A DNA stretch of 43,776 bases from a virus. Both the position numbers and the translations under genes were made by a program. The stretch covers positions 1 through 43,776 of the IMG/VR virus record IMGVR_UViG_3300009104_000037. The stretch is one strand, 5' to 3'. Below, one piece after another: positions 1 to 43,776 of the stretch. The notes beneath the pieces are model-generated. The model searched no databases, was not told where the DNA came from, and was given only the letters and a program-made list of their open reading frames with translations. How positions within the stretch are numbered: position 1 is the stretch's first letter; the number at the start of each line of letters is the position of its first letter.

Positions 1-413
1 CAGGGATGTCTTTATCTGGTACTACATTTAATTGTACTATAGATACACCTGCTGAGGTTGGATTAGGAAACTTATCATCCAGTGGTAATGCTCTATCTGG
101 AAGTTTTACTGCAACTGGTGACATTACTGCATACTCTGATATTGCACTGAAAAAGAATTTAAGTCCAATAGACAATGCATTAGACAAGGTTCTTTCTTTA
201 ACTGGTTATGAATTTGACTGGAAAAAGAATGCAATTGATAGGATTGGACTAACAGACAGACATCAAGTAGGTCTTGTAGCACAGGAAATTGAAAAGGTTT
301 TACCAGAAGCTGCTACACATACAGATGGACATATGGGTATCAACTACTTAAAAGTTATCCCACTTCTTATCGAATCCATCAAAGAACTTAAATCTCAATT
401 AGATTCTAAATAA
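1..413 (+). CDS. Tail fibre C-terminal part with peptidase S74 intramolecular chaperone (5' truncated by window)
   Basis: The frame is open to the left edge, so this is the C-terminal end of a longer tail fibre or spike; the first ATG in the window is at 6. Counting from that ATG, the motif YSDIALKK (residues 43-50) matches the autocleavage site of S74 chaperones, with the nucleophile Ser44 and Lys49 five residues later. It is followed by the typical helical tail ending in YLKVIPLLIESIKELKSQL. In this family the domain trimerises the fibre, then cuts itself off. It opens a run of fibre and adhesin genes. The domain call is strong; the receptor-binding part lies outside the window. Confidence 0.85.
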   Translation, partial: GMSLSGTTFNCTIDTPAEVGLGNLSSSGNALSGSFTATGDITAYSDIALKKNLSPIDNALDKVLSLTGYEFDWKKNAIDRIGLTDRHQVGLVAQEIEKVLPEAATHTDGHMGINYLKVIPLLIESIKELKSQLDSK

Positions 414-436
414 ATTCAATTCAAAATCTCTAATAG

Positions 437-444
437 TATAAATA
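437..444 (+). promoter_or_regulatory. T4-type late promoter (TATAAATA)
   Basis: An exact TATAAATA followed by C lies 28 bp before the ATG at 473. T4-like late promoters consist of this -10 element only and are read by host RNA polymerase with gp55. The window encodes gp55, and the motif stands in an intergenic gap before a structural gene. Confidence 0.8.
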
Positions 445-472
445 CTACTGAATACAATAAAAGGTAGTAATT

Positions 473-808
473 ATGGCAGCTATTAGTAATTTATACATAG
501 ATCAAGGGTCTGATTTTCAAATCACTGTTAGTATGACTGGTGCGGATGGTACTGCATTGAATTTAACTGGTGCCTCTTTTCTTGCACAATTAAGAAGGAG
601 TCATGGAAGTTCAACTGTTGCAGGCACATTCAGTACATCTCATGATTCGACTGGTGGAAATTTAACCTTAATGTTGACTGATACAGTCTCAGCAGGTATT
701 TCCGAAGGTCGATATTTCTATGATGTTTTGATGACAGACAATTCTGGGTCTAAGACGAGAGTTTTAGAAGGACAGGCCACAATTACACCAAGCGTGAGTA
801 GGAGTTAA
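473..808 (+). CDS. Small virion protein, BppU N-terminal-like beta domain
   Basis: A 111-aa protein with an all-beta pattern: an opening IDQGSDFQITVSM, a central LNLTGASFLAQLRR, then GRYFYDVLMTD and a closing GQATITPSV. This layout resembles the N-terminal domain of phage baseplate upper proteins (BppU-like, immunoglobulin-type sandwich), found in many phage tail and adhesin genes. That assignment is from pattern, not alignment. It sits directly behind a late promoter (437-444) and between fibre genes, so a baseplate or fibre-attachment role is the natural inference. The GGTAGTAA just upstream is the likely ribosome site. Confidence 0.6.
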   Translation: MAAISNLYIDQGSDFQITVSMTGADGTALNLTGASFLAQLRRSHGSSTVAGTFSTSHDSTGGNLTLMLTDTVSAGISEGRYFYDVLMTDNSGSKTRVLEGQATITPSVSRS

Positions 809-813
809 AGGGT

Positions 814-1026
814 ATGGCGGATATTAAGGTACAGGTTGCAAATCCCCTAGCAAAACAGGTAAAACAGGTTTCGGTAGGTAAGTTAGATGCATCATCCACA
901 CCAATTAATAGTCTTATGGATGTAGATACCAGCACTGTAACATTACAGTCTGGGACTACTTTGATATATGATGGAACGACAAACAAATTCGAAGCTGCGA
1001 ACACTATAGATGGTGGGACTTACTAA
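814..1026 (+). CDS. Short fibre-associated protein ending in IDGGTY
   Basis: A 70-aa protein starting MADIKVQVANPLAKQV. It follows the previous gene by five bases, with an AGGAGT ribosome site overlapping the upstream stop region. I do not recognise a family. Its most telling feature is the C-terminus IDGGTY, identical to the last six residues of the much larger next protein (end 2503). The two coding ends are also nearly identical in DNA. This suggests a shared C-terminal module or recombination between fibre genes. It is probably a virion component by position; function unknown. Confidence 0.6.
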   Translation: MADIKVQVANPLAKQVKQVSVGKLDASSTPINSLMDVDTSTVTLQSGTTLIYDGTTNKFEAANTIDGGTY

Positions 1027-1051
1027 GAATTAAAACAGGAGAGAAAAGTAT

Positions 1052-2503
1052 ATGTCAACAGTAATTCAGATTAAAAGAAGCACAGGTAGTGCTGCCCCTA
1101 CGACATCTGAACTGGCTCAAGGTGAATTAGCATATTCAATGGATGCATCCAATAGTGGTGCTGGTGCAATTTTATATGTAGAGTCTCAAGATAGTGGTAG
1201 TAATGCAGTAATACAAAAATTAGGTGGTAAATATTATACTGATATTTTAGATGGTTCGACACCAACACCAGCAAATCTAATCGTAGGGAATGGAGCAACT
1301 GCTGGTGCGAGTATCGTACTAAGAGAAGATTCAGATAATGGAACCAACTTTACTGCACTTAAAGCTGCAGATACACTTGGTGCATCAACAACTTTCACAT
1401 TACCATCAGCAGATGGTTCTAATGGACAATTTTTAAAGACAGATGGTTCTGGTGCATTATCATTCGGAACAGTAACAAGTACATTAACATTAGCTGCAGA
1501 CAGTGGTTCTAATGATACCTTTAGTACAGGTGAAACATTAACTTTCACAGGTGGAGAAGGAATAGACACTACAATAGGTGATAATGTTATAACTATTGCT
1601 GGAGAAGATGCTACATCAGCAAACAAAGGTGTTGCATCATTTAGTTCCTCACACTTTGATGTTTCCAGTGGTGCAGTTAGTATTGCTGCTGCATTCATGG
1701 TCACAGAGAGTGAAGGAATTGGTTCTAACGATAACGACACAACTATTCCAACATCAGCTGCAGTAAAAGACTATGTAGATACAAATGTAACTTCACAGGA
1801 CTTAGATATTGCTGGTGGTTCTGGAACAGGTGCAGTAGATTTAGATTCTCAATCATTAACAATTGCTGGTACAGCAAATGAGATTGAGACCTCTGCAAGT
1901 GGACAAACAATAACCATTGGACTACCAAATAATGTTACTATAGGTGGTAATGCAACCATTACAGGTAACTTAACAGTCAATGGTACACAAACACAGGTCA
2001 ATTCAACAACAGTAACAGTTGATGACCCAATATTTACAGTAGGTGGTGATTCAGCCCCAGGCTCTGATGATAATCTCGATAGAGGTATTGAATTCAGATG
2101 GCACAATGGATCGGCTGCAAAACTAGGATTCTTTGGTTATGATGACTCTACTGCTAAATTTACTTTTATTCCAGATGCTACTGATACAAGTGGTGTTATC
2201 TCTGGAACAAAAGGAAACCTAGACATTGGTGGATTAGACCTTGCTGGTTCAATCACAAGTGTTGATGGTTCTGCCCCAACTGCTGGTCAGTTGTTAATAG
2301 GTCATGGTGGAAACAATGACTTTACAGCTGCAACATTAACAGCAGGAGATGGTATAGATGTTACTAACGGCAATGGTAGTATTACCATAGCAGGTGAAGA
2401 TGCAAGTACAACCAATAAAGGTATTGCATCATTTAGTTCAAGTGAGTTTACAGTCACTAGTGGTGCAGTTGCTATAACTGCAATAGATGGCGGAACTTAC
2501 TAA
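1052..2503 (+). CDS. Tail fibre-like structural protein with Mtd-N-like N-terminus
   Basis: A 483-aa protein. The start IQIKRSTGSAAPTTSELAQG followed by ELAYS is the pattern seen at the N-terminus of many phage fibres (Mtd N-terminal-like: K-R-x-T...P...L..GELA), thought to dock the fibre on the particle. The rest is Gly/Thr/Ser-rich beta-repeat sequence. It includes TITGNLTVNGTQTQVNSTTV near the middle, a unit that recurs in the 1286-aa protein downstream, and two copies of an AGEDA(S/T)..NKG(V/I)ASFSSS unit. It has no S74 domain. It ends in IDGGTY. The ribosome site is AGGAGAG (about 1037). A late structural gene by context; receptor specificity cannot be read. Confidence 0.75.
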   Translation: MSTVIQIKRSTGSAAPTTSELAQGELAYSMDASNSGAGAILYVESQDSGSNAVIQKLGGKYYTDILDGSTPTPANLIVGNGATAGASIVLREDSDNGTNFTALKAADTLGASTTFTLPSADGSNGQFLKTDGSGALSFGTVTSTLTLAADSGSNDTFSTGETLTFTGGEGIDTTIGDNVITIAGEDATSANKGVASFSSSHFDVSSGAVSIAAAFMVTESEGIGSNDNDTTIPTSAAVKDYVDTNVTSQDLDIAGGSGTGAVDLDSQSLTIAGTANEIETSASGQTITIGLPNNVTIGGNATITGNLTVNGTQTQVNSTTVTVDDPIFTVGGDSAPGSDDNLDRGIEFRWHNGSAAKLGFFGYDDSTAKFTFIPDATDTSGVISGTKGNLDIGGLDLAGSITSVDGSAPTAGQLLIGHGGNNDFTAATLTAGDGIDVTNGNGSITIAGEDASTTNKGIASFSSSEFTVTSGAVAITAIDGGTY

Positions 2504-2518
2504 TAGAGGAATTTAATA

Positions 2519-2944
2519 ATGGCGTATTATGATGGAGAAATCCTTGCAGTTGCAGATTCAGAATCGACATCAGTAAGGGATTTGAAACTTCAAATACCAG
2601 TTGGGGTGATGGATGAATTATCCATGCCAGATAAAAGTGATTGGTATTTTGGACAAACAGGTGGAGAAGTAAGAGTAGAATTAACAGAAACTTCTGGTTA
2701 TGTTAAATGTGGTGCAACAGAAATTCAAAATGCACAACGATTTGAACATGACTCTTCTCACCAAAGGTGGACACCAGATGATTTCAGTTTCGGAAAAGAG
2801 ACATATGTCTATCAAGGAAATGTAATCAAGCCAGGTGAAGATATTATTGATGCCTTAGGAATTAATAGTACAGAATTGAACAATGTCAGATGGACAGTAG
2901 ATACTGATAACTGGCGTTGCGTATTAACAAAAGTAGTTAAATAA
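2519..2944 (+). CDS. Conserved small structural protein of unknown fold
   Basis: A 141-aa protein, MAYYDGEILAVADSESTSVR at the start, with a GAGGA ribosome site 8 nt before the ATG. It has mixed charge, several Trp residues (DWYFGQTGGE, QRWTPDDF, VRWTVDTDNWRC), and no membrane segment or signal peptide. I do not recognise the family. It lies between two Mtd-N-like fibre proteins in an unbroken late module, so it is probably a fibre-accessory or head/tail decoration protein. A perfect palindrome follows the stop codon at 2954-2971. Confidence 0.5.
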   Translation: MAYYDGEILAVADSESTSVRDLKLQIPVGVMDELSMPDKSDWYFGQTGGEVRVELTETSGYVKCGATEIQNAQRFEHDSSHQRWTPDDFSFGKETYVYQGNVIKPGEDIIDALGINSTELNNVRWTVDTDNWRCVLTKVVK

Positions 2945-2953
2945 CTAAAAGAT

Positions 2954-2971
2954 TTTGGGTATATACCCAAA
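2954..2971. repeat. Perfect 18-bp palindrome in intergenic gap
   Basis: The sequence TTTGGGTATATACCCAAA reads the same on both strands and fills the gap between the stop at 2944 and the gene at 2991. It has no T-run behind it, so it is not a classical terminator. It could be a protein-binding operator, an mRNA end-protecting hairpin, or a processing site. Confidence 0.7.
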
Positions 2972-2990
2972 TGTATAAGGTGAGTTAAAA

Positions 2991-4520
2991 ATGGCACAAA
3001 CAGTTCAGCTCAAAAGGAGTGCGACTGAGAATGCTGCACCAACCACAAGTGATTTAGAACTTGGTGAGTTGGCGATTAACACCTATGATGGTAAAGTTTA
3101 CATTAAGAAAAGTGTAAGTGGAACTGAATCCATCATACAAGTAGGTGAAACAGCATCCAATCAGTTCACATCCTATCAACATTGCAAATTTTCAAACAGT
3201 GGTGGGACACTATCTGCTGGAGATACTTCGTTCTCTGGTTCAGATGATAACTCAGAAACACTAGGATATACTGCTGGTCAAGTCTTTGTTGCACTAAATG
3301 GTGTAATCTTAGACCCAGATGACTATGTTGCAACAAATGGAACAACAGTTGTTTTAGATACTGCTGTTGAAGCATCAGATGTTGTAGAAGTCATTTCTTT
3401 AGGAACCTCAGCTGGTTCTGCACTCACAGGAATAACAAAATACGAATTTACTACTGACACAACTACAAATACAGTTGATGGTGCAACAACTAGTAGCACC
3501 TCTGTTGAAATAAATGCAACCAATAGTGCAATCCTAGTAGGAATGATTGTCACTGGAACAGGAATATCTGGAACAGTAAGTGTTAGTGCAATTAGTGGAA
3601 CTACAGTAACTTTATCTTCTGCACAAACATTAGCAGATGGAGTGACACTTACATTTGCAAGAACTAATGTTTTTCAAGGCACAGATGATAATGGTAAAAC
3701 ATTCTCATATGATGTAGGAGAAGAATTAGTTTTTGTTAATGGTGTCTTATTTGATCCAAGATCAGGCAAGGATTATACACGAACATCTACTTCTGCAATA
3801 ACATTTAATAGTACATTACAAGATGATGACACTGTTGTTATCCATGTATATGGTGGTAGTAATCCATTTAATAGATTCCAATTCTATCCAACTGGTGCAT
3901 CTACCTCAGTATTTGAAGGTAATGATGCAGATTCAGTTACATTATCATACCATCCAGATTATGCAGAAGTATATGTTAATGGTATTTTAATGGAGAAAGG
4001 ACAGTGGTCTGGTGGGGGTGGAAAGAAAATTACCCTTGTAGACCCACTAACTGATCCAGATTCTAATGGTTATACTATAGACATAATAGACTACAAAATA
4101 GAAGCAGTTAAGGTGAGATTGTTTAAAGATGATGCACCTTTCTTAGGCGGAGACCTAATGTTGAATGGATATTCTATAAAAACTGCAAGTGGAAGTGGAA
4201 ATAACATTACAATGATTCCAGATAGTGGCCAATATGTATCAATTCAAGATGCACCATTACATTTAGATATTCTTGCAGCCGATCCAAGTGGAATAACAGA
4301 TCATGCATCATTATATGCAAAAGATGCTAGTGGAAGTGCCGAATTGTTTGTGAGAGATGAAGCAGGTAATGTTACCCAAATCTCTCCACACATGGATGGA
4401 GAATGGACTTATTACTCAGAGAATGTAATAACAGGAAAAAGATTTAAAGTAAACATGGAGAAAATGATAAGAAAACTCCAAGAAATTACAGGAGAAACAT
4501 TCATTGAAATAGATGAATGA
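2991..4520 (+). CDS. Tail fibre/adhesin-like protein, Mtd-N-like N-terminus with repeated beta domains
   Basis: A 509-aa protein beginning AQTVQLKRSATENAAPTTSD followed by LELGELAIN, paralogous to the N-terminus of the protein at 1052. At least three adhesin-type beta units follow. Each has a QVFVALNGVILDPDDY-like core (about residues 91-106; related cores VGEELVFVNGVLFDPRSGKDY and YAEVYVNGILMEKGQW), a pattern common in marine phage fibres. The C-terminal 100 residues include a helical end (KVNMEKMIRKLQEITGETFI). The gene follows a palindrome and an AAGGTGAG ribosome site. A late structural protein; probably one of several fibres or fibre connectors. Confidence 0.7.
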   Translation: MAQTVQLKRSATENAAPTTSDLELGELAINTYDGKVYIKKSVSGTESIIQVGETASNQFTSYQHCKFSNSGGTLSAGDTSFSGSDDNSETLGYTAGQVFVALNGVILDPDDYVATNGTTVVLDTAVEASDVVEVISLGTSAGSALTGITKYEFTTDTTTNTVDGATTSSTSVEINATNSAILVGMIVTGTGISGTVSVSAISGTTVTLSSAQTLADGVTLTFARTNVFQGTDDNGKTFSYDVGEELVFVNGVLFDPRSGKDYTRTSTSAITFNSTLQDDDTVVIHVYGGSNPFNRFQFYPTGASTSVFEGNDADSVTLSYHPDYAEVYVNGILMEKGQWSGGGGKKITLVDPLTDPDSNGYTIDIIDYKIEAVKVRLFKDDAPFLGGDLMLNGYSIKTASGSGNNITMIPDSGQYVSIQDAPLHLDILAADPSGITDHASLYAKDASGSAELFVRDEAGNVTQISPHMDGEWTYYSENVITGKRFKVNMEKMIRKLQEITGETFIEIDE

Positions 4521-4528
4521 CATAAATA
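4521..4528 (+). promoter_or_regulatory. T4-type late promoter (CATAAATA)
   Basis: CATAAATA followed by C, one mismatch from TATAAATA, starts one base after the upstream stop codon and 37 bp before the ATG at 4558. It is in the right place to drive the large fibre gene. Confidence 0.65.
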
Positions 4529-4557
4529 CTAATTATTAAGAAGGGAGAATTAGAACA

Positions 4558-7500
4558 ATGCCAACAAAAGCAAGATATCTTGCAGACTTATTAAATGCAG
4601 CTGGGGAGTTTGACTCAACAGGTGCTATTGAGAGTATCCAAGATCAAATATCAACACTATTCAGTGCTGGAACACATACGGCGATAGCCTTTACATATGA
4701 TGATTCCAATGCAACATTCAGTGCAGCTGTAACACAGGATGCTCAATCAGCAGGTTTTTATCATAAAATTACAGTAACAGTTGCAAGTAGTAAATATCTT
4801 TTGGATGGAACTTCACAACAAACGGCAGTGTTATCCCCTTCAATCACTTATCGTTTTGACCAATCTGATTCATCTAATGCAAGTCATCCCTTAAGATTCT
4901 CTACTACTTCTGATGGAACACACAACTCTGGTGCAGAAATGTCAGCAGGTTATACAACATACACTAAGACTGGAACGCCAGGATCAAGTGGTGCATATAC
5001 AGAAGTAAACTTCCATCAAGATCAAACTAATCCATTATATTACTATTGTTCTTCACATAGTGGAATGGGTGGTTCTGCAATTATAGGAATCCATCCGAAT
5101 ACTGACACATTATCAGAAGGTTCAACTAACCTTTATCATACAACAGAAAGAGTACAAGATATTACAGGTGCTCAGATTGCAACCAATGGTTCTCATACAG
5201 GACTAACTGCAGCTTATGATGATGGTGGAGATGGTGCAATAGACTTAACAATTTCTGCTGAATATATTCAAGATACAGTGGGTGCAATGGTTAGTTCAAA
5301 TACTGAAAGCGGTATTGCAGTTACATACGAAGATGGAGATGGTACTTTAGACTTTGATGTCTCTGATCCTACATTAACCTTTACAGGAGATGTAACAGGA
5401 AGTGGAACTATAACCAATCTTGGAAATGTAAGTATTGCATTAACAAATGCAGCCGATTCAGTAGCACTTGGTACAGATACTACAGGTGCATATGTTTCAA
5501 CAATAACTGGAACTGCAAACGAAGTAGAAGTTGCTGGTTCTGGTTCTGAAACTGCAACTGTAACAATAGGACTACCAAATGATGTCACTATAGGAAACGA
5601 TTTAACAGTTACAGGAGACTTAACTGTATCTGGAACTACAACTACAGTATCCAGTTCAACAGTAGCAATTGCAGATGTAAACATGAAGGTTGCAAAAGAT
5701 AACGCTGCTGATGCAGTAGACTTTGGTATCTATGGAACATATAATGATGGTACTCAAAGATATGCTGGTTTAAACTGGGATGCTAGTGAATCTGGAAAAT
5801 TTAGATTATTCTCTGGAACAGCAACCGAACCAACAACTACAGTAAGTACAAGTGCATCTGGTTGGACAAAAGGAACATTAATTGCAGACCTAGAAGGTAA
5901 TGCAAGTACAGCATCTGCATGGGCAACTGGAAGAACTATATCTTTCTCTGGTGATGTAACAGGAACAGGAACAGTAGATGGTTCTGCAAATGTTGACACT
6001 ACACTAACCATTGCAGCTAATTCAGTTACACTAGGAACAGATACAGTTGGTAATTACATGACAGATTTATCTGCTGGTGAAGGTATAGACATATCTCACA
6101 CTGCAGCGGAAGGTTCGACTGCAACAATATCAGCAGAACTTGCAACAGAAACAAATGCTGGTGTAGCAACTTTTGATGGAACAGACTTTACAGTATCTTC
6201 TGGAGATGTTACAGTTAATGCAGAAAGAATTCAAGACCTTGCTGGTGCAATGTATACAAGTAATACAGAAACTGGCATCACGGCCACTTATCAAGACAGT
6301 GATGGTACTATTGACCTTACATTAGATGATGAGTACCTACAAGACATAACTGCAGCTCAATTAGTAACAAATGGTTCACATACAGGACTAACTGCAACAT
6401 ATGATGATTCAAATGATGGTGCAATTGATCTTGCACTAGTATCAGAAAATGTACAAGATATTGTAGGTGCAATGTTCAGTTCAAATACTGAAACTGGAAT
6501 TGCAGCCACCTATGAAGATGGTGATGGAACAATTGACCTAGTAGTAAGTGGTGCATTACAAACTATCGTATCTGATGCAACAGAAGCCGTACAAGATGTT
6601 GTCGGTGGTATGGTTGCATCCAACACAGAAACAAATATTGCTGTAACTTATGATGATACAAATGGTAAATTAGACTTTGCAGTTAGTGGAACAATGTCTT
6701 CTACAATTTCAGATTACACAGAAGTAATAGAAGATACAGTAGGTGCAATGGTAGCATCTAATACTGAAAGTGGTATTGCCGTCACATATGATGACACAAA
6801 TGGAAAATTAAATTTTGATGTTGGAGACCCAACGATTACCCTTGCTGGTGATTTAGGTGGTTCTGCAACAATAACTAACTTAGGAAATGCAACTTTAACT
6901 GCAACCATACAAGCTGGTTCAGTTGACAATTCAATGTTAAGTGGTTCAATTGCAAATAGTAATCTTGCAAATTCAACCATAACAGTTGCAGATGGTTCTA
7001 GTTCAACTGCAATAGCATTGGGTGGAACAATGACATTTGCTGGAACAGGTTCAGAAGTAGATGTAGATGAAAGTTCTGGAACTGTAACAATAGGACTACC
7101 AAATAATGTAACAATAGGTAATAACCTTACTGTTACTGGTAACTTAACAGTTACAGGAACTACAACTCAAACAGGTTCAACAGTAACAGATTCTAACTTT
7201 ACAGGGTATACAGATGCTAACTCTGGAGATGCAACAGACTTTGGTTTCTATGGTAAATATGTAGACAGTGGAACAAAATATGCTGGACTATTCTATGATG
7301 CATCTGGAACTAATCAATTTAGATTATTTGCAGACACAGACACAGTACCTTCAACTACAGTAAATACAAGTGCAACAGGTTATACTGCTGCTAACTTGGT
7401 AGTTGGTACATTAACTGGTGCTGTAACTGGTAATGTTACAGGCGATTTAACTGGAAATGCAGACACAGCAACTAAACTTGCTACTGCAAGAACTATTCAA

Positions 7501-8418
7501 GGTGTAAGTTTTGATGGTTCTGCAAACATTTCATGGAATACTGATTCAGTAACAGAAGGTTCAAGTAATCTTTACCACACATCAGAAAGAGTTGCAGATG
7601 TTGTGGGTGCAATGGTTAGTTCAAATACCGAGAGCGGTATTAGTGTAACATACCAAGATGGTGATAATACTTTAGACTTTGATGTTAATGATCCAACGAT
7701 TACCCTTGCTGGTGATGTAACTGGTTCTGCAACTATGACAAACTTAGGTAATGTATCAATTACCACTACAATTGCAAGTGATTCAGTTGCATTAGGATCA
7801 GATACTACAGGAAACTATGTTGATAATGTAACTGGTGGAACAGGTGTTACTGTATCTGGTAGTGCTGGAGAGGGTTGGGAACCAGCAATCTCTATTGGAC
7901 AGGCAGTTGCAACAACCTCAGATGTTACATTTGCAGATGTAAATGCAACAGGTAATGTAGTAATTACAGGTAACTTAACTGTAAATGGTACTCAAACAAC
8001 AATCAGCACTGCGACCCTTCAAGTAGAAGACCTAAATATTGTCGTAGGTAAGGATGCATCTTCATTAGCTGCAACAGATGGTGCTGGATTAACATTCGGT
8101 GCAAGTGGTTCTGCACCTACATTTACTTGGGATAATGGAAACAGTAGACTAAGTGCAAACAAACAAATTTACTCTAGTGGTGGATTTGTTGGAAATGTCA
8201 CAGGTAATGCAAGTGGAACTGCAGCTACAGTAACAGGTGCTGCTCAAACTGCAATTACTAGTGTCGGAACATTAACTGGATTAACAGTAAGTGGTGCTGC
8301 AACTACCAGTTATACAACAATAGGGTCTAGTGCAAAGGCGTTTAGGAATGTATTTATACACTCATCAGCACCTGGCGGGAGTGATGGAGCAGTCGGCGAT
8401 ATCTGGATAACCTACTAA
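4558..8418 (+). CDS. Giant repeat tail fibre with embedded cupredoxin-like domain
   Basis: A 1286-aa protein. Residues 1-60 look like an attachment head. Residues 67-178 form a cupredoxin-like domain: H110 in SHPLRF and then C164-x2-H167-x2-M170 in YYYCSSHSGM would make a His-Cys-His-Met copper site. From about residue 198 to 1035, eight copies of a 30-35-residue unit recur (QD.VGAM..SNTE(S/T)GI..TY.D..G.LDF.V), separated by TIGLPN(D/N)VTIGN.LTVTG-type strands. The C-terminus is AVGDIWITY. Composition is low in Cys and Lys and high in Gly/Thr/Ser, as expected for a beta-helical trimeric fibre. The ribosome site is GGGAG. The fibre call is firm; copper binding is inference. Confidence 0.8.
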   Translation: MPTKARYLADLLNAAGEFDSTGAIESIQDQISTLFSAGTHTAIAFTYDDSNATFSAAVTQDAQSAGFYHKITVTVASSKYLLDGTSQQTAVLSPSITYRFDQSDSSNASHPLRFSTTSDGTHNSGAEMSAGYTTYTKTGTPGSSGAYTEVNFHQDQTNPLYYYCSSHSGMGGSAIIGIHPNTDTLSEGSTNLYHTTERVQDITGAQIATNGSHTGLTAAYDDGGDGAIDLTISAEYIQDTVGAMVSSNTESGIAVTYEDGDGTLDFDVSDPTLTFTGDVTGSGTITNLGNVSIALTNAADSVALGTDTTGAYVSTITGTANEVEVAGSGSETATVTIGLPNDVTIGNDLTVTGDLTVSGTTTTVSSSTVAIADVNMKVAKDNAADAVDFGIYGTYNDGTQRYAGLNWDASESGKFRLFSGTATEPTTTVSTSASGWTKGTLIADLEGNASTASAWATGRTISFSGDVTGTGTVDGSANVDTTLTIAANSVTLGTDTVGNYMTDLSAGEGIDISHTAAEGSTATISAELATETNAGVATFDGTDFTVSSGDVTVNAERIQDLAGAMYTSNTETGITATYQDSDGTIDLTLDDEYLQDITAAQLVTNGSHTGLTATYDDSNDGAIDLALVSENVQDIVGAMFSSNTETGIAATYEDGDGTIDLVVSGALQTIVSDATEAVQDVVGGMVASNTETNIAVTYDDTNGKLDFAVSGTMSSTISDYTEVIEDTVGAMVASNTESGIAVTYDDTNGKLNFDVGDPTITLAGDLGGSATITNLGNATLTATIQAGSVDNSMLSGSIANSNLANSTITVADGSSSTAIALGGTMTFAGTGSEVDVDESSGTVTIGLPNNVTIGNNLTVTGNLTVTGTTTQTGSTVTDSNFTGYTDANSGDATDFGFYGKYVDSGTKYAGLFYDASGTNQFRLFADTDTVPSTTVNTSATGYTAANLVVGTLTGAVTGNVTGDLTGNADTATKLATARTIQGVSFDGSANISWNTDSVTEGSSNLYHTSERVADVVGAMVSSNTESGISVTYQDGDNTLDFDVNDPTITLAGDVTGSATMTNLGNVSITTTIASDSVALGSDTTGNYVDNVTGGTGVTVSGSAGEGWEPAISIGQAVATTSDVTFADVNATGNVVITGNLTVNGTQTTISTATLQVEDLNIVVGKDASSLAATDGAGLTFGASGSAPTFTWDNGNSRLSANKQIYSSGGFVGNVTGNASGTAATVTGAAQTAITSVGTLTGLTVSGAATTSYTTIGSSAKAFRNVFIHSSAPGGSDGAVGDIWITY
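5150..7690 (+). repeat. Eight diverged internal repeats in the fibre gene
   Basis: About eight copies of a roughly 100-bp unit, encoding QD.VGAM..SNTE.GI..TY.D..G..D, start near 5152, 5272, 6226, 6337, 6451, 6592, 6730 and 7591. Spacing is irregular because other fibre modules are inserted between copies. Copies differ at the DNA level, so they are old duplications rather than recent tandem expansion. Confidence 0.7.
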
Positions 8419-8445
8419 ATAATGTAATGGAGTGATGAGGAAGGT

Positions 8446-10020
8446 ATGGCATCAAAAGTAAAAACAGGGCCAACTACTTGGACAGATACATATGGAATGA
8501 GGGTAAAAACTCCTTCTGGATGGGACAAAGTAGTTGATGTAAAGAGGAAGACACCTACAGGGTGGCAGTTTGTAACAGGTACAATACAGGTAACTCAACC
8601 CTACACGCAAACCTATCAACAGCCGTATCAACAACCCTTTCAACAACCATATCAACAACCATATCAGGCACAGAATTCTAGACCTAGTTCATACGAAGTA
8701 ACTATTCCAAGACCTGGCTCATACGAAGTAACTATTCCAAGACCTGGCTCATACGAACAAACAATACCTAGGCCGGGCTCATACGAACAAACAATCTCTA
8801 GACCTACTTCTTATGAACAAACAATCTCTAGACCTAGTTCTTATGAACAGACTATTGGTAGACCAACTTCATACGAACAAACTATACCTAGACCTACAAC
8901 TTATCAGACACAGGGTACTAGACCAGCATTTTATCAAACTCAAGGAACTAGGCCAGGCACTTACCAGACTCAAGGAACAAGACCAACCTTTTATCAAACA
9001 CAAGGTCAAACCTTTTTCCAGTCTCAGCATTTGCATCACTTTTATCAAACACAACATATTCATTATTTCCAGATACAAAATGCATCTTTTCACCAACACC
9101 AAAATGCACAGTTTTATCAGATACAAAATGCAAGACCTACATTCTATCAAACTACAGGAAGTAGGCCAGGCAGTTATCAAACTCAAGGAACTAGACCAGC
9201 AACTTACCAAACACAAGGGTCTAGACCAACATTCTATCAGACTCAAGTAGCTGCATTCTGGCAGCCATCTGGTGGTGGTAAAGATGGTGGTGGTACTTTT
9301 TATCCAGCATTCCAAACACAGAATGCTAGACCTACATTCTACCAGATTCAAAATTCTAGACCTACTACTTATCAGATAACTAATTCTAGACCTACTACTT
9401 ATCAGATACAGAATGCTAGACCTACTTTTTACCAAACTCAAGGTCAAACATTCTTCCAGTCTCAACATTTACACCATTTTTATCAGACTCAAGGTCAGAC
9501 TGGACACCAGCATCAGAATGCATCTTTCCACCAGCATCAGAATGCTCAATTTTATCAGATTCAAAATACAAGACCTACATTCTACCAGATTCAAAATTCT
9601 AGACCTACTACTTATCAAATACAGAATGCTAGACCTACTACTTATCAGATTCAAAATAGTAGACCTTCTTCATATGAGGTTACTATTCCAAGGCCAGGCT
9701 CATATGAGGTTACTATTCCAAGACCTACTTCTTATGAAGTAACTATTCCAAGACCTGGCTCATATGAGGTCACGATTGGTAGACCAACTTCATACGAAGT
9801 AACTATTGGTAGACCTACTTCTTATGAACAGACTATTGGTAGACCTACTTCTTATGAACAGACTATTAGTAGACCTACAACTTATCAGTCTCCTGCTACT
9901 AGACCTGCCACTAGACCTAGTACAAGACCTGCTACAAGACCTTCAACCAGACCATCTACCAGACCAGTATCAACTTGGGATGGTGATATTAATAAGCCTT
10001 GGGATGGTTCTTCTGGTTAA
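8446..10020 (+). CDS. Pro/Tyr decapeptide-repeat fibre or adhesin with six His-x-His motifs
   Basis: A 524-aa protein. Residues 1-48 are a folded head with two copies of VKTPSGW/VKRKTPTGW. From about residue 52 the protein is repeats: PYQQPYQQPF-type, then strict ten-residue units such as RPGSYEVTIP, RPTSYEQTIS, RPTFYQTQGT and RPTTYQIQNS, ending in RPAT/RPST repeats and WDGDINKPWDGSSG. Two His-rich stretches carry H195-L-H197, H204-I-H206, H216-Q-H218 and H341-L-H343, H354-Q-H356, H362-Q-H364. In the T4 gp37 fibre tip, HxH motifs from three chains bind iron along a needle, so a metal-holding trimeric needle is plausible. No Cys; Lys is nearly absent from the repeats. The last gene of the fibre module. 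Confidence 0.7.
   Translation: MASKVKTGPTTWTDTYGMRVKTPSGWDKVVDVKRKTPTGWQFVTGTIQVTQPYTQTYQQPYQQPFQQPYQQPYQAQNSRPSSYEVTIPRPGSYEVTIPRPGSYEQTIPRPGSYEQTISRPTSYEQTISRPSSYEQTIGRPTSYEQTIPRPTTYQTQGTRPAFYQTQGTRPGTYQTQGTRPTFYQTQGQTFFQSQHLHHFYQTQHIHYFQIQNASFHQHQNAQFYQIQNARPTFYQTTGSRPGSYQTQGTRPATYQTQGSRPTFYQTQVAAFWQPSGGGKDGGGTFYPAFQTQNARPTFYQIQNSRPTTYQITNSRPTTYQIQNARPTFYQTQGQTFFQSQHLHHFYQTQGQTGHQHQNASFHQHQNAQFYQIQNTRPTFYQIQNSRPTTYQIQNARPTTYQIQNSRPSSYEVTIPRPGSYEVTIPRPTSYEVTIPRPGSYEVTIGRPTSYEVTIGRPTSYEQTIGRPTSYEQTISRPTTYQSPATRPATRPSTRPATRPSTRPSTRPVSTWDGDINKPWDGSSG
8680..9950 (+). repeat. Tandem 30-bp coding repeats
   Basis: About 40 consecutive units with a 30-bp period, each encoding a decapeptide starting RP. 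Order runs from SYEVTIP through SYEQTI to TYQTQG and a His-rich stretch, a Gly-rich break near 9270-9300, then TYQIQN with a second His-rich stretch and back to SYEVTIP and SYEQTI. The two halves therefore look roughly mirrored. The periodicity also keeps other reading frames open, which makes long shadow ORFs on both strands. Confidence 0.9.
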
Positions 10021-10032
10021 AACTTGACTTTG

Positions 10033-10053
10033 AAAGGTATCCTATATACCTTT
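10033..10053. repeat. Inverted repeat before the 212-aa gene
   Basis: AAAGGTAT and ATACCTTT form an 8-bp stem around a 5-nt loop in the 60-bp gap between the repeat fibre and the next gene. Its core GGTAT...ATACC resembles the palindrome at 2954-2971. No long T-run follows. It may act as an mRNA hairpin or a weak terminator. Confidence 0.5.
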
Positions 10054-10079
10054 ATACACAATTATATTATGGAGAAATT

Positions 10080-10718
10080 ATGTTATTAGTATATGACGAT
10101 CAAAATGTCCTTCATCTTAGAGATGAACGAGGGCTTCGTTGGCATTACGATAGAGCAGATGCACCAGATTTGGGCTTCGATTATGACTATCTTTTCTATG
10201 CTCCACCAGAAGATGAGTTCTTTGAATTGAATGGAGAGTCCTTTCCTTTGGAAAGAGAACAGATTGATTCAATTAAAGAATACATCTCTCTTGCAGAACC
10301 ACCAGATGTTATGACCCTTCAAGGTCAATATTTGGGTGATTTAAAGTTCCACATTGATGATTCAATGGAAGAACAAATCCTTAACAACCTTAATTATAAT
10401 GGTTGGTCAGAGATTCTAGTGGTCGGAAGAGAAGGTTCACAAGACCCTTTTCGTGCAGAAGCAAGACGAATTCTTGAATTCAGAGACTTCTTAATGCAAA
10501 CATTTTATAGAATTGAGGAAGAAATCCAAGCAACAGAAGATGTTGATTTACTTCCTATGGAAGATTATATCAATAAACTTCCAACTATACCTCGTGCAGA
10601 ATGGTTCTCTAGAGGGGATAGACCCATTGCAGATAGACTAAGACTGCTTGCAGACAGTGACACCTTAGATGTAAATGATGGTGAAAAAGTAATAGGAACT
10701 GATAAAAGAGCAGTATAA
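10080..10718 (+). CDS. Unknown acidic protein following the repeat fibre
   Basis: A 212-aa protein. I take ATG 10080 (MLLVYDDQNVLHLRDERGLR) because GGAG lies 5 nt upstream; the longer open frame from 9999 begins inside the fibre gene. The protein is acidic, rich in Asp/Glu and aromatic residues, has no signal or membrane segment, and is predicted mainly helical from about residue 100 (AEARRILEFRDFLMQTFYRI). I do not recognise the family. Its position right after a fibre gene is where T4-like phages often keep a fibre chaperone or adhesin (as with T4 gene 38), but nothing in the sequence proves that. Confidence 0.55.
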   Translation: MLLVYDDQNVLHLRDERGLRWHYDRADAPDLGFDYDYLFYAPPEDEFFELNGESFPLEREQIDSIKEYISLAEPPDVMTLQGQYLGDLKFHIDDSMEEQILNNLNYNGWSEILVVGREGSQDPFRAEARRILEFRDFLMQTFYRIEEEIQATEDVDLLPMEDYINKLPTIPRAEWFSRGDRPIADRLRLLADSDTLDVNDGEKVIGTDKRAV

Positions 10719-10720
10719 CT

Positions 10721-11596
10721 ATGTCTAAGAGAGTAGAACACTCTTGGATGGACAAGCCATTAGTCTTTAAACATCTAGAGAAATCCCAACCTATAACCGA
10801 ATTACCTATGAAGGAAGTTTGGATAATTGATGACTGGCTTCCAGATCATCTCTTCTTTGCATGGGCAGATTGGAGAGATCAAGCTGAAAGATGGGCATTA
10901 TCCAATAGAGTTATTCGTAATCCTAAGAATAATCCACCAAATAAAGAAGATTATGAACACTTATTCTGGGGTGAGTCTTGGTATTCTGCATTATCTGAGT
11001 ACAAAAAAAGAACTTGGACACGAATAGAAGACTGGACTGTCAGTGAACCTTTAGGTACAGAGAGGTGGAGAAAGAATGCACCAGACTGGAAGAAGGCAGT
11101 AGTGTCTAAACCAGCAGGGTATTGTCATCCATTAATTGATACATTTATGTGGAGATTGCAACAAGAATTTAGATTTGACTGGGTTAGATTTCAATATTGT
11201 GGTGCAAATGGACAGATTCCTGGCCAGAATGGTACTCTTCATGAGGATACTATGAAGGATGGATCGTGTGAGAATAACTTAACTTTCTTATTTTATGATG
11301 CAATGTCTTGGGGTGAAGACTGGGGTGGTGACTTAATATTTTATGATTCTGAATATCATGATATAGAAGTTGGTATAGGTTTACCAGAAGATATGGCTTC
11401 ACATGAAATTGGTCGTATAGAATATAAACCAAATCGTCTTGTAGTTTGTAATGGAATGATAACTCACAACCATCCAGGCCCAGATACATCATGGGAGAAA
11501 CCAAATTTTCCTTTTAGAACATCTCTTGTCTGTAGGGGTGATGAAGTTAAGTTGTGGCCTAAGGGAAAATATAAACATATAGAATATGAATATTAA
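10721..11596 (+). CDS. 2OG-Fe(II) oxygenase (prolyl-hydroxylase-like)
   Basis: A 291-aa protein with the 2-oxoglutarate/iron oxygenase signature in order. H174-E-D176 in GTLHEDTM gives the first two iron ligands. After the GGDLIFYD turn comes the distal H249 in VVCNGMITHNHPGP, then R266 in FPFRTSLVCR, which would bind 2-oxoglutarate. Such enzymes hydroxylate proteins, nucleobases or small molecules using O2 and 2-oxoglutarate. It starts two bases after the preceding stop, and its 3' end overlaps the nucleotidylyltransferase gene by 11 nt, so these genes are co-transcribed. Substrate unknown; the nearest striking candidate is the proline-rich repeat fibre upstream. Confidence 0.8.
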   Translation: MSKRVEHSWMDKPLVFKHLEKSQPITELPMKEVWIIDDWLPDHLFFAWADWRDQAERWALSNRVIRNPKNNPPNKEDYEHLFWGESWYSALSEYKKRTWTRIEDWTVSEPLGTERWRKNAPDWKKAVVSKPAGYCHPLIDTFMWRLQQEFRFDWVRFQYCGANGQIPGQNGTLHEDTMKDGSCENNLTFLFYDAMSWGEDWGGDLIFYDSEYHDIEVGIGLPEDMASHEIGRIEYKPNRLVVCNGMITHNHPGPDTSWEKPNFPFRTSLVCRGDEVKLWPKGKYKHIEYEY

Positions 11597-12020
11597 ACGA
11601 ACAGTAAAAAAAGTTGCAGAGAAGATCGTTAACAGGAAACCTAAAGAAAAGGTTTTTCAATATCGAAAACCTACTGTACAATTATTAGGTAGGTTTCAAC
11701 CATTTCATGATGGCCACCTTGCACTGTTTAAAAAGTGTCATAGTAAAACAGGACAGGTTTGTATCATGGTAAGAACTAAAGAGAAGACTAAGACAGACCC
11801 ATATACATTTAAAGACATTAAACATAATATAAAAATGCACTTATTAGGTGATGGATATGAAGAAGGTAGGGACTTTATTATACGACAAGTACCTAATATT
11901 GTCAATGTATCCTATGGCAGAAATGTAGGATATGTTATAGAAGAACATAGATTTGAATCAGAAGTTGAGGATATAAGTTCAACAGAGATTAGGAGACAAC
12001 TTGGTATCGAGAAGAATTAG
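11586..12020 (+). CDS. Nucleotidylyltransferase (cytidylyltransferase/NMNAT-like)
   Basis: A 144-aa protein with both hallmarks of the HxGH nucleotidylyltransferase superfamily: GRFQPFHDGH (residues 35-44, with the HxGH-type HDGH) and the C-terminal ISSTEIRRQL (about residues 129-138). GRFQPFHxGH is typical of NadM/NadR-type NMN adenylyltransferases and relatives that join a nucleotide to a phosphorylated substrate with release of pyrophosphate. The substrate here could be NMN or a phospho-sugar/alcohol; sequence alone does not decide. The length is close to a minimal catalytic domain, preceded by a basic 27-residue tail. The gene overlaps its neighbours on both sides. Confidence 0.75.
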   Translation: MNIKRTVKKVAEKIVNRKPKEKVFQYRKPTVQLLGRFQPFHDGHLALFKKCHSKTGQVCIMVRTKEKTKTDPYTFKDIKHNIKMHLLGDGYEEGRDFIIRQVPNIVNVSYGRNVGYVIEEHRFESEVEDISSTEIRRQLGIEKN

Positions 12021-12246
12021 TTTATTCAAGGCTTTAACTTATAGGTTATTGTCTATGATATTGACTGCAACCATTGCTTACTTCATTACAGGAAGTATTC
12101 AATTTGCAGCTGCAATAGTTTATATTGATACTTTAGTTAAGATTGGGTTTTATTATTGGCATGAAAGAACATGGGAATGGGTTCAAAGAAATCCTAAATT
12201 TGAAGAGGATTGGAGAATAGGAACAGTATGGGAAAAGAAGAAATAG
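12001..12246 (+). CDS. DUF2061-like small membrane protein (TTG start)
   Basis: An 81-aa protein. TTG at 12001 is the likely start: AGGAG at 11991-11995 lies five bases upstream, and the next ATG would remove the conserved FKALTYRLLS. Two membrane segments (about residues 16-32 and 35-52) are followed by KIGFYYWHERTWEWV, the KxxxYYxHERxW motif of DUF2061 inner-membrane proteins. That family's function is unknown; some members sit near sulfate-assimilation genes in bacteria. It overlaps the nucleotidylyltransferase by 20 nt and the next gene by 19 nt, implying translational coupling. Confidence 0.7.
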   Translation: MVSRRISLFKALTYRLLSMILTATIAYFITGSIQFAAAIVYIDTLVKIGFYYWHERTWEWVQRNPKFEEDWRIGTVWEKKK

Positions 12247-13259
12247 AAAGGTGTCCATTTGAACATGATGAAGACCCAGCTGAACAGTTAGGTAAACAAA
12301 TCTATTCTGGCAGTTATAGTGAAGACCCTCTTAAGATAGAGTTTCGGACTGCATGGGAAGATGCATTTGATGTATTTGAACCAGTCCCAACTAAATTAGC
12401 AAACCCAGATTGGTTTAAGAAATTAAGAGTATATGTCAATCCAGCAAACGAAGCGTGGATGATGACAGGAAAAGCATGTCCTTCAATCACTGATATTTTT
12501 AATACTGGATACATTATAAGAACAAATAAAACTGTATTGGTTACTCAAACTCCTATACCAGAGAATTATAATGAACCTTATGAAGATGATCCAGACTTTG
12601 AATGTGATTGGTGTGACAATAATCTTTCTGATGAAGCACCAGATGCTCAACATATAAGAGATCATCATAATCATGCACAGGCAGGATGTGCATGGGTTAT
12701 TAAAGACGATAAAGTTAATGACATGAAAGAACTTCTCAGAGAGAGTGACCAAGTAGAACAACACATGATGATGGAGACAGATGAAGGTAAGGAATTAATT
12801 GATTGGAGATATGAAATTACAGGTGGTCATAATGGTGGACAGGTATTGGGTTCAAGTTTTGATAAAAAGATTTCTGTAAAGTTTAGACAGCCATGGACTA
12901 TTAGAACACCAGAAGGAACATCATGTTATTGGTTAGACCCAATGTTACAACAGAATCCTTACTTTGCAGTTATGAGTGGGATCATAGATACTGATAAATT
13001 TAATCAAATAGATACGAATTGTATTACAATTTTTTATCCTAAGTATGATGGGAACTTTATTATACCAAAAGGAACACCACTTGTCCAGATAGTTCCATTT
13101 GTAAGAACACAATGGGAACATGAATTAGTGTTTGAAGAAGATGCAATTTTGGATCATATGAAAGATAAGAAGTTAGGTTTATTTGGTGCAAATGCAAAAA
13201 CTAGAACTGAGAAAGCAGTTTATAGGAAACACATGTGGGAGGCGAAAAAGTTTAAGTAA
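12228..13259 (+). CDS. DUF6065-like protein with zinc-finger-like insert
   Basis: A 343-aa protein starting at ATG 12228; an upstream in-frame TTG at 12210 is less likely. The second half contains KFRQPWTIRTPEGTSCYWLD and GTPLVQIVPFVRTQWEHE, resembling DUF6065-type proteins (metagenome and phage proteins of unknown function). This family call is from memory of the pattern and is only moderately sure. Near residue 125 a CDWC pair is followed by QHIRDHHNH and a further Cys, which could bind zinc. It overlaps the DUF2061 gene and ends in TAATG shared with the following oxygenase gene. Likely cytoplasmic; function unknown. Confidence 0.55.
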   Translation: MGKEEIERCPFEHDEDPAEQLGKQIYSGSYSEDPLKIEFRTAWEDAFDVFEPVPTKLANPDWFKKLRVYVNPANEAWMMTGKACPSITDIFNTGYIIRTNKTVLVTQTPIPENYNEPYEDDPDFECDWCDNNLSDEAPDAQHIRDHHNHAQAGCAWVIKDDKVNDMKELLRESDQVEQHMMMETDEGKELIDWRYEITGGHNGGQVLGSSFDKKISVKFRQPWTIRTPEGTSCYWLDPMLQQNPYFAVMSGIIDTDKFNQIDTNCITIFYPKYDGNFIIPKGTPLVQIVPFVRTQWEHELVFEEDAILDHMKDKKLGLFGANAKTRTEKAVYRKHMWEAKKFK

Positions 13260-14011
13260 TGTATCATCCTTTATTTCCAATAAATGCATTCTCCTTTAAT
13301 ATGGTAGGAGATGACCCTTATTATCAATTAACACCAGAAAGATTTGATATCTTTCAACAAGAAGTTTATAATATGAGAAAGAAAGACCCTGTTGGTCGTT
13401 CTAGATCAAATGCTGACAGTGGTTGGCAATCTAATGATGGGGTACGAGAGAATCCAGTATTTCAACCTATGATTAATAGGATTGCTAGATTTTTTGACAA
13501 AGAGATATTTCCTTACTATGCAGGCAAGGCTGCACATAATTTAAAATGTTTACATGGTAACTATTGGGCAAATATAAATTCACGAGGTGGCTACAATAAT
13601 GCACATATACATCCAGGCTGCTGGTACTCTGGAACAATTTATTTAAGAGTTCCAGATGGTATGCGTGATGGTGGTTTACAATTAATAGACCCAACTGCAA
13701 AACACTTTTCAATGTTTCCTATGACTTCTACTAGAACTCAGATGTGGGCAAGGTTTGAACCAGTGGTTGGCTTATGTGTTTTATTTCCTTCTGCATCATA
13801 TCACTTTGTAGAACCTAATGATGTAGACTCTGATAGAATTTCTGTTGCATTCAATAATAGTTTTTGTGAGAGAAAATTTCCAGTTTCAAATGATAATGAT
13901 CTTCCTTATGGAGTAGTTAATTCACATACAGAAGGGGAATGGGAGTTCCTTGATGAAGGTGTTCCAGCTTGGGAAGTAAACCCAGATGGAAGTCTTGACT
14001 TTCCTAAATAG
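13259..14011 (+). CDS. 2OG-Fe(II) oxygenase (2OG-FeII_Oxy_5-like)
   Basis: A 250-aa protein. The core starts at about residue 100: HGNYWANINSRGGYNNAHIH gives H116-x-H118, then GTIYLRVPD, then VLFPSASYHFVEPN with distal H182 and RISVAFNN with R193. This matches the small phage and marine bacterial 2OG-FeII_Oxy_5 group (N.H.HP...SG..YL...FPS...H.V.PN...R.S..FN). The usual acidic second ligand is replaced by His in HxH, or D/E is supplied elsewhere, so activity should be checked. The start codon overlaps the upstream stop (TAATG), indicating coupled translation. Substrate unknown. Confidence 0.75.
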   Translation: MYHPLFPINAFSFNMVGDDPYYQLTPERFDIFQQEVYNMRKKDPVGRSRSNADSGWQSNDGVRENPVFQPMINRIARFFDKEIFPYYAGKAAHNLKCLHGNYWANINSRGGYNNAHIHPGCWYSGTIYLRVPDGMRDGGLQLIDPTAKHFSMFPMTSTRTQMWARFEPVVGLCVLFPSASYHFVEPNDVDSDRISVAFNNSFCERKFPVSNDNDLPYGVVNSHTEGEWEFLDEGVPAWEVNPDGSLDFPK

Positions 14012-14055
14012 TATTATATTAATTTGATAGAATCAAAAAATTATAGGAGAGCTGT

Positions 14056-14307
14056 GTGGAAGCAGAAATGGCACATATAGTCTGGAACTTTTTATTGACT
14101 GCTGGTGCGGGAATAGTAGGTTGGTGGGTTATATCACAAACAAAAGAAATAAAAAGAATCGAAATCTTGTTAAATAGAACTAGGGAAGAAGTGGCAAGAG
14201 ATTATGTTGCCAAGGCGGAATTAGATAAAAGCATGGAACGAATAATGGATTCTATTGATAAAATCGACAAGAAACTAGACGATTTCTTAATCTCAAAAAC
14301 TAAATGA
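14056..14307 (+). CDS. Small bitopic membrane protein with coiled-coil tail (GTG start)
   Basis: An 83-aa protein. GTG 14056 is chosen because AGGAGA ends five bases before it; ATG 14068 is the alternative. A single hydrophobic segment (about residues 6-26, VWNFLLTAGAGIVGWWVISQ) is followed by a charged helix with heptad-like Ile/Leu spacing (SMERIMDSIDKIDKKLDDFL). This layout is seen in phage holin-like and membrane-accessory proteins, but no lysis gene is next to it. It stands alone between the accessory block and the neck genes. Role unknown; membrane topology is the safe part of the call. Confidence 0.55.
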   Translation: MEAEMAHIVWNFLLTAGAGIVGWWVISQTKEIKRIEILLNRTREEVARDYVAKAELDKSMERIMDSIDKIDKKLDDFLISKTK

Positions 14308-14315
14308 CCTAAATA
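14308..14315 (+). promoter_or_regulatory. T4-type late promoter, variant (CCTAAATA)
   Basis: CCTAAATA followed by CTG lies immediately after the stop at 14307 and 42 bp before the neck gene at 14357. Two 5' mismatches from consensus, but the TAAATAC core and position fit a late promoter for the neck/terminase operon. Confidence 0.5.
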
Positions 14316-14356
14316 CTGTTAGAACAAAAATTTTTAATTCTAACGAGAAATAGGTT

Positions 14357-15172
14357 ATGGCGTCACCAAATTCAAAAACAACTTTAAAAGACTATGCATT
14401 AAGACAACTGGGAGCCCCAGTTATTGAAATAAATGTTGATGACGATCAAGTAGATGATGTTATTGATGATTGTTTACAGTATTATAAAGAGTTTCATTAT
14501 GATGGAACCATTAGAACATACCTTAAACATCAAATAAACACTGCTGATTTAGTTAATCAAAGAGCAAATGCATCTATGTCTCAGTCATCTACTGGGACTC
14601 ACATATCAAGTTCTATGACTTATAAGGAAGGTCAAGGGTATCTTGTTCTGCCTGAATCAGTCATGTCAGTGTTAAGGATATTTCCTTTTACTGATAAATC
14701 TGGACTTAATATGTTTGATATGAGATATCAATTAAGATTACATGATCTTTATGACCTCTCATCTACATCTATACTACAATATGAGATGGTACAGATGCAT
14801 GTTGATCTACTAGATGAACTACTTGTAGGAGAAGTTCCTATAAGATTTAATAAGGTTCAGAACAGATTATACTTAGATATGGACTGGACTAATGCAGTTA
14901 CAAATGGTGAGTGGGTAATTGTAGATTGTTATCGTGCAATAGACCCAACTCAATTCACAGATATCTACAATGATATCTGGTTGAAGAAGTATACTACTGC
15001 AAAAATTAAGAAACAATGGGGCACTAATTTATCTAAATTTGAAGGAGTTGTAATGGCAGGTGGAATAACTTTAAATGGTAGATCAATATTAGAAGATGCA
15101 AACACAGAAATACAAGCATTAGAAGAAGAGAGTTTAATACAACAGACAGAATCTGCCATAATGATAGGGTAG
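14357..15172 (+). CDS. gp13: Neck protein gp13
   Basis: A 271-aa protein whose start, SPNSKTTLKDYALRQLGAPV followed by IEINVDDDQVDDVIDDCLQYYKEFHYDG (residues 3-50), matches gp13 of T4-like marine phages. In T4, gp13 and gp14 complete the DNA-filled head so that the tail can join. The gene order 13-14-15-16-17 downstream confirms the call. The length is similar to other marine gp13 proteins. It is separated by only four bases from gene 14 and is probably transcribed from the late promoter just upstream. Confidence 0.9.
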   Translation: MASPNSKTTLKDYALRQLGAPVIEINVDDDQVDDVIDDCLQYYKEFHYDGTIRTYLKHQINTADLVNQRANASMSQSSTGTHISSSMTYKEGQGYLVLPESVMSVLRIFPFTDKSGLNMFDMRYQLRLHDLYDLSSTSILQYEMVQMHVDLLDELLVGEVPIRFNKVQNRLYLDMDWTNAVTNGEWVIVDCYRAIDPTQFTDIYNDIWLKKYTTAKIKKQWGTNLSKFEGVVMAGGITLNGRSILEDANTEIQALEEESLIQQTESAIMIG

Positions 15173-15176
15173 GTCA

Positions 15177-16091
15177 ATGGCCACAAGCATTTATTTTAAC
15201 CAAAACTCTATAAGAGAGAAGAGATTACTTGATGATCTCGTTGGTGAGGTACATAAACAATATGGTTATGATTGTTATTATCTCCCAAGAAAACGAGTTG
15301 ATGTTGATGCAATACTCGGAGAAGACCCATCATCTGAATTTGATGATGCATATATGATTGAATTGTTTGTCGAAAACCCAGAAGGATGGGGTGGTGAACA
15401 AGATATAATCAGTAGGTTTGGGTTAGAAGTAAGAGATACACAAACATTTACCATGTCTAGAAAGTCATGGGAGCAGTTTATTTCAATGGATGCCAACCTT
15501 GTGACATCATTCAGACCACAAGAAGGCGACATAATTTATTACCCACCAGCTGTTGAAGCATTTGAAATTCGTTTCGTGAATGATGAAAACCCATTCTATC
15601 CAATGGCAAGTCAACCAGTATTCCACTTAGAGTGTGAAACTTATCAATACTCTCATGAGAAAATTGATGTTGGTATTGCAGAACTTGATAATATTGAAGA
15701 CAAATATTCTTATCAAGTATCTCTTCAAGTTGCTGCTGGTGGTTCTGGAACCTTTGTTGTTGGAGAAACAGTTACACAAACAGTTGCAACAGGGTACACA
15801 GTTAGTGGTCAAGTTACTAATTGGGATGCACCAACTAGAACATTACACATAAACAATATTACATTCTCAGATACTAGAGTCCCAACACAATATAATATGT
15901 TCGTATTATCATCTAATGTTGGTGCTGGTAACATAGTAGGTGGTACTTCTTCTGCATCATGGACAGTATCAACTGCACCTAATACCTTACAATTACCAAC
16001 AGATGGCTCAGCAGATAACCAAGACTTTGAAACTGCTGGAGATAATATTATTGACTTTAGTGAATCAAACCCATTTGGAGCGGTAACATAA
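15177..16091 (+). CDS. gp14: Neck protein gp14
   Basis: A 304-aa protein starting MATSIYFNQNSIREKRLLDD and containing YGYDCYYLPRKRVDVDAILG early on, both characteristic of gp14 in marine T4-like phages. It partners gp13 in the neck. The middle (about residues 150-270) is a more variable beta-rich region (QVAAGGSGTFVVGETVTQTV) that looks like an inserted domain. The ribosome site GGTAGG lies in the end of gene 13. The stop at 16091 is one base before the start of gene 15. Confidence 0.88.
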   Translation: MATSIYFNQNSIREKRLLDDLVGEVHKQYGYDCYYLPRKRVDVDAILGEDPSSEFDDAYMIELFVENPEGWGGEQDIISRFGLEVRDTQTFTMSRKSWEQFISMDANLVTSFRPQEGDIIYYPPAVEAFEIRFVNDENPFYPMASQPVFHLECETYQYSHEKIDVGIAELDNIEDKYSYQVSLQVAAGGSGTFVVGETVTQTVATGYTVSGQVTNWDAPTRTLHINNITFSDTRVPTQYNMFVLSSNVGAGNIVGGTSSASWTVSTAPNTLQLPTDGSADNQDFETAGDNIIDFSESNPFGAVT

Positions 16092-16092
16092 G

Positions 16093-16917
16093 ATGTTAGG
16101 TAAAGCACATTTCTACCACGAAGCAATTAAAAGATCAGTATCGGTCTTTGGAACTATGTTCAATGACATAGATATAGTTCGTTATGCAGCGGATGGAACC
16201 ACACCAAAGAGTTATATTAAGGTTCCTATTGCATATGGGCCAAAACAAAAGTGGATTGCAAGATTGGATATGGACACTGTAGAACAAGATGGAGCTCCAG
16301 TTGCAATAACATTACCTAGAATTTCATTTGATATCACAGGATTTAGTTATGATGCTCAAAGAAAACTAGGTAAATTAAAACAATATAAACTTACAGATGG
16401 TACTGATAACACTGTTATGAAGACACAGTTTGCACCAGTTCCATATAATATCAATTTTGATTTAGTGGTTATCTCATTAAACACTGAGGATGCATTACAA
16501 ATCGTAGAACAAATTTTACCTTTCTTTACTCCAGACTTTACTGTAACGATAACAACAGTACCACATACAACAGAGAAAAGAGATGTCCCAGTTGTACTTG
16601 AGTCAGTTACATACAGTGATGAGTACGAAGGAGACTTCCAATCAAGAAGAGTTATAACATGGACATTAGGATTTACTATGAAGACTTATCTTTATGGTGC
16701 AATTGCATCATCTGAACTCATAAGAGATGTTCGTGCAAGAACCTATATATCTGATGATGGACAAAGAGATTTAGGTGCTGGTAGATCAAGTGAAGTTAAG
16801 ATTGTACCCAATCCTACCACAGCAGACCCAGATGAAGCTCCTATGGTTTATACAGAGACATTTAACTTCTTTGATGATGGACAATATACTTATGCAGATG
16901 ATGATGAAACAATTTAA
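16093..16917 (+). CDS. gp15: Tail completion and sheath stabiliser gp15
   Basis: A 274-aa protein. The start GKAHFYHEAIKRSVSVFGTM and the segment YGPKQKWIARLD plus ITLPRISFDITGFSYDAQRK are typical of gp15. In T4, a gp15 hexamer caps the tail tube and sheath and binds the neck. The size matches (T4 gp15 is 272 aa). It lies between gene 14 and the small terminase, as in cyanophages. Confidence 0.9.
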   Translation: MLGKAHFYHEAIKRSVSVFGTMFNDIDIVRYAADGTTPKSYIKVPIAYGPKQKWIARLDMDTVEQDGAPVAITLPRISFDITGFSYDAQRKLGKLKQYKLTDGTDNTVMKTQFAPVPYNINFDLVVISLNTEDALQIVEQILPFFTPDFTVTITTVPHTTEKRDVPVVLESVTYSDEYEGDFQSRRVITWTLGFTMKTYLYGAIASSELIRDVRARTYISDDGQRDLGAGRSSEVKIVPNPTTADPDEAPMVYTETFNFFDDGQYTYADDDETI

Positions 16918-16919
16918 TT

Positions 16920-17343
16920 ATGAACAATTCAGTAGACAAAAGACTAGACGATCTTCTAGACATTAATAACGAAGCTACCAAAGCATTGGTAGATGGTAGA
17001 ATAGAAAAGATAACACCACCAGTTGTGGTCGATCACGCAGATGAGAGACAGGTAGACAGGGGTGTTGATTATAAATACACTCGTAATACTCTATACAACC
17101 TTGTAGAGAGAGGACAGGATGCAATAGAAGGAATTCTAGACCTTGCAAAAGAGTCAGAACATCCTAGAACCTATGAAGTAGCAGGACAATTAATCAAGAC
17201 TGTTGCAGATACCTCAGAGAAACTCTTACAAATACAGAAACAAATGCAAGATTTAGAAGGTGAAAGTGGGAGAGGTCAGAAGACAACCAATCAACTCTTT
17301 GTAGGTTCTACAACAGAATTACAAAAACTATTGAAGAAAAACA

Positions 17344-17357
<14 letters not shown>
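16920..17357 (+). CDS. gp16: Small terminase subunit gp16
   Basis: A 145-aa, mostly helical, charged protein in the canonical place before the large terminase. It carries the coiled region DYKYTRNTLYNLVERGQDAI (about residues 51-70) and EVAGQLIKTVADTSEKLLQI typical of gp16. The protein forms a ring that regulates the terminase motor and recognises DNA for packaging. It overlaps gene 17 by 14 nt, so the two subunits are probably made in a coupled way. A TATAAATA inside this gene (17070) is probably only coding sequence. Confidence 0.85.
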
Positions 17358-18957
<1,600 letters not shown>

Positions 18958-18963
18958 TATATT

Positions 18964-19569
18964 ATGGATAGAGTGCCGGGCAACGATAAAGAATGGGGAA
19001 ATATAACTCCTTTAGATGAGTTAGATGTAGACTGGGAAGCAGTTGAGAACTTTATTCTTAGTCCAGAAGGTAGAAAGATCATAGAAAGAGAACAATGGGT
19101 ATATAAGTATATCCAATATAATTGGGCAACCTTCCCAGAAAAGGCCTTTTATGACATATTTTACCAACTAAAAGAACAATTTTTTGATAAAAGAGAAGAG
19201 ATAGGAGTGGACACTAGTATCCCTCACATGATGCAAGGATGGGTAAATATCTTTGAACAGGGAGATAATATAGGGTGGCATTCTCATTGTGGAGATGTTT
19301 CACCTCATATGTTTCATGGAGTTATAGTAGTTAACCCTCAAGGTGACTCATATACTGAATATAGAGACAATAATGGAGATATTATCCATACAATACCCTC
19401 TAAAAAGGGTGAAGGTCACATTATAAGTGATATGTTAACTGAACATAGGTCATCTCCAAACGAATCAGAACATCCTCGTATCACTCTTGCTTTCGATATT
19501 TTAGGATTTGATAACTGGAATTGCAATTGGGATAATGATATTGGAAATCAATATGTTCCTTTCTGTTAA
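18964..19569 (+). CDS. 2OG-Fe(II) oxygenase-like protein downstream of terminase
   Basis: A 201-aa protein. QGWVNIFEQGDNIGWHSHCG supplies H106-x-H108; SDMLTEHRSSP supplies the distal H161; HPRITLAFDI supplies R172. The spacing and FHGVIVVN/PRITLAFDI strands fit the double-stranded beta-helix of small phage 2OG oxygenases. The second ligand is His or the nearby D111 rather than a clear HxD. It starts six bases after the terminase stop with no evident ribosome site; the A/T-rich GTAGTATATT before the ATG might instead be part of a promoter. Substrate unknown. Confidence 0.65.
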   Translation: MDRVPGNDKEWGNITPLDELDVDWEAVENFILSPEGRKIIEREQWVYKYIQYNWATFPEKAFYDIFYQLKEQFFDKREEIGVDTSIPHMMQGWVNIFEQGDNIGWHSHCGDVSPHMFHGVIVVNPQGDSYTEYRDNNGDIIHTIPSKKGEGHIISDMLTEHRSSPNESEHPRITLAFDILGFDNWNCNWDNDIGNQYVPFC

Positions 19570-19586
19570 GTCTAGATTAGAAGAAT

Positions 19587-19594
19587 ACTAAATA
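19587..19594 (+). promoter_or_regulatory. Possible late promoter (ACTAAATA) before sheath gene
   Basis: ACTAAATA in the 101-bp gap upstream of gene 18 has the TAAATA core of late promoters but two 5' mismatches and G instead of C after the core. The rest of the gap holds a GGGAG ribosome site before the ATG at 19671 and no other clear signal. Confidence 0.3.
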
Positions 19595-19670
19595 GTTATT
19601 GACGAATTAAAAACATATTTGATTCGGCAAACTTAATGTTAACAATCATATTATATGGGAGAAAACTAAC

Positions 19671-21680
19671 ATGGCATTTCAAGTATCACCTGGCGTACAG
19701 GTAAAAGAAATTGATGTCACTAATGTAGTACCAGCGGTATCATCTAGTATAGGTGGATACTCTGGTGTGTTTAGTTGGGGCCCTGTTGATGAAGTAAAGA
19801 CTATAGTCTCTGAAAAGGGATTAGCAGAAACATTTGGTCAACCCAATGATAACAATACATCAAGAGAACATTTCTACAGTGTTGCAACTTTTTTAAGGTA
19901 TGCAAATGCAATTAAAGTAGTTCGTTGTACTACAACGAGTATGCTTAATGCAACTAGTGGTGGTTCTTCTGGTCTATTAGTTAAAAACGACACTCACTGG
20001 AACGAGTCCTTTTCGACTGGTTCTGCTGCTGTTGGAGATTGGGGTGCTAAATATGCTGGTGCATTAGGAAACTCTTTAAAAGTTTCTATGGTATCCAGTG
20101 CTGCAGCTTTCAGTGCTTCAAATGTGACAACTACTAACTCTACTGCATCTGTAGATGGAACAACTGTTCCTGTAACTGCAGCTGAAGTGTTTTATGTAGG
20201 TGACAGAGTAACTATTGGTACTGATACCAATAAGTATGCTGTCAGTGCAATTGCATTTGATTCTGGAAGTTCTGGTGCGGGTGACATAACAGTCGCTCTT
20301 GCTTCGGACACAACCAAAGGATTGCAAGTAGCAGTAGCAAATGCAGCGAATGTTTCTAGAGAATGGGAATATGCAACTTATTTTGACACAGCTCCAGGCA
20401 CAAGTGTTAATGCAACAAGTAAAGGAGCATCTAATGATGAGATGCATATTGTTGTAGTTGACGAAGATGGAGATATAACTGGTCAAGTTGGAGAAATTCT
20501 TGAAACTTTCACTGGGTTATCGAAAGCTACTGATGCAAAGGATGCTTTTGGTGCTGGAAACTATTACAGAGATGTAATAAGAAACCAGTCCAATTATCTT
20601 TGGTGGTTAGATCACAACGCTAACATATCTACTACTATTGGTGTAACATTACAATCAGCTGGAACTGGTCGTACTTTTAGTACCTACAGTTTACCAGAAA
20701 CAGACAGTCTATCTAATGGTACTGATGGAAGAGACGCAACTACTGCACAAAAGAATACAGGATATTCTACCTACTTGGGTGATGCAGAAACAGTTGATGT
20801 TTCCTTCTTAATTGCAGGGCCAAATCATGCAGATGATGGAAGTGGTTCAGATAGTGCAACTGTTGCCGAAGCTACTAGTCACATAAACAATCTAATCACA
20901 ATTGCCGAGTCAAGGAAGGATTGTGTGGTTGTGGCAAGTCCTCGTAGAGCCGATGTTGTAAACAACACTGGTTCTGAACAGAGTGCGGTAACAACTCTTG
21001 CAGACACACTAACTTCAACTTCATATGCAGTTATGGATAGTAACTGGTTATACATTTATGACAAATATAACGACCAATATTGTTATGTCCCAGCTTGTGG
21101 GTCTACTGCGGGTCTCATGGCTAGAACTGATCTAGTTAGAGATGCATGGTATTCACCAGCAGGATTTAACAGAGGTCAATACTTTGGTGTAACTAAACTT
21201 GCATGGAACCCTAATCAAGCGAATAGGGATGAACTATACAAGAAGAGAGTTAATCCAGTAGTAACTTTCCCAGGCGAGGGAACAGTTCTATTTGGAGATA
21301 AAACTCTATTGAGTTCACCAAGTGCATTTGACAGAATTAATGTTCGTAGATTGTTCATAGTTTTAGAGAAAGCAATTTCAACTGCTGCCAAGTTCCAACT
21401 CTTTGAATTCAATGATGCATTCACAAGAGCTAACTTTAGAGCAACAATTGAACCTTTCTTAAGGGCGGTGCAAGGAAGACGAGGAATCGTAGATTTCCAA
21501 GTCGTTTGTGATGAGACTAACAACACACAAGCAATTATTGATGCAAATCAATTCCAAGCATCTATTTTCGTTAAACCAAACAAGAGTATCAACTTTATCA
21601 CTCTTAACTTTGTGGCTGCAAGGTCTGGAGTTGAGTTTGAAGAAGTATATGGTGCTACTAACACATTAGCTGGAAGTTAA
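19671..21680 (+). CDS. gp18: Tail sheath protein gp18
   Basis: A 669-aa contractile sheath protein. The N-terminus SPGVQVKEIDVTNVVPAVSS is the hallmark sheath start, and the C-terminal third has the conserved RNQYF-type region GQYFGVTKLAWNPNQANRDE, then VTFPGEGTVLFGDKT, NVRRLFIVLEKAI and ARSGVEFEEVYG. The middle (about residues 100-270) is the variable outer domain. T4 gp18 has a similar length (659 aa). It sits before the tube gene as expected. Confidence 0.95.
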   Translation: MAFQVSPGVQVKEIDVTNVVPAVSSSIGGYSGVFSWGPVDEVKTIVSEKGLAETFGQPNDNNTSREHFYSVATFLRYANAIKVVRCTTTSMLNATSGGSSGLLVKNDTHWNESFSTGSAAVGDWGAKYAGALGNSLKVSMVSSAAAFSASNVTTTNSTASVDGTTVPVTAAEVFYVGDRVTIGTDTNKYAVSAIAFDSGSSGAGDITVALASDTTKGLQVAVANAANVSREWEYATYFDTAPGTSVNATSKGASNDEMHIVVVDEDGDITGQVGEILETFTGLSKATDAKDAFGAGNYYRDVIRNQSNYLWWLDHNANISTTIGVTLQSAGTGRTFSTYSLPETDSLSNGTDGRDATTAQKNTGYSTYLGDAETVDVSFLIAGPNHADDGSGSDSATVAEATSHINNLITIAESRKDCVVVASPRRADVVNNTGSEQSAVTTLADTLTSTSYAVMDSNWLYIYDKYNDQYCYVPACGSTAGLMARTDLVRDAWYSPAGFNRGQYFGVTKLAWNPNQANRDELYKKRVNPVVTFPGEGTVLFGDKTLLSSPSAFDRINVRRLFIVLEKAISTAAKFQLFEFNDAFTRANFRATIEPFLRAVQGRRGIVDFQVVCDETNNTQAIIDANQFQASIFVKPNKSINFITLNFVAARSGVEFEEVYGATNTLAGS

Positions 21681-21692
21681 GGGGGGTAAGAA

Positions 21693-22187
21693 ATGGCAAC
21701 AATAGATCAATTTAAATCTCAATTAACTGCTGGTGGTGTTCGTAACAATAGGTTTAGAGTCTTTATACCAAGAGCTGGTGATAAAGCAGAATTCTTAGTG
21801 AAGGCTGCTGGTATCCCAACTGAAACCATACCAATGGCAGAAGTAAAATTTAGGGGTGCAACCTTAAAGATTGCTGGTGAAAGAACCTACGAAGATTGGA
21901 CAGTTACAGTAATTAATGATGTAGATTTCAGTATTAGAACAGGAATAGAAGATTGGATGGGAGAAATCCAAGAAAGAGATAGTGGCATTGGTGCTGTCGA
22001 TCTCGATTACTTGGTATCTCGTGCTTCTGTATCTCAATTGCATAGAGACGATTCAGTCTTAGCAACATATGAGTTCTTCAACATGTTCCCAACAATTTTG
22101 GGTTCAATTGCGTTGGATATGGACTCTGAGGATGTACAGACTTACGATATCACATTCGCTTATAGTCACTTTGAAAGAACAGTCTAG
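21693..22187 (+). CDS. gp19: Tail tube protein gp19
   Basis: A 164-aa protein (T4 gp19 is 163 aa). Recognisable segments are GGVRNNRFRVFIPRAGDKAE, AEVKFRGATLKIAGERTYED and the C-terminal MFPTILGSIALDMDSEDVQT. Hexamers stack to form the inner tube through which DNA passes. The GGGGGG run eight bases before the ATG is an unusually strong ribosome site for this highly expressed protein. The stop codon is embedded in a hairpin (22180-22200). Confidence 0.93.
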   Translation: MATIDQFKSQLTAGGVRNNRFRVFIPRAGDKAEFLVKAAGIPTETIPMAEVKFRGATLKIAGERTYEDWTVTVINDVDFSIRTGIEDWMGEIQERDSGIGAVDLDYLVSRASVSQLHRDDSVLATYEFFNMFPTILGSIALDMDSEDVQTYDITFAYSHFERTV

Positions 22188-22200
22188 TTTTTCTAGACTG
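22180..22200 (+). terminator. Hairpin over the end of gene 19
   Basis: CAGTCTAG and CTAGACTG pair over a TTTTT loop, an 8-bp stem that contains the gene 19 stop codon. The following sequence is pyrimidine-rich but has no long T-run, so it is either a weak terminator or an mRNA-stabilising stem. Confidence 0.5.
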
Positions 22201-22215
22201 ACTCTTTCTCAGTGA

Positions 22216-22223
22216 TATAAATA
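22216..22223 (+). promoter_or_regulatory. T4-type late promoter (TATAAATA) for portal gene
   Basis: An exact TATAAATA followed by C ends only seven bases before the ATG of gene 20. T4 late transcripts begin about six bases after this box, so the message should have almost no leader. No ribosome site is visible before the ATG. Confidence 0.8.
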
Positions 22224-22230
22224 CTTTATT

Positions 22231-23772
22231 ATGGATATATTTGGATTTGAAATAAATCGGAAGAAAGATTTGAGTGCATCAAAGAAGGCACCATCTTTTG
22301 TTGCACCTATCAATGATGATGGGGCTCAAATTATTGAGTCCTCACCATTGGGGTCTCAATTTGCAGGCGGACAATATCTTTCGTCATATATTGATATGGA
22401 AGGTGCGATCAAGTCTGAGATTGATCTCATTACTCGTTATCGTTCCATGTCCCTCATACCAGAGTGTGACCAAGCCATAGATGATATAGTACACGAAGCT
22501 ATTGCAACTAATGATTTAGACCATCCAGTATCTATTAATTTAGATCAAACCGAACTTTCAGACCAAATCAAATCCATAATCAGAGATGAGTATGAAGAAA
22601 TCTTAGCAATGTTAAGATTCAATCATTCTGGTATGGACTTGTTCAGAAAGTGGTACATAGATGGAAGGTGTTATTTCCATGTACTTACTGAGAAAGGAGC
22701 TCCTAAAAAGGGCATTCAAGGGTTGAGATATGTTGACCCTATGAAGATCAAGAAGATTAGGGAAATCCATAAGAAGAAGGATGAGAAGACTGGTGTTGAA
22801 GTAATTGATAAGATAGAAGAGTATTATCATTTTGCAGACGCAGGATTTGATAAAACTGGTTCTACTAACAGTGGTCAACACTTAAGGATTAGTCCAGATG
22901 CAATAGTAAATGTAACATCTGGAATGATGGATGCAACCAGAACCCAGATAATTGGTCATTTACATAAAGCACTTAAGAGTGCAAACCAATTAAGGATGAT
23001 GGAAGATGCTCTTGTCATATATAGAATAACAAGGGCACCAGAAAGAAGGATATTCTACATTGATGTAGGTAACCTTCCTAAAGTGAAAGCAGAACAGTAT
23101 CTTGCAGATACTATGACCAGATACAAGAACAAACTGGTTTATAATGCTGACACTGGTGAAATCAGAGATGATCGAAGACATATGAGTATGTTGGAAGATT
23201 TCTGGTTACCAAGAAGAGAAGGTGGTAGAGGAACAGAGATTACCACACTTCCAGGCGGACAGAATTTAGGTGAGATAGAGGATATACTCTATTTCCAAAA
23301 GAAACTATACAAAGCACTGAATGTGCCTGTTAGTAGATTAGAATCGGAACAACAATTCTCATTAGGAAGAACTAGTGAGATAACACGAGACGAAGTTAAA
23401 TTCTCTCGTTTTGTAGATAAACTGAGACATAAATTCTCTATTCTTTTCTTAGACATTCTAAGAATACAGTTAATACTGAAAGGTATTTTACCTTCTGAGG
23501 AATGGGATGAGATTAAAGAATTTATAACTTTTGATTATCAAAAGGATTCTCACTTTGTAGAGATGAAGGAATCTGAAATCTACAGAGAAAGAGCAAATAC
23601 TTTAAGAGAGTTAGATGAGTATGTAGGTAAATACTTCTCAACTAACTGGATTAGAAAGAATATTCTTAGACAGTCTGAGGATGAAATCTTACAGATTGAC
23701 CAAGAGATAGAAGACAACAAAGAAAAAGATGATGATGATGGGGAAGGAGATGACTCCTTTGACAGTTATTAA
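22231..23772 (+). CDS. gp20: Portal vertex protein gp20
   Basis: A 513-aa portal protein. Typical segments include IDLITRYRSMSLIPECDQAI (residues 63-82), EAIATNDLDHPVSINLD, RYVDPMKIKKIREI, YFQKKLYKALNVPVSRLESE and an acidic C-terminus. Twelve copies form the head vertex that seeds prohead assembly and holds the terminase. The length matches T4 gp20 (524 aa). It lies just behind an exact late promoter, with no visible ribosome site. Confidence 0.95.
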   Translation: MDIFGFEINRKKDLSASKKAPSFVAPINDDGAQIIESSPLGSQFAGGQYLSSYIDMEGAIKSEIDLITRYRSMSLIPECDQAIDDIVHEAIATNDLDHPVSINLDQTELSDQIKSIIRDEYEEILAMLRFNHSGMDLFRKWYIDGRCYFHVLTEKGAPKKGIQGLRYVDPMKIKKIREIHKKKDEKTGVEVIDKIEEYYHFADAGFDKTGSTNSGQHLRISPDAIVNVTSGMMDATRTQIIGHLHKALKSANQLRMMEDALVIYRITRAPERRIFYIDVGNLPKVKAEQYLADTMTRYKNKLVYNADTGEIRDDRRHMSMLEDFWLPRREGGRGTEITTLPGGQNLGEIEDILYFQKKLYKALNVPVSRLESEQQFSLGRTSEITRDEVKFSRFVDKLRHKFSILFLDILRIQLILKGILPSEEWDEIKEFITFDYQKDSHFVEMKESEIYRERANTLRELDEYVGKYFSTNWIRKNILRQSEDEILQIDQEIEDNKEKDDDDGEGDDSFDSY

Positions 23773-23788
23773 CCTAGAGGATTAAATT

Positions 23789-23980
23789 ATGAGTAGTAAA
23801 GAGAATATAAAAGACTTAGTTAATGCAATAGAAGCTGATGACAATATCAAGGCAAGTGATTCATTCACTGCAGCCATGATAGATAAACAGAAGAACGCAA
23901 TAGACTCTAAGAGACTAGATGTTCAGATGAACTGGTTGGAGAAAGAGAAAAGTGGCTCAGAAGTTCAAGGAACTAGTTAG
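23789..23980 (+). CDS. Small prohead core-like protein (gene 67/68 position)
   Basis: A 63-aa charged protein lying between portal and protease genes, where T4 has genes 67 and 68. KDLVNAIEADDNIKASDSFT followed by AAMIDKQKNAIDSKRLDVQM resembles small proteins at this site in many T4-like phages (a short helix, then a F..AM..K.......R..V pattern). These are thought to be internal scaffold components degraded by gp21. The AGAGGA ribosome site is clear. Its 3' end overlaps the next gene by 29 nt. The role is by position; homology to T4 gp67 itself is not shown. Confidence 0.6.
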   Translation: MSSKENIKDLVNAIEADDNIKASDSFTAAMIDKQKNAIDSKRLDVQMNWLEKEKSGSEVQGTS

Positions 23981-24308
23981 ACTACTAGAAGCTAAGAAGT
24001 TTAAACTCCCTCGTGGAGAGCAGGAGATAGATTCTTATTTTGAAAAGGGTGCAAAGGGGAAGAAAGTACCCATAGTCATCGCTAAGAAAGCAAGTAAATT
24101 TAAAGTCTATGTAGATGGTCAAGAACTTGCGATCTATAGGTCTGAAAAGGAAGCACGAAAGAATGCAAAACAATTAATTGCATTACTTGGTGAAGATTTG
24201 GATGATTTTATAGAACAATTCGACATTGAGGATTCATTTGGATTCTCAGATGGGTTGGTAGGTAATCAATCATATAACGAACCAGAAGAAAAGGTTCACA
24301 AAATTTAG
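23952..24308 (+). CDS. Prohead core-like protein (gp68 position, GTG start)
   Basis: A 118-aa basic-then-acidic protein starting at GTG 23952, MAQKFKELVRLLEAKKFKLP. There is no ATG near the N-terminus, and a purine-rich GGAGAAAGAG precedes the GTG. The N-terminal half is Lys-rich (KGAKGKKVPIVIAKKASKFK); the C-terminal third is acidic (EDLDDFIEQFDIEDSF). Position between the 67-like gene and gene 21 matches T4 gene 68, a prohead core protein. The 29-nt overlap with the upstream gene implies coupled translation. Confidence 0.6.
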   Translation: MAQKFKELVRLLEAKKFKLPRGEQEIDSYFEKGAKGKKVPIVIAKKASKFKVYVDGQELAIYRSEKEARKNAKQLIALLGEDLDDFIEQFDIEDSFGFSDGLVGNQSYNEPEEKVHKI

Positions 24309-24318
24309 AGGAAGAGAG

Positions 24319-24969
24319 ATGTTTTTATTGTCAGAACAACAATGCGAACAGGTTGAATTAATAACCGAAGCAGACAAAAGCGGTAAGAAGGAACAATATA
24401 TACAAGGCGTCTTTCTTCAAGCGGGATTAAAGAACAGAAATGGTCGTATTTACCCAATTGATACAATGCAAAATGAGGTAAAACGATACAATAAAGAATT
24501 CGTAAACAAAAATCGTGCATATGGGGAACTGGGTCATCCAGAAGGCCCCACCATCAACTTGGAAAGGGTATCACATATGATAACCGAACTAAGACAAGAT
24601 GGAAAGAATTTCATAGGTAAAGCTAAAATTCTTAACACTCCAATGGGTAATATAGTTAAGGGTCTCTTAAATGATGGCGCAAAACTTGGCGTTTCCAGTA
24701 GGGGTATGGGTTCAGTAGAACAAAAAGGTAATGCACAATATGTACAAAACGACTTTATGCTTGCAACTGCAGCGGATATCGTTGCAGACCCTTCTGCACC
24801 AGATGCTTTCGTAGATGGTATCATGGAAGGTGTAGATTGGGTACAAGAAAATGGAGTTTTTAAAGCGAAAGAGATTGAATCTTGGAAAATACAGATTCAA
24901 CAGACAAAACAACGCCAATTGGAAGAAAAGAAGCTTGAAATCATGAAAAGTTTCTTTTCAAAATTATAA
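24319..24969 (+). CDS. gp21: Prohead protease gp21
   Basis: A 216-aa serine protease of the herpesvirus-assemblin type. GELGHPEGPTINLERVSH carries the catalytic His73, and KLGVSSRGMGSVEQ carries the catalytic Ser (126 or 127). Gp21 sits inside the prohead, digests scaffold proteins and trims the capsid protein after (I/L)-x-E sites; such a site occurs in gp23 here (YITEAS). The length matches T4 gp21 (212 aa). GGAAGAGAG is the ribosome site. Confidence 0.93.
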   Translation: MFLLSEQQCEQVELITEADKSGKKEQYIQGVFLQAGLKNRNGRIYPIDTMQNEVKRYNKEFVNKNRAYGELGHPEGPTINLERVSHMITELRQDGKNFIGKAKILNTPMGNIVKGLLNDGAKLGVSSRGMGSVEQKGNAQYVQNDFMLATAADIVADPSAPDAFVDGIMEGVDWVQENGVFKAKEIESWKIQIQQTKQRQLEEKKLEIMKSFFSKL

Positions 24970-24973
24970 AACT

Positions 24974-24981
24974 TATAAATA
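24974..24981 (+). promoter_or_regulatory. T4-type late promoter (TATAAATA) for scaffold gene
   Basis: An exact TATAAATA followed by CTAC begins five bases after the gene 21 stop and lies 65 bp before the scaffold start at 25046, giving a leader with an AGGGG ribosome site. Confidence 0.85.
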
Positions 24982-25045
24982 CTACACAGAAGAACAATTA
25001 TGTCCTTCGTTTTTTAATGTAAGTATTAAACAGGGGAAAACTATT

Positions 25046-26383
25046 ATGTCTGAAAAAGATAATTTAGAAACCATAGAAGAAGGTGGAACACAAGCAAAGG
25101 TTCCTACAGCTTCTGGTGCCGTTACCCCAGACTCAGATGCTCCTAAGAAAGCAGTTGCTGCCGTTGATAAAGCTGGTGACTCTACCAAACCTTCTAAGAA
25201 AAGGAAAGGTGATAAGGATGCTGGAGATAAGACTGCTCCTAAACAGGAAGAAGTTGAATCTGATGAGGAAGTTGTTGTTGAAGAAGAACAGTCTGTTGAA
25301 GATATGACTAAGATGGAAGCTCTTCGTGCAATGATCGAATCATTAAAAGGTCTGGAAAAAGACGAGATAAAATCCCTCTATGCTGAAATGGTTAAGAAAG
25401 AAGAAGATGAAGATGATGAGGAAGATGAAGACGAAGAAGAAGTTGATGAATCAACCAAAGCCGACCTTCTCAGAAAAATTGCTGAACATTTCAAAACAGA
25501 GGATGAAGAAGTCGTTAAAGATGCATATGCATCTCTAGACGAAGCTAAGAAAGTCAAAGAAGAAGATGACGAAGACGATTCAGAAGATGACGAAGAGTCA
25601 GATGATGATGATGAAGTCGAAGAAAAAACTAAGAAAGAAGAAGTAGAAATTGATATGTCAGATGACATTGAAGCTTTAATTTCTGGTGAAGACGATCTTA
25701 GTGAAGAATTCCAAAGCAAAGCGAAAACTATCTTTGAAGCTGCTGTTCAAGCAAAAGTTAAAGAAGTACAATCAACTCTTGAAGAGCAAAAGAGAGACGA
25801 AGTTGCAGAAGCAACTAATGAAGTCAAATCTGAACTCGTAGAGAAAGTTGATTCTTTCTTATCTTATGTTGCAGAAGAGTGGGTTAAAGATAACGAACTT
25901 GCTATTGAGAGAGGACTTAAATCCGAACTCACAGAAAATTTCATTACAGGTCTTAAAGACTTGTTTGAAGACCACTATGTCGAAGTACCAAGTGATAAGC
26001 TTGATGTAGTTGACGAACTTGCGGGTAGAATCGAAGAGATCGAGCAAAAGCTCAATGAGGAAGTTGCTAAGAATATAGAACTTACTCAAGATAATGACGA
26101 TCTAACTCGTGACAAGGTGGTTAGAGAAGTTTCTAGTGACCTCACTGAAAGTGAAGTTGAGAAACTTACAAAACTTATCGAAGACATTGAGAATGATTCA
26201 GAATTTGAATCAAATGTCAAAACTATTAAGGAGTCTTACTTCTCTGGAGAAAAAGAGAAGGTTCAATTAGACGAATCAATAGTCGCGGATGACGGCGAAG
26301 AAAGTGGAACGACTGACAACACTGTTGTTGACCCTTCCATGGCTGCTTATACTGCCGCAATTAAGAGGGTGAACCCACTTTAA
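25046..26383 (+). CDS. gp22: Prohead core scaffold gp22
   Basis: A 445-aa, extremely acidic scaffold. Residues 1-75 are Lys/Pro-rich, followed by long Asp/Glu tracts (about residues 70-205) and then coiled helices (AVQAKVKEVQSTLEEQKRDE, VDELAGRIEEIEQKLNEEVA). The C-terminus MAAYTAAIKRVNPL is characteristic of gp22 in marine T4-like phages. It is longer than T4 gp22 (269 aa), mainly through the acidic N-terminal part, a common feature in marine relatives. It forms the core around which the capsid assembles and is destroyed by gp21. Confidence 0.9.
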   Translation: MSEKDNLETIEEGGTQAKVPTASGAVTPDSDAPKKAVAAVDKAGDSTKPSKKRKGDKDAGDKTAPKQEEVESDEEVVVEEEQSVEDMTKMEALRAMIESLKGLEKDEIKSLYAEMVKKEEDEDDEEDEDEEEVDESTKADLLRKIAEHFKTEDEEVVKDAYASLDEAKKVKEEDDEDDSEDDEESDDDDEVEEKTKKEEVEIDMSDDIEALISGEDDLSEEFQSKAKTIFEAAVQAKVKEVQSTLEEQKRDEVAEATNEVKSELVEKVDSFLSYVAEEWVKDNELAIERGLKSELTENFITGLKDLFEDHYVEVPSDKLDVVDELAGRIEEIEQKLNEEVAKNIELTQDNDDLTRDKVVREVSSDLTESEVEKLTKLIEDIENDSEFESNVKTIKESYFSGEKEKVQLDESIVADDGEESGTTDNTVVDPSMAAYTAAIKRVNPL

Positions 26384-26431
26384 GTGGATAATTCACTGAA
26401 TATTAACTTTTTAGAGTAAGAGGAAAACACT

Positions 26432-27742
26432 ATGTTTATGTCAGAATCCTTACAAGAAAAGTGGCAGCCTGTGTTAGAACATCCTGATCTTCCAAAGATT
26501 GATGATTCTTACAAAAGAGCCGTTACTTCTGTAGTTCTAGAAAACCAAGAAAGAGCTTTGAGAGAAGACTCTGGATACATCACTGAAGCATCACCAGTTA
26601 ACGCTGCTGTTGGTTCTGATGGGTCTGGAATCTCTAACTGGGATCCAATTTTGATCTCATTAGTTAGACGATCACTGCCTAACTTGGTTGCATACGACAT
26701 CTGTGGTGTCCAACCTATGACTGGCCCTACTGGTCTAGTGTTCTGTATGAAAGCTCGTTACAATGATAATACTTCAAGGTTAGCAATGACCGAAGCATTA
26801 TTTGACGAAGGCGATACAGGATTCTCTGGTTCTGGTACTCAAGCGGGAACTGATCCTTTCGGTGATGCTGCTGCTTATGCTACTGGTACTGGTATGACCA
26901 CTGCCGAAGGTGAAGCTAAAGGTGATGTAGAAGCATCTAATGCATTTGCATCAATGGCATTCACTATTGAGAAGGCTACTGTAACTGCTAAAACGAGAGC
27001 GTTGAAAGCAGAATACACAATAGAACTTGCACAAGACCTTAAAGCAATTCATGGTCTTGACGCTGAAACAGAACTTGCTAACATCTTGTCTGCTGAAATC
27101 CTTTCGGAAATCAACAGGGAAGTAGTAAGAACTGTTAACTTGCAAGCTAAGCCTGGTGCTCAGTCTGGTACTGCTAATGCTGGTCGATTTGACCTAGATG
27201 TTGATTCATCTGGTCGTTGGTCTGTTGAGAAGTTCAAAGGTCTTCTTTTCCATGTTGAAAGAGAAGCCAACACAATTGCAAGAGAATCACGAAGAGGAAA
27301 AGGTAACTTTATCCTTTGTTCAAGTGATGTAGCATCTGCACTAGCAATGGCTGGTGTACTTGACTATGCTCCTGCACTCAACACTAACTTGAATGTAGAC
27401 GATGCTGGTAATACTTTTGCCGGTATCCTTAATGGTAAATATAAAGTTTATATTGACCCTTACTACACTCTCGACCCAGTAACTGGCCATAGTAACGAAG
27501 GTTACATGACTGTTGGATACAGAGGTTCTAACCCTTACGATGCTGGTATTTTCTACTGCCCATATGTTCCATTGCAAATGGTTCGTGCGGTTGGTGAAAA
27601 CACCTTCCAGCCTAAGATCGGTTTCAAAACACGATATGGAATGATTTCAAATCCTTTCGTTGGAGCGACTCCTTCTGACGGCCTTGCATCTGCGGATTCA
27701 AACTTCTATTACAGATCAGTTGAAGTAGAAAACATTCTATAA
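26432..27742 (+). CDS. gp23: Major capsid protein gp23
   Basis: A 436-aa capsid protein of the HK97 fold. SLQEKWQPVLEHPDLPKIDD is the typical start of marine gp23. YITEAS gives an I-T-E cleavage site for gp21, predicting the mature N-terminus at Ala53. NWDPILISLVRRSLPNLVAY followed by DICGVQPM is the standard gp23 region. I chose ATG 26432 because AGGA lies seven bases upstream; ATG 26438 is the alternative. It is shorter than T4 gp23 (521 aa), as in other marine members. A strong terminator follows. Confidence 0.96.
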   Translation: MFMSESLQEKWQPVLEHPDLPKIDDSYKRAVTSVVLENQERALREDSGYITEASPVNAAVGSDGSGISNWDPILISLVRRSLPNLVAYDICGVQPMTGPTGLVFCMKARYNDNTSRLAMTEALFDEGDTGFSGSGTQAGTDPFGDAAAYATGTGMTTAEGEAKGDVEASNAFASMAFTIEKATVTAKTRALKAEYTIELAQDLKAIHGLDAETELANILSAEILSEINREVVRTVNLQAKPGAQSGTANAGRFDLDVDSSGRWSVEKFKGLLFHVEREANTIARESRRGKGNFILCSSDVASALAMAGVLDYAPALNTNLNVDDAGNTFAGILNGKYKVYIDPYYTLDPVTGHSNEGYMTVGYRGSNPYDAGIFYCPYVPLQMVRAVGENTFQPKIGFKTRYGMISNPFVGATPSDGLASADSNFYYRSVEVENIL

Positions 27743-27762
27743 CTACTAATCTTTAGTCAGAT

Positions 27763-27792
27763 AAAAAGGGACTCTTAGGAGTCCCTTTTTTT
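27763..27792 (+). terminator. Strong intrinsic terminator after capsid gene
   Basis: GGGACTC and GAGTCCC form a 7-bp GC-rich stem with loop TTAG, flanked by AAAAA on the left and seven T on the right. This is a textbook Rho-independent terminator 20 bp after the gp23 stop. Confidence 0.95.
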
Positions 27793-27796
27793 GTGT

Positions 27797-27804
27797 TATA
27801 AATA
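27797..27804 (+). promoter_or_regulatory. T4-type late promoter (TATAAATA)
   Basis: An exact TATAAATA begins five bases after the terminator T-run and 63 bp before the ATG at 27860, restarting late transcription for the small gene that follows. Confidence 0.85.
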
Positions 27805-27859
27805 TATTATAGGGAAGTCAAAGGGACAACCCATACACACAAACACACAGGAGGCCATC

Positions 27860-28072
27860 ATGGCAGATTCAAAATCTGGGTTCGAAATCCGAGCCGATTT
27901 ACTCTCCCAATCACAAGGACTACTTGAACAAAATGCACAACGCAGAGTTGATGCACATTACTTCAATGTAGATAACAAACTTGCGACTGGTGAGTTACCA
28001 GTAATAGAAGTTACTGTAGAAGATGTTATTTCAACTGCAAGACAATTGAATACATTTGTAAATGAGAAATAA
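27860..28072 (+). CDS. Conserved T4-like small protein downstream of gp23
   Basis: A 70-aa protein, DSKSGFEIRADLLSQSQGLL at the start and VEDVISTARQLNTFVNEK at the end. A strong AGGAGG lies six bases before ATG 27860, so the longer open frame from 27791 is not used. The SGFEIR.DLL.....L pattern followed by an ...A..L..FVN(E/D)K end is common in short genes beside gp23 in marine T4-like phages; function unknown. It forms its own transcription unit between two terminators and behind its own late promoter, implying high late expression and probably a virion or assembly role. Confidence 0.7.
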   Translation: MADSKSGFEIRADLLSQSQGLLEQNAQRRVDAHYFNVDNKLATGELPVIEVTVEDVISTARQLNTFVNEK

Positions 28073-28085
28073 CTTTTCTCAAATG

Positions 28086-28109
28086 AAGGGGAGATCATGG
28101 TCTCCCTTT
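28086..28109 (+). terminator. Intrinsic terminator
   Basis: GGGAGA and TCTCCC form the core of a stem that extends with A/G-T pairs to nine pairs over the loop TCATGG, ending in TTTCTT. It closes the short unit at 27860-28072. Confidence 0.8.
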
Positions 28110-28111
28110 CT

Positions 28112-28119
28112 TATAAATA
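28112..28119 (+). promoter_or_regulatory. T4-type late promoter (TATAAATA) for iscU
   Basis: An exact TATAAATA followed by C starts just after the terminator tail and 36 bp before the iscU start, with a GGAGAG ribosome site between. The metabolic gene is therefore predicted to be expressed late. Confidence 0.85.
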
Positions 28120-28147
28120 CTAGTATGAGACTTAGGAGAGCATAAAG

Positions 28148-28564
28148 ATGCCATATAGTAAAAAGGTAGTAGATAGATTCAATAATGTATTGAATGACCC
28201 ACAAAGTCATGCAGTTGGTAGGTTTGACCCTAATGACCCTATGGTTGCATCTGGTATGGTTGGTGCTCCAGCATGTGGGGATGTCATGAAATTAGACCTA
28301 AAATTAGATATTGATGGGTTAATAGAAGATGTCAAATTTAAAACATATGGGTGTGGTAGTGCAATTGCATCATCTAGTCTATTTGTGGATATGTTAAAGG
28401 GTAGAACCATATCTGAAGCAAAAAAGATAAAAGACAAAGATATTGCAGAAGTATTAGAATTACCACCAATTAAAATACATTGTAGTGTCCTTGCTGAAGA
28501 AGCAATATGCAAAGCAATAGAACATTGGGAAGAGAAGTCTGCTCATAGACAACATAATGGATAG
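28148..28564 (+). CDS. iscU: IscU-like iron-sulfur cluster scaffold
   Basis: A 138-aa protein closely resembling bacterial IscU. ASGMVGAPACGDVMKLDLKL carries Cys43 and Asp45; FKTYGCGSAIASSS carries Cys69; LPPIKIHCSVLAEEA carries the LPPIK motif (105-109), His111 and Cys112. These match the cluster-binding Cys37/Asp39/Cys63/His105/Cys106 and the HscA-binding LPPVK of E. coli IscU. IscU receives sulfur from IscS and passes [2Fe-2S] clusters to acceptors through HscA/HscB. The main difference is a short insertion near the N-terminus (NDPQSHAVG, around residues 16-24). All key residues are intact, so it is probably active. It stands in a capsid-region late unit with no other isc gene beside it. 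Confidence 0.95.
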   Translation: MPYSKKVVDRFNNVLNDPQSHAVGRFDPNDPMVASGMVGAPACGDVMKLDLKLDIDGLIEDVKFKTYGCGSAIASSSLFVDMLKGRTISEAKKIKDKDIAEVLELPPIKIHCSVLAEEAICKAIEHWEEKSAHRQHNG

Positions 28565-28565
28565 T

Positions 28566-28709
28566 ATGAAGAAGGAAATAAATAAAAAGGGACATACCTA
28601 TGTCGAGTCTGATACTCCACAGGATAAACAAGAATATAAAGGATGGTTTTGGAACTATCCAGAAAAGAAATTTTACAGGTGGGATAATCTCCCTTATAAA
28701 ACTAAATGA
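28566..28709 (+). CDS. Short conserved-looking ORF (47 aa) between iscU and tube-like gene
   Basis: ATG 28566 opens a 47-codon frame, MKKEINKKGHTYVESDTPQD at the start and an aromatic-rich second half (GWFWNYPEKKFYRWDNLPYK). It begins one base after the iscU stop, and its TGA overlaps the ATG of the next gene (ATGA). The tight fit on both sides suggests a real, translationally coupled gene. No family is recognised. It is soluble, basic and Trp/Tyr-rich. Confidence 0.6.
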   Translation: MKKEINKKGHTYVESDTPQDKQEYKGWFWNYPEKKFYRWDNLPYKTK

Positions 28710-29284
28710 CTACTAGAAATATAGATGTTGCAAATTGGGCTGGTACATTACCAGATAATTTGTCTTATTTGTCACCTACACAGTTTGAATTGGTTATTGC
28801 AAAACTACCAAACACAAAATATTTTGCTACAGGTGCAAACATACCATCTGTTACTGCAACTGCACTTAATCAACCTACTACATTAGGTATACAACCTAAA
28901 ATGCCAGGCGATAGGGTTGAGTTTGGTCAATTTACAGTCAACTTTATAGTAGATGAGAACTTAACTAACTGGAAAGAACTATATGATTGGATGGTTCAGA
29001 TAGCACCTGGCTATGATTCAAAGGATTATAGAACACTAATTGGTGCAGTTGATAGAACAGGACAACCATTCAATGATAGTGGCGATCCTAAGATGATGTA
29101 TTCCGATATGACAATGGTGGTTACTACTGCAGCTAATAACCCAAACCGATTTATTAGATATCACGATTGTTTTCCAATAGACCTTGCAGAAGTGACAATG
29201 GATACTACCACTACAGATAACCCTTATGTCACAGCAAGTGCATCCTTTGCCTTTACCTACTTTGAAATTGCAGAAACCTCTTAG
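28706..29284 (+). CDS. Tail tube-like structural protein (gp19/gp54-type fold)
   Basis: A 192-aa protein. LSPTQFELVIAKLPNTKYFA (residues 22-41), followed by ANIPS and then MPGDRVEFGQFTVNFIVDEN with a LTNWKELYDWM continuation, is the pattern of tube-fold proteins in T4-like phages, which includes gp19 and baseplate tube initiators such as gp54. It occupies the spot where marine T4-like phages carry a tail completion gene (often labelled gene 3) before uvsY. Exact identity between these is uncertain. The start overlaps the upstream short ORF by four bases. It is the end of the late unit that includes iscU. Confidence 0.65.
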   Translation: MTTRNIDVANWAGTLPDNLSYLSPTQFELVIAKLPNTKYFATGANIPSVTATALNQPTTLGIQPKMPGDRVEFGQFTVNFIVDENLTNWKELYDWMVQIAPGYDSKDYRTLIGAVDRTGQPFNDSGDPKMMYSDMTMVVTTAANNPNRFIRYHDCFPIDLAEVTMDTTTTDNPYVTASASFAFTYFEIAETS

Positions 29285-29292
29285 AAAATAAG

Positions 29293-29320
29293 TGGACAAA
29301 TACCACTTTTGTGGTATAAT
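29293..29320 (+). promoter_or_regulatory. Sigma-70 promoter giving leaderless uvsY mRNA
   Basis: TGGACA (29293-29298), a 16-bp spacer and a perfect TATAAT (29315-29320). The start of transcription expected seven bases after the box is the A of ATG 29327. A dyad ATACCAC-TTTT-GTGGTAT (29300-29317) fills the spacer and could be an operator. No ribosome site is present. Confidence 0.8.
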
Positions 29321-29326
29321 AATATT

Positions 29327-29773
29327 ATGAACTTAGAACAAATCCAAGCAGAATGGGCAAAAGATAGTGTCATAGAACAACTTGACATGGATAAAGCCTC
29401 TCTCGAAACTCCAAAACTACACTCAAAATACCTAGAATTACTTGCAGAAAAGAGACTTACATTCAAGAAGTATGAGGTTCAATATGCACAATTACTAAAG
29501 AAGAAGTGGTTGTGGTATACCGATAAGTTATCTAAAGACGAAATAGACGAACTGGGGTGGTCTTATGACCCTTTTGAAGGCCATAAAGTCCTTAAAACAG
29601 ACTATTCATACTACTTCAATGCAGATAAAGACCTAACAAACCTTAAATTAAAGATGGAATACCTTGATGAGTGTGTTTCTACTTTAAAAGACATACTAAA
29701 TATCATTACATGGAGACATCAATCTATTAAGAATGCAATTGACTGGTTGAAGTTTACTAACCCAGCAGGATAA
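29327..29773 (+). CDS. uvsY: Recombination mediator UvsY
   Basis: A 148-aa helical protein starting NLEQIQAEWAKDSVIEQLDM, with HSKYLELLAEKRLTFKKYEV and the C-terminal DILNIITWRHQSIKNAIDWL. This layout is that of UvsY (T4: 137 aa), which loads the UvsX recombinase onto gp32-coated single-stranded DNA. Its place directly before uvsW supports it. ATG 29327 is chosen over 29309 because the promoter -10 box at 29315-29320 lies between them and UvsY homologues begin with M(x)LE(D/Q)(L/I)Q. The transcript should begin exactly at this ATG. Confidence 0.9.
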   Translation: MNLEQIQAEWAKDSVIEQLDMDKASLETPKLHSKYLELLAEKRLTFKKYEVQYAQLLKKKWLWYTDKLSKDEIDELGWSYDPFEGHKVLKTDYSYYFNADKDLTNLKLKMEYLDECVSTLKDILNIITWRHQSIKNAIDWLKFTNPAG

Positions 29774-29776
29774 ATT

Positions 29777-30451
29777 ATGCCATCTTTTCTAAGAGACCCT
29801 CTTATAGTTACACAAGGAATAAGTCCAGAACTTTCTCAAGAAATATTAAATATTGGAAGACATATGGATACCAGTTACGCTGCAATTGGTGGAAGTCATG
29901 GTGTAGAAGATTATTCAACTAGAAAGTCTGGAGTATCGTGGTTACCAAAGGATATGACTGTTGCAGATGGAAAGACTAGACTTAATGAGGATTTAATACA
30001 ACCAATGGTGTATGATATTAACGATAAACACTTTGGTTTTGATCTAACCTACCACGAAAACAACCAGTTTACTACTTACAAAGCACCAGATGAACACTAC
30101 CAATGGCATTGTGATGGTGGCCCAGACACCTATCAACTAGAAAACTCTAAAGAAGATACCGAATTAATAACCCAAGTAGATGAACAGGTTAATACTTATA
30201 GGAAACTTTCATACATAATACAACTTTCTCATCCAGATGATTATGATGGTGGTCGTTTAGAGTGGATAGACCCTTGCAATAATCATTCAGAGAAAGATTG
30301 GGGATTGTTCATAGAAACAGTGCCACAGTCTGGAAAAGAACAAGGAACTCTCATAGTTTTTTCATCCATTCTTTATCACAGAGTAACTCCAGTGACTAGA
30401 GGTATCAGACATTCATTAGTAGGTTGGATATGCGGCCCACGATTCAAATAG
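29777..30451 (+). CDS. PKHD-type 2OG-Fe(II) hydroxylase
   Basis: A 224-aa protein with a complete 2OG-Fe(II) centre: H111-C-D113 in YQWHCDGGPD, LSYIIQLSHPDDYDGGRLEW, distal H201 in VFSSILYHRVTPV and R211 in RGIRHSLVGWICGPRF. The order and the DYDGGRLE turn match PKHD-type hydroxylases (PiuC-like), common in cyanophages and proteobacteria. Three bases separate it from uvsY, and it overlaps the uvsW start, so it is made with recombination proteins from the early-type promoter at 29293. The substrate is unknown. Confidence 0.88.
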   Translation: MPSFLRDPLIVTQGISPELSQEILNIGRHMDTSYAAIGGSHGVEDYSTRKSGVSWLPKDMTVADGKTRLNEDLIQPMVYDINDKHFGFDLTYHENNQFTTYKAPDEHYQWHCDGGPDTYQLENSKEDTELITQVDEQVNTYRKLSYIIQLSHPDDYDGGRLEWIDPCNNHSEKDWGLFIETVPQSGKEQGTLIVFSSILYHRVTPVTRGIRHSLVGWICGPRFK

Positions 30452-31857
30452 AAAAAATAGATGAGACTTATATAAGAGTCACATCAGAACCATCAGTTCA
30501 ACAAGAATTAACAGATTACTTTACCTTCCCAGTGCCAGGCGCAAAGTTTATGCCATCGGTTCGCAATAAATATTGGGATGGTAACATAAGGTTGTATTCT
30601 TATTCAGATGGTAAACTATACACAGGATTGTATTATGCAATCCAACAATTTGCACAAGACAGGGAGTATAACATTGAAGGATACAAATGGGAAACAGATG
30701 TCGAAGAAGAAACATTCGTTAAGAACTTACAGTTACCATTCGAGGTTCGAGATTATCAAAAGGAGGCTATTAGTCGCGCGATCACGACTAGACGATCTCT
30801 CTTGGTTTCACCTACTGCTAGTGGTAAGTCTCTTATTATATATGCTGTTGCACGGCATTTTCTAAAAATCCACAAGAAACGAGTATTAATTATCGTACCT
30901 ACTACATCCTTAGTAGAACAAATGGCAACAGATTTTGAAGAATATGGATATAATAAACCCATAGATAAGATGTATGGTGGTAATAAGATAGGTGATACTG
31001 ACATAGTAGTTACTACATGGCAAACCTTATCTAGAATGCCCAAGTCGTTTTATGACCATTTTGGAGCAGTATTTGGTGATGAAGCACACTTATTTAAAGC
31101 AAAAGTTCTCACAGGGATATTAACTAAAATGAAGAATATCTCTCATAGATGGGGAACTACAGGAACATTAGATGATTCACAAACGCACAAATTGGTTCTG
31201 GAAGGTCTGTTTGGCCCTACTCATTTTGTTACTAGCAGTGCCGACCTCATAGAAGAAGGTACTCTTGCAGACTTAGATATTCAATGTTTAGTCCTAAAGT
31301 ACCCTAAAGAAGTATCTAAAATAGTATCTCAAATGGATTATCCAAGAGAAATGGAGTTTTTAGTTGATAATGACAAAAGAAATCGTTTTATTCGTAATTT
31401 AGTACAAGATAGGGGTGGTAATACCCTTATCCTGTTCCAATATGTAGAAAAACATGGAAAGAAGCTTCATAGTGATTTCTTACAACTGGGTGGTAGTTTG
31501 TTCTTCATATATGGTAAAACAGATGCACTTGCACGAGAAGAGGCCCGAAGGCTTTTGGAGAAGTCTAATGATGCAACAATCATTGCTTCTTATGGAACTT
31601 TCTCCACTGGAATCAATATGGAAAACCTAGATAATATAGTATTTGCAAGTCCATCTAAGTCAAAGATACGAATATTACAGTCTATAGGAAGGGTACTAAG
31701 GAAAGGTAGAACTGGGAAAGCAACAGTATATGATATTGCAGATGATCTTTCTTTTGGCAAAAAACAGAATTATACCCTAAAACACTTCAAAGAAAGAATA
31801 AATACTTATAATAAGGAAAGATTTTCCTATAATATCCACGATATAAAATTCAAATGA
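30430..31857 (+). CDS. uvsW: Recombination helicase UvsW
   Basis: A 475-aa superfamily 2 helicase. An N-terminal DNA-binding domain (YFTFPVPGAKFMPSVRNKYW followed by DGNIRLY) precedes PTASGKS (residues 128-134, motif I), FGDEAHLF (motif II), TTGTLDDS (motif III), STGINMENLDNIVFASPS and QSIGRVLRKGR (motif VI). UvsW remodels branched DNA and R-loops and ends origin-dependent replication in T4. I chose ATG 30430, six bases after an AGG; an in-frame TTG lies at 30424. It overlaps the upstream hydroxylase by 22 nt and the next gene by four. Confidence 0.95.
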   Translation: MRPTIQIEKIDETYIRVTSEPSVQQELTDYFTFPVPGAKFMPSVRNKYWDGNIRLYSYSDGKLYTGLYYAIQQFAQDREYNIEGYKWETDVEEETFVKNLQLPFEVRDYQKEAISRAITTRRSLLVSPTASGKSLIIYAVARHFLKIHKKRVLIIVPTTSLVEQMATDFEEYGYNKPIDKMYGGNKIGDTDIVVTTWQTLSRMPKSFYDHFGAVFGDEAHLFKAKVLTGILTKMKNISHRWGTTGTLDDSQTHKLVLEGLFGPTHFVTSSADLIEEGTLADLDIQCLVLKYPKEVSKIVSQMDYPREMEFLVDNDKRNRFIRNLVQDRGGNTLILFQYVEKHGKKLHSDFLQLGGSLFFIYGKTDALAREEARRLLEKSNDATIIASYGTFSTGINMENLDNIVFASPSKSKIRILQSIGRVLRKGRTGKATVYDIADDLSFGKKQNYTLKHFKERINTYNKERFSYNIHDIKFK

Positions 31858-32339
31858 ACTACAAATATTTAAGACTTAGAACAGGGGAACATGTAATTTC
31901 CATTATAGAGGGAGTTGCAGAAGGTCAAGTCAATCTGGTCATGCCTATGATCGCAGACTTAATACCATCTATGTTGGGTCATGGAACAGTAATGAAATTA
32001 TCACCTCTAGTCCCTTATACACAGGATAGTAAAATAACGATTAATGCAGCTGACATAACTTATTCTGCCGAAATAACAGAACAGTTTCAGAAGTTTTACG
32101 ATAAGGGAGTTACAGATTGGATAAAGATGAGAGATGAATTGGGTGTAGAAATAAGAACACCAAAACAAGAAATAGAACATGGACAAGAAATACGAAATCT
32201 TATCCAACATCATGCTAGAAGATTTTTTGACGAAGAACACATAAGTTTTCCAGATGATATGACCGAAGAAGAAGTTGAGAGAGAATTTGCAGATTGGATT
32301 GCAAATCAAGGTGATGAACCTAAAGGGACTATACACTAA
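31854..32339 (+). CDS. Conserved hypothetical between uvsW and gene 55
   Basis: A 161-aa protein. The N-terminal 75 residues (YKYLRLRTGEHVISIIEGVA...LVMPMIADLIP...KLSPLVPYTQDSKITINAAD) form short strands suggestive of an Sm-like small barrel, seen in hypothetical proteins at this site in marine T4-like phages. The C-terminal half is charged and helical (MTEEEVEREFADWIANQG). No catalytic motif is visible. ATGA overlap with uvsW suggests coupled expression. The Sm-like reading is a pattern guess. Confidence 0.6.
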   Translation: MNYKYLRLRTGEHVISIIEGVAEGQVNLVMPMIADLIPSMLGHGTVMKLSPLVPYTQDSKITINAADITYSAEITEQFQKFYDKGVTDWIKMRDELGVEIRTPKQEIEHGQEIRNLIQHHARRFFDEEHISFPDDMTEEEVEREFADWIANQGDEPKGTIH

Positions 32340-32392
32340 TAATAGGTATATCTATCCCTTTCCAAAGGTACATTAATATTTTATCACCGAAA

Positions 32393-32416
32393 CCTTAAGC
32401 TGTCAAGGCTTTTTTT
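32393..32416 (+). terminator. Weak terminator-like hairpin before gene 55
   Basis: CCTT and AAGG pair over an 8-nt loop and are followed by C and a run of seven T. The stem is short, so termination efficiency is doubtful, but the T-run sits just ahead of the gene 55 promoter. The rest of the 114-bp gap holds a CCTTT/AAAGG repeat and no reading frame. Confidence 0.45.
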
Positions 32417-32419
32417 CTC

Positions 32420-32447
32420 TTGACAGAACTACATTATGGAGTATAAT
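32420..32447 (+). promoter_or_regulatory. Consensus sigma-70 promoter giving leaderless gene 55 mRNA
   Basis: A perfect TTGACA (32420-32425), a 16-bp spacer and a perfect TATAAT (32442-32447). The expected start of transcription is the A of ATG 32454. There is no ribosome site. TACAT begins 12 bases before the -10 box, as in the promoters at 39803 and 42422. Confidence 0.9.
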
Positions 32448-32453
32448 AGATAG

Positions 32454-33005
32454 ATGGTACAAAAAAAGAAACCAGAGCATTATGTAAACAATAAAGAGTT
32501 TACAGCAGCGATAACAGAACATAACATTGCAGTTAAACAAGCAATCAAAGATGGAGTGGAACCACCTAGAGTTTCAGAGTACATTGGAGAATGTATCTAC
32601 AAGATTGCAACAAGACTTTCAACTAAACCTAATTTCATTAACTATTCTTATAGAGATGAAATGATATGTGATGGAATTGAGAATTGTTTACAATATATAA
32701 ACAACTTTAATCCAGAAAAATCTAAGAATGCATTTGCCTACATAACCCAAATTATATACTATGCATTTTTAAGACGAATTCAAAAAGAGAAAAAGCAATC
32801 GGCCATAAAACAAAAGGCGATAATGAATTCTGGTATCCTAACTGATATGGTAGATACTATTGATGGGGATACTACTCAGTATAGTAATACATATGTTGAG
32901 TTTTTACAAGACAATATGAATGAAGTAAACTATAAACCCAGAGGAAAGAAGAAAACTGCACCAAAAAGCAAAGGTGTTGAAAACTTTTACCAGTCCACAA
33001 AGTAA
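32454..33005 (+). CDS. gp55: Late sigma factor gp55
   Basis: A 183-aa protein. KPEHYVNNKEFTAAITEHNI, then ISTR-like KIATRLSTKPNFINYSYRDE followed by MICDGIENCLQYINNFNP and NAFAYITQIIYYAFLRRIQK is the sigma-2-like core of gp55, which lets host RNA polymerase read TATAAATA promoters together with gp33 and the gp45 clamp. T4 gp55 has 185 aa. Many exact TATAAATA sites in this window are its expected targets. It is driven by a perfect host-type promoter and starts without a leader. It overlaps gene 47 by one base. Confidence 0.94.
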   Translation: MVQKKKPEHYVNNKEFTAAITEHNIAVKQAIKDGVEPPRVSEYIGECIYKIATRLSTKPNFINYSYRDEMICDGIENCLQYINNFNPEKSKNAFAYITQIIYYAFLRRIQKEKKQSAIKQKAIMNSGILTDMVDTIDGDTTQYSNTYVEFLQDNMNEVNYKPRGKKKTAPKSKGVENFYQSTK

Positions 33006-34066
33006 TGAAGATTGCTATCCTAAACGACACACATTGTGGTGTTCGTAACGATAATGTGCAATTCCACGAGTTGCAGAGGAAGTTCTATGAGGAACTTTTC
33101 TTTCCATATCTATTAGAACACAATATTAAACACATCCTTCATCTTGGAGATTATTTCGACAAGAGAACAGGTATTAACTTCTTATCACTTCAAAGAAACA
33201 AAGAACACTTTGTAGATCATCTTAGTGAGCATGATATAACTATGGATTTAGTATTAGGTAATCATGATCTATATTATAAGAATACATCCGAAGTAAATTC
33301 ACCAACTGCATTGTTAAACCATCCAAACATAAAAATCTTCGGCGATGTTGTCACCAAAGATTATGATGGATGTAAACTTTGTTTAGTGCCTTGGATTCAT
33401 AGAGGGAACATTGATGATACAGTAGAACATCTAGATACAACCAATGCATCAGTTGCTATGGGACATTTAGAAATCGAAGGTGCAATGATGATGCCCGGCT
33501 ATTATTCAACACATGGATTGAGTCTGGATACATTTAAAAGATTTGATAAAGTGTATAGTGGTCATTTCCACATTAAATCAGAAATGAATAACTTAATCTA
33601 TTTGGGTTCTCAAATGGAATTTACATGGTCTGATTATGGAGACCCAAAACACTTTCATATATTTGATACTGAAACACGAGAAATGAAACCAGTATTAAAT
33701 CCAATTAGAATGTTTGAAAAAGTATTCTATGATGATTCCAAAGAAACAATGGAATCTATACAAGCAAAAGATTTCTCATATTTAAAGGATATGTTTGTCA
33801 AGATAATTGTTATCAATAAAGATCAACCTTATTGGTTTGATATGTTTGTTGATAAAATTTCAAAGGCAGATGTAGTTGACTTTAAGGTAGTAGAAGATCA
33901 TGGAAATCTTGATATGATGGATGATGAAGATGCATTATCAGATGCAGAAGATACTTTGACTATATTAACTAAACACATAGAGGCTATGGAAATCTCTGGT
34001 GATAAAACAAAACTCGACAACCTAATGAGGTCTTTATATACTGAAGCATTAGATGTGAGTTTTTAA
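33005..34066 (+). CDS. gp47: Recombination nuclease subunit gp47 (SbcD/Mre11-like)
   Basis: A 353-aa metallophosphoesterase. LNDTHCGVR (D8, H10), LHLGDYFDKR (D49), VLGNHDLYY, MGHLEIEG and YSGHFHIK provide the five phosphoesterase motifs that bind two metal ions. With gp46 it resects DNA ends for recombination-dependent replication. The length matches T4 gp47 (339 aa). The C-terminal acidic part (DMMDDEDALSDAEDT) is ordinary for the family. Its start overlaps the gp55 stop (TAATG). Confidence 0.94.
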   Translation: MKIAILNDTHCGVRNDNVQFHELQRKFYEELFFPYLLEHNIKHILHLGDYFDKRTGINFLSLQRNKEHFVDHLSEHDITMDLVLGNHDLYYKNTSEVNSPTALLNHPNIKIFGDVVTKDYDGCKLCLVPWIHRGNIDDTVEHLDTTNASVAMGHLEIEGAMMMPGYYSTHGLSLDTFKRFDKVYSGHFHIKSEMNNLIYLGSQMEFTWSDYGDPKHFHIFDTETREMKPVLNPIRMFEKVFYDDSKETMESIQAKDFSYLKDMFVKIIVINKDQPYWFDMFVDKISKADVVDFKVVEDHGNLDMMDDEDALSDAEDTLTILTKHIEAMEISGDKTKLDNLMRSLYTEALDVSF

Positions 34067-34309
34067 ATGGAAAGATTAATGGTAAGTAATCAAAATGGAA
34101 TTATATACAGTGGACAGTATGTGATGGAAGGTCACTATGTTTCATTTCGTATATTAGATAATGAAGAAGTAGAGATAAGTGAAGTTATGGATTTACCCAG
34201 ATATCAGTCAAAAGGTAGAACCTTTTCAACTGAAAAAAAGGTAACTCTTGATGAAGCAATTGAAATACAAGATAGATATATTAGTTTAGGATATGATAAG
34301 ATTTCATAG
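34067..34309 (+). CDS. Small hypothetical between genes 47 and 46
   Basis: An 80-aa protein beginning immediately after the gene 47 stop; ATG 34079 is a possible shorter start. The sequence is strand-rich (GIIYSGQYVMEGHYVSFRIL) with a final helix (TLDEAIEIQDRYISLGYDKI). No motif is recognised. It overlaps gene 46 by 17 nt. A small gene at this place occurs in marine T4-like phages; function unknown. Confidence 0.65.
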   Translation: MERLMVSNQNGIIYSGQYVMEGHYVSFRILDNEEVEISEVMDLPRYQSKGRTFSTEKKVTLDEAIEIQDRYISLGYDKIS

Positions 34310-36002
34310 TGTAAAGTACAAAAACTTTTTATCCACAGGCAACCACTTTACAGAAATCTTCCTTGATAAAAGGAAGGCCTGTTTAGTTATAGGTGAAAAT
34401 GGTAGTGGTAAATCAACAATGTTAGATGCATTGTGCTTTGGTTTATTTGGTAAGGGGTTCAGAAAAGTACCTAAAACCATGTTAGTTAATTCTATCAATG
34501 GTAGACATATGGTAGTTGAGGTTGAATTCTCAGTGGGTCAGAAGAGATATAAGATAGTTCGTGGTGCAAAACCAAACATCTTTGAGGTATATTTACATAA
34601 CAAAATGTTAAATCAAGATGCAAATATGAGAGATTATCAAGATCATCTTGAAAAACAAATTCTAAAAATGAACTACAAGGCCTTTACACAGGTTGTTATT
34701 CTAGGTAGTTCAACATTCGTACCTTTTATGCAAATGAATACATCAGATAGAAGGGGTATTATAGAAGATATCCTTGATATTAACATATTTTCTATTATGA
34801 ATGATATCTTAAAAGTTAGAATGGGTGCATTAAAATCTGAATTACATGATCTAGAATATGACATCAGATTATCCGAAGATCGCATTGATACCTACAAGAA
34901 ACACATTAAAGCTTTGGGCGACGGTCGCCGAGACAAGATTCAAGACTTCCGATCAAGTATCGAAAATGCAGAGAAAAACAACAAGAAACTACAAGAAGAG
35001 TGTACTTTATTGCTTGAACAAGTAGATACTAAACAGGGTGAAATCGACCACATAGATGACATAAAACACAAACTACAACATACATTAGACATAGAGAAGA
35101 AGTTAGAAGATGCTAAAACAAGGGGAAATAAGGAAATAAACTTCTATGAGACCACTGATGAGTGTCCAACATGTCATCATAACCTAGAAGATACCTTCAA
35201 GTTAAAGAAAATAAACACAACTAAAGGAACTTTAGAGGAAATAACATCAGCATTATCTGACTTAGACGAACAGGTAAAAGAAATCAACAAGGAACTTGAG
35301 GAAATAAGAGAAGTTCAAGGTAAAATAGACGAACTTACACGAGATATCAATAAGAAACAGACAGAAATGAATGCATCTGCTCAATACATTACTAAGATAC
35401 AGAAAGAAATTGATAAGTTGATGGGAGAAAAATCATCAGATGACACCAAAAAGTTAGATAAAGAGATTAAAACCTTAAAGAAACATGAGAGTGGAAAAGA
35501 GAGTTTAGTTGATAAGAGACATTATTACGATCTTGCAGCCTTCTTATTGAAGGACTCTGGGATCAAAACCAAGATAGTTAAACAGTATTTACCAGTAATG
35601 AATAAACTGATTAACAAGTATCTTGCATCTATGGAGTTCTTTGTTCAATTTGAATTGGATGAAAACTTTAATGAGAACATAAAGTCTAGATATAGAGATG
35701 AATTCTCTTATGCAAACTTTAGTGAAGGAGAGAAAATGAGAATTGACCTTGCATTGTTGTTCACTTGGAGAGCAGTTGCAAAGTTAAAAAATAGTGTGAA
35801 TACAAACCTATTGATGTTAGATGAAGTCTTTGACAGTTCACTGGATGAGGGTGGTACTGACGAGTTCATGAAGATACTAACAACACTAGGAAACGATACC
35901 AATGTCTTTATTATTTCACACAAAGGGGATGTCTTAAATGATAAGTTTAGACATGTTATGAAATTTGAAAAGGTTAAAAACTTTAGTAGGGTAGCAGAAT
36001 GA
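34293..36002 (+). CDS. gp46: Recombination nuclease ATPase subunit gp46 (SbcC/Rad50-like)
   Basis: A 569-aa SMC-like ATPase. FHSVKYKNFLSTGNHFTEI is the typical start; Walker A GENGSGKS is at 34-41; long coiled coils flank a zinc hook CPTC (C291-C294); the ABC signature NFSEGEKMRIDLALL and Walker B LLMLDEVFDSSLD follow near the C-terminus. It works with gp47 as the phage Mre11-Rad50. The length is close to T4 gp46 (560 aa). Its stop overlaps the next ATG (ATGA). Confidence 0.95.
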   Translation: MIRFHSVKYKNFLSTGNHFTEIFLDKRKACLVIGENGSGKSTMLDALCFGLFGKGFRKVPKTMLVNSINGRHMVVEVEFSVGQKRYKIVRGAKPNIFEVYLHNKMLNQDANMRDYQDHLEKQILKMNYKAFTQVVILGSSTFVPFMQMNTSDRRGIIEDILDINIFSIMNDILKVRMGALKSELHDLEYDIRLSEDRIDTYKKHIKALGDGRRDKIQDFRSSIENAEKNNKKLQEECTLLLEQVDTKQGEIDHIDDIKHKLQHTLDIEKKLEDAKTRGNKEINFYETTDECPTCHHNLEDTFKLKKINTTKGTLEEITSALSDLDEQVKEINKELEEIREVQGKIDELTRDINKKQTEMNASAQYITKIQKEIDKLMGEKSSDDTKKLDKEIKTLKKHESGKESLVDKRHYYDLAAFLLKDSGIKTKIVKQYLPVMNKLINKYLASMEFFVQFELDENFNENIKSRYRDEFSYANFSEGEKMRIDLALLFTWRAVAKLKNSVNTNLLMLDEVFDSSLDEGGTDEFMKILTTLGNDTNVFIISHKGDVLNDKFRHVMKFEKVKNFSRVAE

Positions 36003-36940
36003 TAATACTAAACAGTCATTGTAGAACAGGATTGTATAAAGCATGGCAGATGATTATACACAACTTAATACAAAGGGAAGACAACTGGATTAAGTTTCAA
36101 GAAGATGCAAGTGGAGATACATCATTTGATACAAACCACTGGCAAAGATATCATGATCTAACATTTGAAAAGATAAGTGGTGTTATGACTGGAGAAAATT
36201 TTATGGATGTAGATGAGCCATTTAATACTTTCTTCCATAACATCACTAATCCCATTGAGCCATTTGTAGGAATTGCATTAGATGTACAGGGAATAAAACC
36301 AAATCCATTTCATGGCGATCCAGCAAAGATACTAAAAGAGTTAAATAATATCCCTAATGAATTACATGAACTGCCACCCTTTGGAGTGTTTGGTGCATTT
36401 AATGAATGGAATAACATTGACTGGAGAAGAATGAAAGAAAGAGGGTATAAGATTGTAAACTTACATAGAAGAGACATGAAGTCTTGGTTTATATCCACTA
36501 GTCTTTGTGTTGCATTAGGAATTAATGGTTGGCATTGTTGGACAGATGAACAAGCAAAAACACTCTATAATAGAAGAAAGAAACTTGTTGGAAAGTTAAA
36601 AGTAAACTCTACTCAGTTGAAGTTGTTCTTCATTTCAGTAGAAAGATATTTAGAATCAGTTCCAGCAGATGCATTTTGTATCTATGAAGCACTCTACTCT
36701 AATCCAGAAATCTTTATAAAGGAATGTGAACTTGATCCGAACCTACCTATGATAGAGAACTATATATCTAAGAGAGCAAAACATCCAGTAAAAGATTATG
36801 AGGATTACCTAGAAATTAGTTCTGATGAGTTTTCTGAAATGTGGGAAAAGACTATTCCTTTCTCTTTTAAAGAAAGATTTAAAATAGACATTCAAGAAAT
36901 GCCTGAGTTTGTAAACGAAGATGGAACCGAAAAGAATTGA
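35999..36940 (+). CDS. Possible sulfotransferase-like protein
   Basis: A 313-aa protein. It starts MIILNSHCRTGLYKAWQMII, which could be a degenerate phosphosulfate-binding loop after a first strand. In the middle YKIVNLHRRDMKSWFISTSL followed by GINGWHCWTD resembles the 3'-phosphate region (LRR(R/D)...S...) of marine sulfotransferase-like proteins. The usual P-x-S-G-T/S loop is not present, so the call is weak. It overlaps gp46 by four bases and the next 2OG oxygenase by 20, placing it in the same transcript. Other reading: an unrelated host-modifying enzyme. Confidence 0.4.
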   Translation: MIILNSHCRTGLYKAWQMIIHNLIQREDNWIKFQEDASGDTSFDTNHWQRYHDLTFEKISGVMTGENFMDVDEPFNTFFHNITNPIEPFVGIALDVQGIKPNPFHGDPAKILKELNNIPNELHELPPFGVFGAFNEWNNIDWRRMKERGYKIVNLHRRDMKSWFISTSLCVALGINGWHCWTDEQAKTLYNRRKKLVGKLKVNSTQLKLFFISVERYLESVPADAFCIYEALYSNPEIFIKECELDPNLPMIENYISKRAKHPVKDYEDYLEISSDEFSEMWEKTIPFSFKERFKIDIQEMPEFVNEDGTEKN

Positions 36941-37544
36941 TTTTTTAGACCCAGATGGTATTCTCTTATATGAGAATGTTGTTTCTAATAAAAAATTAGA
37001 TGATTGGTATTGGAGAATAAAAAGCTATGCACAGTTCAGACAACAATCAACTGCATCTAGAGGATCAAATGAAAAACAAGCATATGCTTGGCAGGCAAAC
37101 TTCAATTCTCCAGAGATTATTGAAAAGATTAATAATGATCCAGAGATAAATTCCAAAATATCTGATGTAGATAGACAACTACCAGAAGGGTTTGAACTTA
37201 TGGAAGAGATATGGGATCATATATCTTCAAAATGTAAATTGAATTATGAACCCATACAACAGTATATCAATGCATTTAATCATGGGGATAATACTTGGGG
37301 TCATACAGATTGGTATGATTACACAGTTATCTTATATCCAAATCCTAAATGGGACTCTCAAATATGGGGCGGTGAGACACTATTCTTCGATCCTAACTAT
37401 AAATTTATAAGAGCTGCAGTAGCATGTACGCCAGGCAATGTTGTAGTATTTAAAGGAGATATACCACATAAGGCAGGACAAGTATCAAGAGAAACAACAG
37501 AATCAAGATTGTCAGTAGTATATCAAGTTAAAGGTGAAGTATGA
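36921..37544 (+). CDS. 2OG-Fe(II) oxygenase
   Basis: A 207-aa protein with a complete set of ligands: H128-T-D130 in NTWGHTDWYDYTVILYPNP, the turn WGGETLFFD, distal H183 in VVVFKGDIPHKAG and R196 in ESRLSVVYQVKG. This is the minimal double-stranded beta-helix of phage 2OG oxygenases related to prolyl hydroxylases. ATG 36921 lies 20 nt inside the preceding gene; its stop overlaps the deformylase start (ATGA). Its position next to a deformylase and another oxygenase suggests a protein-modifying group, but the substrate is unknown. Confidence 0.85.
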   Translation: MEPKRIDFLDPDGILLYENVVSNKKLDDWYWRIKSYAQFRQQSTASRGSNEKQAYAWQANFNSPEIIEKINNDPEINSKISDVDRQLPEGFELMEEIWDHISSKCKLNYEPIQQYINAFNHGDNTWGHTDWYDYTVILYPNPKWDSQIWGGETLFFDPNYKFIRAAVACTPGNVVVFKGDIPHKAGQVSRETTESRLSVVYQVKGEV

Positions 37545-38161
37545 AATTAATAGCAAAAGATAACACAACTTTAAGATCAGTTGCAAAGATGTGGGATTAT
37601 GAAAACCCACCAGAAGATTTAATAGAACTTAGAGATAAGTTAATCAATACTATGATGGATGAAGGTGGTATTGGACTAGCAGCCCCACAAGTAGGCGTAC
37701 CTTATAGAGTATTTGTTATGAGAGGGGAAGGTGCAGAAGAAAGTATGTTAATGGTTAATCCAGAGATTGTAGACCACTCTGTTGAAACTGCAGCCATAGA
37801 AGAAGGATGTCTTACAGGTGGGTTAGAAGGAATATTTTGTATCCTAACCAGACCAGAGTCTATTCGTGCAAGATGGCAGAATGAAGATGGTGATGTTAGA
37901 GAATTAAGTTTTGGTGGTATGTCTGGAAGATGTTTCCAACATGAATTAGATCATTTAAATGGTGTCCTTTTTATAGATCATGCAAGTCAAATAAAATTAG
38001 AGAGAGCAGTTAAGAAAAAGAATAAAAGGAAAAAGAAATATGACAGATTCGTCAAACAGCTTAAAGAGTATACCGCAACCAGAGGTGCATTACCTACACC
38101 AAGTGTTGACTCCGAAGGAGTGCAACCTACTGATAAAGTATCACAAAGCGAATCAGAATAA
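37541..38161 (+). CDS. def: Peptide deformylase with overprinted C-terminal extension
   Basis: A 206-aa metalloenzyme that removes the formyl group from new proteins. All three motifs are present: GIGLAAPQVG (43-52), EEGCL (87-91, Cys90, with T instead of the usual S next) and QHELDHLNG (133-141, with His134, Glu135 and His138). Deformylase genes are common in marine phages. The catalytic domain ends near residue 165. The last 40 residues, basic and then Ser/Pro-rich, are encoded where the next gene begins in another frame (122-nt overlap), so this tail probably arose by overprinting or by loss of an earlier stop. Confidence 0.95.
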   Translation: MKLIAKDNTTLRSVAKMWDYENPPEDLIELRDKLINTMMDEGGIGLAAPQVGVPYRVFVMRGEGAEESMLMVNPEIVDHSVETAAIEEGCLTGGLEGIFCILTRPESIRARWQNEDGDVRELSFGGMSGRCFQHELDHLNGVLFIDHASQIKLERAVKKKNKRKKKYDRFVKQLKEYTATRGALPTPSVDSEGVQPTDKVSQSESE

Positions 38162-38741
38162 AATTACATATGACGATCCTGCCGATCAGTATAATGGTAG
38201 GCGTATACCATTAGCAAGTATAAATAATTTAAACATCAAAAGGATTATTGCAAAATATCAATATGATGTCATTTCTGAAATCTGGTCTTTATATAAAGAA
38301 AAATGTTATCCAGAACAAACAGAAATAATGAGATGGCCAATAGGTGTCCCACAGGAGATACATATTGATGTCATGGGAAGTGAAGAAGACAATGCAATTA
38401 TCCCATTTACAGATTTTGCATCTATTCTTTACTTAAATGATAACTTTGAAGATGGCACAACTTACTTTGAAGGTGGTATGGAAATCCAGCCAGTTCAAGG
38501 TATGGTTGCCATTTTTGAAGGAATGAAATACTGGCATGGGGTAAAGGCATGTAAAGGGAATGACCGATACACTTTACCCATTTGGTTCACAACAGAATGG
38601 AAGAACATGGAACTTCAATCACATGGTGGTGAAGAAAGAGAAGGATTAAATGCTGGAACCTTGCCAAACATGGGAAGTGAAGAAGACAACTATACAGCAC
38701 TTCGTGACTGGTGGAGAAATAGATACTGGCCCGACTTGTAG
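38040..38741 (+). CDS. 2OG-Fe(II) oxygenase (prolyl 4-hydroxylase-like)
   Basis: A 233-aa protein. VHYLHQVLTPKECNLLIKYH (16-35) is the typical P4H-type lead-in, and the iron site is H108-I-D110 in PQEIHIDVMG with distal H166 in KYWHGVKAC; R176 (NDRYTLPIWF) would bind 2-oxoglutarate. FASILYLNDNFEDGTTYFEG matches the central strands. ATG 38040 is supported because the overlapped N-terminus looks like genuine P4H sequence. It overlaps the deformylase by 122 nt. Its target is unknown. Confidence 0.88.
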   Translation: MTDSSNSLKSIPQPEVHYLHQVLTPKECNLLIKYHKANQNKITYDDPADQYNGRRIPLASINNLNIKRIIAKYQYDVISEIWSLYKEKCYPEQTEIMRWPIGVPQEIHIDVMGSEEDNAIIPFTDFASILYLNDNFEDGTTYFEGGMEIQPVQGMVAIFEGMKYWHGVKACKGNDRYTLPIWFTTEWKNMELQSHGGEEREGLNAGTLPNMGSEEDNYTALRDWWRNRYWPDL

Positions 38742-38749
38742 GAGATAAT

Positions 38750-38968
38750 ATGAAAGACGAACAAACTAATTGTTATGAAGAATTATTCGAAAAGGTTTTA
38801 GAACTTCAAGGGAAGTATCCTTCCCTAATGATAGCAGGAAATATGGCAGTACAAGCTTTAAGGATTTATAGAAGTGTTCTTAATGATGAAGAATTTAAAA
38901 GTATGATGGTTGCTATTGTTAAAAGTGAAGACCAAATCAAACCTTTTGATAGACCAACATTACAATAG
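38750..38968 (+). CDS. Conserved hypothetical, helical
   Basis: A 72-aa protein with a clear GGAG ribosome site six bases before ATG 38750. It is all helix by composition: ELFEKVLELQGKYPSLMIAG, NMAVQALRIYRSVLNDEEFK. Short proteins of this type recur in marine T4-like phages near accessory genes; no function is known. Eight bases separate it from the small membrane ORF at 38977. Confidence 0.65.
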   Translation: MKDEQTNCYEELFEKVLELQGKYPSLMIAGNMAVQALRIYRSVLNDEEFKSMMVAIVKSEDQIKPFDRPTLQ

Positions 38969-38976
38969 GAGAAAAA

Positions 38977-39096
38977 ATGGATATATGGTTAATTTTAGAA
39001 TTACCTTTTTTAATATTTAAGTGGTCTCTAATCATTGGATTTTGGTATATGATTATATACCTTGCTTATGATTGGATTAAAAACTTCTGGAATTGA
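38977..39096 (+). CDS. 39-aa single-pass membrane peptide
   Basis: ATG 38977, six bases after AGGAG, opens 39 codons: MDIWLILELPFLIFKWSLII followed by GFWYMIIYLAYDWIKNFWN. The whole peptide is hydrophobic with many aromatics, enough for one or two short membrane passes. It ends one base before the Coq4-like start, so the two are likely co-translated. Its function is unknown; it could anchor or regulate its membrane-linked neighbour. Confidence 0.6.
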   Translation: MDIWLILELPFLIFKWSLIIGFWYMIIYLAYDWIKNFWN

Positions 39097-39097
39097 A

Positions 39098-39784
39098 ATG
39101 GCTAAGAAAAAGATAAGATTACTTAAAGGTATTAAAGCTTTTCAAAGTGTATTAAAATCTAAGAGTAATACTCAAGGATTTGCAGATATCAATTCTGCAC
39201 TTAATGGAGATTCAGTTGATCCCATCATCAATGAATGGGGAAAAACATCTATGGCAAAAAAATATCTCAATGGTGAAAGATTACCATTAAATGATACATT
39301 TTCTAAGAATTCTGTTGGAGATGTAAGACAAAAATTTCTAGGAAAATATGCCAAGTCGAGTGATCTTAGAGATTTAAACAGAGCAGCACCTAAGAATTTA
39401 CAGATTGCATTCTTTCATTGGGTTATAGATTGTCATGATATATCACATATAATAACAGATTATGGTCAAGATACTACTGGTGAAATACTCAGAATTGAGT
39501 ATGAAATATTCCAATCTTATATGAGAGGGTACTGGTTTATCTCATTAGGTTTTCAAATAAGAACACTCTTTCTCAGTCCAATCAAATTCTTTAAATTCAG
39601 AAAAATGGTAAAAGAGGCCAGAAACAGGGCCTCAGAGGCCACCAATCTTCATCTAATTGATTGGTTTGAATATCTGGATGAACCCTATACCTTTGTAAAA
39701 GAACGCATTGTAGGGGTAAAACCTACCACATTATATCAGAATAAAGACCCATATTGGTATAATTGGTCTGAAAAACACTTCTAA
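39098..39784 (+). CDS. Coq4-family ubiquinone biosynthesis-like protein
   Basis: A 228-aa protein. It contains the defining Coq4 metal motif H-D-x2-H-x11-E exactly: H113-D114-I-S-H117, eleven residues, then E129 (WVIDCHDISHIITDYGQDTT then GE). The following helix (IFQSYMRGYWFISLGFQIRT) corresponds to the hydrophobic, isoprenoid-contacting part of Coq4. In eukaryotes Coq4 is needed for a late coenzyme Q ring step and binds metal and polyprenyl tails; a Nostoc homologue is also known. ATG 39098 is chosen because it is one base after the upstream stop and the earlier 39062 start lies inside the membrane peptide gene. The basic N-terminus (AKKKIRLLKGIK) has no signal peptide. Confidence 0.8.
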   Translation: MAKKKIRLLKGIKAFQSVLKSKSNTQGFADINSALNGDSVDPIINEWGKTSMAKKYLNGERLPLNDTFSKNSVGDVRQKFLGKYAKSSDLRDLNRAAPKNLQIAFFHWVIDCHDISHIITDYGQDTTGEILRIEYEIFQSYMRGYWFISLGFQIRTLFLSPIKFFKFRKMVKEARNRASEATNLHLIDWFEYLDEPYTFVKERIVGVKPTTLYQNKDPYWYNWSEKHF

Positions 39785-39802
39785 ATCAATCTCTTATAGC
39801 CC

Positions 39803-39832
39803 TTTACACAGGGGTACATTTTTTAGTATAAT
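39803..39832 (+). promoter_or_regulatory. Sigma-70 promoter giving near-leaderless VWA mRNA
   Basis: TTTACA (39803-39808), an 18-bp spacer and a perfect TATAAT (39827-39832). The expected start is two bases before ATG 39841. The stretch ACACAGGGGTACAT (39806-39819) is identical to that in the promoter at 42422 and may bind a regulator. No ribosome site is present. Confidence 0.8.
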
Positions 39833-39840
39833 GTATACAG

Positions 39841-42234
39841 ATGAGAGAAATTACTACAACAAGAACTTCTAAAGACTCCCTTGCAAGACTTCTTGCACAG
39901 GAAGATTTAGTCATTGAGCATAGGAAAGTTCCTACTGCATACTTTGAACTAAAAAAACGAAAACTCGTTTGTCCAATCCTTAAAGATGATATGTCTGCTG
40001 ACCTTTATGATTTATTCATGGGTCACGAAGTAGGACATGCATTGAATACGCCAGAAGATGGATGGCATACTGCGGTATGTGAAAAAGGAATGAAATATAA
40101 AGGATATCTCAATGTCCTAGAAGATATAAGAATTGAGAAAGCAATCAAAAACAAGTATGCTGGTTTGAGAAGGTCTTTTTATGATGCATACAAAGAATTA
40201 TACAATGATATAGACTTCTTTGGAGTTAAAACCAAAGATGTAAATAAACTTGCATTTATTGATAGGATCAATCTTTACTTTAAAGTTGGTCATACCATGA
40301 TGGTTGATTTTTCTAAAGAAGAGTTAAAAATCATTGAAGCCTTACACAGAATGGATACTTGGGAAAAAGTTGTCAAAATGGCAGATTACCTTTATGAGTT
40401 ATCCAAGTTTGAAGAAGTTGAACCTCAAGAAGACCCAAATCAAAAAATGGTTCCTCAGATTAATGATGAGGATGGTATGGAAATGCCTGAAGGTGATGAA
40501 GAGTATTCTGTTCCTCAATCGTCTGGTGATGAAAAAGAAGAGAATGAAACTACTGGAACTGGTGAAGAAAAATCTGATGAAGATGGTGAAGAAGGTTCTG
40601 GTGAAGAAGGTGAAGAAGGTGATGATGACTCTGAATCAAATTCTGGTGAAAAAGGTGAAGAAGGTAAAGAAAAAGAACAAGAATCTTCTAAAGAATTTGG
40701 TGATGGTGCTGGTAGTGAAGAAGACAATGCAAATGAGTCAATAACTGACAAAGCATCAAGAGAAAAAGAAAAAGATTTTCTTCATGATGATCTTGATAAC
40801 AAATGGGGTGGAGATAATTCTTATCTTGACTTAAACACCAAACAAATTAAATGGGAAGATCACAAAGTTGGTTACAAAACTATTCTTGAAGAAATGAAAG
40901 AAGGTTGGGCAAAACAAGAAGAAAATGGTTACAAAAAACAAGAATGGAACAATGATACAGACTCTTGGGAGTATATAGACTTTGGTGACACTGATGATGC
41001 CGAGAGATACACAAACGAATTTATAGATCACAATCAAAAAATTGTGAATTACATGGCAAAAGAATTTGACATGAGAAAAGCTGCATCAAACTACAAGAAG
41101 GCAATGACTGCCAAGTCTGGTGAGATTGATATGCAGAAGATTTATCAATACTTGATTAAAGATGATATCTTTAAGAAGGTTACTGTTGTTCCAGATGGTA
41201 AAAATCATGGTATGATCTTACTATTAGACTGGTCTGGATCAATGCATGATTGCATTAAAGAGACTTTTGAACAGTGTGCAATTCTAGTGATGTTTTGCAG
41301 AAGAGTTGGAATTCCTCACAGAGTTTATGCATTTTCAGATGCATATGGAAAATCTGATGTTTCTGAGGAAGACAGAAAAGAGTATTATGAAATCCAAAAA
41401 GGTAAAACAGAAAGAAATGAAGTTACCATTGGAAGAACTGCAATGTTGGAACTCTTTTCAGACAAAATGAATAACAAAGATTTCAAAGAAATGTTGACAA
41501 CTATGATGATCCAAGTTGACTCAATGACATATTATAATCACAACCAAGAGGCTCCATTTAGAAATCCTTATAACCAAGTTTACAGATTTAACTTAGGTGG
41601 TACTCCACTGGATGAAAGTTTACTAATCATAAGAGATTACATACAAGAATTTAAAAATAACTACAACATAGACAAACTTCAATTTGTTACTTTGACTGAT
41701 GGTGACTCCTTCCATGCTCGTGGATTGACTTACAACAATGGTAGAGAATATTTCTTCCACGATAAAAAAGTTAAAAAGACTTATGAGTACAACACTGAAA
41801 GATACTACAGTAGATATTCTGAGAAAGCAAAAGGTGGTTCTACTGATTGTCTCTTGAAGTGGATAGAAGATACTACTGGAGTTGATACTGTTGGGTTCTT
41901 TATTTGCAAACAATCTTATAGAGAGTTTGACAAGTATTCAGAGAAGTTTTCAAAATTAGATATAGATTACAGTGACCAGTGGGACAAAAACAAAGAAGAT
42001 TTTAAACTCTTTAGAAAAGAAGGTGGTATCAAACTTGAATGTGGTGAAGCTTCTGGATACAAAGAGTTCTACATGTTAAACAAGAAAAAGATGTCAATTG
42101 TAGTTGAAGATGACACTTTGAATGTAGAAGAAGGTGCATCAAAACAAAAATTGAAAGGTGCAATGATGAGAATGGGAAAAAACAAAATGTCCCAGAGAAA
42201 AATACTTCAACACTTCATTAAGAAGGTTGCATAA
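39841..42234 (+). CDS. HEXXH metallopeptidase-VWA fusion protein (CobT-like)
   Basis: A 797-aa protein. Near the N-terminus FMGHEVGHALNTPEDGWH carries the zinc motif H62-E-V-G-H66, followed by LNVLEDIRIEKAI, which may supply a third ligand. Residues about 190-300 are a Glu/Asp/Lys/Ser-rich linker. The C-terminal half is a von Willebrand A domain with MIDAS D463-W-S465-G-S467 and a later TLTDGDS. It has the CobT-like order (linker then VWA) seen beside AAA+ genes. It probably works with the CobS/MoxR-like ATPase at 42499; the pair would remodel or cleave a protein target. Direct cobalamin synthesis is less likely since no CobN is present. Confidence 0.8.
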   Translation: MREITTTRTSKDSLARLLAQEDLVIEHRKVPTAYFELKKRKLVCPILKDDMSADLYDLFMGHEVGHALNTPEDGWHTAVCEKGMKYKGYLNVLEDIRIEKAIKNKYAGLRRSFYDAYKELYNDIDFFGVKTKDVNKLAFIDRINLYFKVGHTMMVDFSKEELKIIEALHRMDTWEKVVKMADYLYELSKFEEVEPQEDPNQKMVPQINDEDGMEMPEGDEEYSVPQSSGDEKEENETTGTGEEKSDEDGEEGSGEEGEEGDDDSESNSGEKGEEGKEKEQESSKEFGDGAGSEEDNANESITDKASREKEKDFLHDDLDNKWGGDNSYLDLNTKQIKWEDHKVGYKTILEEMKEGWAKQEENGYKKQEWNNDTDSWEYIDFGDTDDAERYTNEFIDHNQKIVNYMAKEFDMRKAASNYKKAMTAKSGEIDMQKIYQYLIKDDIFKKVTVVPDGKNHGMILLLDWSGSMHDCIKETFEQCAILVMFCRRVGIPHRVYAFSDAYGKSDVSEEDRKEYYEIQKGKTERNEVTIGRTAMLELFSDKMNNKDFKEMLTTMMIQVDSMTYYNHNQEAPFRNPYNQVYRFNLGGTPLDESLLIIRDYIQEFKNNYNIDKLQFVTLTDGDSFHARGLTYNNGREYFFHDKKVKKTYEYNTERYYSRYSEKAKGGSTDCLLKWIEDTTGVDTVGFFICKQSYREFDKYSEKFSKLDIDYSDQWDKNKEDFKLFRKEGGIKLECGEASGYKEFYMLNKKKMSIVVEDDTLNVEEGASKQKLKGAMMRMGKNKMSQRKILQHFIKKVA

Positions 42235-42425
42235 TGAAGATTTTTGAATTAATAGAACAGAAAGCAATGTTTAATTGGGATATAACAGTGGTATGTTTAT
42301 TCCTACTTGCTGGGGTGTTTGTCAAGGACAAATCCACCAGATTAGGACTATGGGTAGGTGGAATGATCTACTTATTCTTTGCAGTTTTATGGCATATGCC
42401 AATAGATTGGAGCAATCTCTATTGA
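42234..42425 (+). CDS. Small membrane protein between VWA and AAA+ genes
   Basis: A 63-aa protein whose ATG overlaps the stop of the VWA gene (TAATG). Two hydrophobic segments (about residues 15-31, WDITVVCLFLLAGVFV, and 36-53, LGLWVGGMIYLFFAVLWH) are joined by a short polar loop KDKSTR. No family is recognised. Its stop overlaps the first bases of the promoter of the cobS-like gene. It may link the VWA/AAA+ pair to the membrane. Confidence 0.6.
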   Translation: MKIFELIEQKAMFNWDITVVCLFLLAGVFVKDKSTRLGLWVGGMIYLFFAVLWHMPIDWSNLY

Positions 42426-42451
42426 CACAGGGGTACATAAAAAAGTATAAT
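42422..42451 (+). promoter_or_regulatory. Consensus sigma-70 promoter before the cobS-like gene
   Basis: A perfect TTGACA (42422-42427), an 18-bp spacer and a perfect TATAAT (42446-42451). The expected start is A42458, the first base of an ATG. It shares ACACAGGGGTACAT with the promoter at 39803. Confidence 0.9.
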
Positions 42452-42457
42452 AGACTT

Positions 42458-42502
42458 ATGAATGAGAAAACAACAAATTTAATATTAGGAGAGAATGCAT
42501 GA
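42458..42502 (+). CDS. 14-codon leaderless upstream ORF coupled to cobS-like gene
   Basis: The predicted transcript starts exactly at ATG 42458, which opens MNEKTTNLILGENA and stops at TGA 42500-42502, overlapping the next ATG (42499) as ATGA. The AGGAGAG ribosome site of the cobS-like gene lies inside this frame. It may be a leader peptide that couples or gates translation. Whether it is translated is inference. Confidence 0.5.
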   Translation: MNEKTTNLILGENA

Positions 42503-43671
42503 ATTTAAATGCTAATCATTACAGGTTTCTAGATGCGTGTGCAGAACAGATGCCTGGCACAATTGAGTTCTCTAAATCGACAGTAAGGAAAATCTGTGAT
42601 ACAGCAGAAATACCTTTTCCTTCTTGGTTGATTAGAAAACCTCAATTCAAAGCTGGATATGGTACTTACTCGATTGAGTCCCTAGTTCCAGAAAATTATG
42701 GTGCTGTTGCGGTTGAACCAGAGGCAGTTCCGAATGTTCAAGTGGTTCCAATTCCAACATCTGATGTTGGGATCAATGTTCTAGATGAGAACTTTGAAGT
42801 TATTCCAACTAAGATTGATAACTATGTTCCTTTTGGACATTTCAAAGACTTAGAAAAAATTATAAAATCTGGGATTTTCTTTCCAGTGTTTATAACTGGT
42901 CTTTCTGGAAATGGAAAAACTTTGATGGTTGAGCAATTATGTGCAAAACTTAAAAAAGAATTATTTAGAGTAAACATCACGATTGAGACTGATGAAGATG
43001 ATTTGATTGGTTCCAACACTTTGGTGAATGGAAACATCATGTTTAGGGAAGGCCCTGTCCTCAAAGCAATGAGGAAAGGTGCTGTTCTTCTTCTTGATGA
43101 AGTTGACCTTGCATCAAATAAAGTGATGTGTCTTCAATCAATCCTTGAAGGTGGTGGTTACTTAATCAAAAAAACTGGTGAGTTTGTTAAACCAGCAGAT
43201 GGTTTCACAATCTGTGCTACTGCAAACACTAAAGGTAAAGGTTCTGAGGATGGAAGGTTCATAGGAACTAACATTCTTAATGAAGCATTCCTTGAAAGGT
43301 TTGCAATCACTTTGGAACAAAGTTACCCACCAGTGAAAACTGAACAAAAAATCATCAAAAAGGATTTTGAATTGGTTGGTGTCAATGATGATGAGTTTGC
43401 AGAAAACTTAGTCAACTGGGCTGATGTAATCAGAAAATCCTTCTACGAAGGTGCAGTTGATGAAGTGATTTCAACTAGAAGGTTGGTTCACATTGCAAAG
43501 GCATTCTCAATGTTCAATGACAAAATCAAAAGTATTGAAGTTTGTCTTGCAAGATTTGATGATGACACCAAAGCAAGTTTCCTTGATCTCTACACCAAAG
43601 TTGATGCTGGGGTCTTAGGAACAGAAGAGGAACAAAAAGATGGTGAGGAAAACTCAGACATCCCAATCTAA
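42499..43671 (+). CDS. cobS: CobS/MoxR-like AAA+ ATPase
   Basis: A 390-aa ATPase. The N-terminal 110 residues are a variable domain with a winged-helix-like start. Then come Walker A GLSGNGKT (134-141), IETDEDDLIGSNTLVNGNIM, Walker B VLLLDEVD (196-203), a sensor CATANTKGKG, and LERFAITLEQSYPPVKTEQ. This is the CobS/MoxR branch of AAA+ proteins, widely annotated as cobS in marine T4-like phages. MoxR-type ATPases act with VWA partners, and such a partner is encoded just upstream. Its ribosome site AGGAGAG lies seven bases before the ATG, inside the 14-codon upstream frame. Confidence 0.9.
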   Translation: MNLNANHYRFLDACAEQMPGTIEFSKSTVRKICDTAEIPFPSWLIRKPQFKAGYGTYSIESLVPENYGAVAVEPEAVPNVQVVPIPTSDVGINVLDENFEVIPTKIDNYVPFGHFKDLEKIIKSGIFFPVFITGLSGNGKTLMVEQLCAKLKKELFRVNITIETDEDDLIGSNTLVNGNIMFREGPVLKAMRKGAVLLLDEVDLASNKVMCLQSILEGGGYLIKKTGEFVKPADGFTICATANTKGKGSEDGRFIGTNILNEAFLERFAITLEQSYPPVKTEQKIIKKDFELVGVNDDEFAENLVNWADVIRKSFYEGAVDEVISTRRLVHIAKAFSMFNDKIKSIEVCLARFDDDTKASFLDLYTKVDAGVLGTEEEQKDGEENSDIPI

Positions 43672-43776
43672 AGGAAACTCTCCCAAGAGGAAGGATTTAA
43701 ATCCTTCCTCGTTTTCTAATGTGAGTACGAAAAAGTTACTTACTTATGTTTATGGAGACCCTAAAGGCTGGAAGAT
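43640..43776 (+). CDS. Start of a further gene (3' truncated by window)
   Basis: ATG 43640, preceded by AGAGGA, opens a frame to the window edge: VRKTQTSQSKGNSPKRKDLN early and STKKLLTYVYGDPKGWK near the end. It overlaps the cobS-like gene by 32 nt. The first 27 residues are basic and of low complexity and span a palindrome that looks like a terminator, so the true start may instead be GTG 43721 (STKKLLTYVYGDPKGWK). No family can be named from this fragment. Confidence 0.45.
   Translation, partial: MVRKTQTSQSKGNSPKRKDLNPSSFSNVSTKKLLTYVYGDPKGWK
43687..43717 (+). terminator. Terminator-like perfect palindrome
   Basis: GAGGAAGGATTT and its exact complement AAATCCTTCCTC are joined without spacer (43687-43710) and followed by GTTTTCT. 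A hairpin with a 12-bp inverted repeat (tight loop) and a short T-run 16 bp after the cobS-like stop fits an intrinsic terminator, although an ORF also reads through it. Confidence 0.65.

Follow-up and report, generated by a model that had tools for sequence, protein, structure and literature searches.

Predicted leaderless initiation at sigma-70 and late promoters in a clade of marine T4-like phages

In a clade of marine T4-like phages, many start codons lie at the predicted transcription start of host sigma-70 promoters and of gp55-type late promoters alike. This points to systematic, clade-wide leaderless initiation at both promoter types, with coupling to downstream genes through mini-open reading frames (mini-ORFs), a reading to which a probability of about 0.85 is given. 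Judged from the arrangement of promoters and start codons, leaderless transcription and translation are strongly supported, and from the same arrangement we infer RNA 5' ends at the AUG, 70S initiation and the timing of expression. The point of departure was a stretch of 43.8 kb from an uncultured marine T4-like phage (an IMG/VR record), the whole of which is called the window here. An earlier note on this DNA had drawn attention to sigma-70 promoters placed directly before four start codons; its observation is confirmed, was understated, and extends beyond the window.

The window phage and its relatives

The named genomes nearest to the window phage are those of Methylophilales phage Melnitz and the Pelagibacter phages HTVC008M and Mosig, which have the gene order around uvsY-uvsW-gp55-gp47/46 in common with the window. 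Motifs of psbA, psbD and hli were not found in the window clade, so a cyanobacterial host is without support from marker genes, and a cyanophage identity was rejected.

S21 is encoded by some relatives. An assignment of the host through phage S21 was also rejected, as it led only to a phage-like contig that had been placed in a Synechococcus MAG and is unusable as host evidence. On this contig (L315, NYUU01000001.1, from the MAG of 'Synechococcus sp. CPC35'), which is probably phage DNA assigned to a bacterial MAG by binning, the S21 gene is 81% identical to that of a 146-kb relative of the window phage. A peptide deformylase gene (phrog_2890) is found at 37541-38161 of the window and in all relatives searched. 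Phage S21, peptide deformylase or the host ribosomes could bias translation towards leaderless messages; a role of S21 or peptide deformylase in leaderless translation is speculation.

Sigma-70 promoters at start codons in the window

By standard numbering, the -10 element occupies -12 to -7 (PMC2988021), so that a spacing of 6 nt between this element and an ATG (d=6) puts the A of the ATG at +1. The four TATAAT boxes of the earlier note are indeed present at 29315, 32442, 39827 and 42446. They belong to four of the five top sigma-70 matches in the part of the window that was scanned (24000-43776), two with 12 and two with 11 of the 12 consensus positions. As also claimed, the predicted start coincides with the A of the ATG in three cases and lies two bases earlier in that of the VWA gene, and no ribosome site precedes any of the four ATGs. 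The names given to the genes served (uvsY, gp55, a VWA protein and a cobS-like gene) hold by their matches to phrog_231, phrog_234, phrog_459 and phrog_249. All four promoters and their genes lie on the plus strand.

The uvsY promoter (29293..29320) consists of TGGACA, a 16-bp spacer and TATAAT (29315-29320), with an extended -10 (TGG-TATAAT), followed after 6 nt by ATG29327. The gene itself (29327..29773, phrog_231, E 3e-35) has a predicted leaderless start with no Shine-Dalgarno (SD) site, and its homologues align from residue 1. A dyad, ATACCAC-TTTT-GTGGTAT (29300-29317), fills the spacer between -35 and -10; varied yet recognisable in about 50 relatives, it is a possible operator for a phage regulator of promoters of this type (class B, see below).

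The promoter of the gp55-like late sigma factor gene (32420..32447) matches the consensus at 12/12 positions, with TTGACA, a 16-bp spacer, TATAAT (32442-32447) and, 6 nt on, ATG32454, the predicted leaderless start of the gene (32454..33005, phrog_234, E 2e-59). An inverted repeat, CTGTCAAG...CTTGACAG, flanks its -35 (32378-32426), and the minus strand of the same stretch carries TTGACA, a 17-bp spacer and TAAAAT, then an ATG after 4 nt that opens a 14-codon frame (MYLWKGIDIPIISV), possibly a divergent or antisense promoter. TGTCAAG is also present 5' of gp55 in many distant relatives.

The other two promoters have an 18-bp spacer with a CAGGGGTACAT motif, an element that is not enriched in the window when taken alone. 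The first (39803..39832), with TTTACA and TATAAT (39827-39832), stands 8 nt before ATG39841 of a VWA/CobT-like peptidase gene (39841..42234, phrog_459, E 4e-178), giving a predicted leader of 0-2 nt; most orthologues have the ATG at 6 nt. A tRNA gene lies directly 5' of this promoter in many relatives (e.g., L108, 9900-9977) and is absent from the window. The second (42422..42451, 12/12 consensus), with TTGACA and TATAAT (42446-42451), is followed after 6 nt by ATG42458. This ATG opens a 14-codon mini-ORF at the predicted +1 (42458..42502), the stop of which (TGA42502) overlaps the ATG42499 of the cobS-like AAA+ ATPase gene (42499..43671, phrog_249, E 9e-120) as ATGA. The cobS ribosome site, AGGAGAG (42487..42493, plus strand), lies within the mini-ORF.

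With at most one mismatch allowed, the bare pattern TATAAT-N6-ATG shows no enrichment in the window, where it occurs 30 times against 29.5 expected from shuffled sequence. The case can thus not rest on this pattern, and the idea was tested on relatives; the signal emerges only when the -35 and the gene context are taken into account.

Spacing in orthologues and in whole genomes

The spacing is conserved among distinct orthologues. TATAAT-N6-ATG precedes uvsY in 24/24 (at least 70% identity), while d=6 is found in 32/35 for gp55 (at least 70% identity) and in 22/24 for the VWA gene (50-70% identity). The six nucleotides between the -10 and the ATG vary in sequence and hardly at all in length. 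In a tree of gp55 proteins, the window falls in a clade of 35 rows (SH-aLRT 99), 31 of which are leaderless by this measure, and the leaderless label changes 10 times on the tree versus 28.7 times when shuffled. In more distant relatives, Melnitz, Mosig, HTVC008M and Syn9 among them, gp55 has a leader and an SD-like site.

A census was then made of strong sigma-70 promoters (at least 10/12) and their distance d to the start of called genes, gene starts being simple ORF calls and the window clade being represented by six records. In this clade, 27 promoters are found at d=6, versus 0.77 per position at d=9-60. A stricter count, restricted to intergenic sigma-70 promoters scoring at least 10.5, places the ATG at exactly 6 nt in 33 of 61 cases, over a background of about 1.4 per position, with a further 10 of the 61 at d=7-8. 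The choice of transcription start can shift by 1-2 nt, and at d=7-8 leaders of 1-2 nt are likely. A sister clade has 11 of its 33 strong intergenic sigma-70 promoters at d=6, versus 0.97 per position. As orthologue counts are not phylogenetically independent, the safest count is that of distinct genes in a single genome: in the 146-kb relative (G010), the starts of 11 different genes lie at d=6 (binomial P 4e-12), including those of DNA polymerase gp43, primase gp61, gp55, uvsY, VWA and DUF3310. The scan of relatives that the earlier note had proposed as a check is, therefore, positive, with a d=6 spike far beyond chance in the wider clade.

The spike is absent from the controls T4, Syn9, P-SSM2, the single-cell virus AG-345-L05 and phage C48C1, and Melnitz has one strong promoter at d=6. 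Consensus early promoters are scarce in T4, for which the late class is therefore the better control. An SD is absent at all listed starts with d of 8 or less; in these phages, 38-49% of genes have an SD, and many are without a clear one. A pyrimidine stands directly 5' of the ATG, as a transcription initiator would require, at 27/33 and 21/24 leaderless starts (Fisher P 1.5e-4 and 8e-5, respectively) versus about 48% of SD starts.

Late promoters

The late promoter box of T4 spans -13 to -6, so that a spacing of 5 nt between such a box, TATAAATA, and an ATG again corresponds to +1. PMC2988020 describes the position of this box only as 'about one helical turn'. An ATG spike at exactly 5 nt is found in the window clade (9/56 intergenic sites), the sister clade (12/52 intergenic sites) and the SAR11 phages HTVC008M and Mosig (7/34 sites), with about one per position expected in each case, compared with 1/25 intergenic sites in T4 and 0/27 in cyanophages. 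An ATG lies 4-8 nt from a quarter to a third of the boxes in the clade versus 0/22 in T4. In HTVC008M, five late starts at this 5-nt spacing match deposited gene starts (CsgF, gp2, gp25, an oxygenase and a wedge protein); the positions of these late genes are 6280, 7562, 18916 (minus strand), 31132 and 49760. A gp3/gp19-like tail gene, which together with the portal gene makes the clearest case, has TATAAATA-N5-ATG in 20/20 distinct orthologues (50-70% identity).

Within the window, a plus-strand box at 22216..22223 lies 7 nt before the ATG of the portal protein gene (22231..23772, plus strand, phrog_213, E 5e-200), which has no SD and is predicted to be late and leaderless; in portal orthologues, the distance is 5-8 nt. 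The earlier note's account of structural genes, with TATAAATA and ribosome sites, thus stands for several late genes and fails for the portal gene. Another plus-strand box (28112..28119) has an ATG exactly 5 nt on (28125). It opens a 6-codon mini-ORF, MRLRRA (28125..28145, plus strand), at the predicted late-promoter +1, with a stop 2 nt before an SD-led NifU-like gene (phrog_8429, start 28148).

Like T4, these phages have the late box and encode a gp55-type sigma factor; the T4-style leader with an SD at late promoters was not found to be the rule in the clade. That two promoter types of different geometry both appear to place the AUG at +1 is the strongest single argument for leaderless initiation.

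Two classes of sigma-70 promoters

The intergenic sigma-70 promoters of the clade divide sharply into two classes. The spacer of class A is 18 bp long and contains GGTRC, a motif tied to this length in 24/24 cases; the class includes the promoters of VWA and cobS. Class B, with those of uvsY, gp55, gp43, gp61 and DUF3310, has a 16-bp spacer resembling AATACCAGTTTTGTGG. Leaderless members make up 16/24 of class A and 26/33 of the 16-bp-spacer class, the others (8/24 and 7/33) being leadered, and SD-led members occur in both classes. Since both classes mix the two kinds of start, leaderlessness is not the regulatory class marker, for which spacer type is a better candidate. T4-type MotA middle promoters were considered and rejected: a MotA box (TGCTTtA, 12 +/- 1 bp upstream of the -10) was looked for, no TGCTT occurs in the listed spacers, and a TTGACA-like -35 is kept.

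Mini-ORFs coupled to downstream genes

Of some 20 non-identical loci of the window clade, all except one have a class A promoter at d=6 from the mini-ORF before cobS. The length of this mini-ORF varies across relatives (29, 33, 35, 36, 39, 41 and 47 nt). In every case, it is either joined to cobS in the same frame or closed by an ATGA overlap with the cobS start; it never enters the third frame and never stops early. This constraint on frame argues that the 5' AUG is translated and that ribosomes are handed on; on this ground, the 14-codon frame of the window looks translated. The same arrangement of an AUG at the predicted +1 and a separate SD-led start downstream is found at other genes, and a leaderless mini-ORF with an ATGA end precedes other SD-led genes as well.

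Alternative explanations

The reading favoured by the earlier note, in which leaderless translation marks an early or middle class and late structural genes use SD sites, fits the four best cases of the window (uvsY, gp55, VWA and cobS), several late genes with an SD, and the mostly replication-type leaderless sigma-70 genes of the relatives (gp43, gp61, uvsY, gp55 and DUF3310). It is nevertheless unlikely, as the TATAAATA promoters have their own +1 ATG spike, portal and tail genes included, and leadered genes occur under both sigma-70 classes (8/24 and 7/33). The late spike and the mixed sigma-70 classes rather argue that leaderlessness would be a mode of translation laid over all promoter classes.

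Still a little less probable is that the +1 ATG reflects an initiator preference (YATG) with no translational role, proteins being made from other starts or from SD-free leadered messages. Many genes are in fact without a clear SD, and a pyrimidine at -1 is what an initiator should have; however, the +1 ATG begins conserved proteins that align with their homologues from the first residue and have no other start with an SD, the frames of the mini-ORFs are kept, and T4 and cyanophage promoters lack the +1 ATG pattern. Chance, in the sense that AT-rich DNA gives TATAAT and ATG at many spacings, would account for the shuffled rate of the bare pattern (one mismatch) in the window, but it is hardly credible in view of a spacing histogram with sharp peaks at 6 nt (sigma-70) and 5 nt (late) in independent genes and genomes, and with no peak in the T4 and P-SSM2 controls of the same G+C.

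Proposed mechanism

Under the preferred reading of systematic leaderless initiation, the start codon would have been moved to the transcription start in this clade of marine T4-like phages. The ATG would lie 6 nt downstream of the -10 in host sigma-70 promoters, where this element ends at -7, and 5 nt downstream of the box of gp55-type late promoters (TATAAATA, -13 to -6), so that the mRNA 5' end would be the AUG in both. Ribosomes would bind this 5'-terminal AUG directly (70S or leaderless initiation) with no SD. Several further messages would open with a leaderless mini-ORF, joined to the main gene by in-frame fusion or by an ATGA overlap beside a normal ribosome site, and the ribosomes loaded at the 5' AUG would be passed to that gene. 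The temporal class is probably set by the promoter (A, 18-bp with GGGTAC; B, 16-bp; late, TATAAATA) and not by leaderlessness, and genes may also be read from upstream promoters. It is somewhat probable that this lineage exchanged much SD-led initiation for leaderless initiation at sigma-70 and late promoters, with mini-ORFs as a ribosome-loading device.

Comparison with known systems

Leaderless mRNAs are usually seen as a phage rarity (lambda cI) or as a trait of Actinobacteria, Deinococcus and archaea, and a start-site map has reportedly been made for cyanophage Syn9. In Deinococcus-Thermus and Actinobacteria, leaderless mRNAs have a -10 adjoining the ORF (PMC12340547, PMC3160421, PMC4633059). 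As predicted for the clade, the -10 there sets the start codon as the transcription start, without SD, at many genes and in a spacing-dependent manner; there, the arrangement belongs to cellular organisms, whose promoters often have TANNNT and scarcely any -35, whereas the clade consists of phages with full TTGACA/TATAAT promoters plus T4-type late promoters. The leaderless phage mRNA of lambda cI, as cited in PMC4965119 and PMC9031893, also begins at the AUG and is translated without an SD, as is predicted for the clade, but is a single mRNA of a temperate phage and not a genome-wide arrangement in T4-like phages. The nearest precedent for cobS is that of E. coli ptrB and rcnR, in which a 5'-terminal AUG with a short uORF precedes an SD-led main gene and the uAUG can raise downstream expression (PMC4965119); in the phages, the uORF is fused in frame to, or overlaps by ATGA, the main gene throughout the clade.

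T4, the early, middle and late promoters of which are described (PMC2988021, PMC2988020), has in common with the clade the TATAAT -10, the TATAAATA late box and middle-type genes (gp43, uvsY, gp55 and gp61). Its genes have leaders with an SD, whereas the clade has no MotA box, keeps a TTGACA -35 and has fixed 16-/18-bp spacer motifs. Some late TATAAATA-N5-ATG genes are found in Melnitz, HTVC008M and Mosig, with a larger number in the SAR11 phages; gp55 is leadered in all three, as is uvsY of Melnitz. Early and late promoters are predicted in the Melnitz paper, the text of which contains no discussion of leaderless mRNAs; the AR9 paper mentions briefly that transcripts of phages often lack a leader. 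In a search of open-access papers, no account was found of leaderless mRNAs as a systematic feature of T4-like marine phages. Leaderless mRNA is already known; what appears to be new is its systematic use in a T4-like lineage, with coupled mini-ORFs and at promoters of both the sigma-70 and the late type.

Implications

For the annotation of marine phages, the analysis yields a practical model of start codons and promoters, and it defines two classes of sigma-70 promoters in phages that are said to have no middle promoters. The proposal is testable in cultured SAR11 phages, with five annotated HTVC008M starts lying 5 nt after TATAAATA. If it is true, a whole virus can run key functions, namely DNA polymerase, the late sigma factor, recombination, portal and tail genes, without Shine-Dalgarno initiation.

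Follow-up and report, generated by a model that had tools for sequence, protein, structure and literature searches.

The locus examined here poses the question of why a virus would carry a Coq4-family gene. The best-studied proteins of that family take part in making coenzyme Q, the respiratory electron carrier. A preliminary description of this DNA, a viral stretch of 43,776 nucleotides (hereafter the window), had proposed a Coq4-family gene in a T4-like phage and had called it an unusual one. Two matters have to be settled in turn, whether the gene is truly a Coq4 gene of a phage, and what its product might do for the virus.

The coq4 gene and its place in a T4-like genome

The open reading frame lies on the plus strand with its ATG at 39098 and its stop at 39784, just as first described, and encodes a protein of 228 residues, P0001. 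In hmmscan P0001 matched the Pfam Coq4 family (PF05019) with 25.4 bits and E = 1e-5, above the curated gathering score of 22.9, with residues 67-203 aligned to positions 80-214 of the 221 in the profile; a genome-level profile search gave 24.8 bits for the same pair. No other Pfam family was returned for P0001 by hmmscan, and neither NCBIfam nor PHROGs gave a match. The family assignment, for which the preliminary description had proposed a search against this profile, therefore stands. The exact H-D-x2-H-x11-E motif that it had pointed out is also there, as H113, D114, H117 and E129, in agreement with the Coq4 pattern HD-x2-H-x10-13-E. The motif occurs once across the six frames of the window and in 0 of 100 shuffles, and this absence from the shuffles, together with the Pfam match, rules out a chance motif or a wrong frame. 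Compared with its orthologue in a related contig (L001), the gene has a dN/dS of 0.18 at a dS of 0.97, indicative of purifying selection.

The features on which the argument draws are as follows.

17344..18957, plus strand: terminase large subunit, a phage hallmark
26432..27742, plus strand: T4-type major head protein, nearest isolate Melnitz (67% identity)
33005-34066: gp47 (phrog_100), adjoining gp46
34293..36002, plus strand: gp46 (SbcC-like), left boundary of the cargo island, in the position and order of syn9 gp46, beside gp47
35999..39784, plus strand: cargo island between gp46 and a CobT-like gene, collinear in L001 and G014/L025
38750..38968, plus strand: 72-aa protein of the coq4 gene cluster (78% identity in L001)
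38977..39096, plus strand: 39-aa single-pass membrane peptide, with homologues in L001 and L025
39098..39784, plus strand: Coq4-family protein P0001, 228 aa (PF05019 above gathering score; fold match to 3MSQ and 6E12; dN/dS 0.18 against the L001 orthologue)
39434..39484, plus strand: codons of the metal motif H113-D114-x2-H117-x11-E129, read from the sequence, with residues invariant in 90 cellular homologues
39841..42234, plus strand: phrog_459 'peptidase' (CobT-like), right boundary of the island (E = 4e-178)
42499..43671, plus strand: phrog_249 CobS-like AAA ATPase (E = 9e-120)

The T4-like identity of the phage, also part of the initial claim, is borne out by the T4-type terminase, tail sheath, portal and major head protein found in the window, the head protein being closest in the isolate collection to those of Methylophilales phage Melnitz (67%) and Pelagibacter phage HTVC008M (65%). 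Counted from the gp46 side, the island encodes, in order, a 313-aa protein, a 2OG oxygenase, a peptide deformylase, a second 2OG oxygenase, the 72-aa protein (for which Pfam and PHROGs gave no confident family), the membrane peptide and Coq4; in cyanophage syn9 a single small ORF separates gp46 from the peptidase gene that comes next. The island is mostly collinear in L001, whose coq4 is 73% identical to that of the window, and in the 129.6-kb contig G014/L025, whose coq4 is 38% identical and in which a Gcw_chp-type protein occupies the place of the 72-aa gene.

IMG/VR contigs may include host flanks, and one could accordingly suppose that coq4 came from the host through mis-binning of the contig, or that it is a chance motif or a gene in decay. 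We consider this extremely improbable, given that T4-like genes are collinear on both sides in the window, L001 and G014, which rules out mis-binned host DNA, that another phage group has coq4 immediately between its terminase and tail sheath genes, and that Pfam and fold matches go together with purifying selection. The gene thus sits inside the bona fide genome of a T4-like marine phage, and P0001 is a real, selected, phage-borne Coq4-family protein.

Other genes of the window may be recorded here. The peptide deformylase of the island (37541-38161) belongs to phrog_2890. There are four 2OG-Fe(II) oxygenase-like genes (18964-19569, 29777-30451, 36921-37544 and 38040-38741), for two of which the best PHROGs are named 'DNA endonuclease', apparently a naming error in that resource. 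A NifU-like Fe-S scaffold gene lies at 28148-28564.

Predicted fold, metal site and membrane peptide

AlphaFold2 gave a pLDDT of only 37 for P0001 with a two-sequence alignment; we instead used an alignment of 39 family members, which yielded a model with a pLDDT of 90.9 and a pTM of 0.87. The model is all-helical, and in a Foldseek search of the PDB three chains fell below E = 0.001, namely the Coq4-like structure 3MSQ and both chains of another, 6E12 (E = 1.7e-5 to 5e-5, TM 0.62-0.71), the next match having E = 1.4. A profile search of PDB sequences returned 3MSQ and 6E12 again, with E = 1e-18 and 2e-16, and given that the model was built from the family alignment, its fold match is not fully independent of the sequence match. 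Comparison with the predicted viral structures in BFVD gave no match. The preliminary description had suggested comparison with the Nostoc Coq4-like structure, and the model does superpose on both 3MSQ and 6E12; in the model the metal residues occupy adjacent helices, with H113, D114 and H117 on predicted helix 101-120 and E129 on helix 126-140.

The four metal residues do not vary among the 90 cellular homologues, the majority of which were recovered by profile and not through the motif, or among the 36 aligned viral homologues besides the window, most of which were recovered through it; the motif is also kept by two viral proteins that the full motif pattern had not picked (L208 and a second copy in G014). 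An arginine five residues before the motif histidine, which is not a formal Coq4-family criterion, is present in 93% of the cellular homologues and is W108 in the window, and the position is W or F in the 13 other members of the window's clade examined. This loss may mean a changed substrate in that clade.

The 39-aa membrane peptide that had been noted directly before coq4 is real and conserved. Its gene has a strong Shine-Dalgarno sequence of its own, AGGAGAAAAA, and its stop codon ends one nucleotide ahead of the coq4 ATG. Homologues lie just upstream of coq4 in L001 (5864-5989; z = 15.9 against shuffles) and, in more divergent form, in L025 (2727-2870; z = 8.8 against shuffles). The ribosome-binding site, the 1-nt gap and the conserved position make co-translation likely, so the peptide is probably a co-translated membrane partner of Coq4 in the window's phage group. 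No equivalent was recognised in L026 or L208.

Coq4 in other viruses and in cells

A degenerate DNA pattern for the metal motif matched 102 IMG/VR stretches, which carry open frames that are Coq4-like over their length and fall into 38 clusters at 80% identity; these include a few non-viral or repeated loci, leaving about 35 viral ones. PF05019 was matched by all 36 aligned viral members, none of which matched a PHROG, and the record-level Pfam cut-off was passed by 25 of the 25 records tested. A tblastn search of 50,697 GenBank phage records with six representatives found no match, a profile scan built from no more than the two closest sequences gave no new matches, and the literature that we searched yielded no report of Coq4 in viruses. 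The word 'unusual' in the preliminary description thus calls for amendment: the family recurs in about 100 viral contigs, but is in none of the reference phage collections searched.

Beyond its own sub-clade, P0001 is 15-30% identical to the aligned homologues, and the trees place the window in a virus-only clade with strong support. A quick tree suggested several separate viral acquisitions; a tree constrained to unite the two main viral groups was not rejected (p-AU 0.82). Phage Coq4 is a true, new branch of a known family.

The gene is retained at differing cargo sites across several phages. In a T4-like group that includes L008 and L015 it lies directly between terminase and tail sheath, a slot taken in the window by a 2OG oxygenase (18964-19569). 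Elsewhere it adjoins a radical SAM protein and a 2OG-like protein (L051 group), a family-2 glycosyltransferase (L103 group) or tail-fibre-like genes (L012), or lies near ribonucleotide reductase genes (L022 group). In G014 a further Coq4-family gene, divergent and encoding 359 aa, keeps the motif (L231:2141-3217; G014:102141-103217).

The strongest functional clue is a coq4 gene near an alternative oxidase (AOX), a ubiquinol-oxidising enzyme. In G015 (L026), a T4-like phage with a head protein 72% identical to that of the window, coq4 lies outside the gp46-CobT island, in a cluster that runs cytochrome c, alternative oxidase, a 113-aa protein, coq4 and, later, NifU. The cytochrome c (PF00034) and oxidase genes (L026:493-930 and 933-1496; G015:66353-67356) are on the same strand as coq4, which follows about 0.8 kb downstream, and the oxidase matches PF01786 with E = 1e-65 and has the LET, NERMHL and RADEEHH motifs. 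A phage respiratory module is thus a possible reading of this cluster. The pairing is lineage-specific and no general rule, given that 4 of the 37 Coq4-bearing records encode AOX, each from the L026 lineage, as does 1 of the 50,697 phage records; in two relatives (L208 and L215) a glutaredoxin stands in the AOX position. UbiA and COQ7 reached the cut-off in none of 15 Coq4 virus records. The NifU-like gene lies 1.3 kb past coq4 in G015 and elsewhere in the genome in G014.

Turning to cells, G002 is a Sphingomonas and so belongs to the Alphaproteobacteria, a class in which 27 of 289 genomes carry Coq4; the count for its phylum, Pseudomonadota, is 33 of 399. G001 is a deltaproteobacterial MAG labelled Myxococcota by the tree tool, and in its phylum Coq4 is present in 42 of 141 genomes, with up to ten paralogues in one of them. 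Such patchiness and copy number suggest that the bacterial family does not simply serve CoQ synthesis. Myxococcota generally respire with menaquinone, and many bacterial Coq4 members therefore probably have a role other than ubiquinone synthesis. A role for bacterial Coq4 as a replacement for UbiD was rejected, there being no complementarity in Alphaproteobacteria (UbiD in 8 of 27 genomes with Coq4 against 4 of 18 without). Sphingomonad homologues share their operons with catabolic genes, among them those for acyl-CoA dehydrogenases. Short Coq4-like proteins with HD-x2-H-x11-E were also seen in Alphaproteobacteria, mostly sphingomonads (L109-L114, L116 and L118), as weak matches to a purpose-built Coq4 profile.

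Candidate functions and known counterparts

Ancestral animal COQ4 is a Zn-dependent C1 decarboxylase of CoQ precursors, and its mutants at the same four motif positions are inactive (PMC7615680); human COQ4 has been described as an oxidative decarboxylase too (PMC11495197). By homology, one would expect the phage protein to act at the membrane as a metal-dependent decarboxylase. A quinone-pool function is plausible, at about one half, and CoQ-precursor decarboxylation is our best single guess for what the protein does. Spelled out, phage Coq4 would be a divalent-metal enzyme, probably with Zn, on the inner side of the host membrane, and the co-translated 39-aa peptide would either recruit it to that site or stabilise it. 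The enzyme would strip the ring carboxyl from a quinone precursor that is aromatic and prenylated, in the manner of animal COQ4, which acts at C1, so that ubiquinone synthesis and respiration would be kept up in infection as host proteins disappear; where coq4 is paired with a phage ubiquinol (alternative) oxidase and cytochrome c, the whole ubiquinol pool may be the target. We give this proposal as a whole a probability of roughly 0.48. The counter-signs to a simple CoQ role are the lost arginine, the patchy and duplicated bacterial distribution, and the count of 0 in 15 for UbiA and COQ7; the UbiD comparison and the confinement of the AOX pairing to one phage lineage also weigh against it.

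In a different proposal, fold and metal chemistry are the same and a Coq4-like decarboxylase or lyase acts on another lipid- or isoprenoid-linked carboxylate, for instance in envelope lipid or glycan modification. Arginine loss in the window's clade, the big cellular paralogue families with up to ten members per genome, the catabolic operons of sphingomonads, and the glycosyltransferase, radical SAM/SPASM, 2OG oxygenase and tail-fibre-like neighbours of other phage coq4 genes all speak for it. Phage cargo neighbours often share no function, however, all four catalytic metal positions are retained, and the closest electron-transport context in a phage is a ubiquinol oxidase with cytochrome c; we hold another substrate to be an appreciable possibility that falls short of probable. 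A non-catalytic protein is also conceivable, one that binds lipid or quinone as a scaffold or inhibitor and, together with the membrane peptide, reorganises or obstructs the quinone-synthesis complex of the host or the host membrane. In yeast, Coq4 is regarded as an organiser of the CoQ synthome (PMC11495197), a Nostoc structure was solved with bound oleic acid (PMC9774615), and the membrane peptide is conserved and coupled to coq4. Strict conservation of the metal ligands across viral clades argues instead for catalysis, and we regard the scaffold as unlikely.

A broader claim can be framed: a widespread, uncatalogued phage Coq4 family, in some lineages within a cytochrome c/ubiquinol-oxidase module, by which T4-like phages of heterotrophs would make quinone and re-route host electrons during infection. 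This remains rather doubtful. Marine heterotroph phages carry metabolic genes, and control of the host respiratory chain by them is poorly documented; viruses may here be adjusting host respiration with a gene not catalogued before. A family that recurs outside PHROGs, the 50,697 GenBank phages and BFVD, and in one case has a ubiquinol oxidase as its neighbour, suggests a phage strategy on respiration that can be put to the test. Human COQ4 is mutated in disease, and the divergent bacterial and viral homologues are of use for an enzyme with a debated reaction, simple as against oxidative decarboxylation.

Among known systems, eukaryotic COQ4/Coq4 (PF05019) resembles P0001 in the profile match, the HD-x2-H-x11-E motif, a similar length and, presumably, metal chemistry. 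P0001 differs in being phage-borne and divergent, in having no mitochondrial targeting, in having Trp for Arg before the motif and in standing without CoQ complex partners alongside. Nostoc Alr8543 (6E12) and Npun02000094 (3MSQ), its sole fold matches, have the same metal residues, but are cellular and 14-16% identical to P0001. Phage C48C1 (OQ984149) is T4-like, as is L026, and has an AOX 58.5% identical to that of L026 (OQ984149.1:26279-26830; L233:8025-8576), annotated as hypothetical; no Coq4 match was found in it. Viral auxiliary metabolic genes of the quinone pathway reported before include ubiG in Baltic viruses (PMC9301287), and COQ2 and menA in IMG/VR (PMC12724203); these and phage Coq4 would all be aimed at respiratory quinones, with different enzymes. 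If the broader claim framed above is true, the phage Coq4 module would be the respiratory counterpart of the photosynthesis genes of cyanophages.
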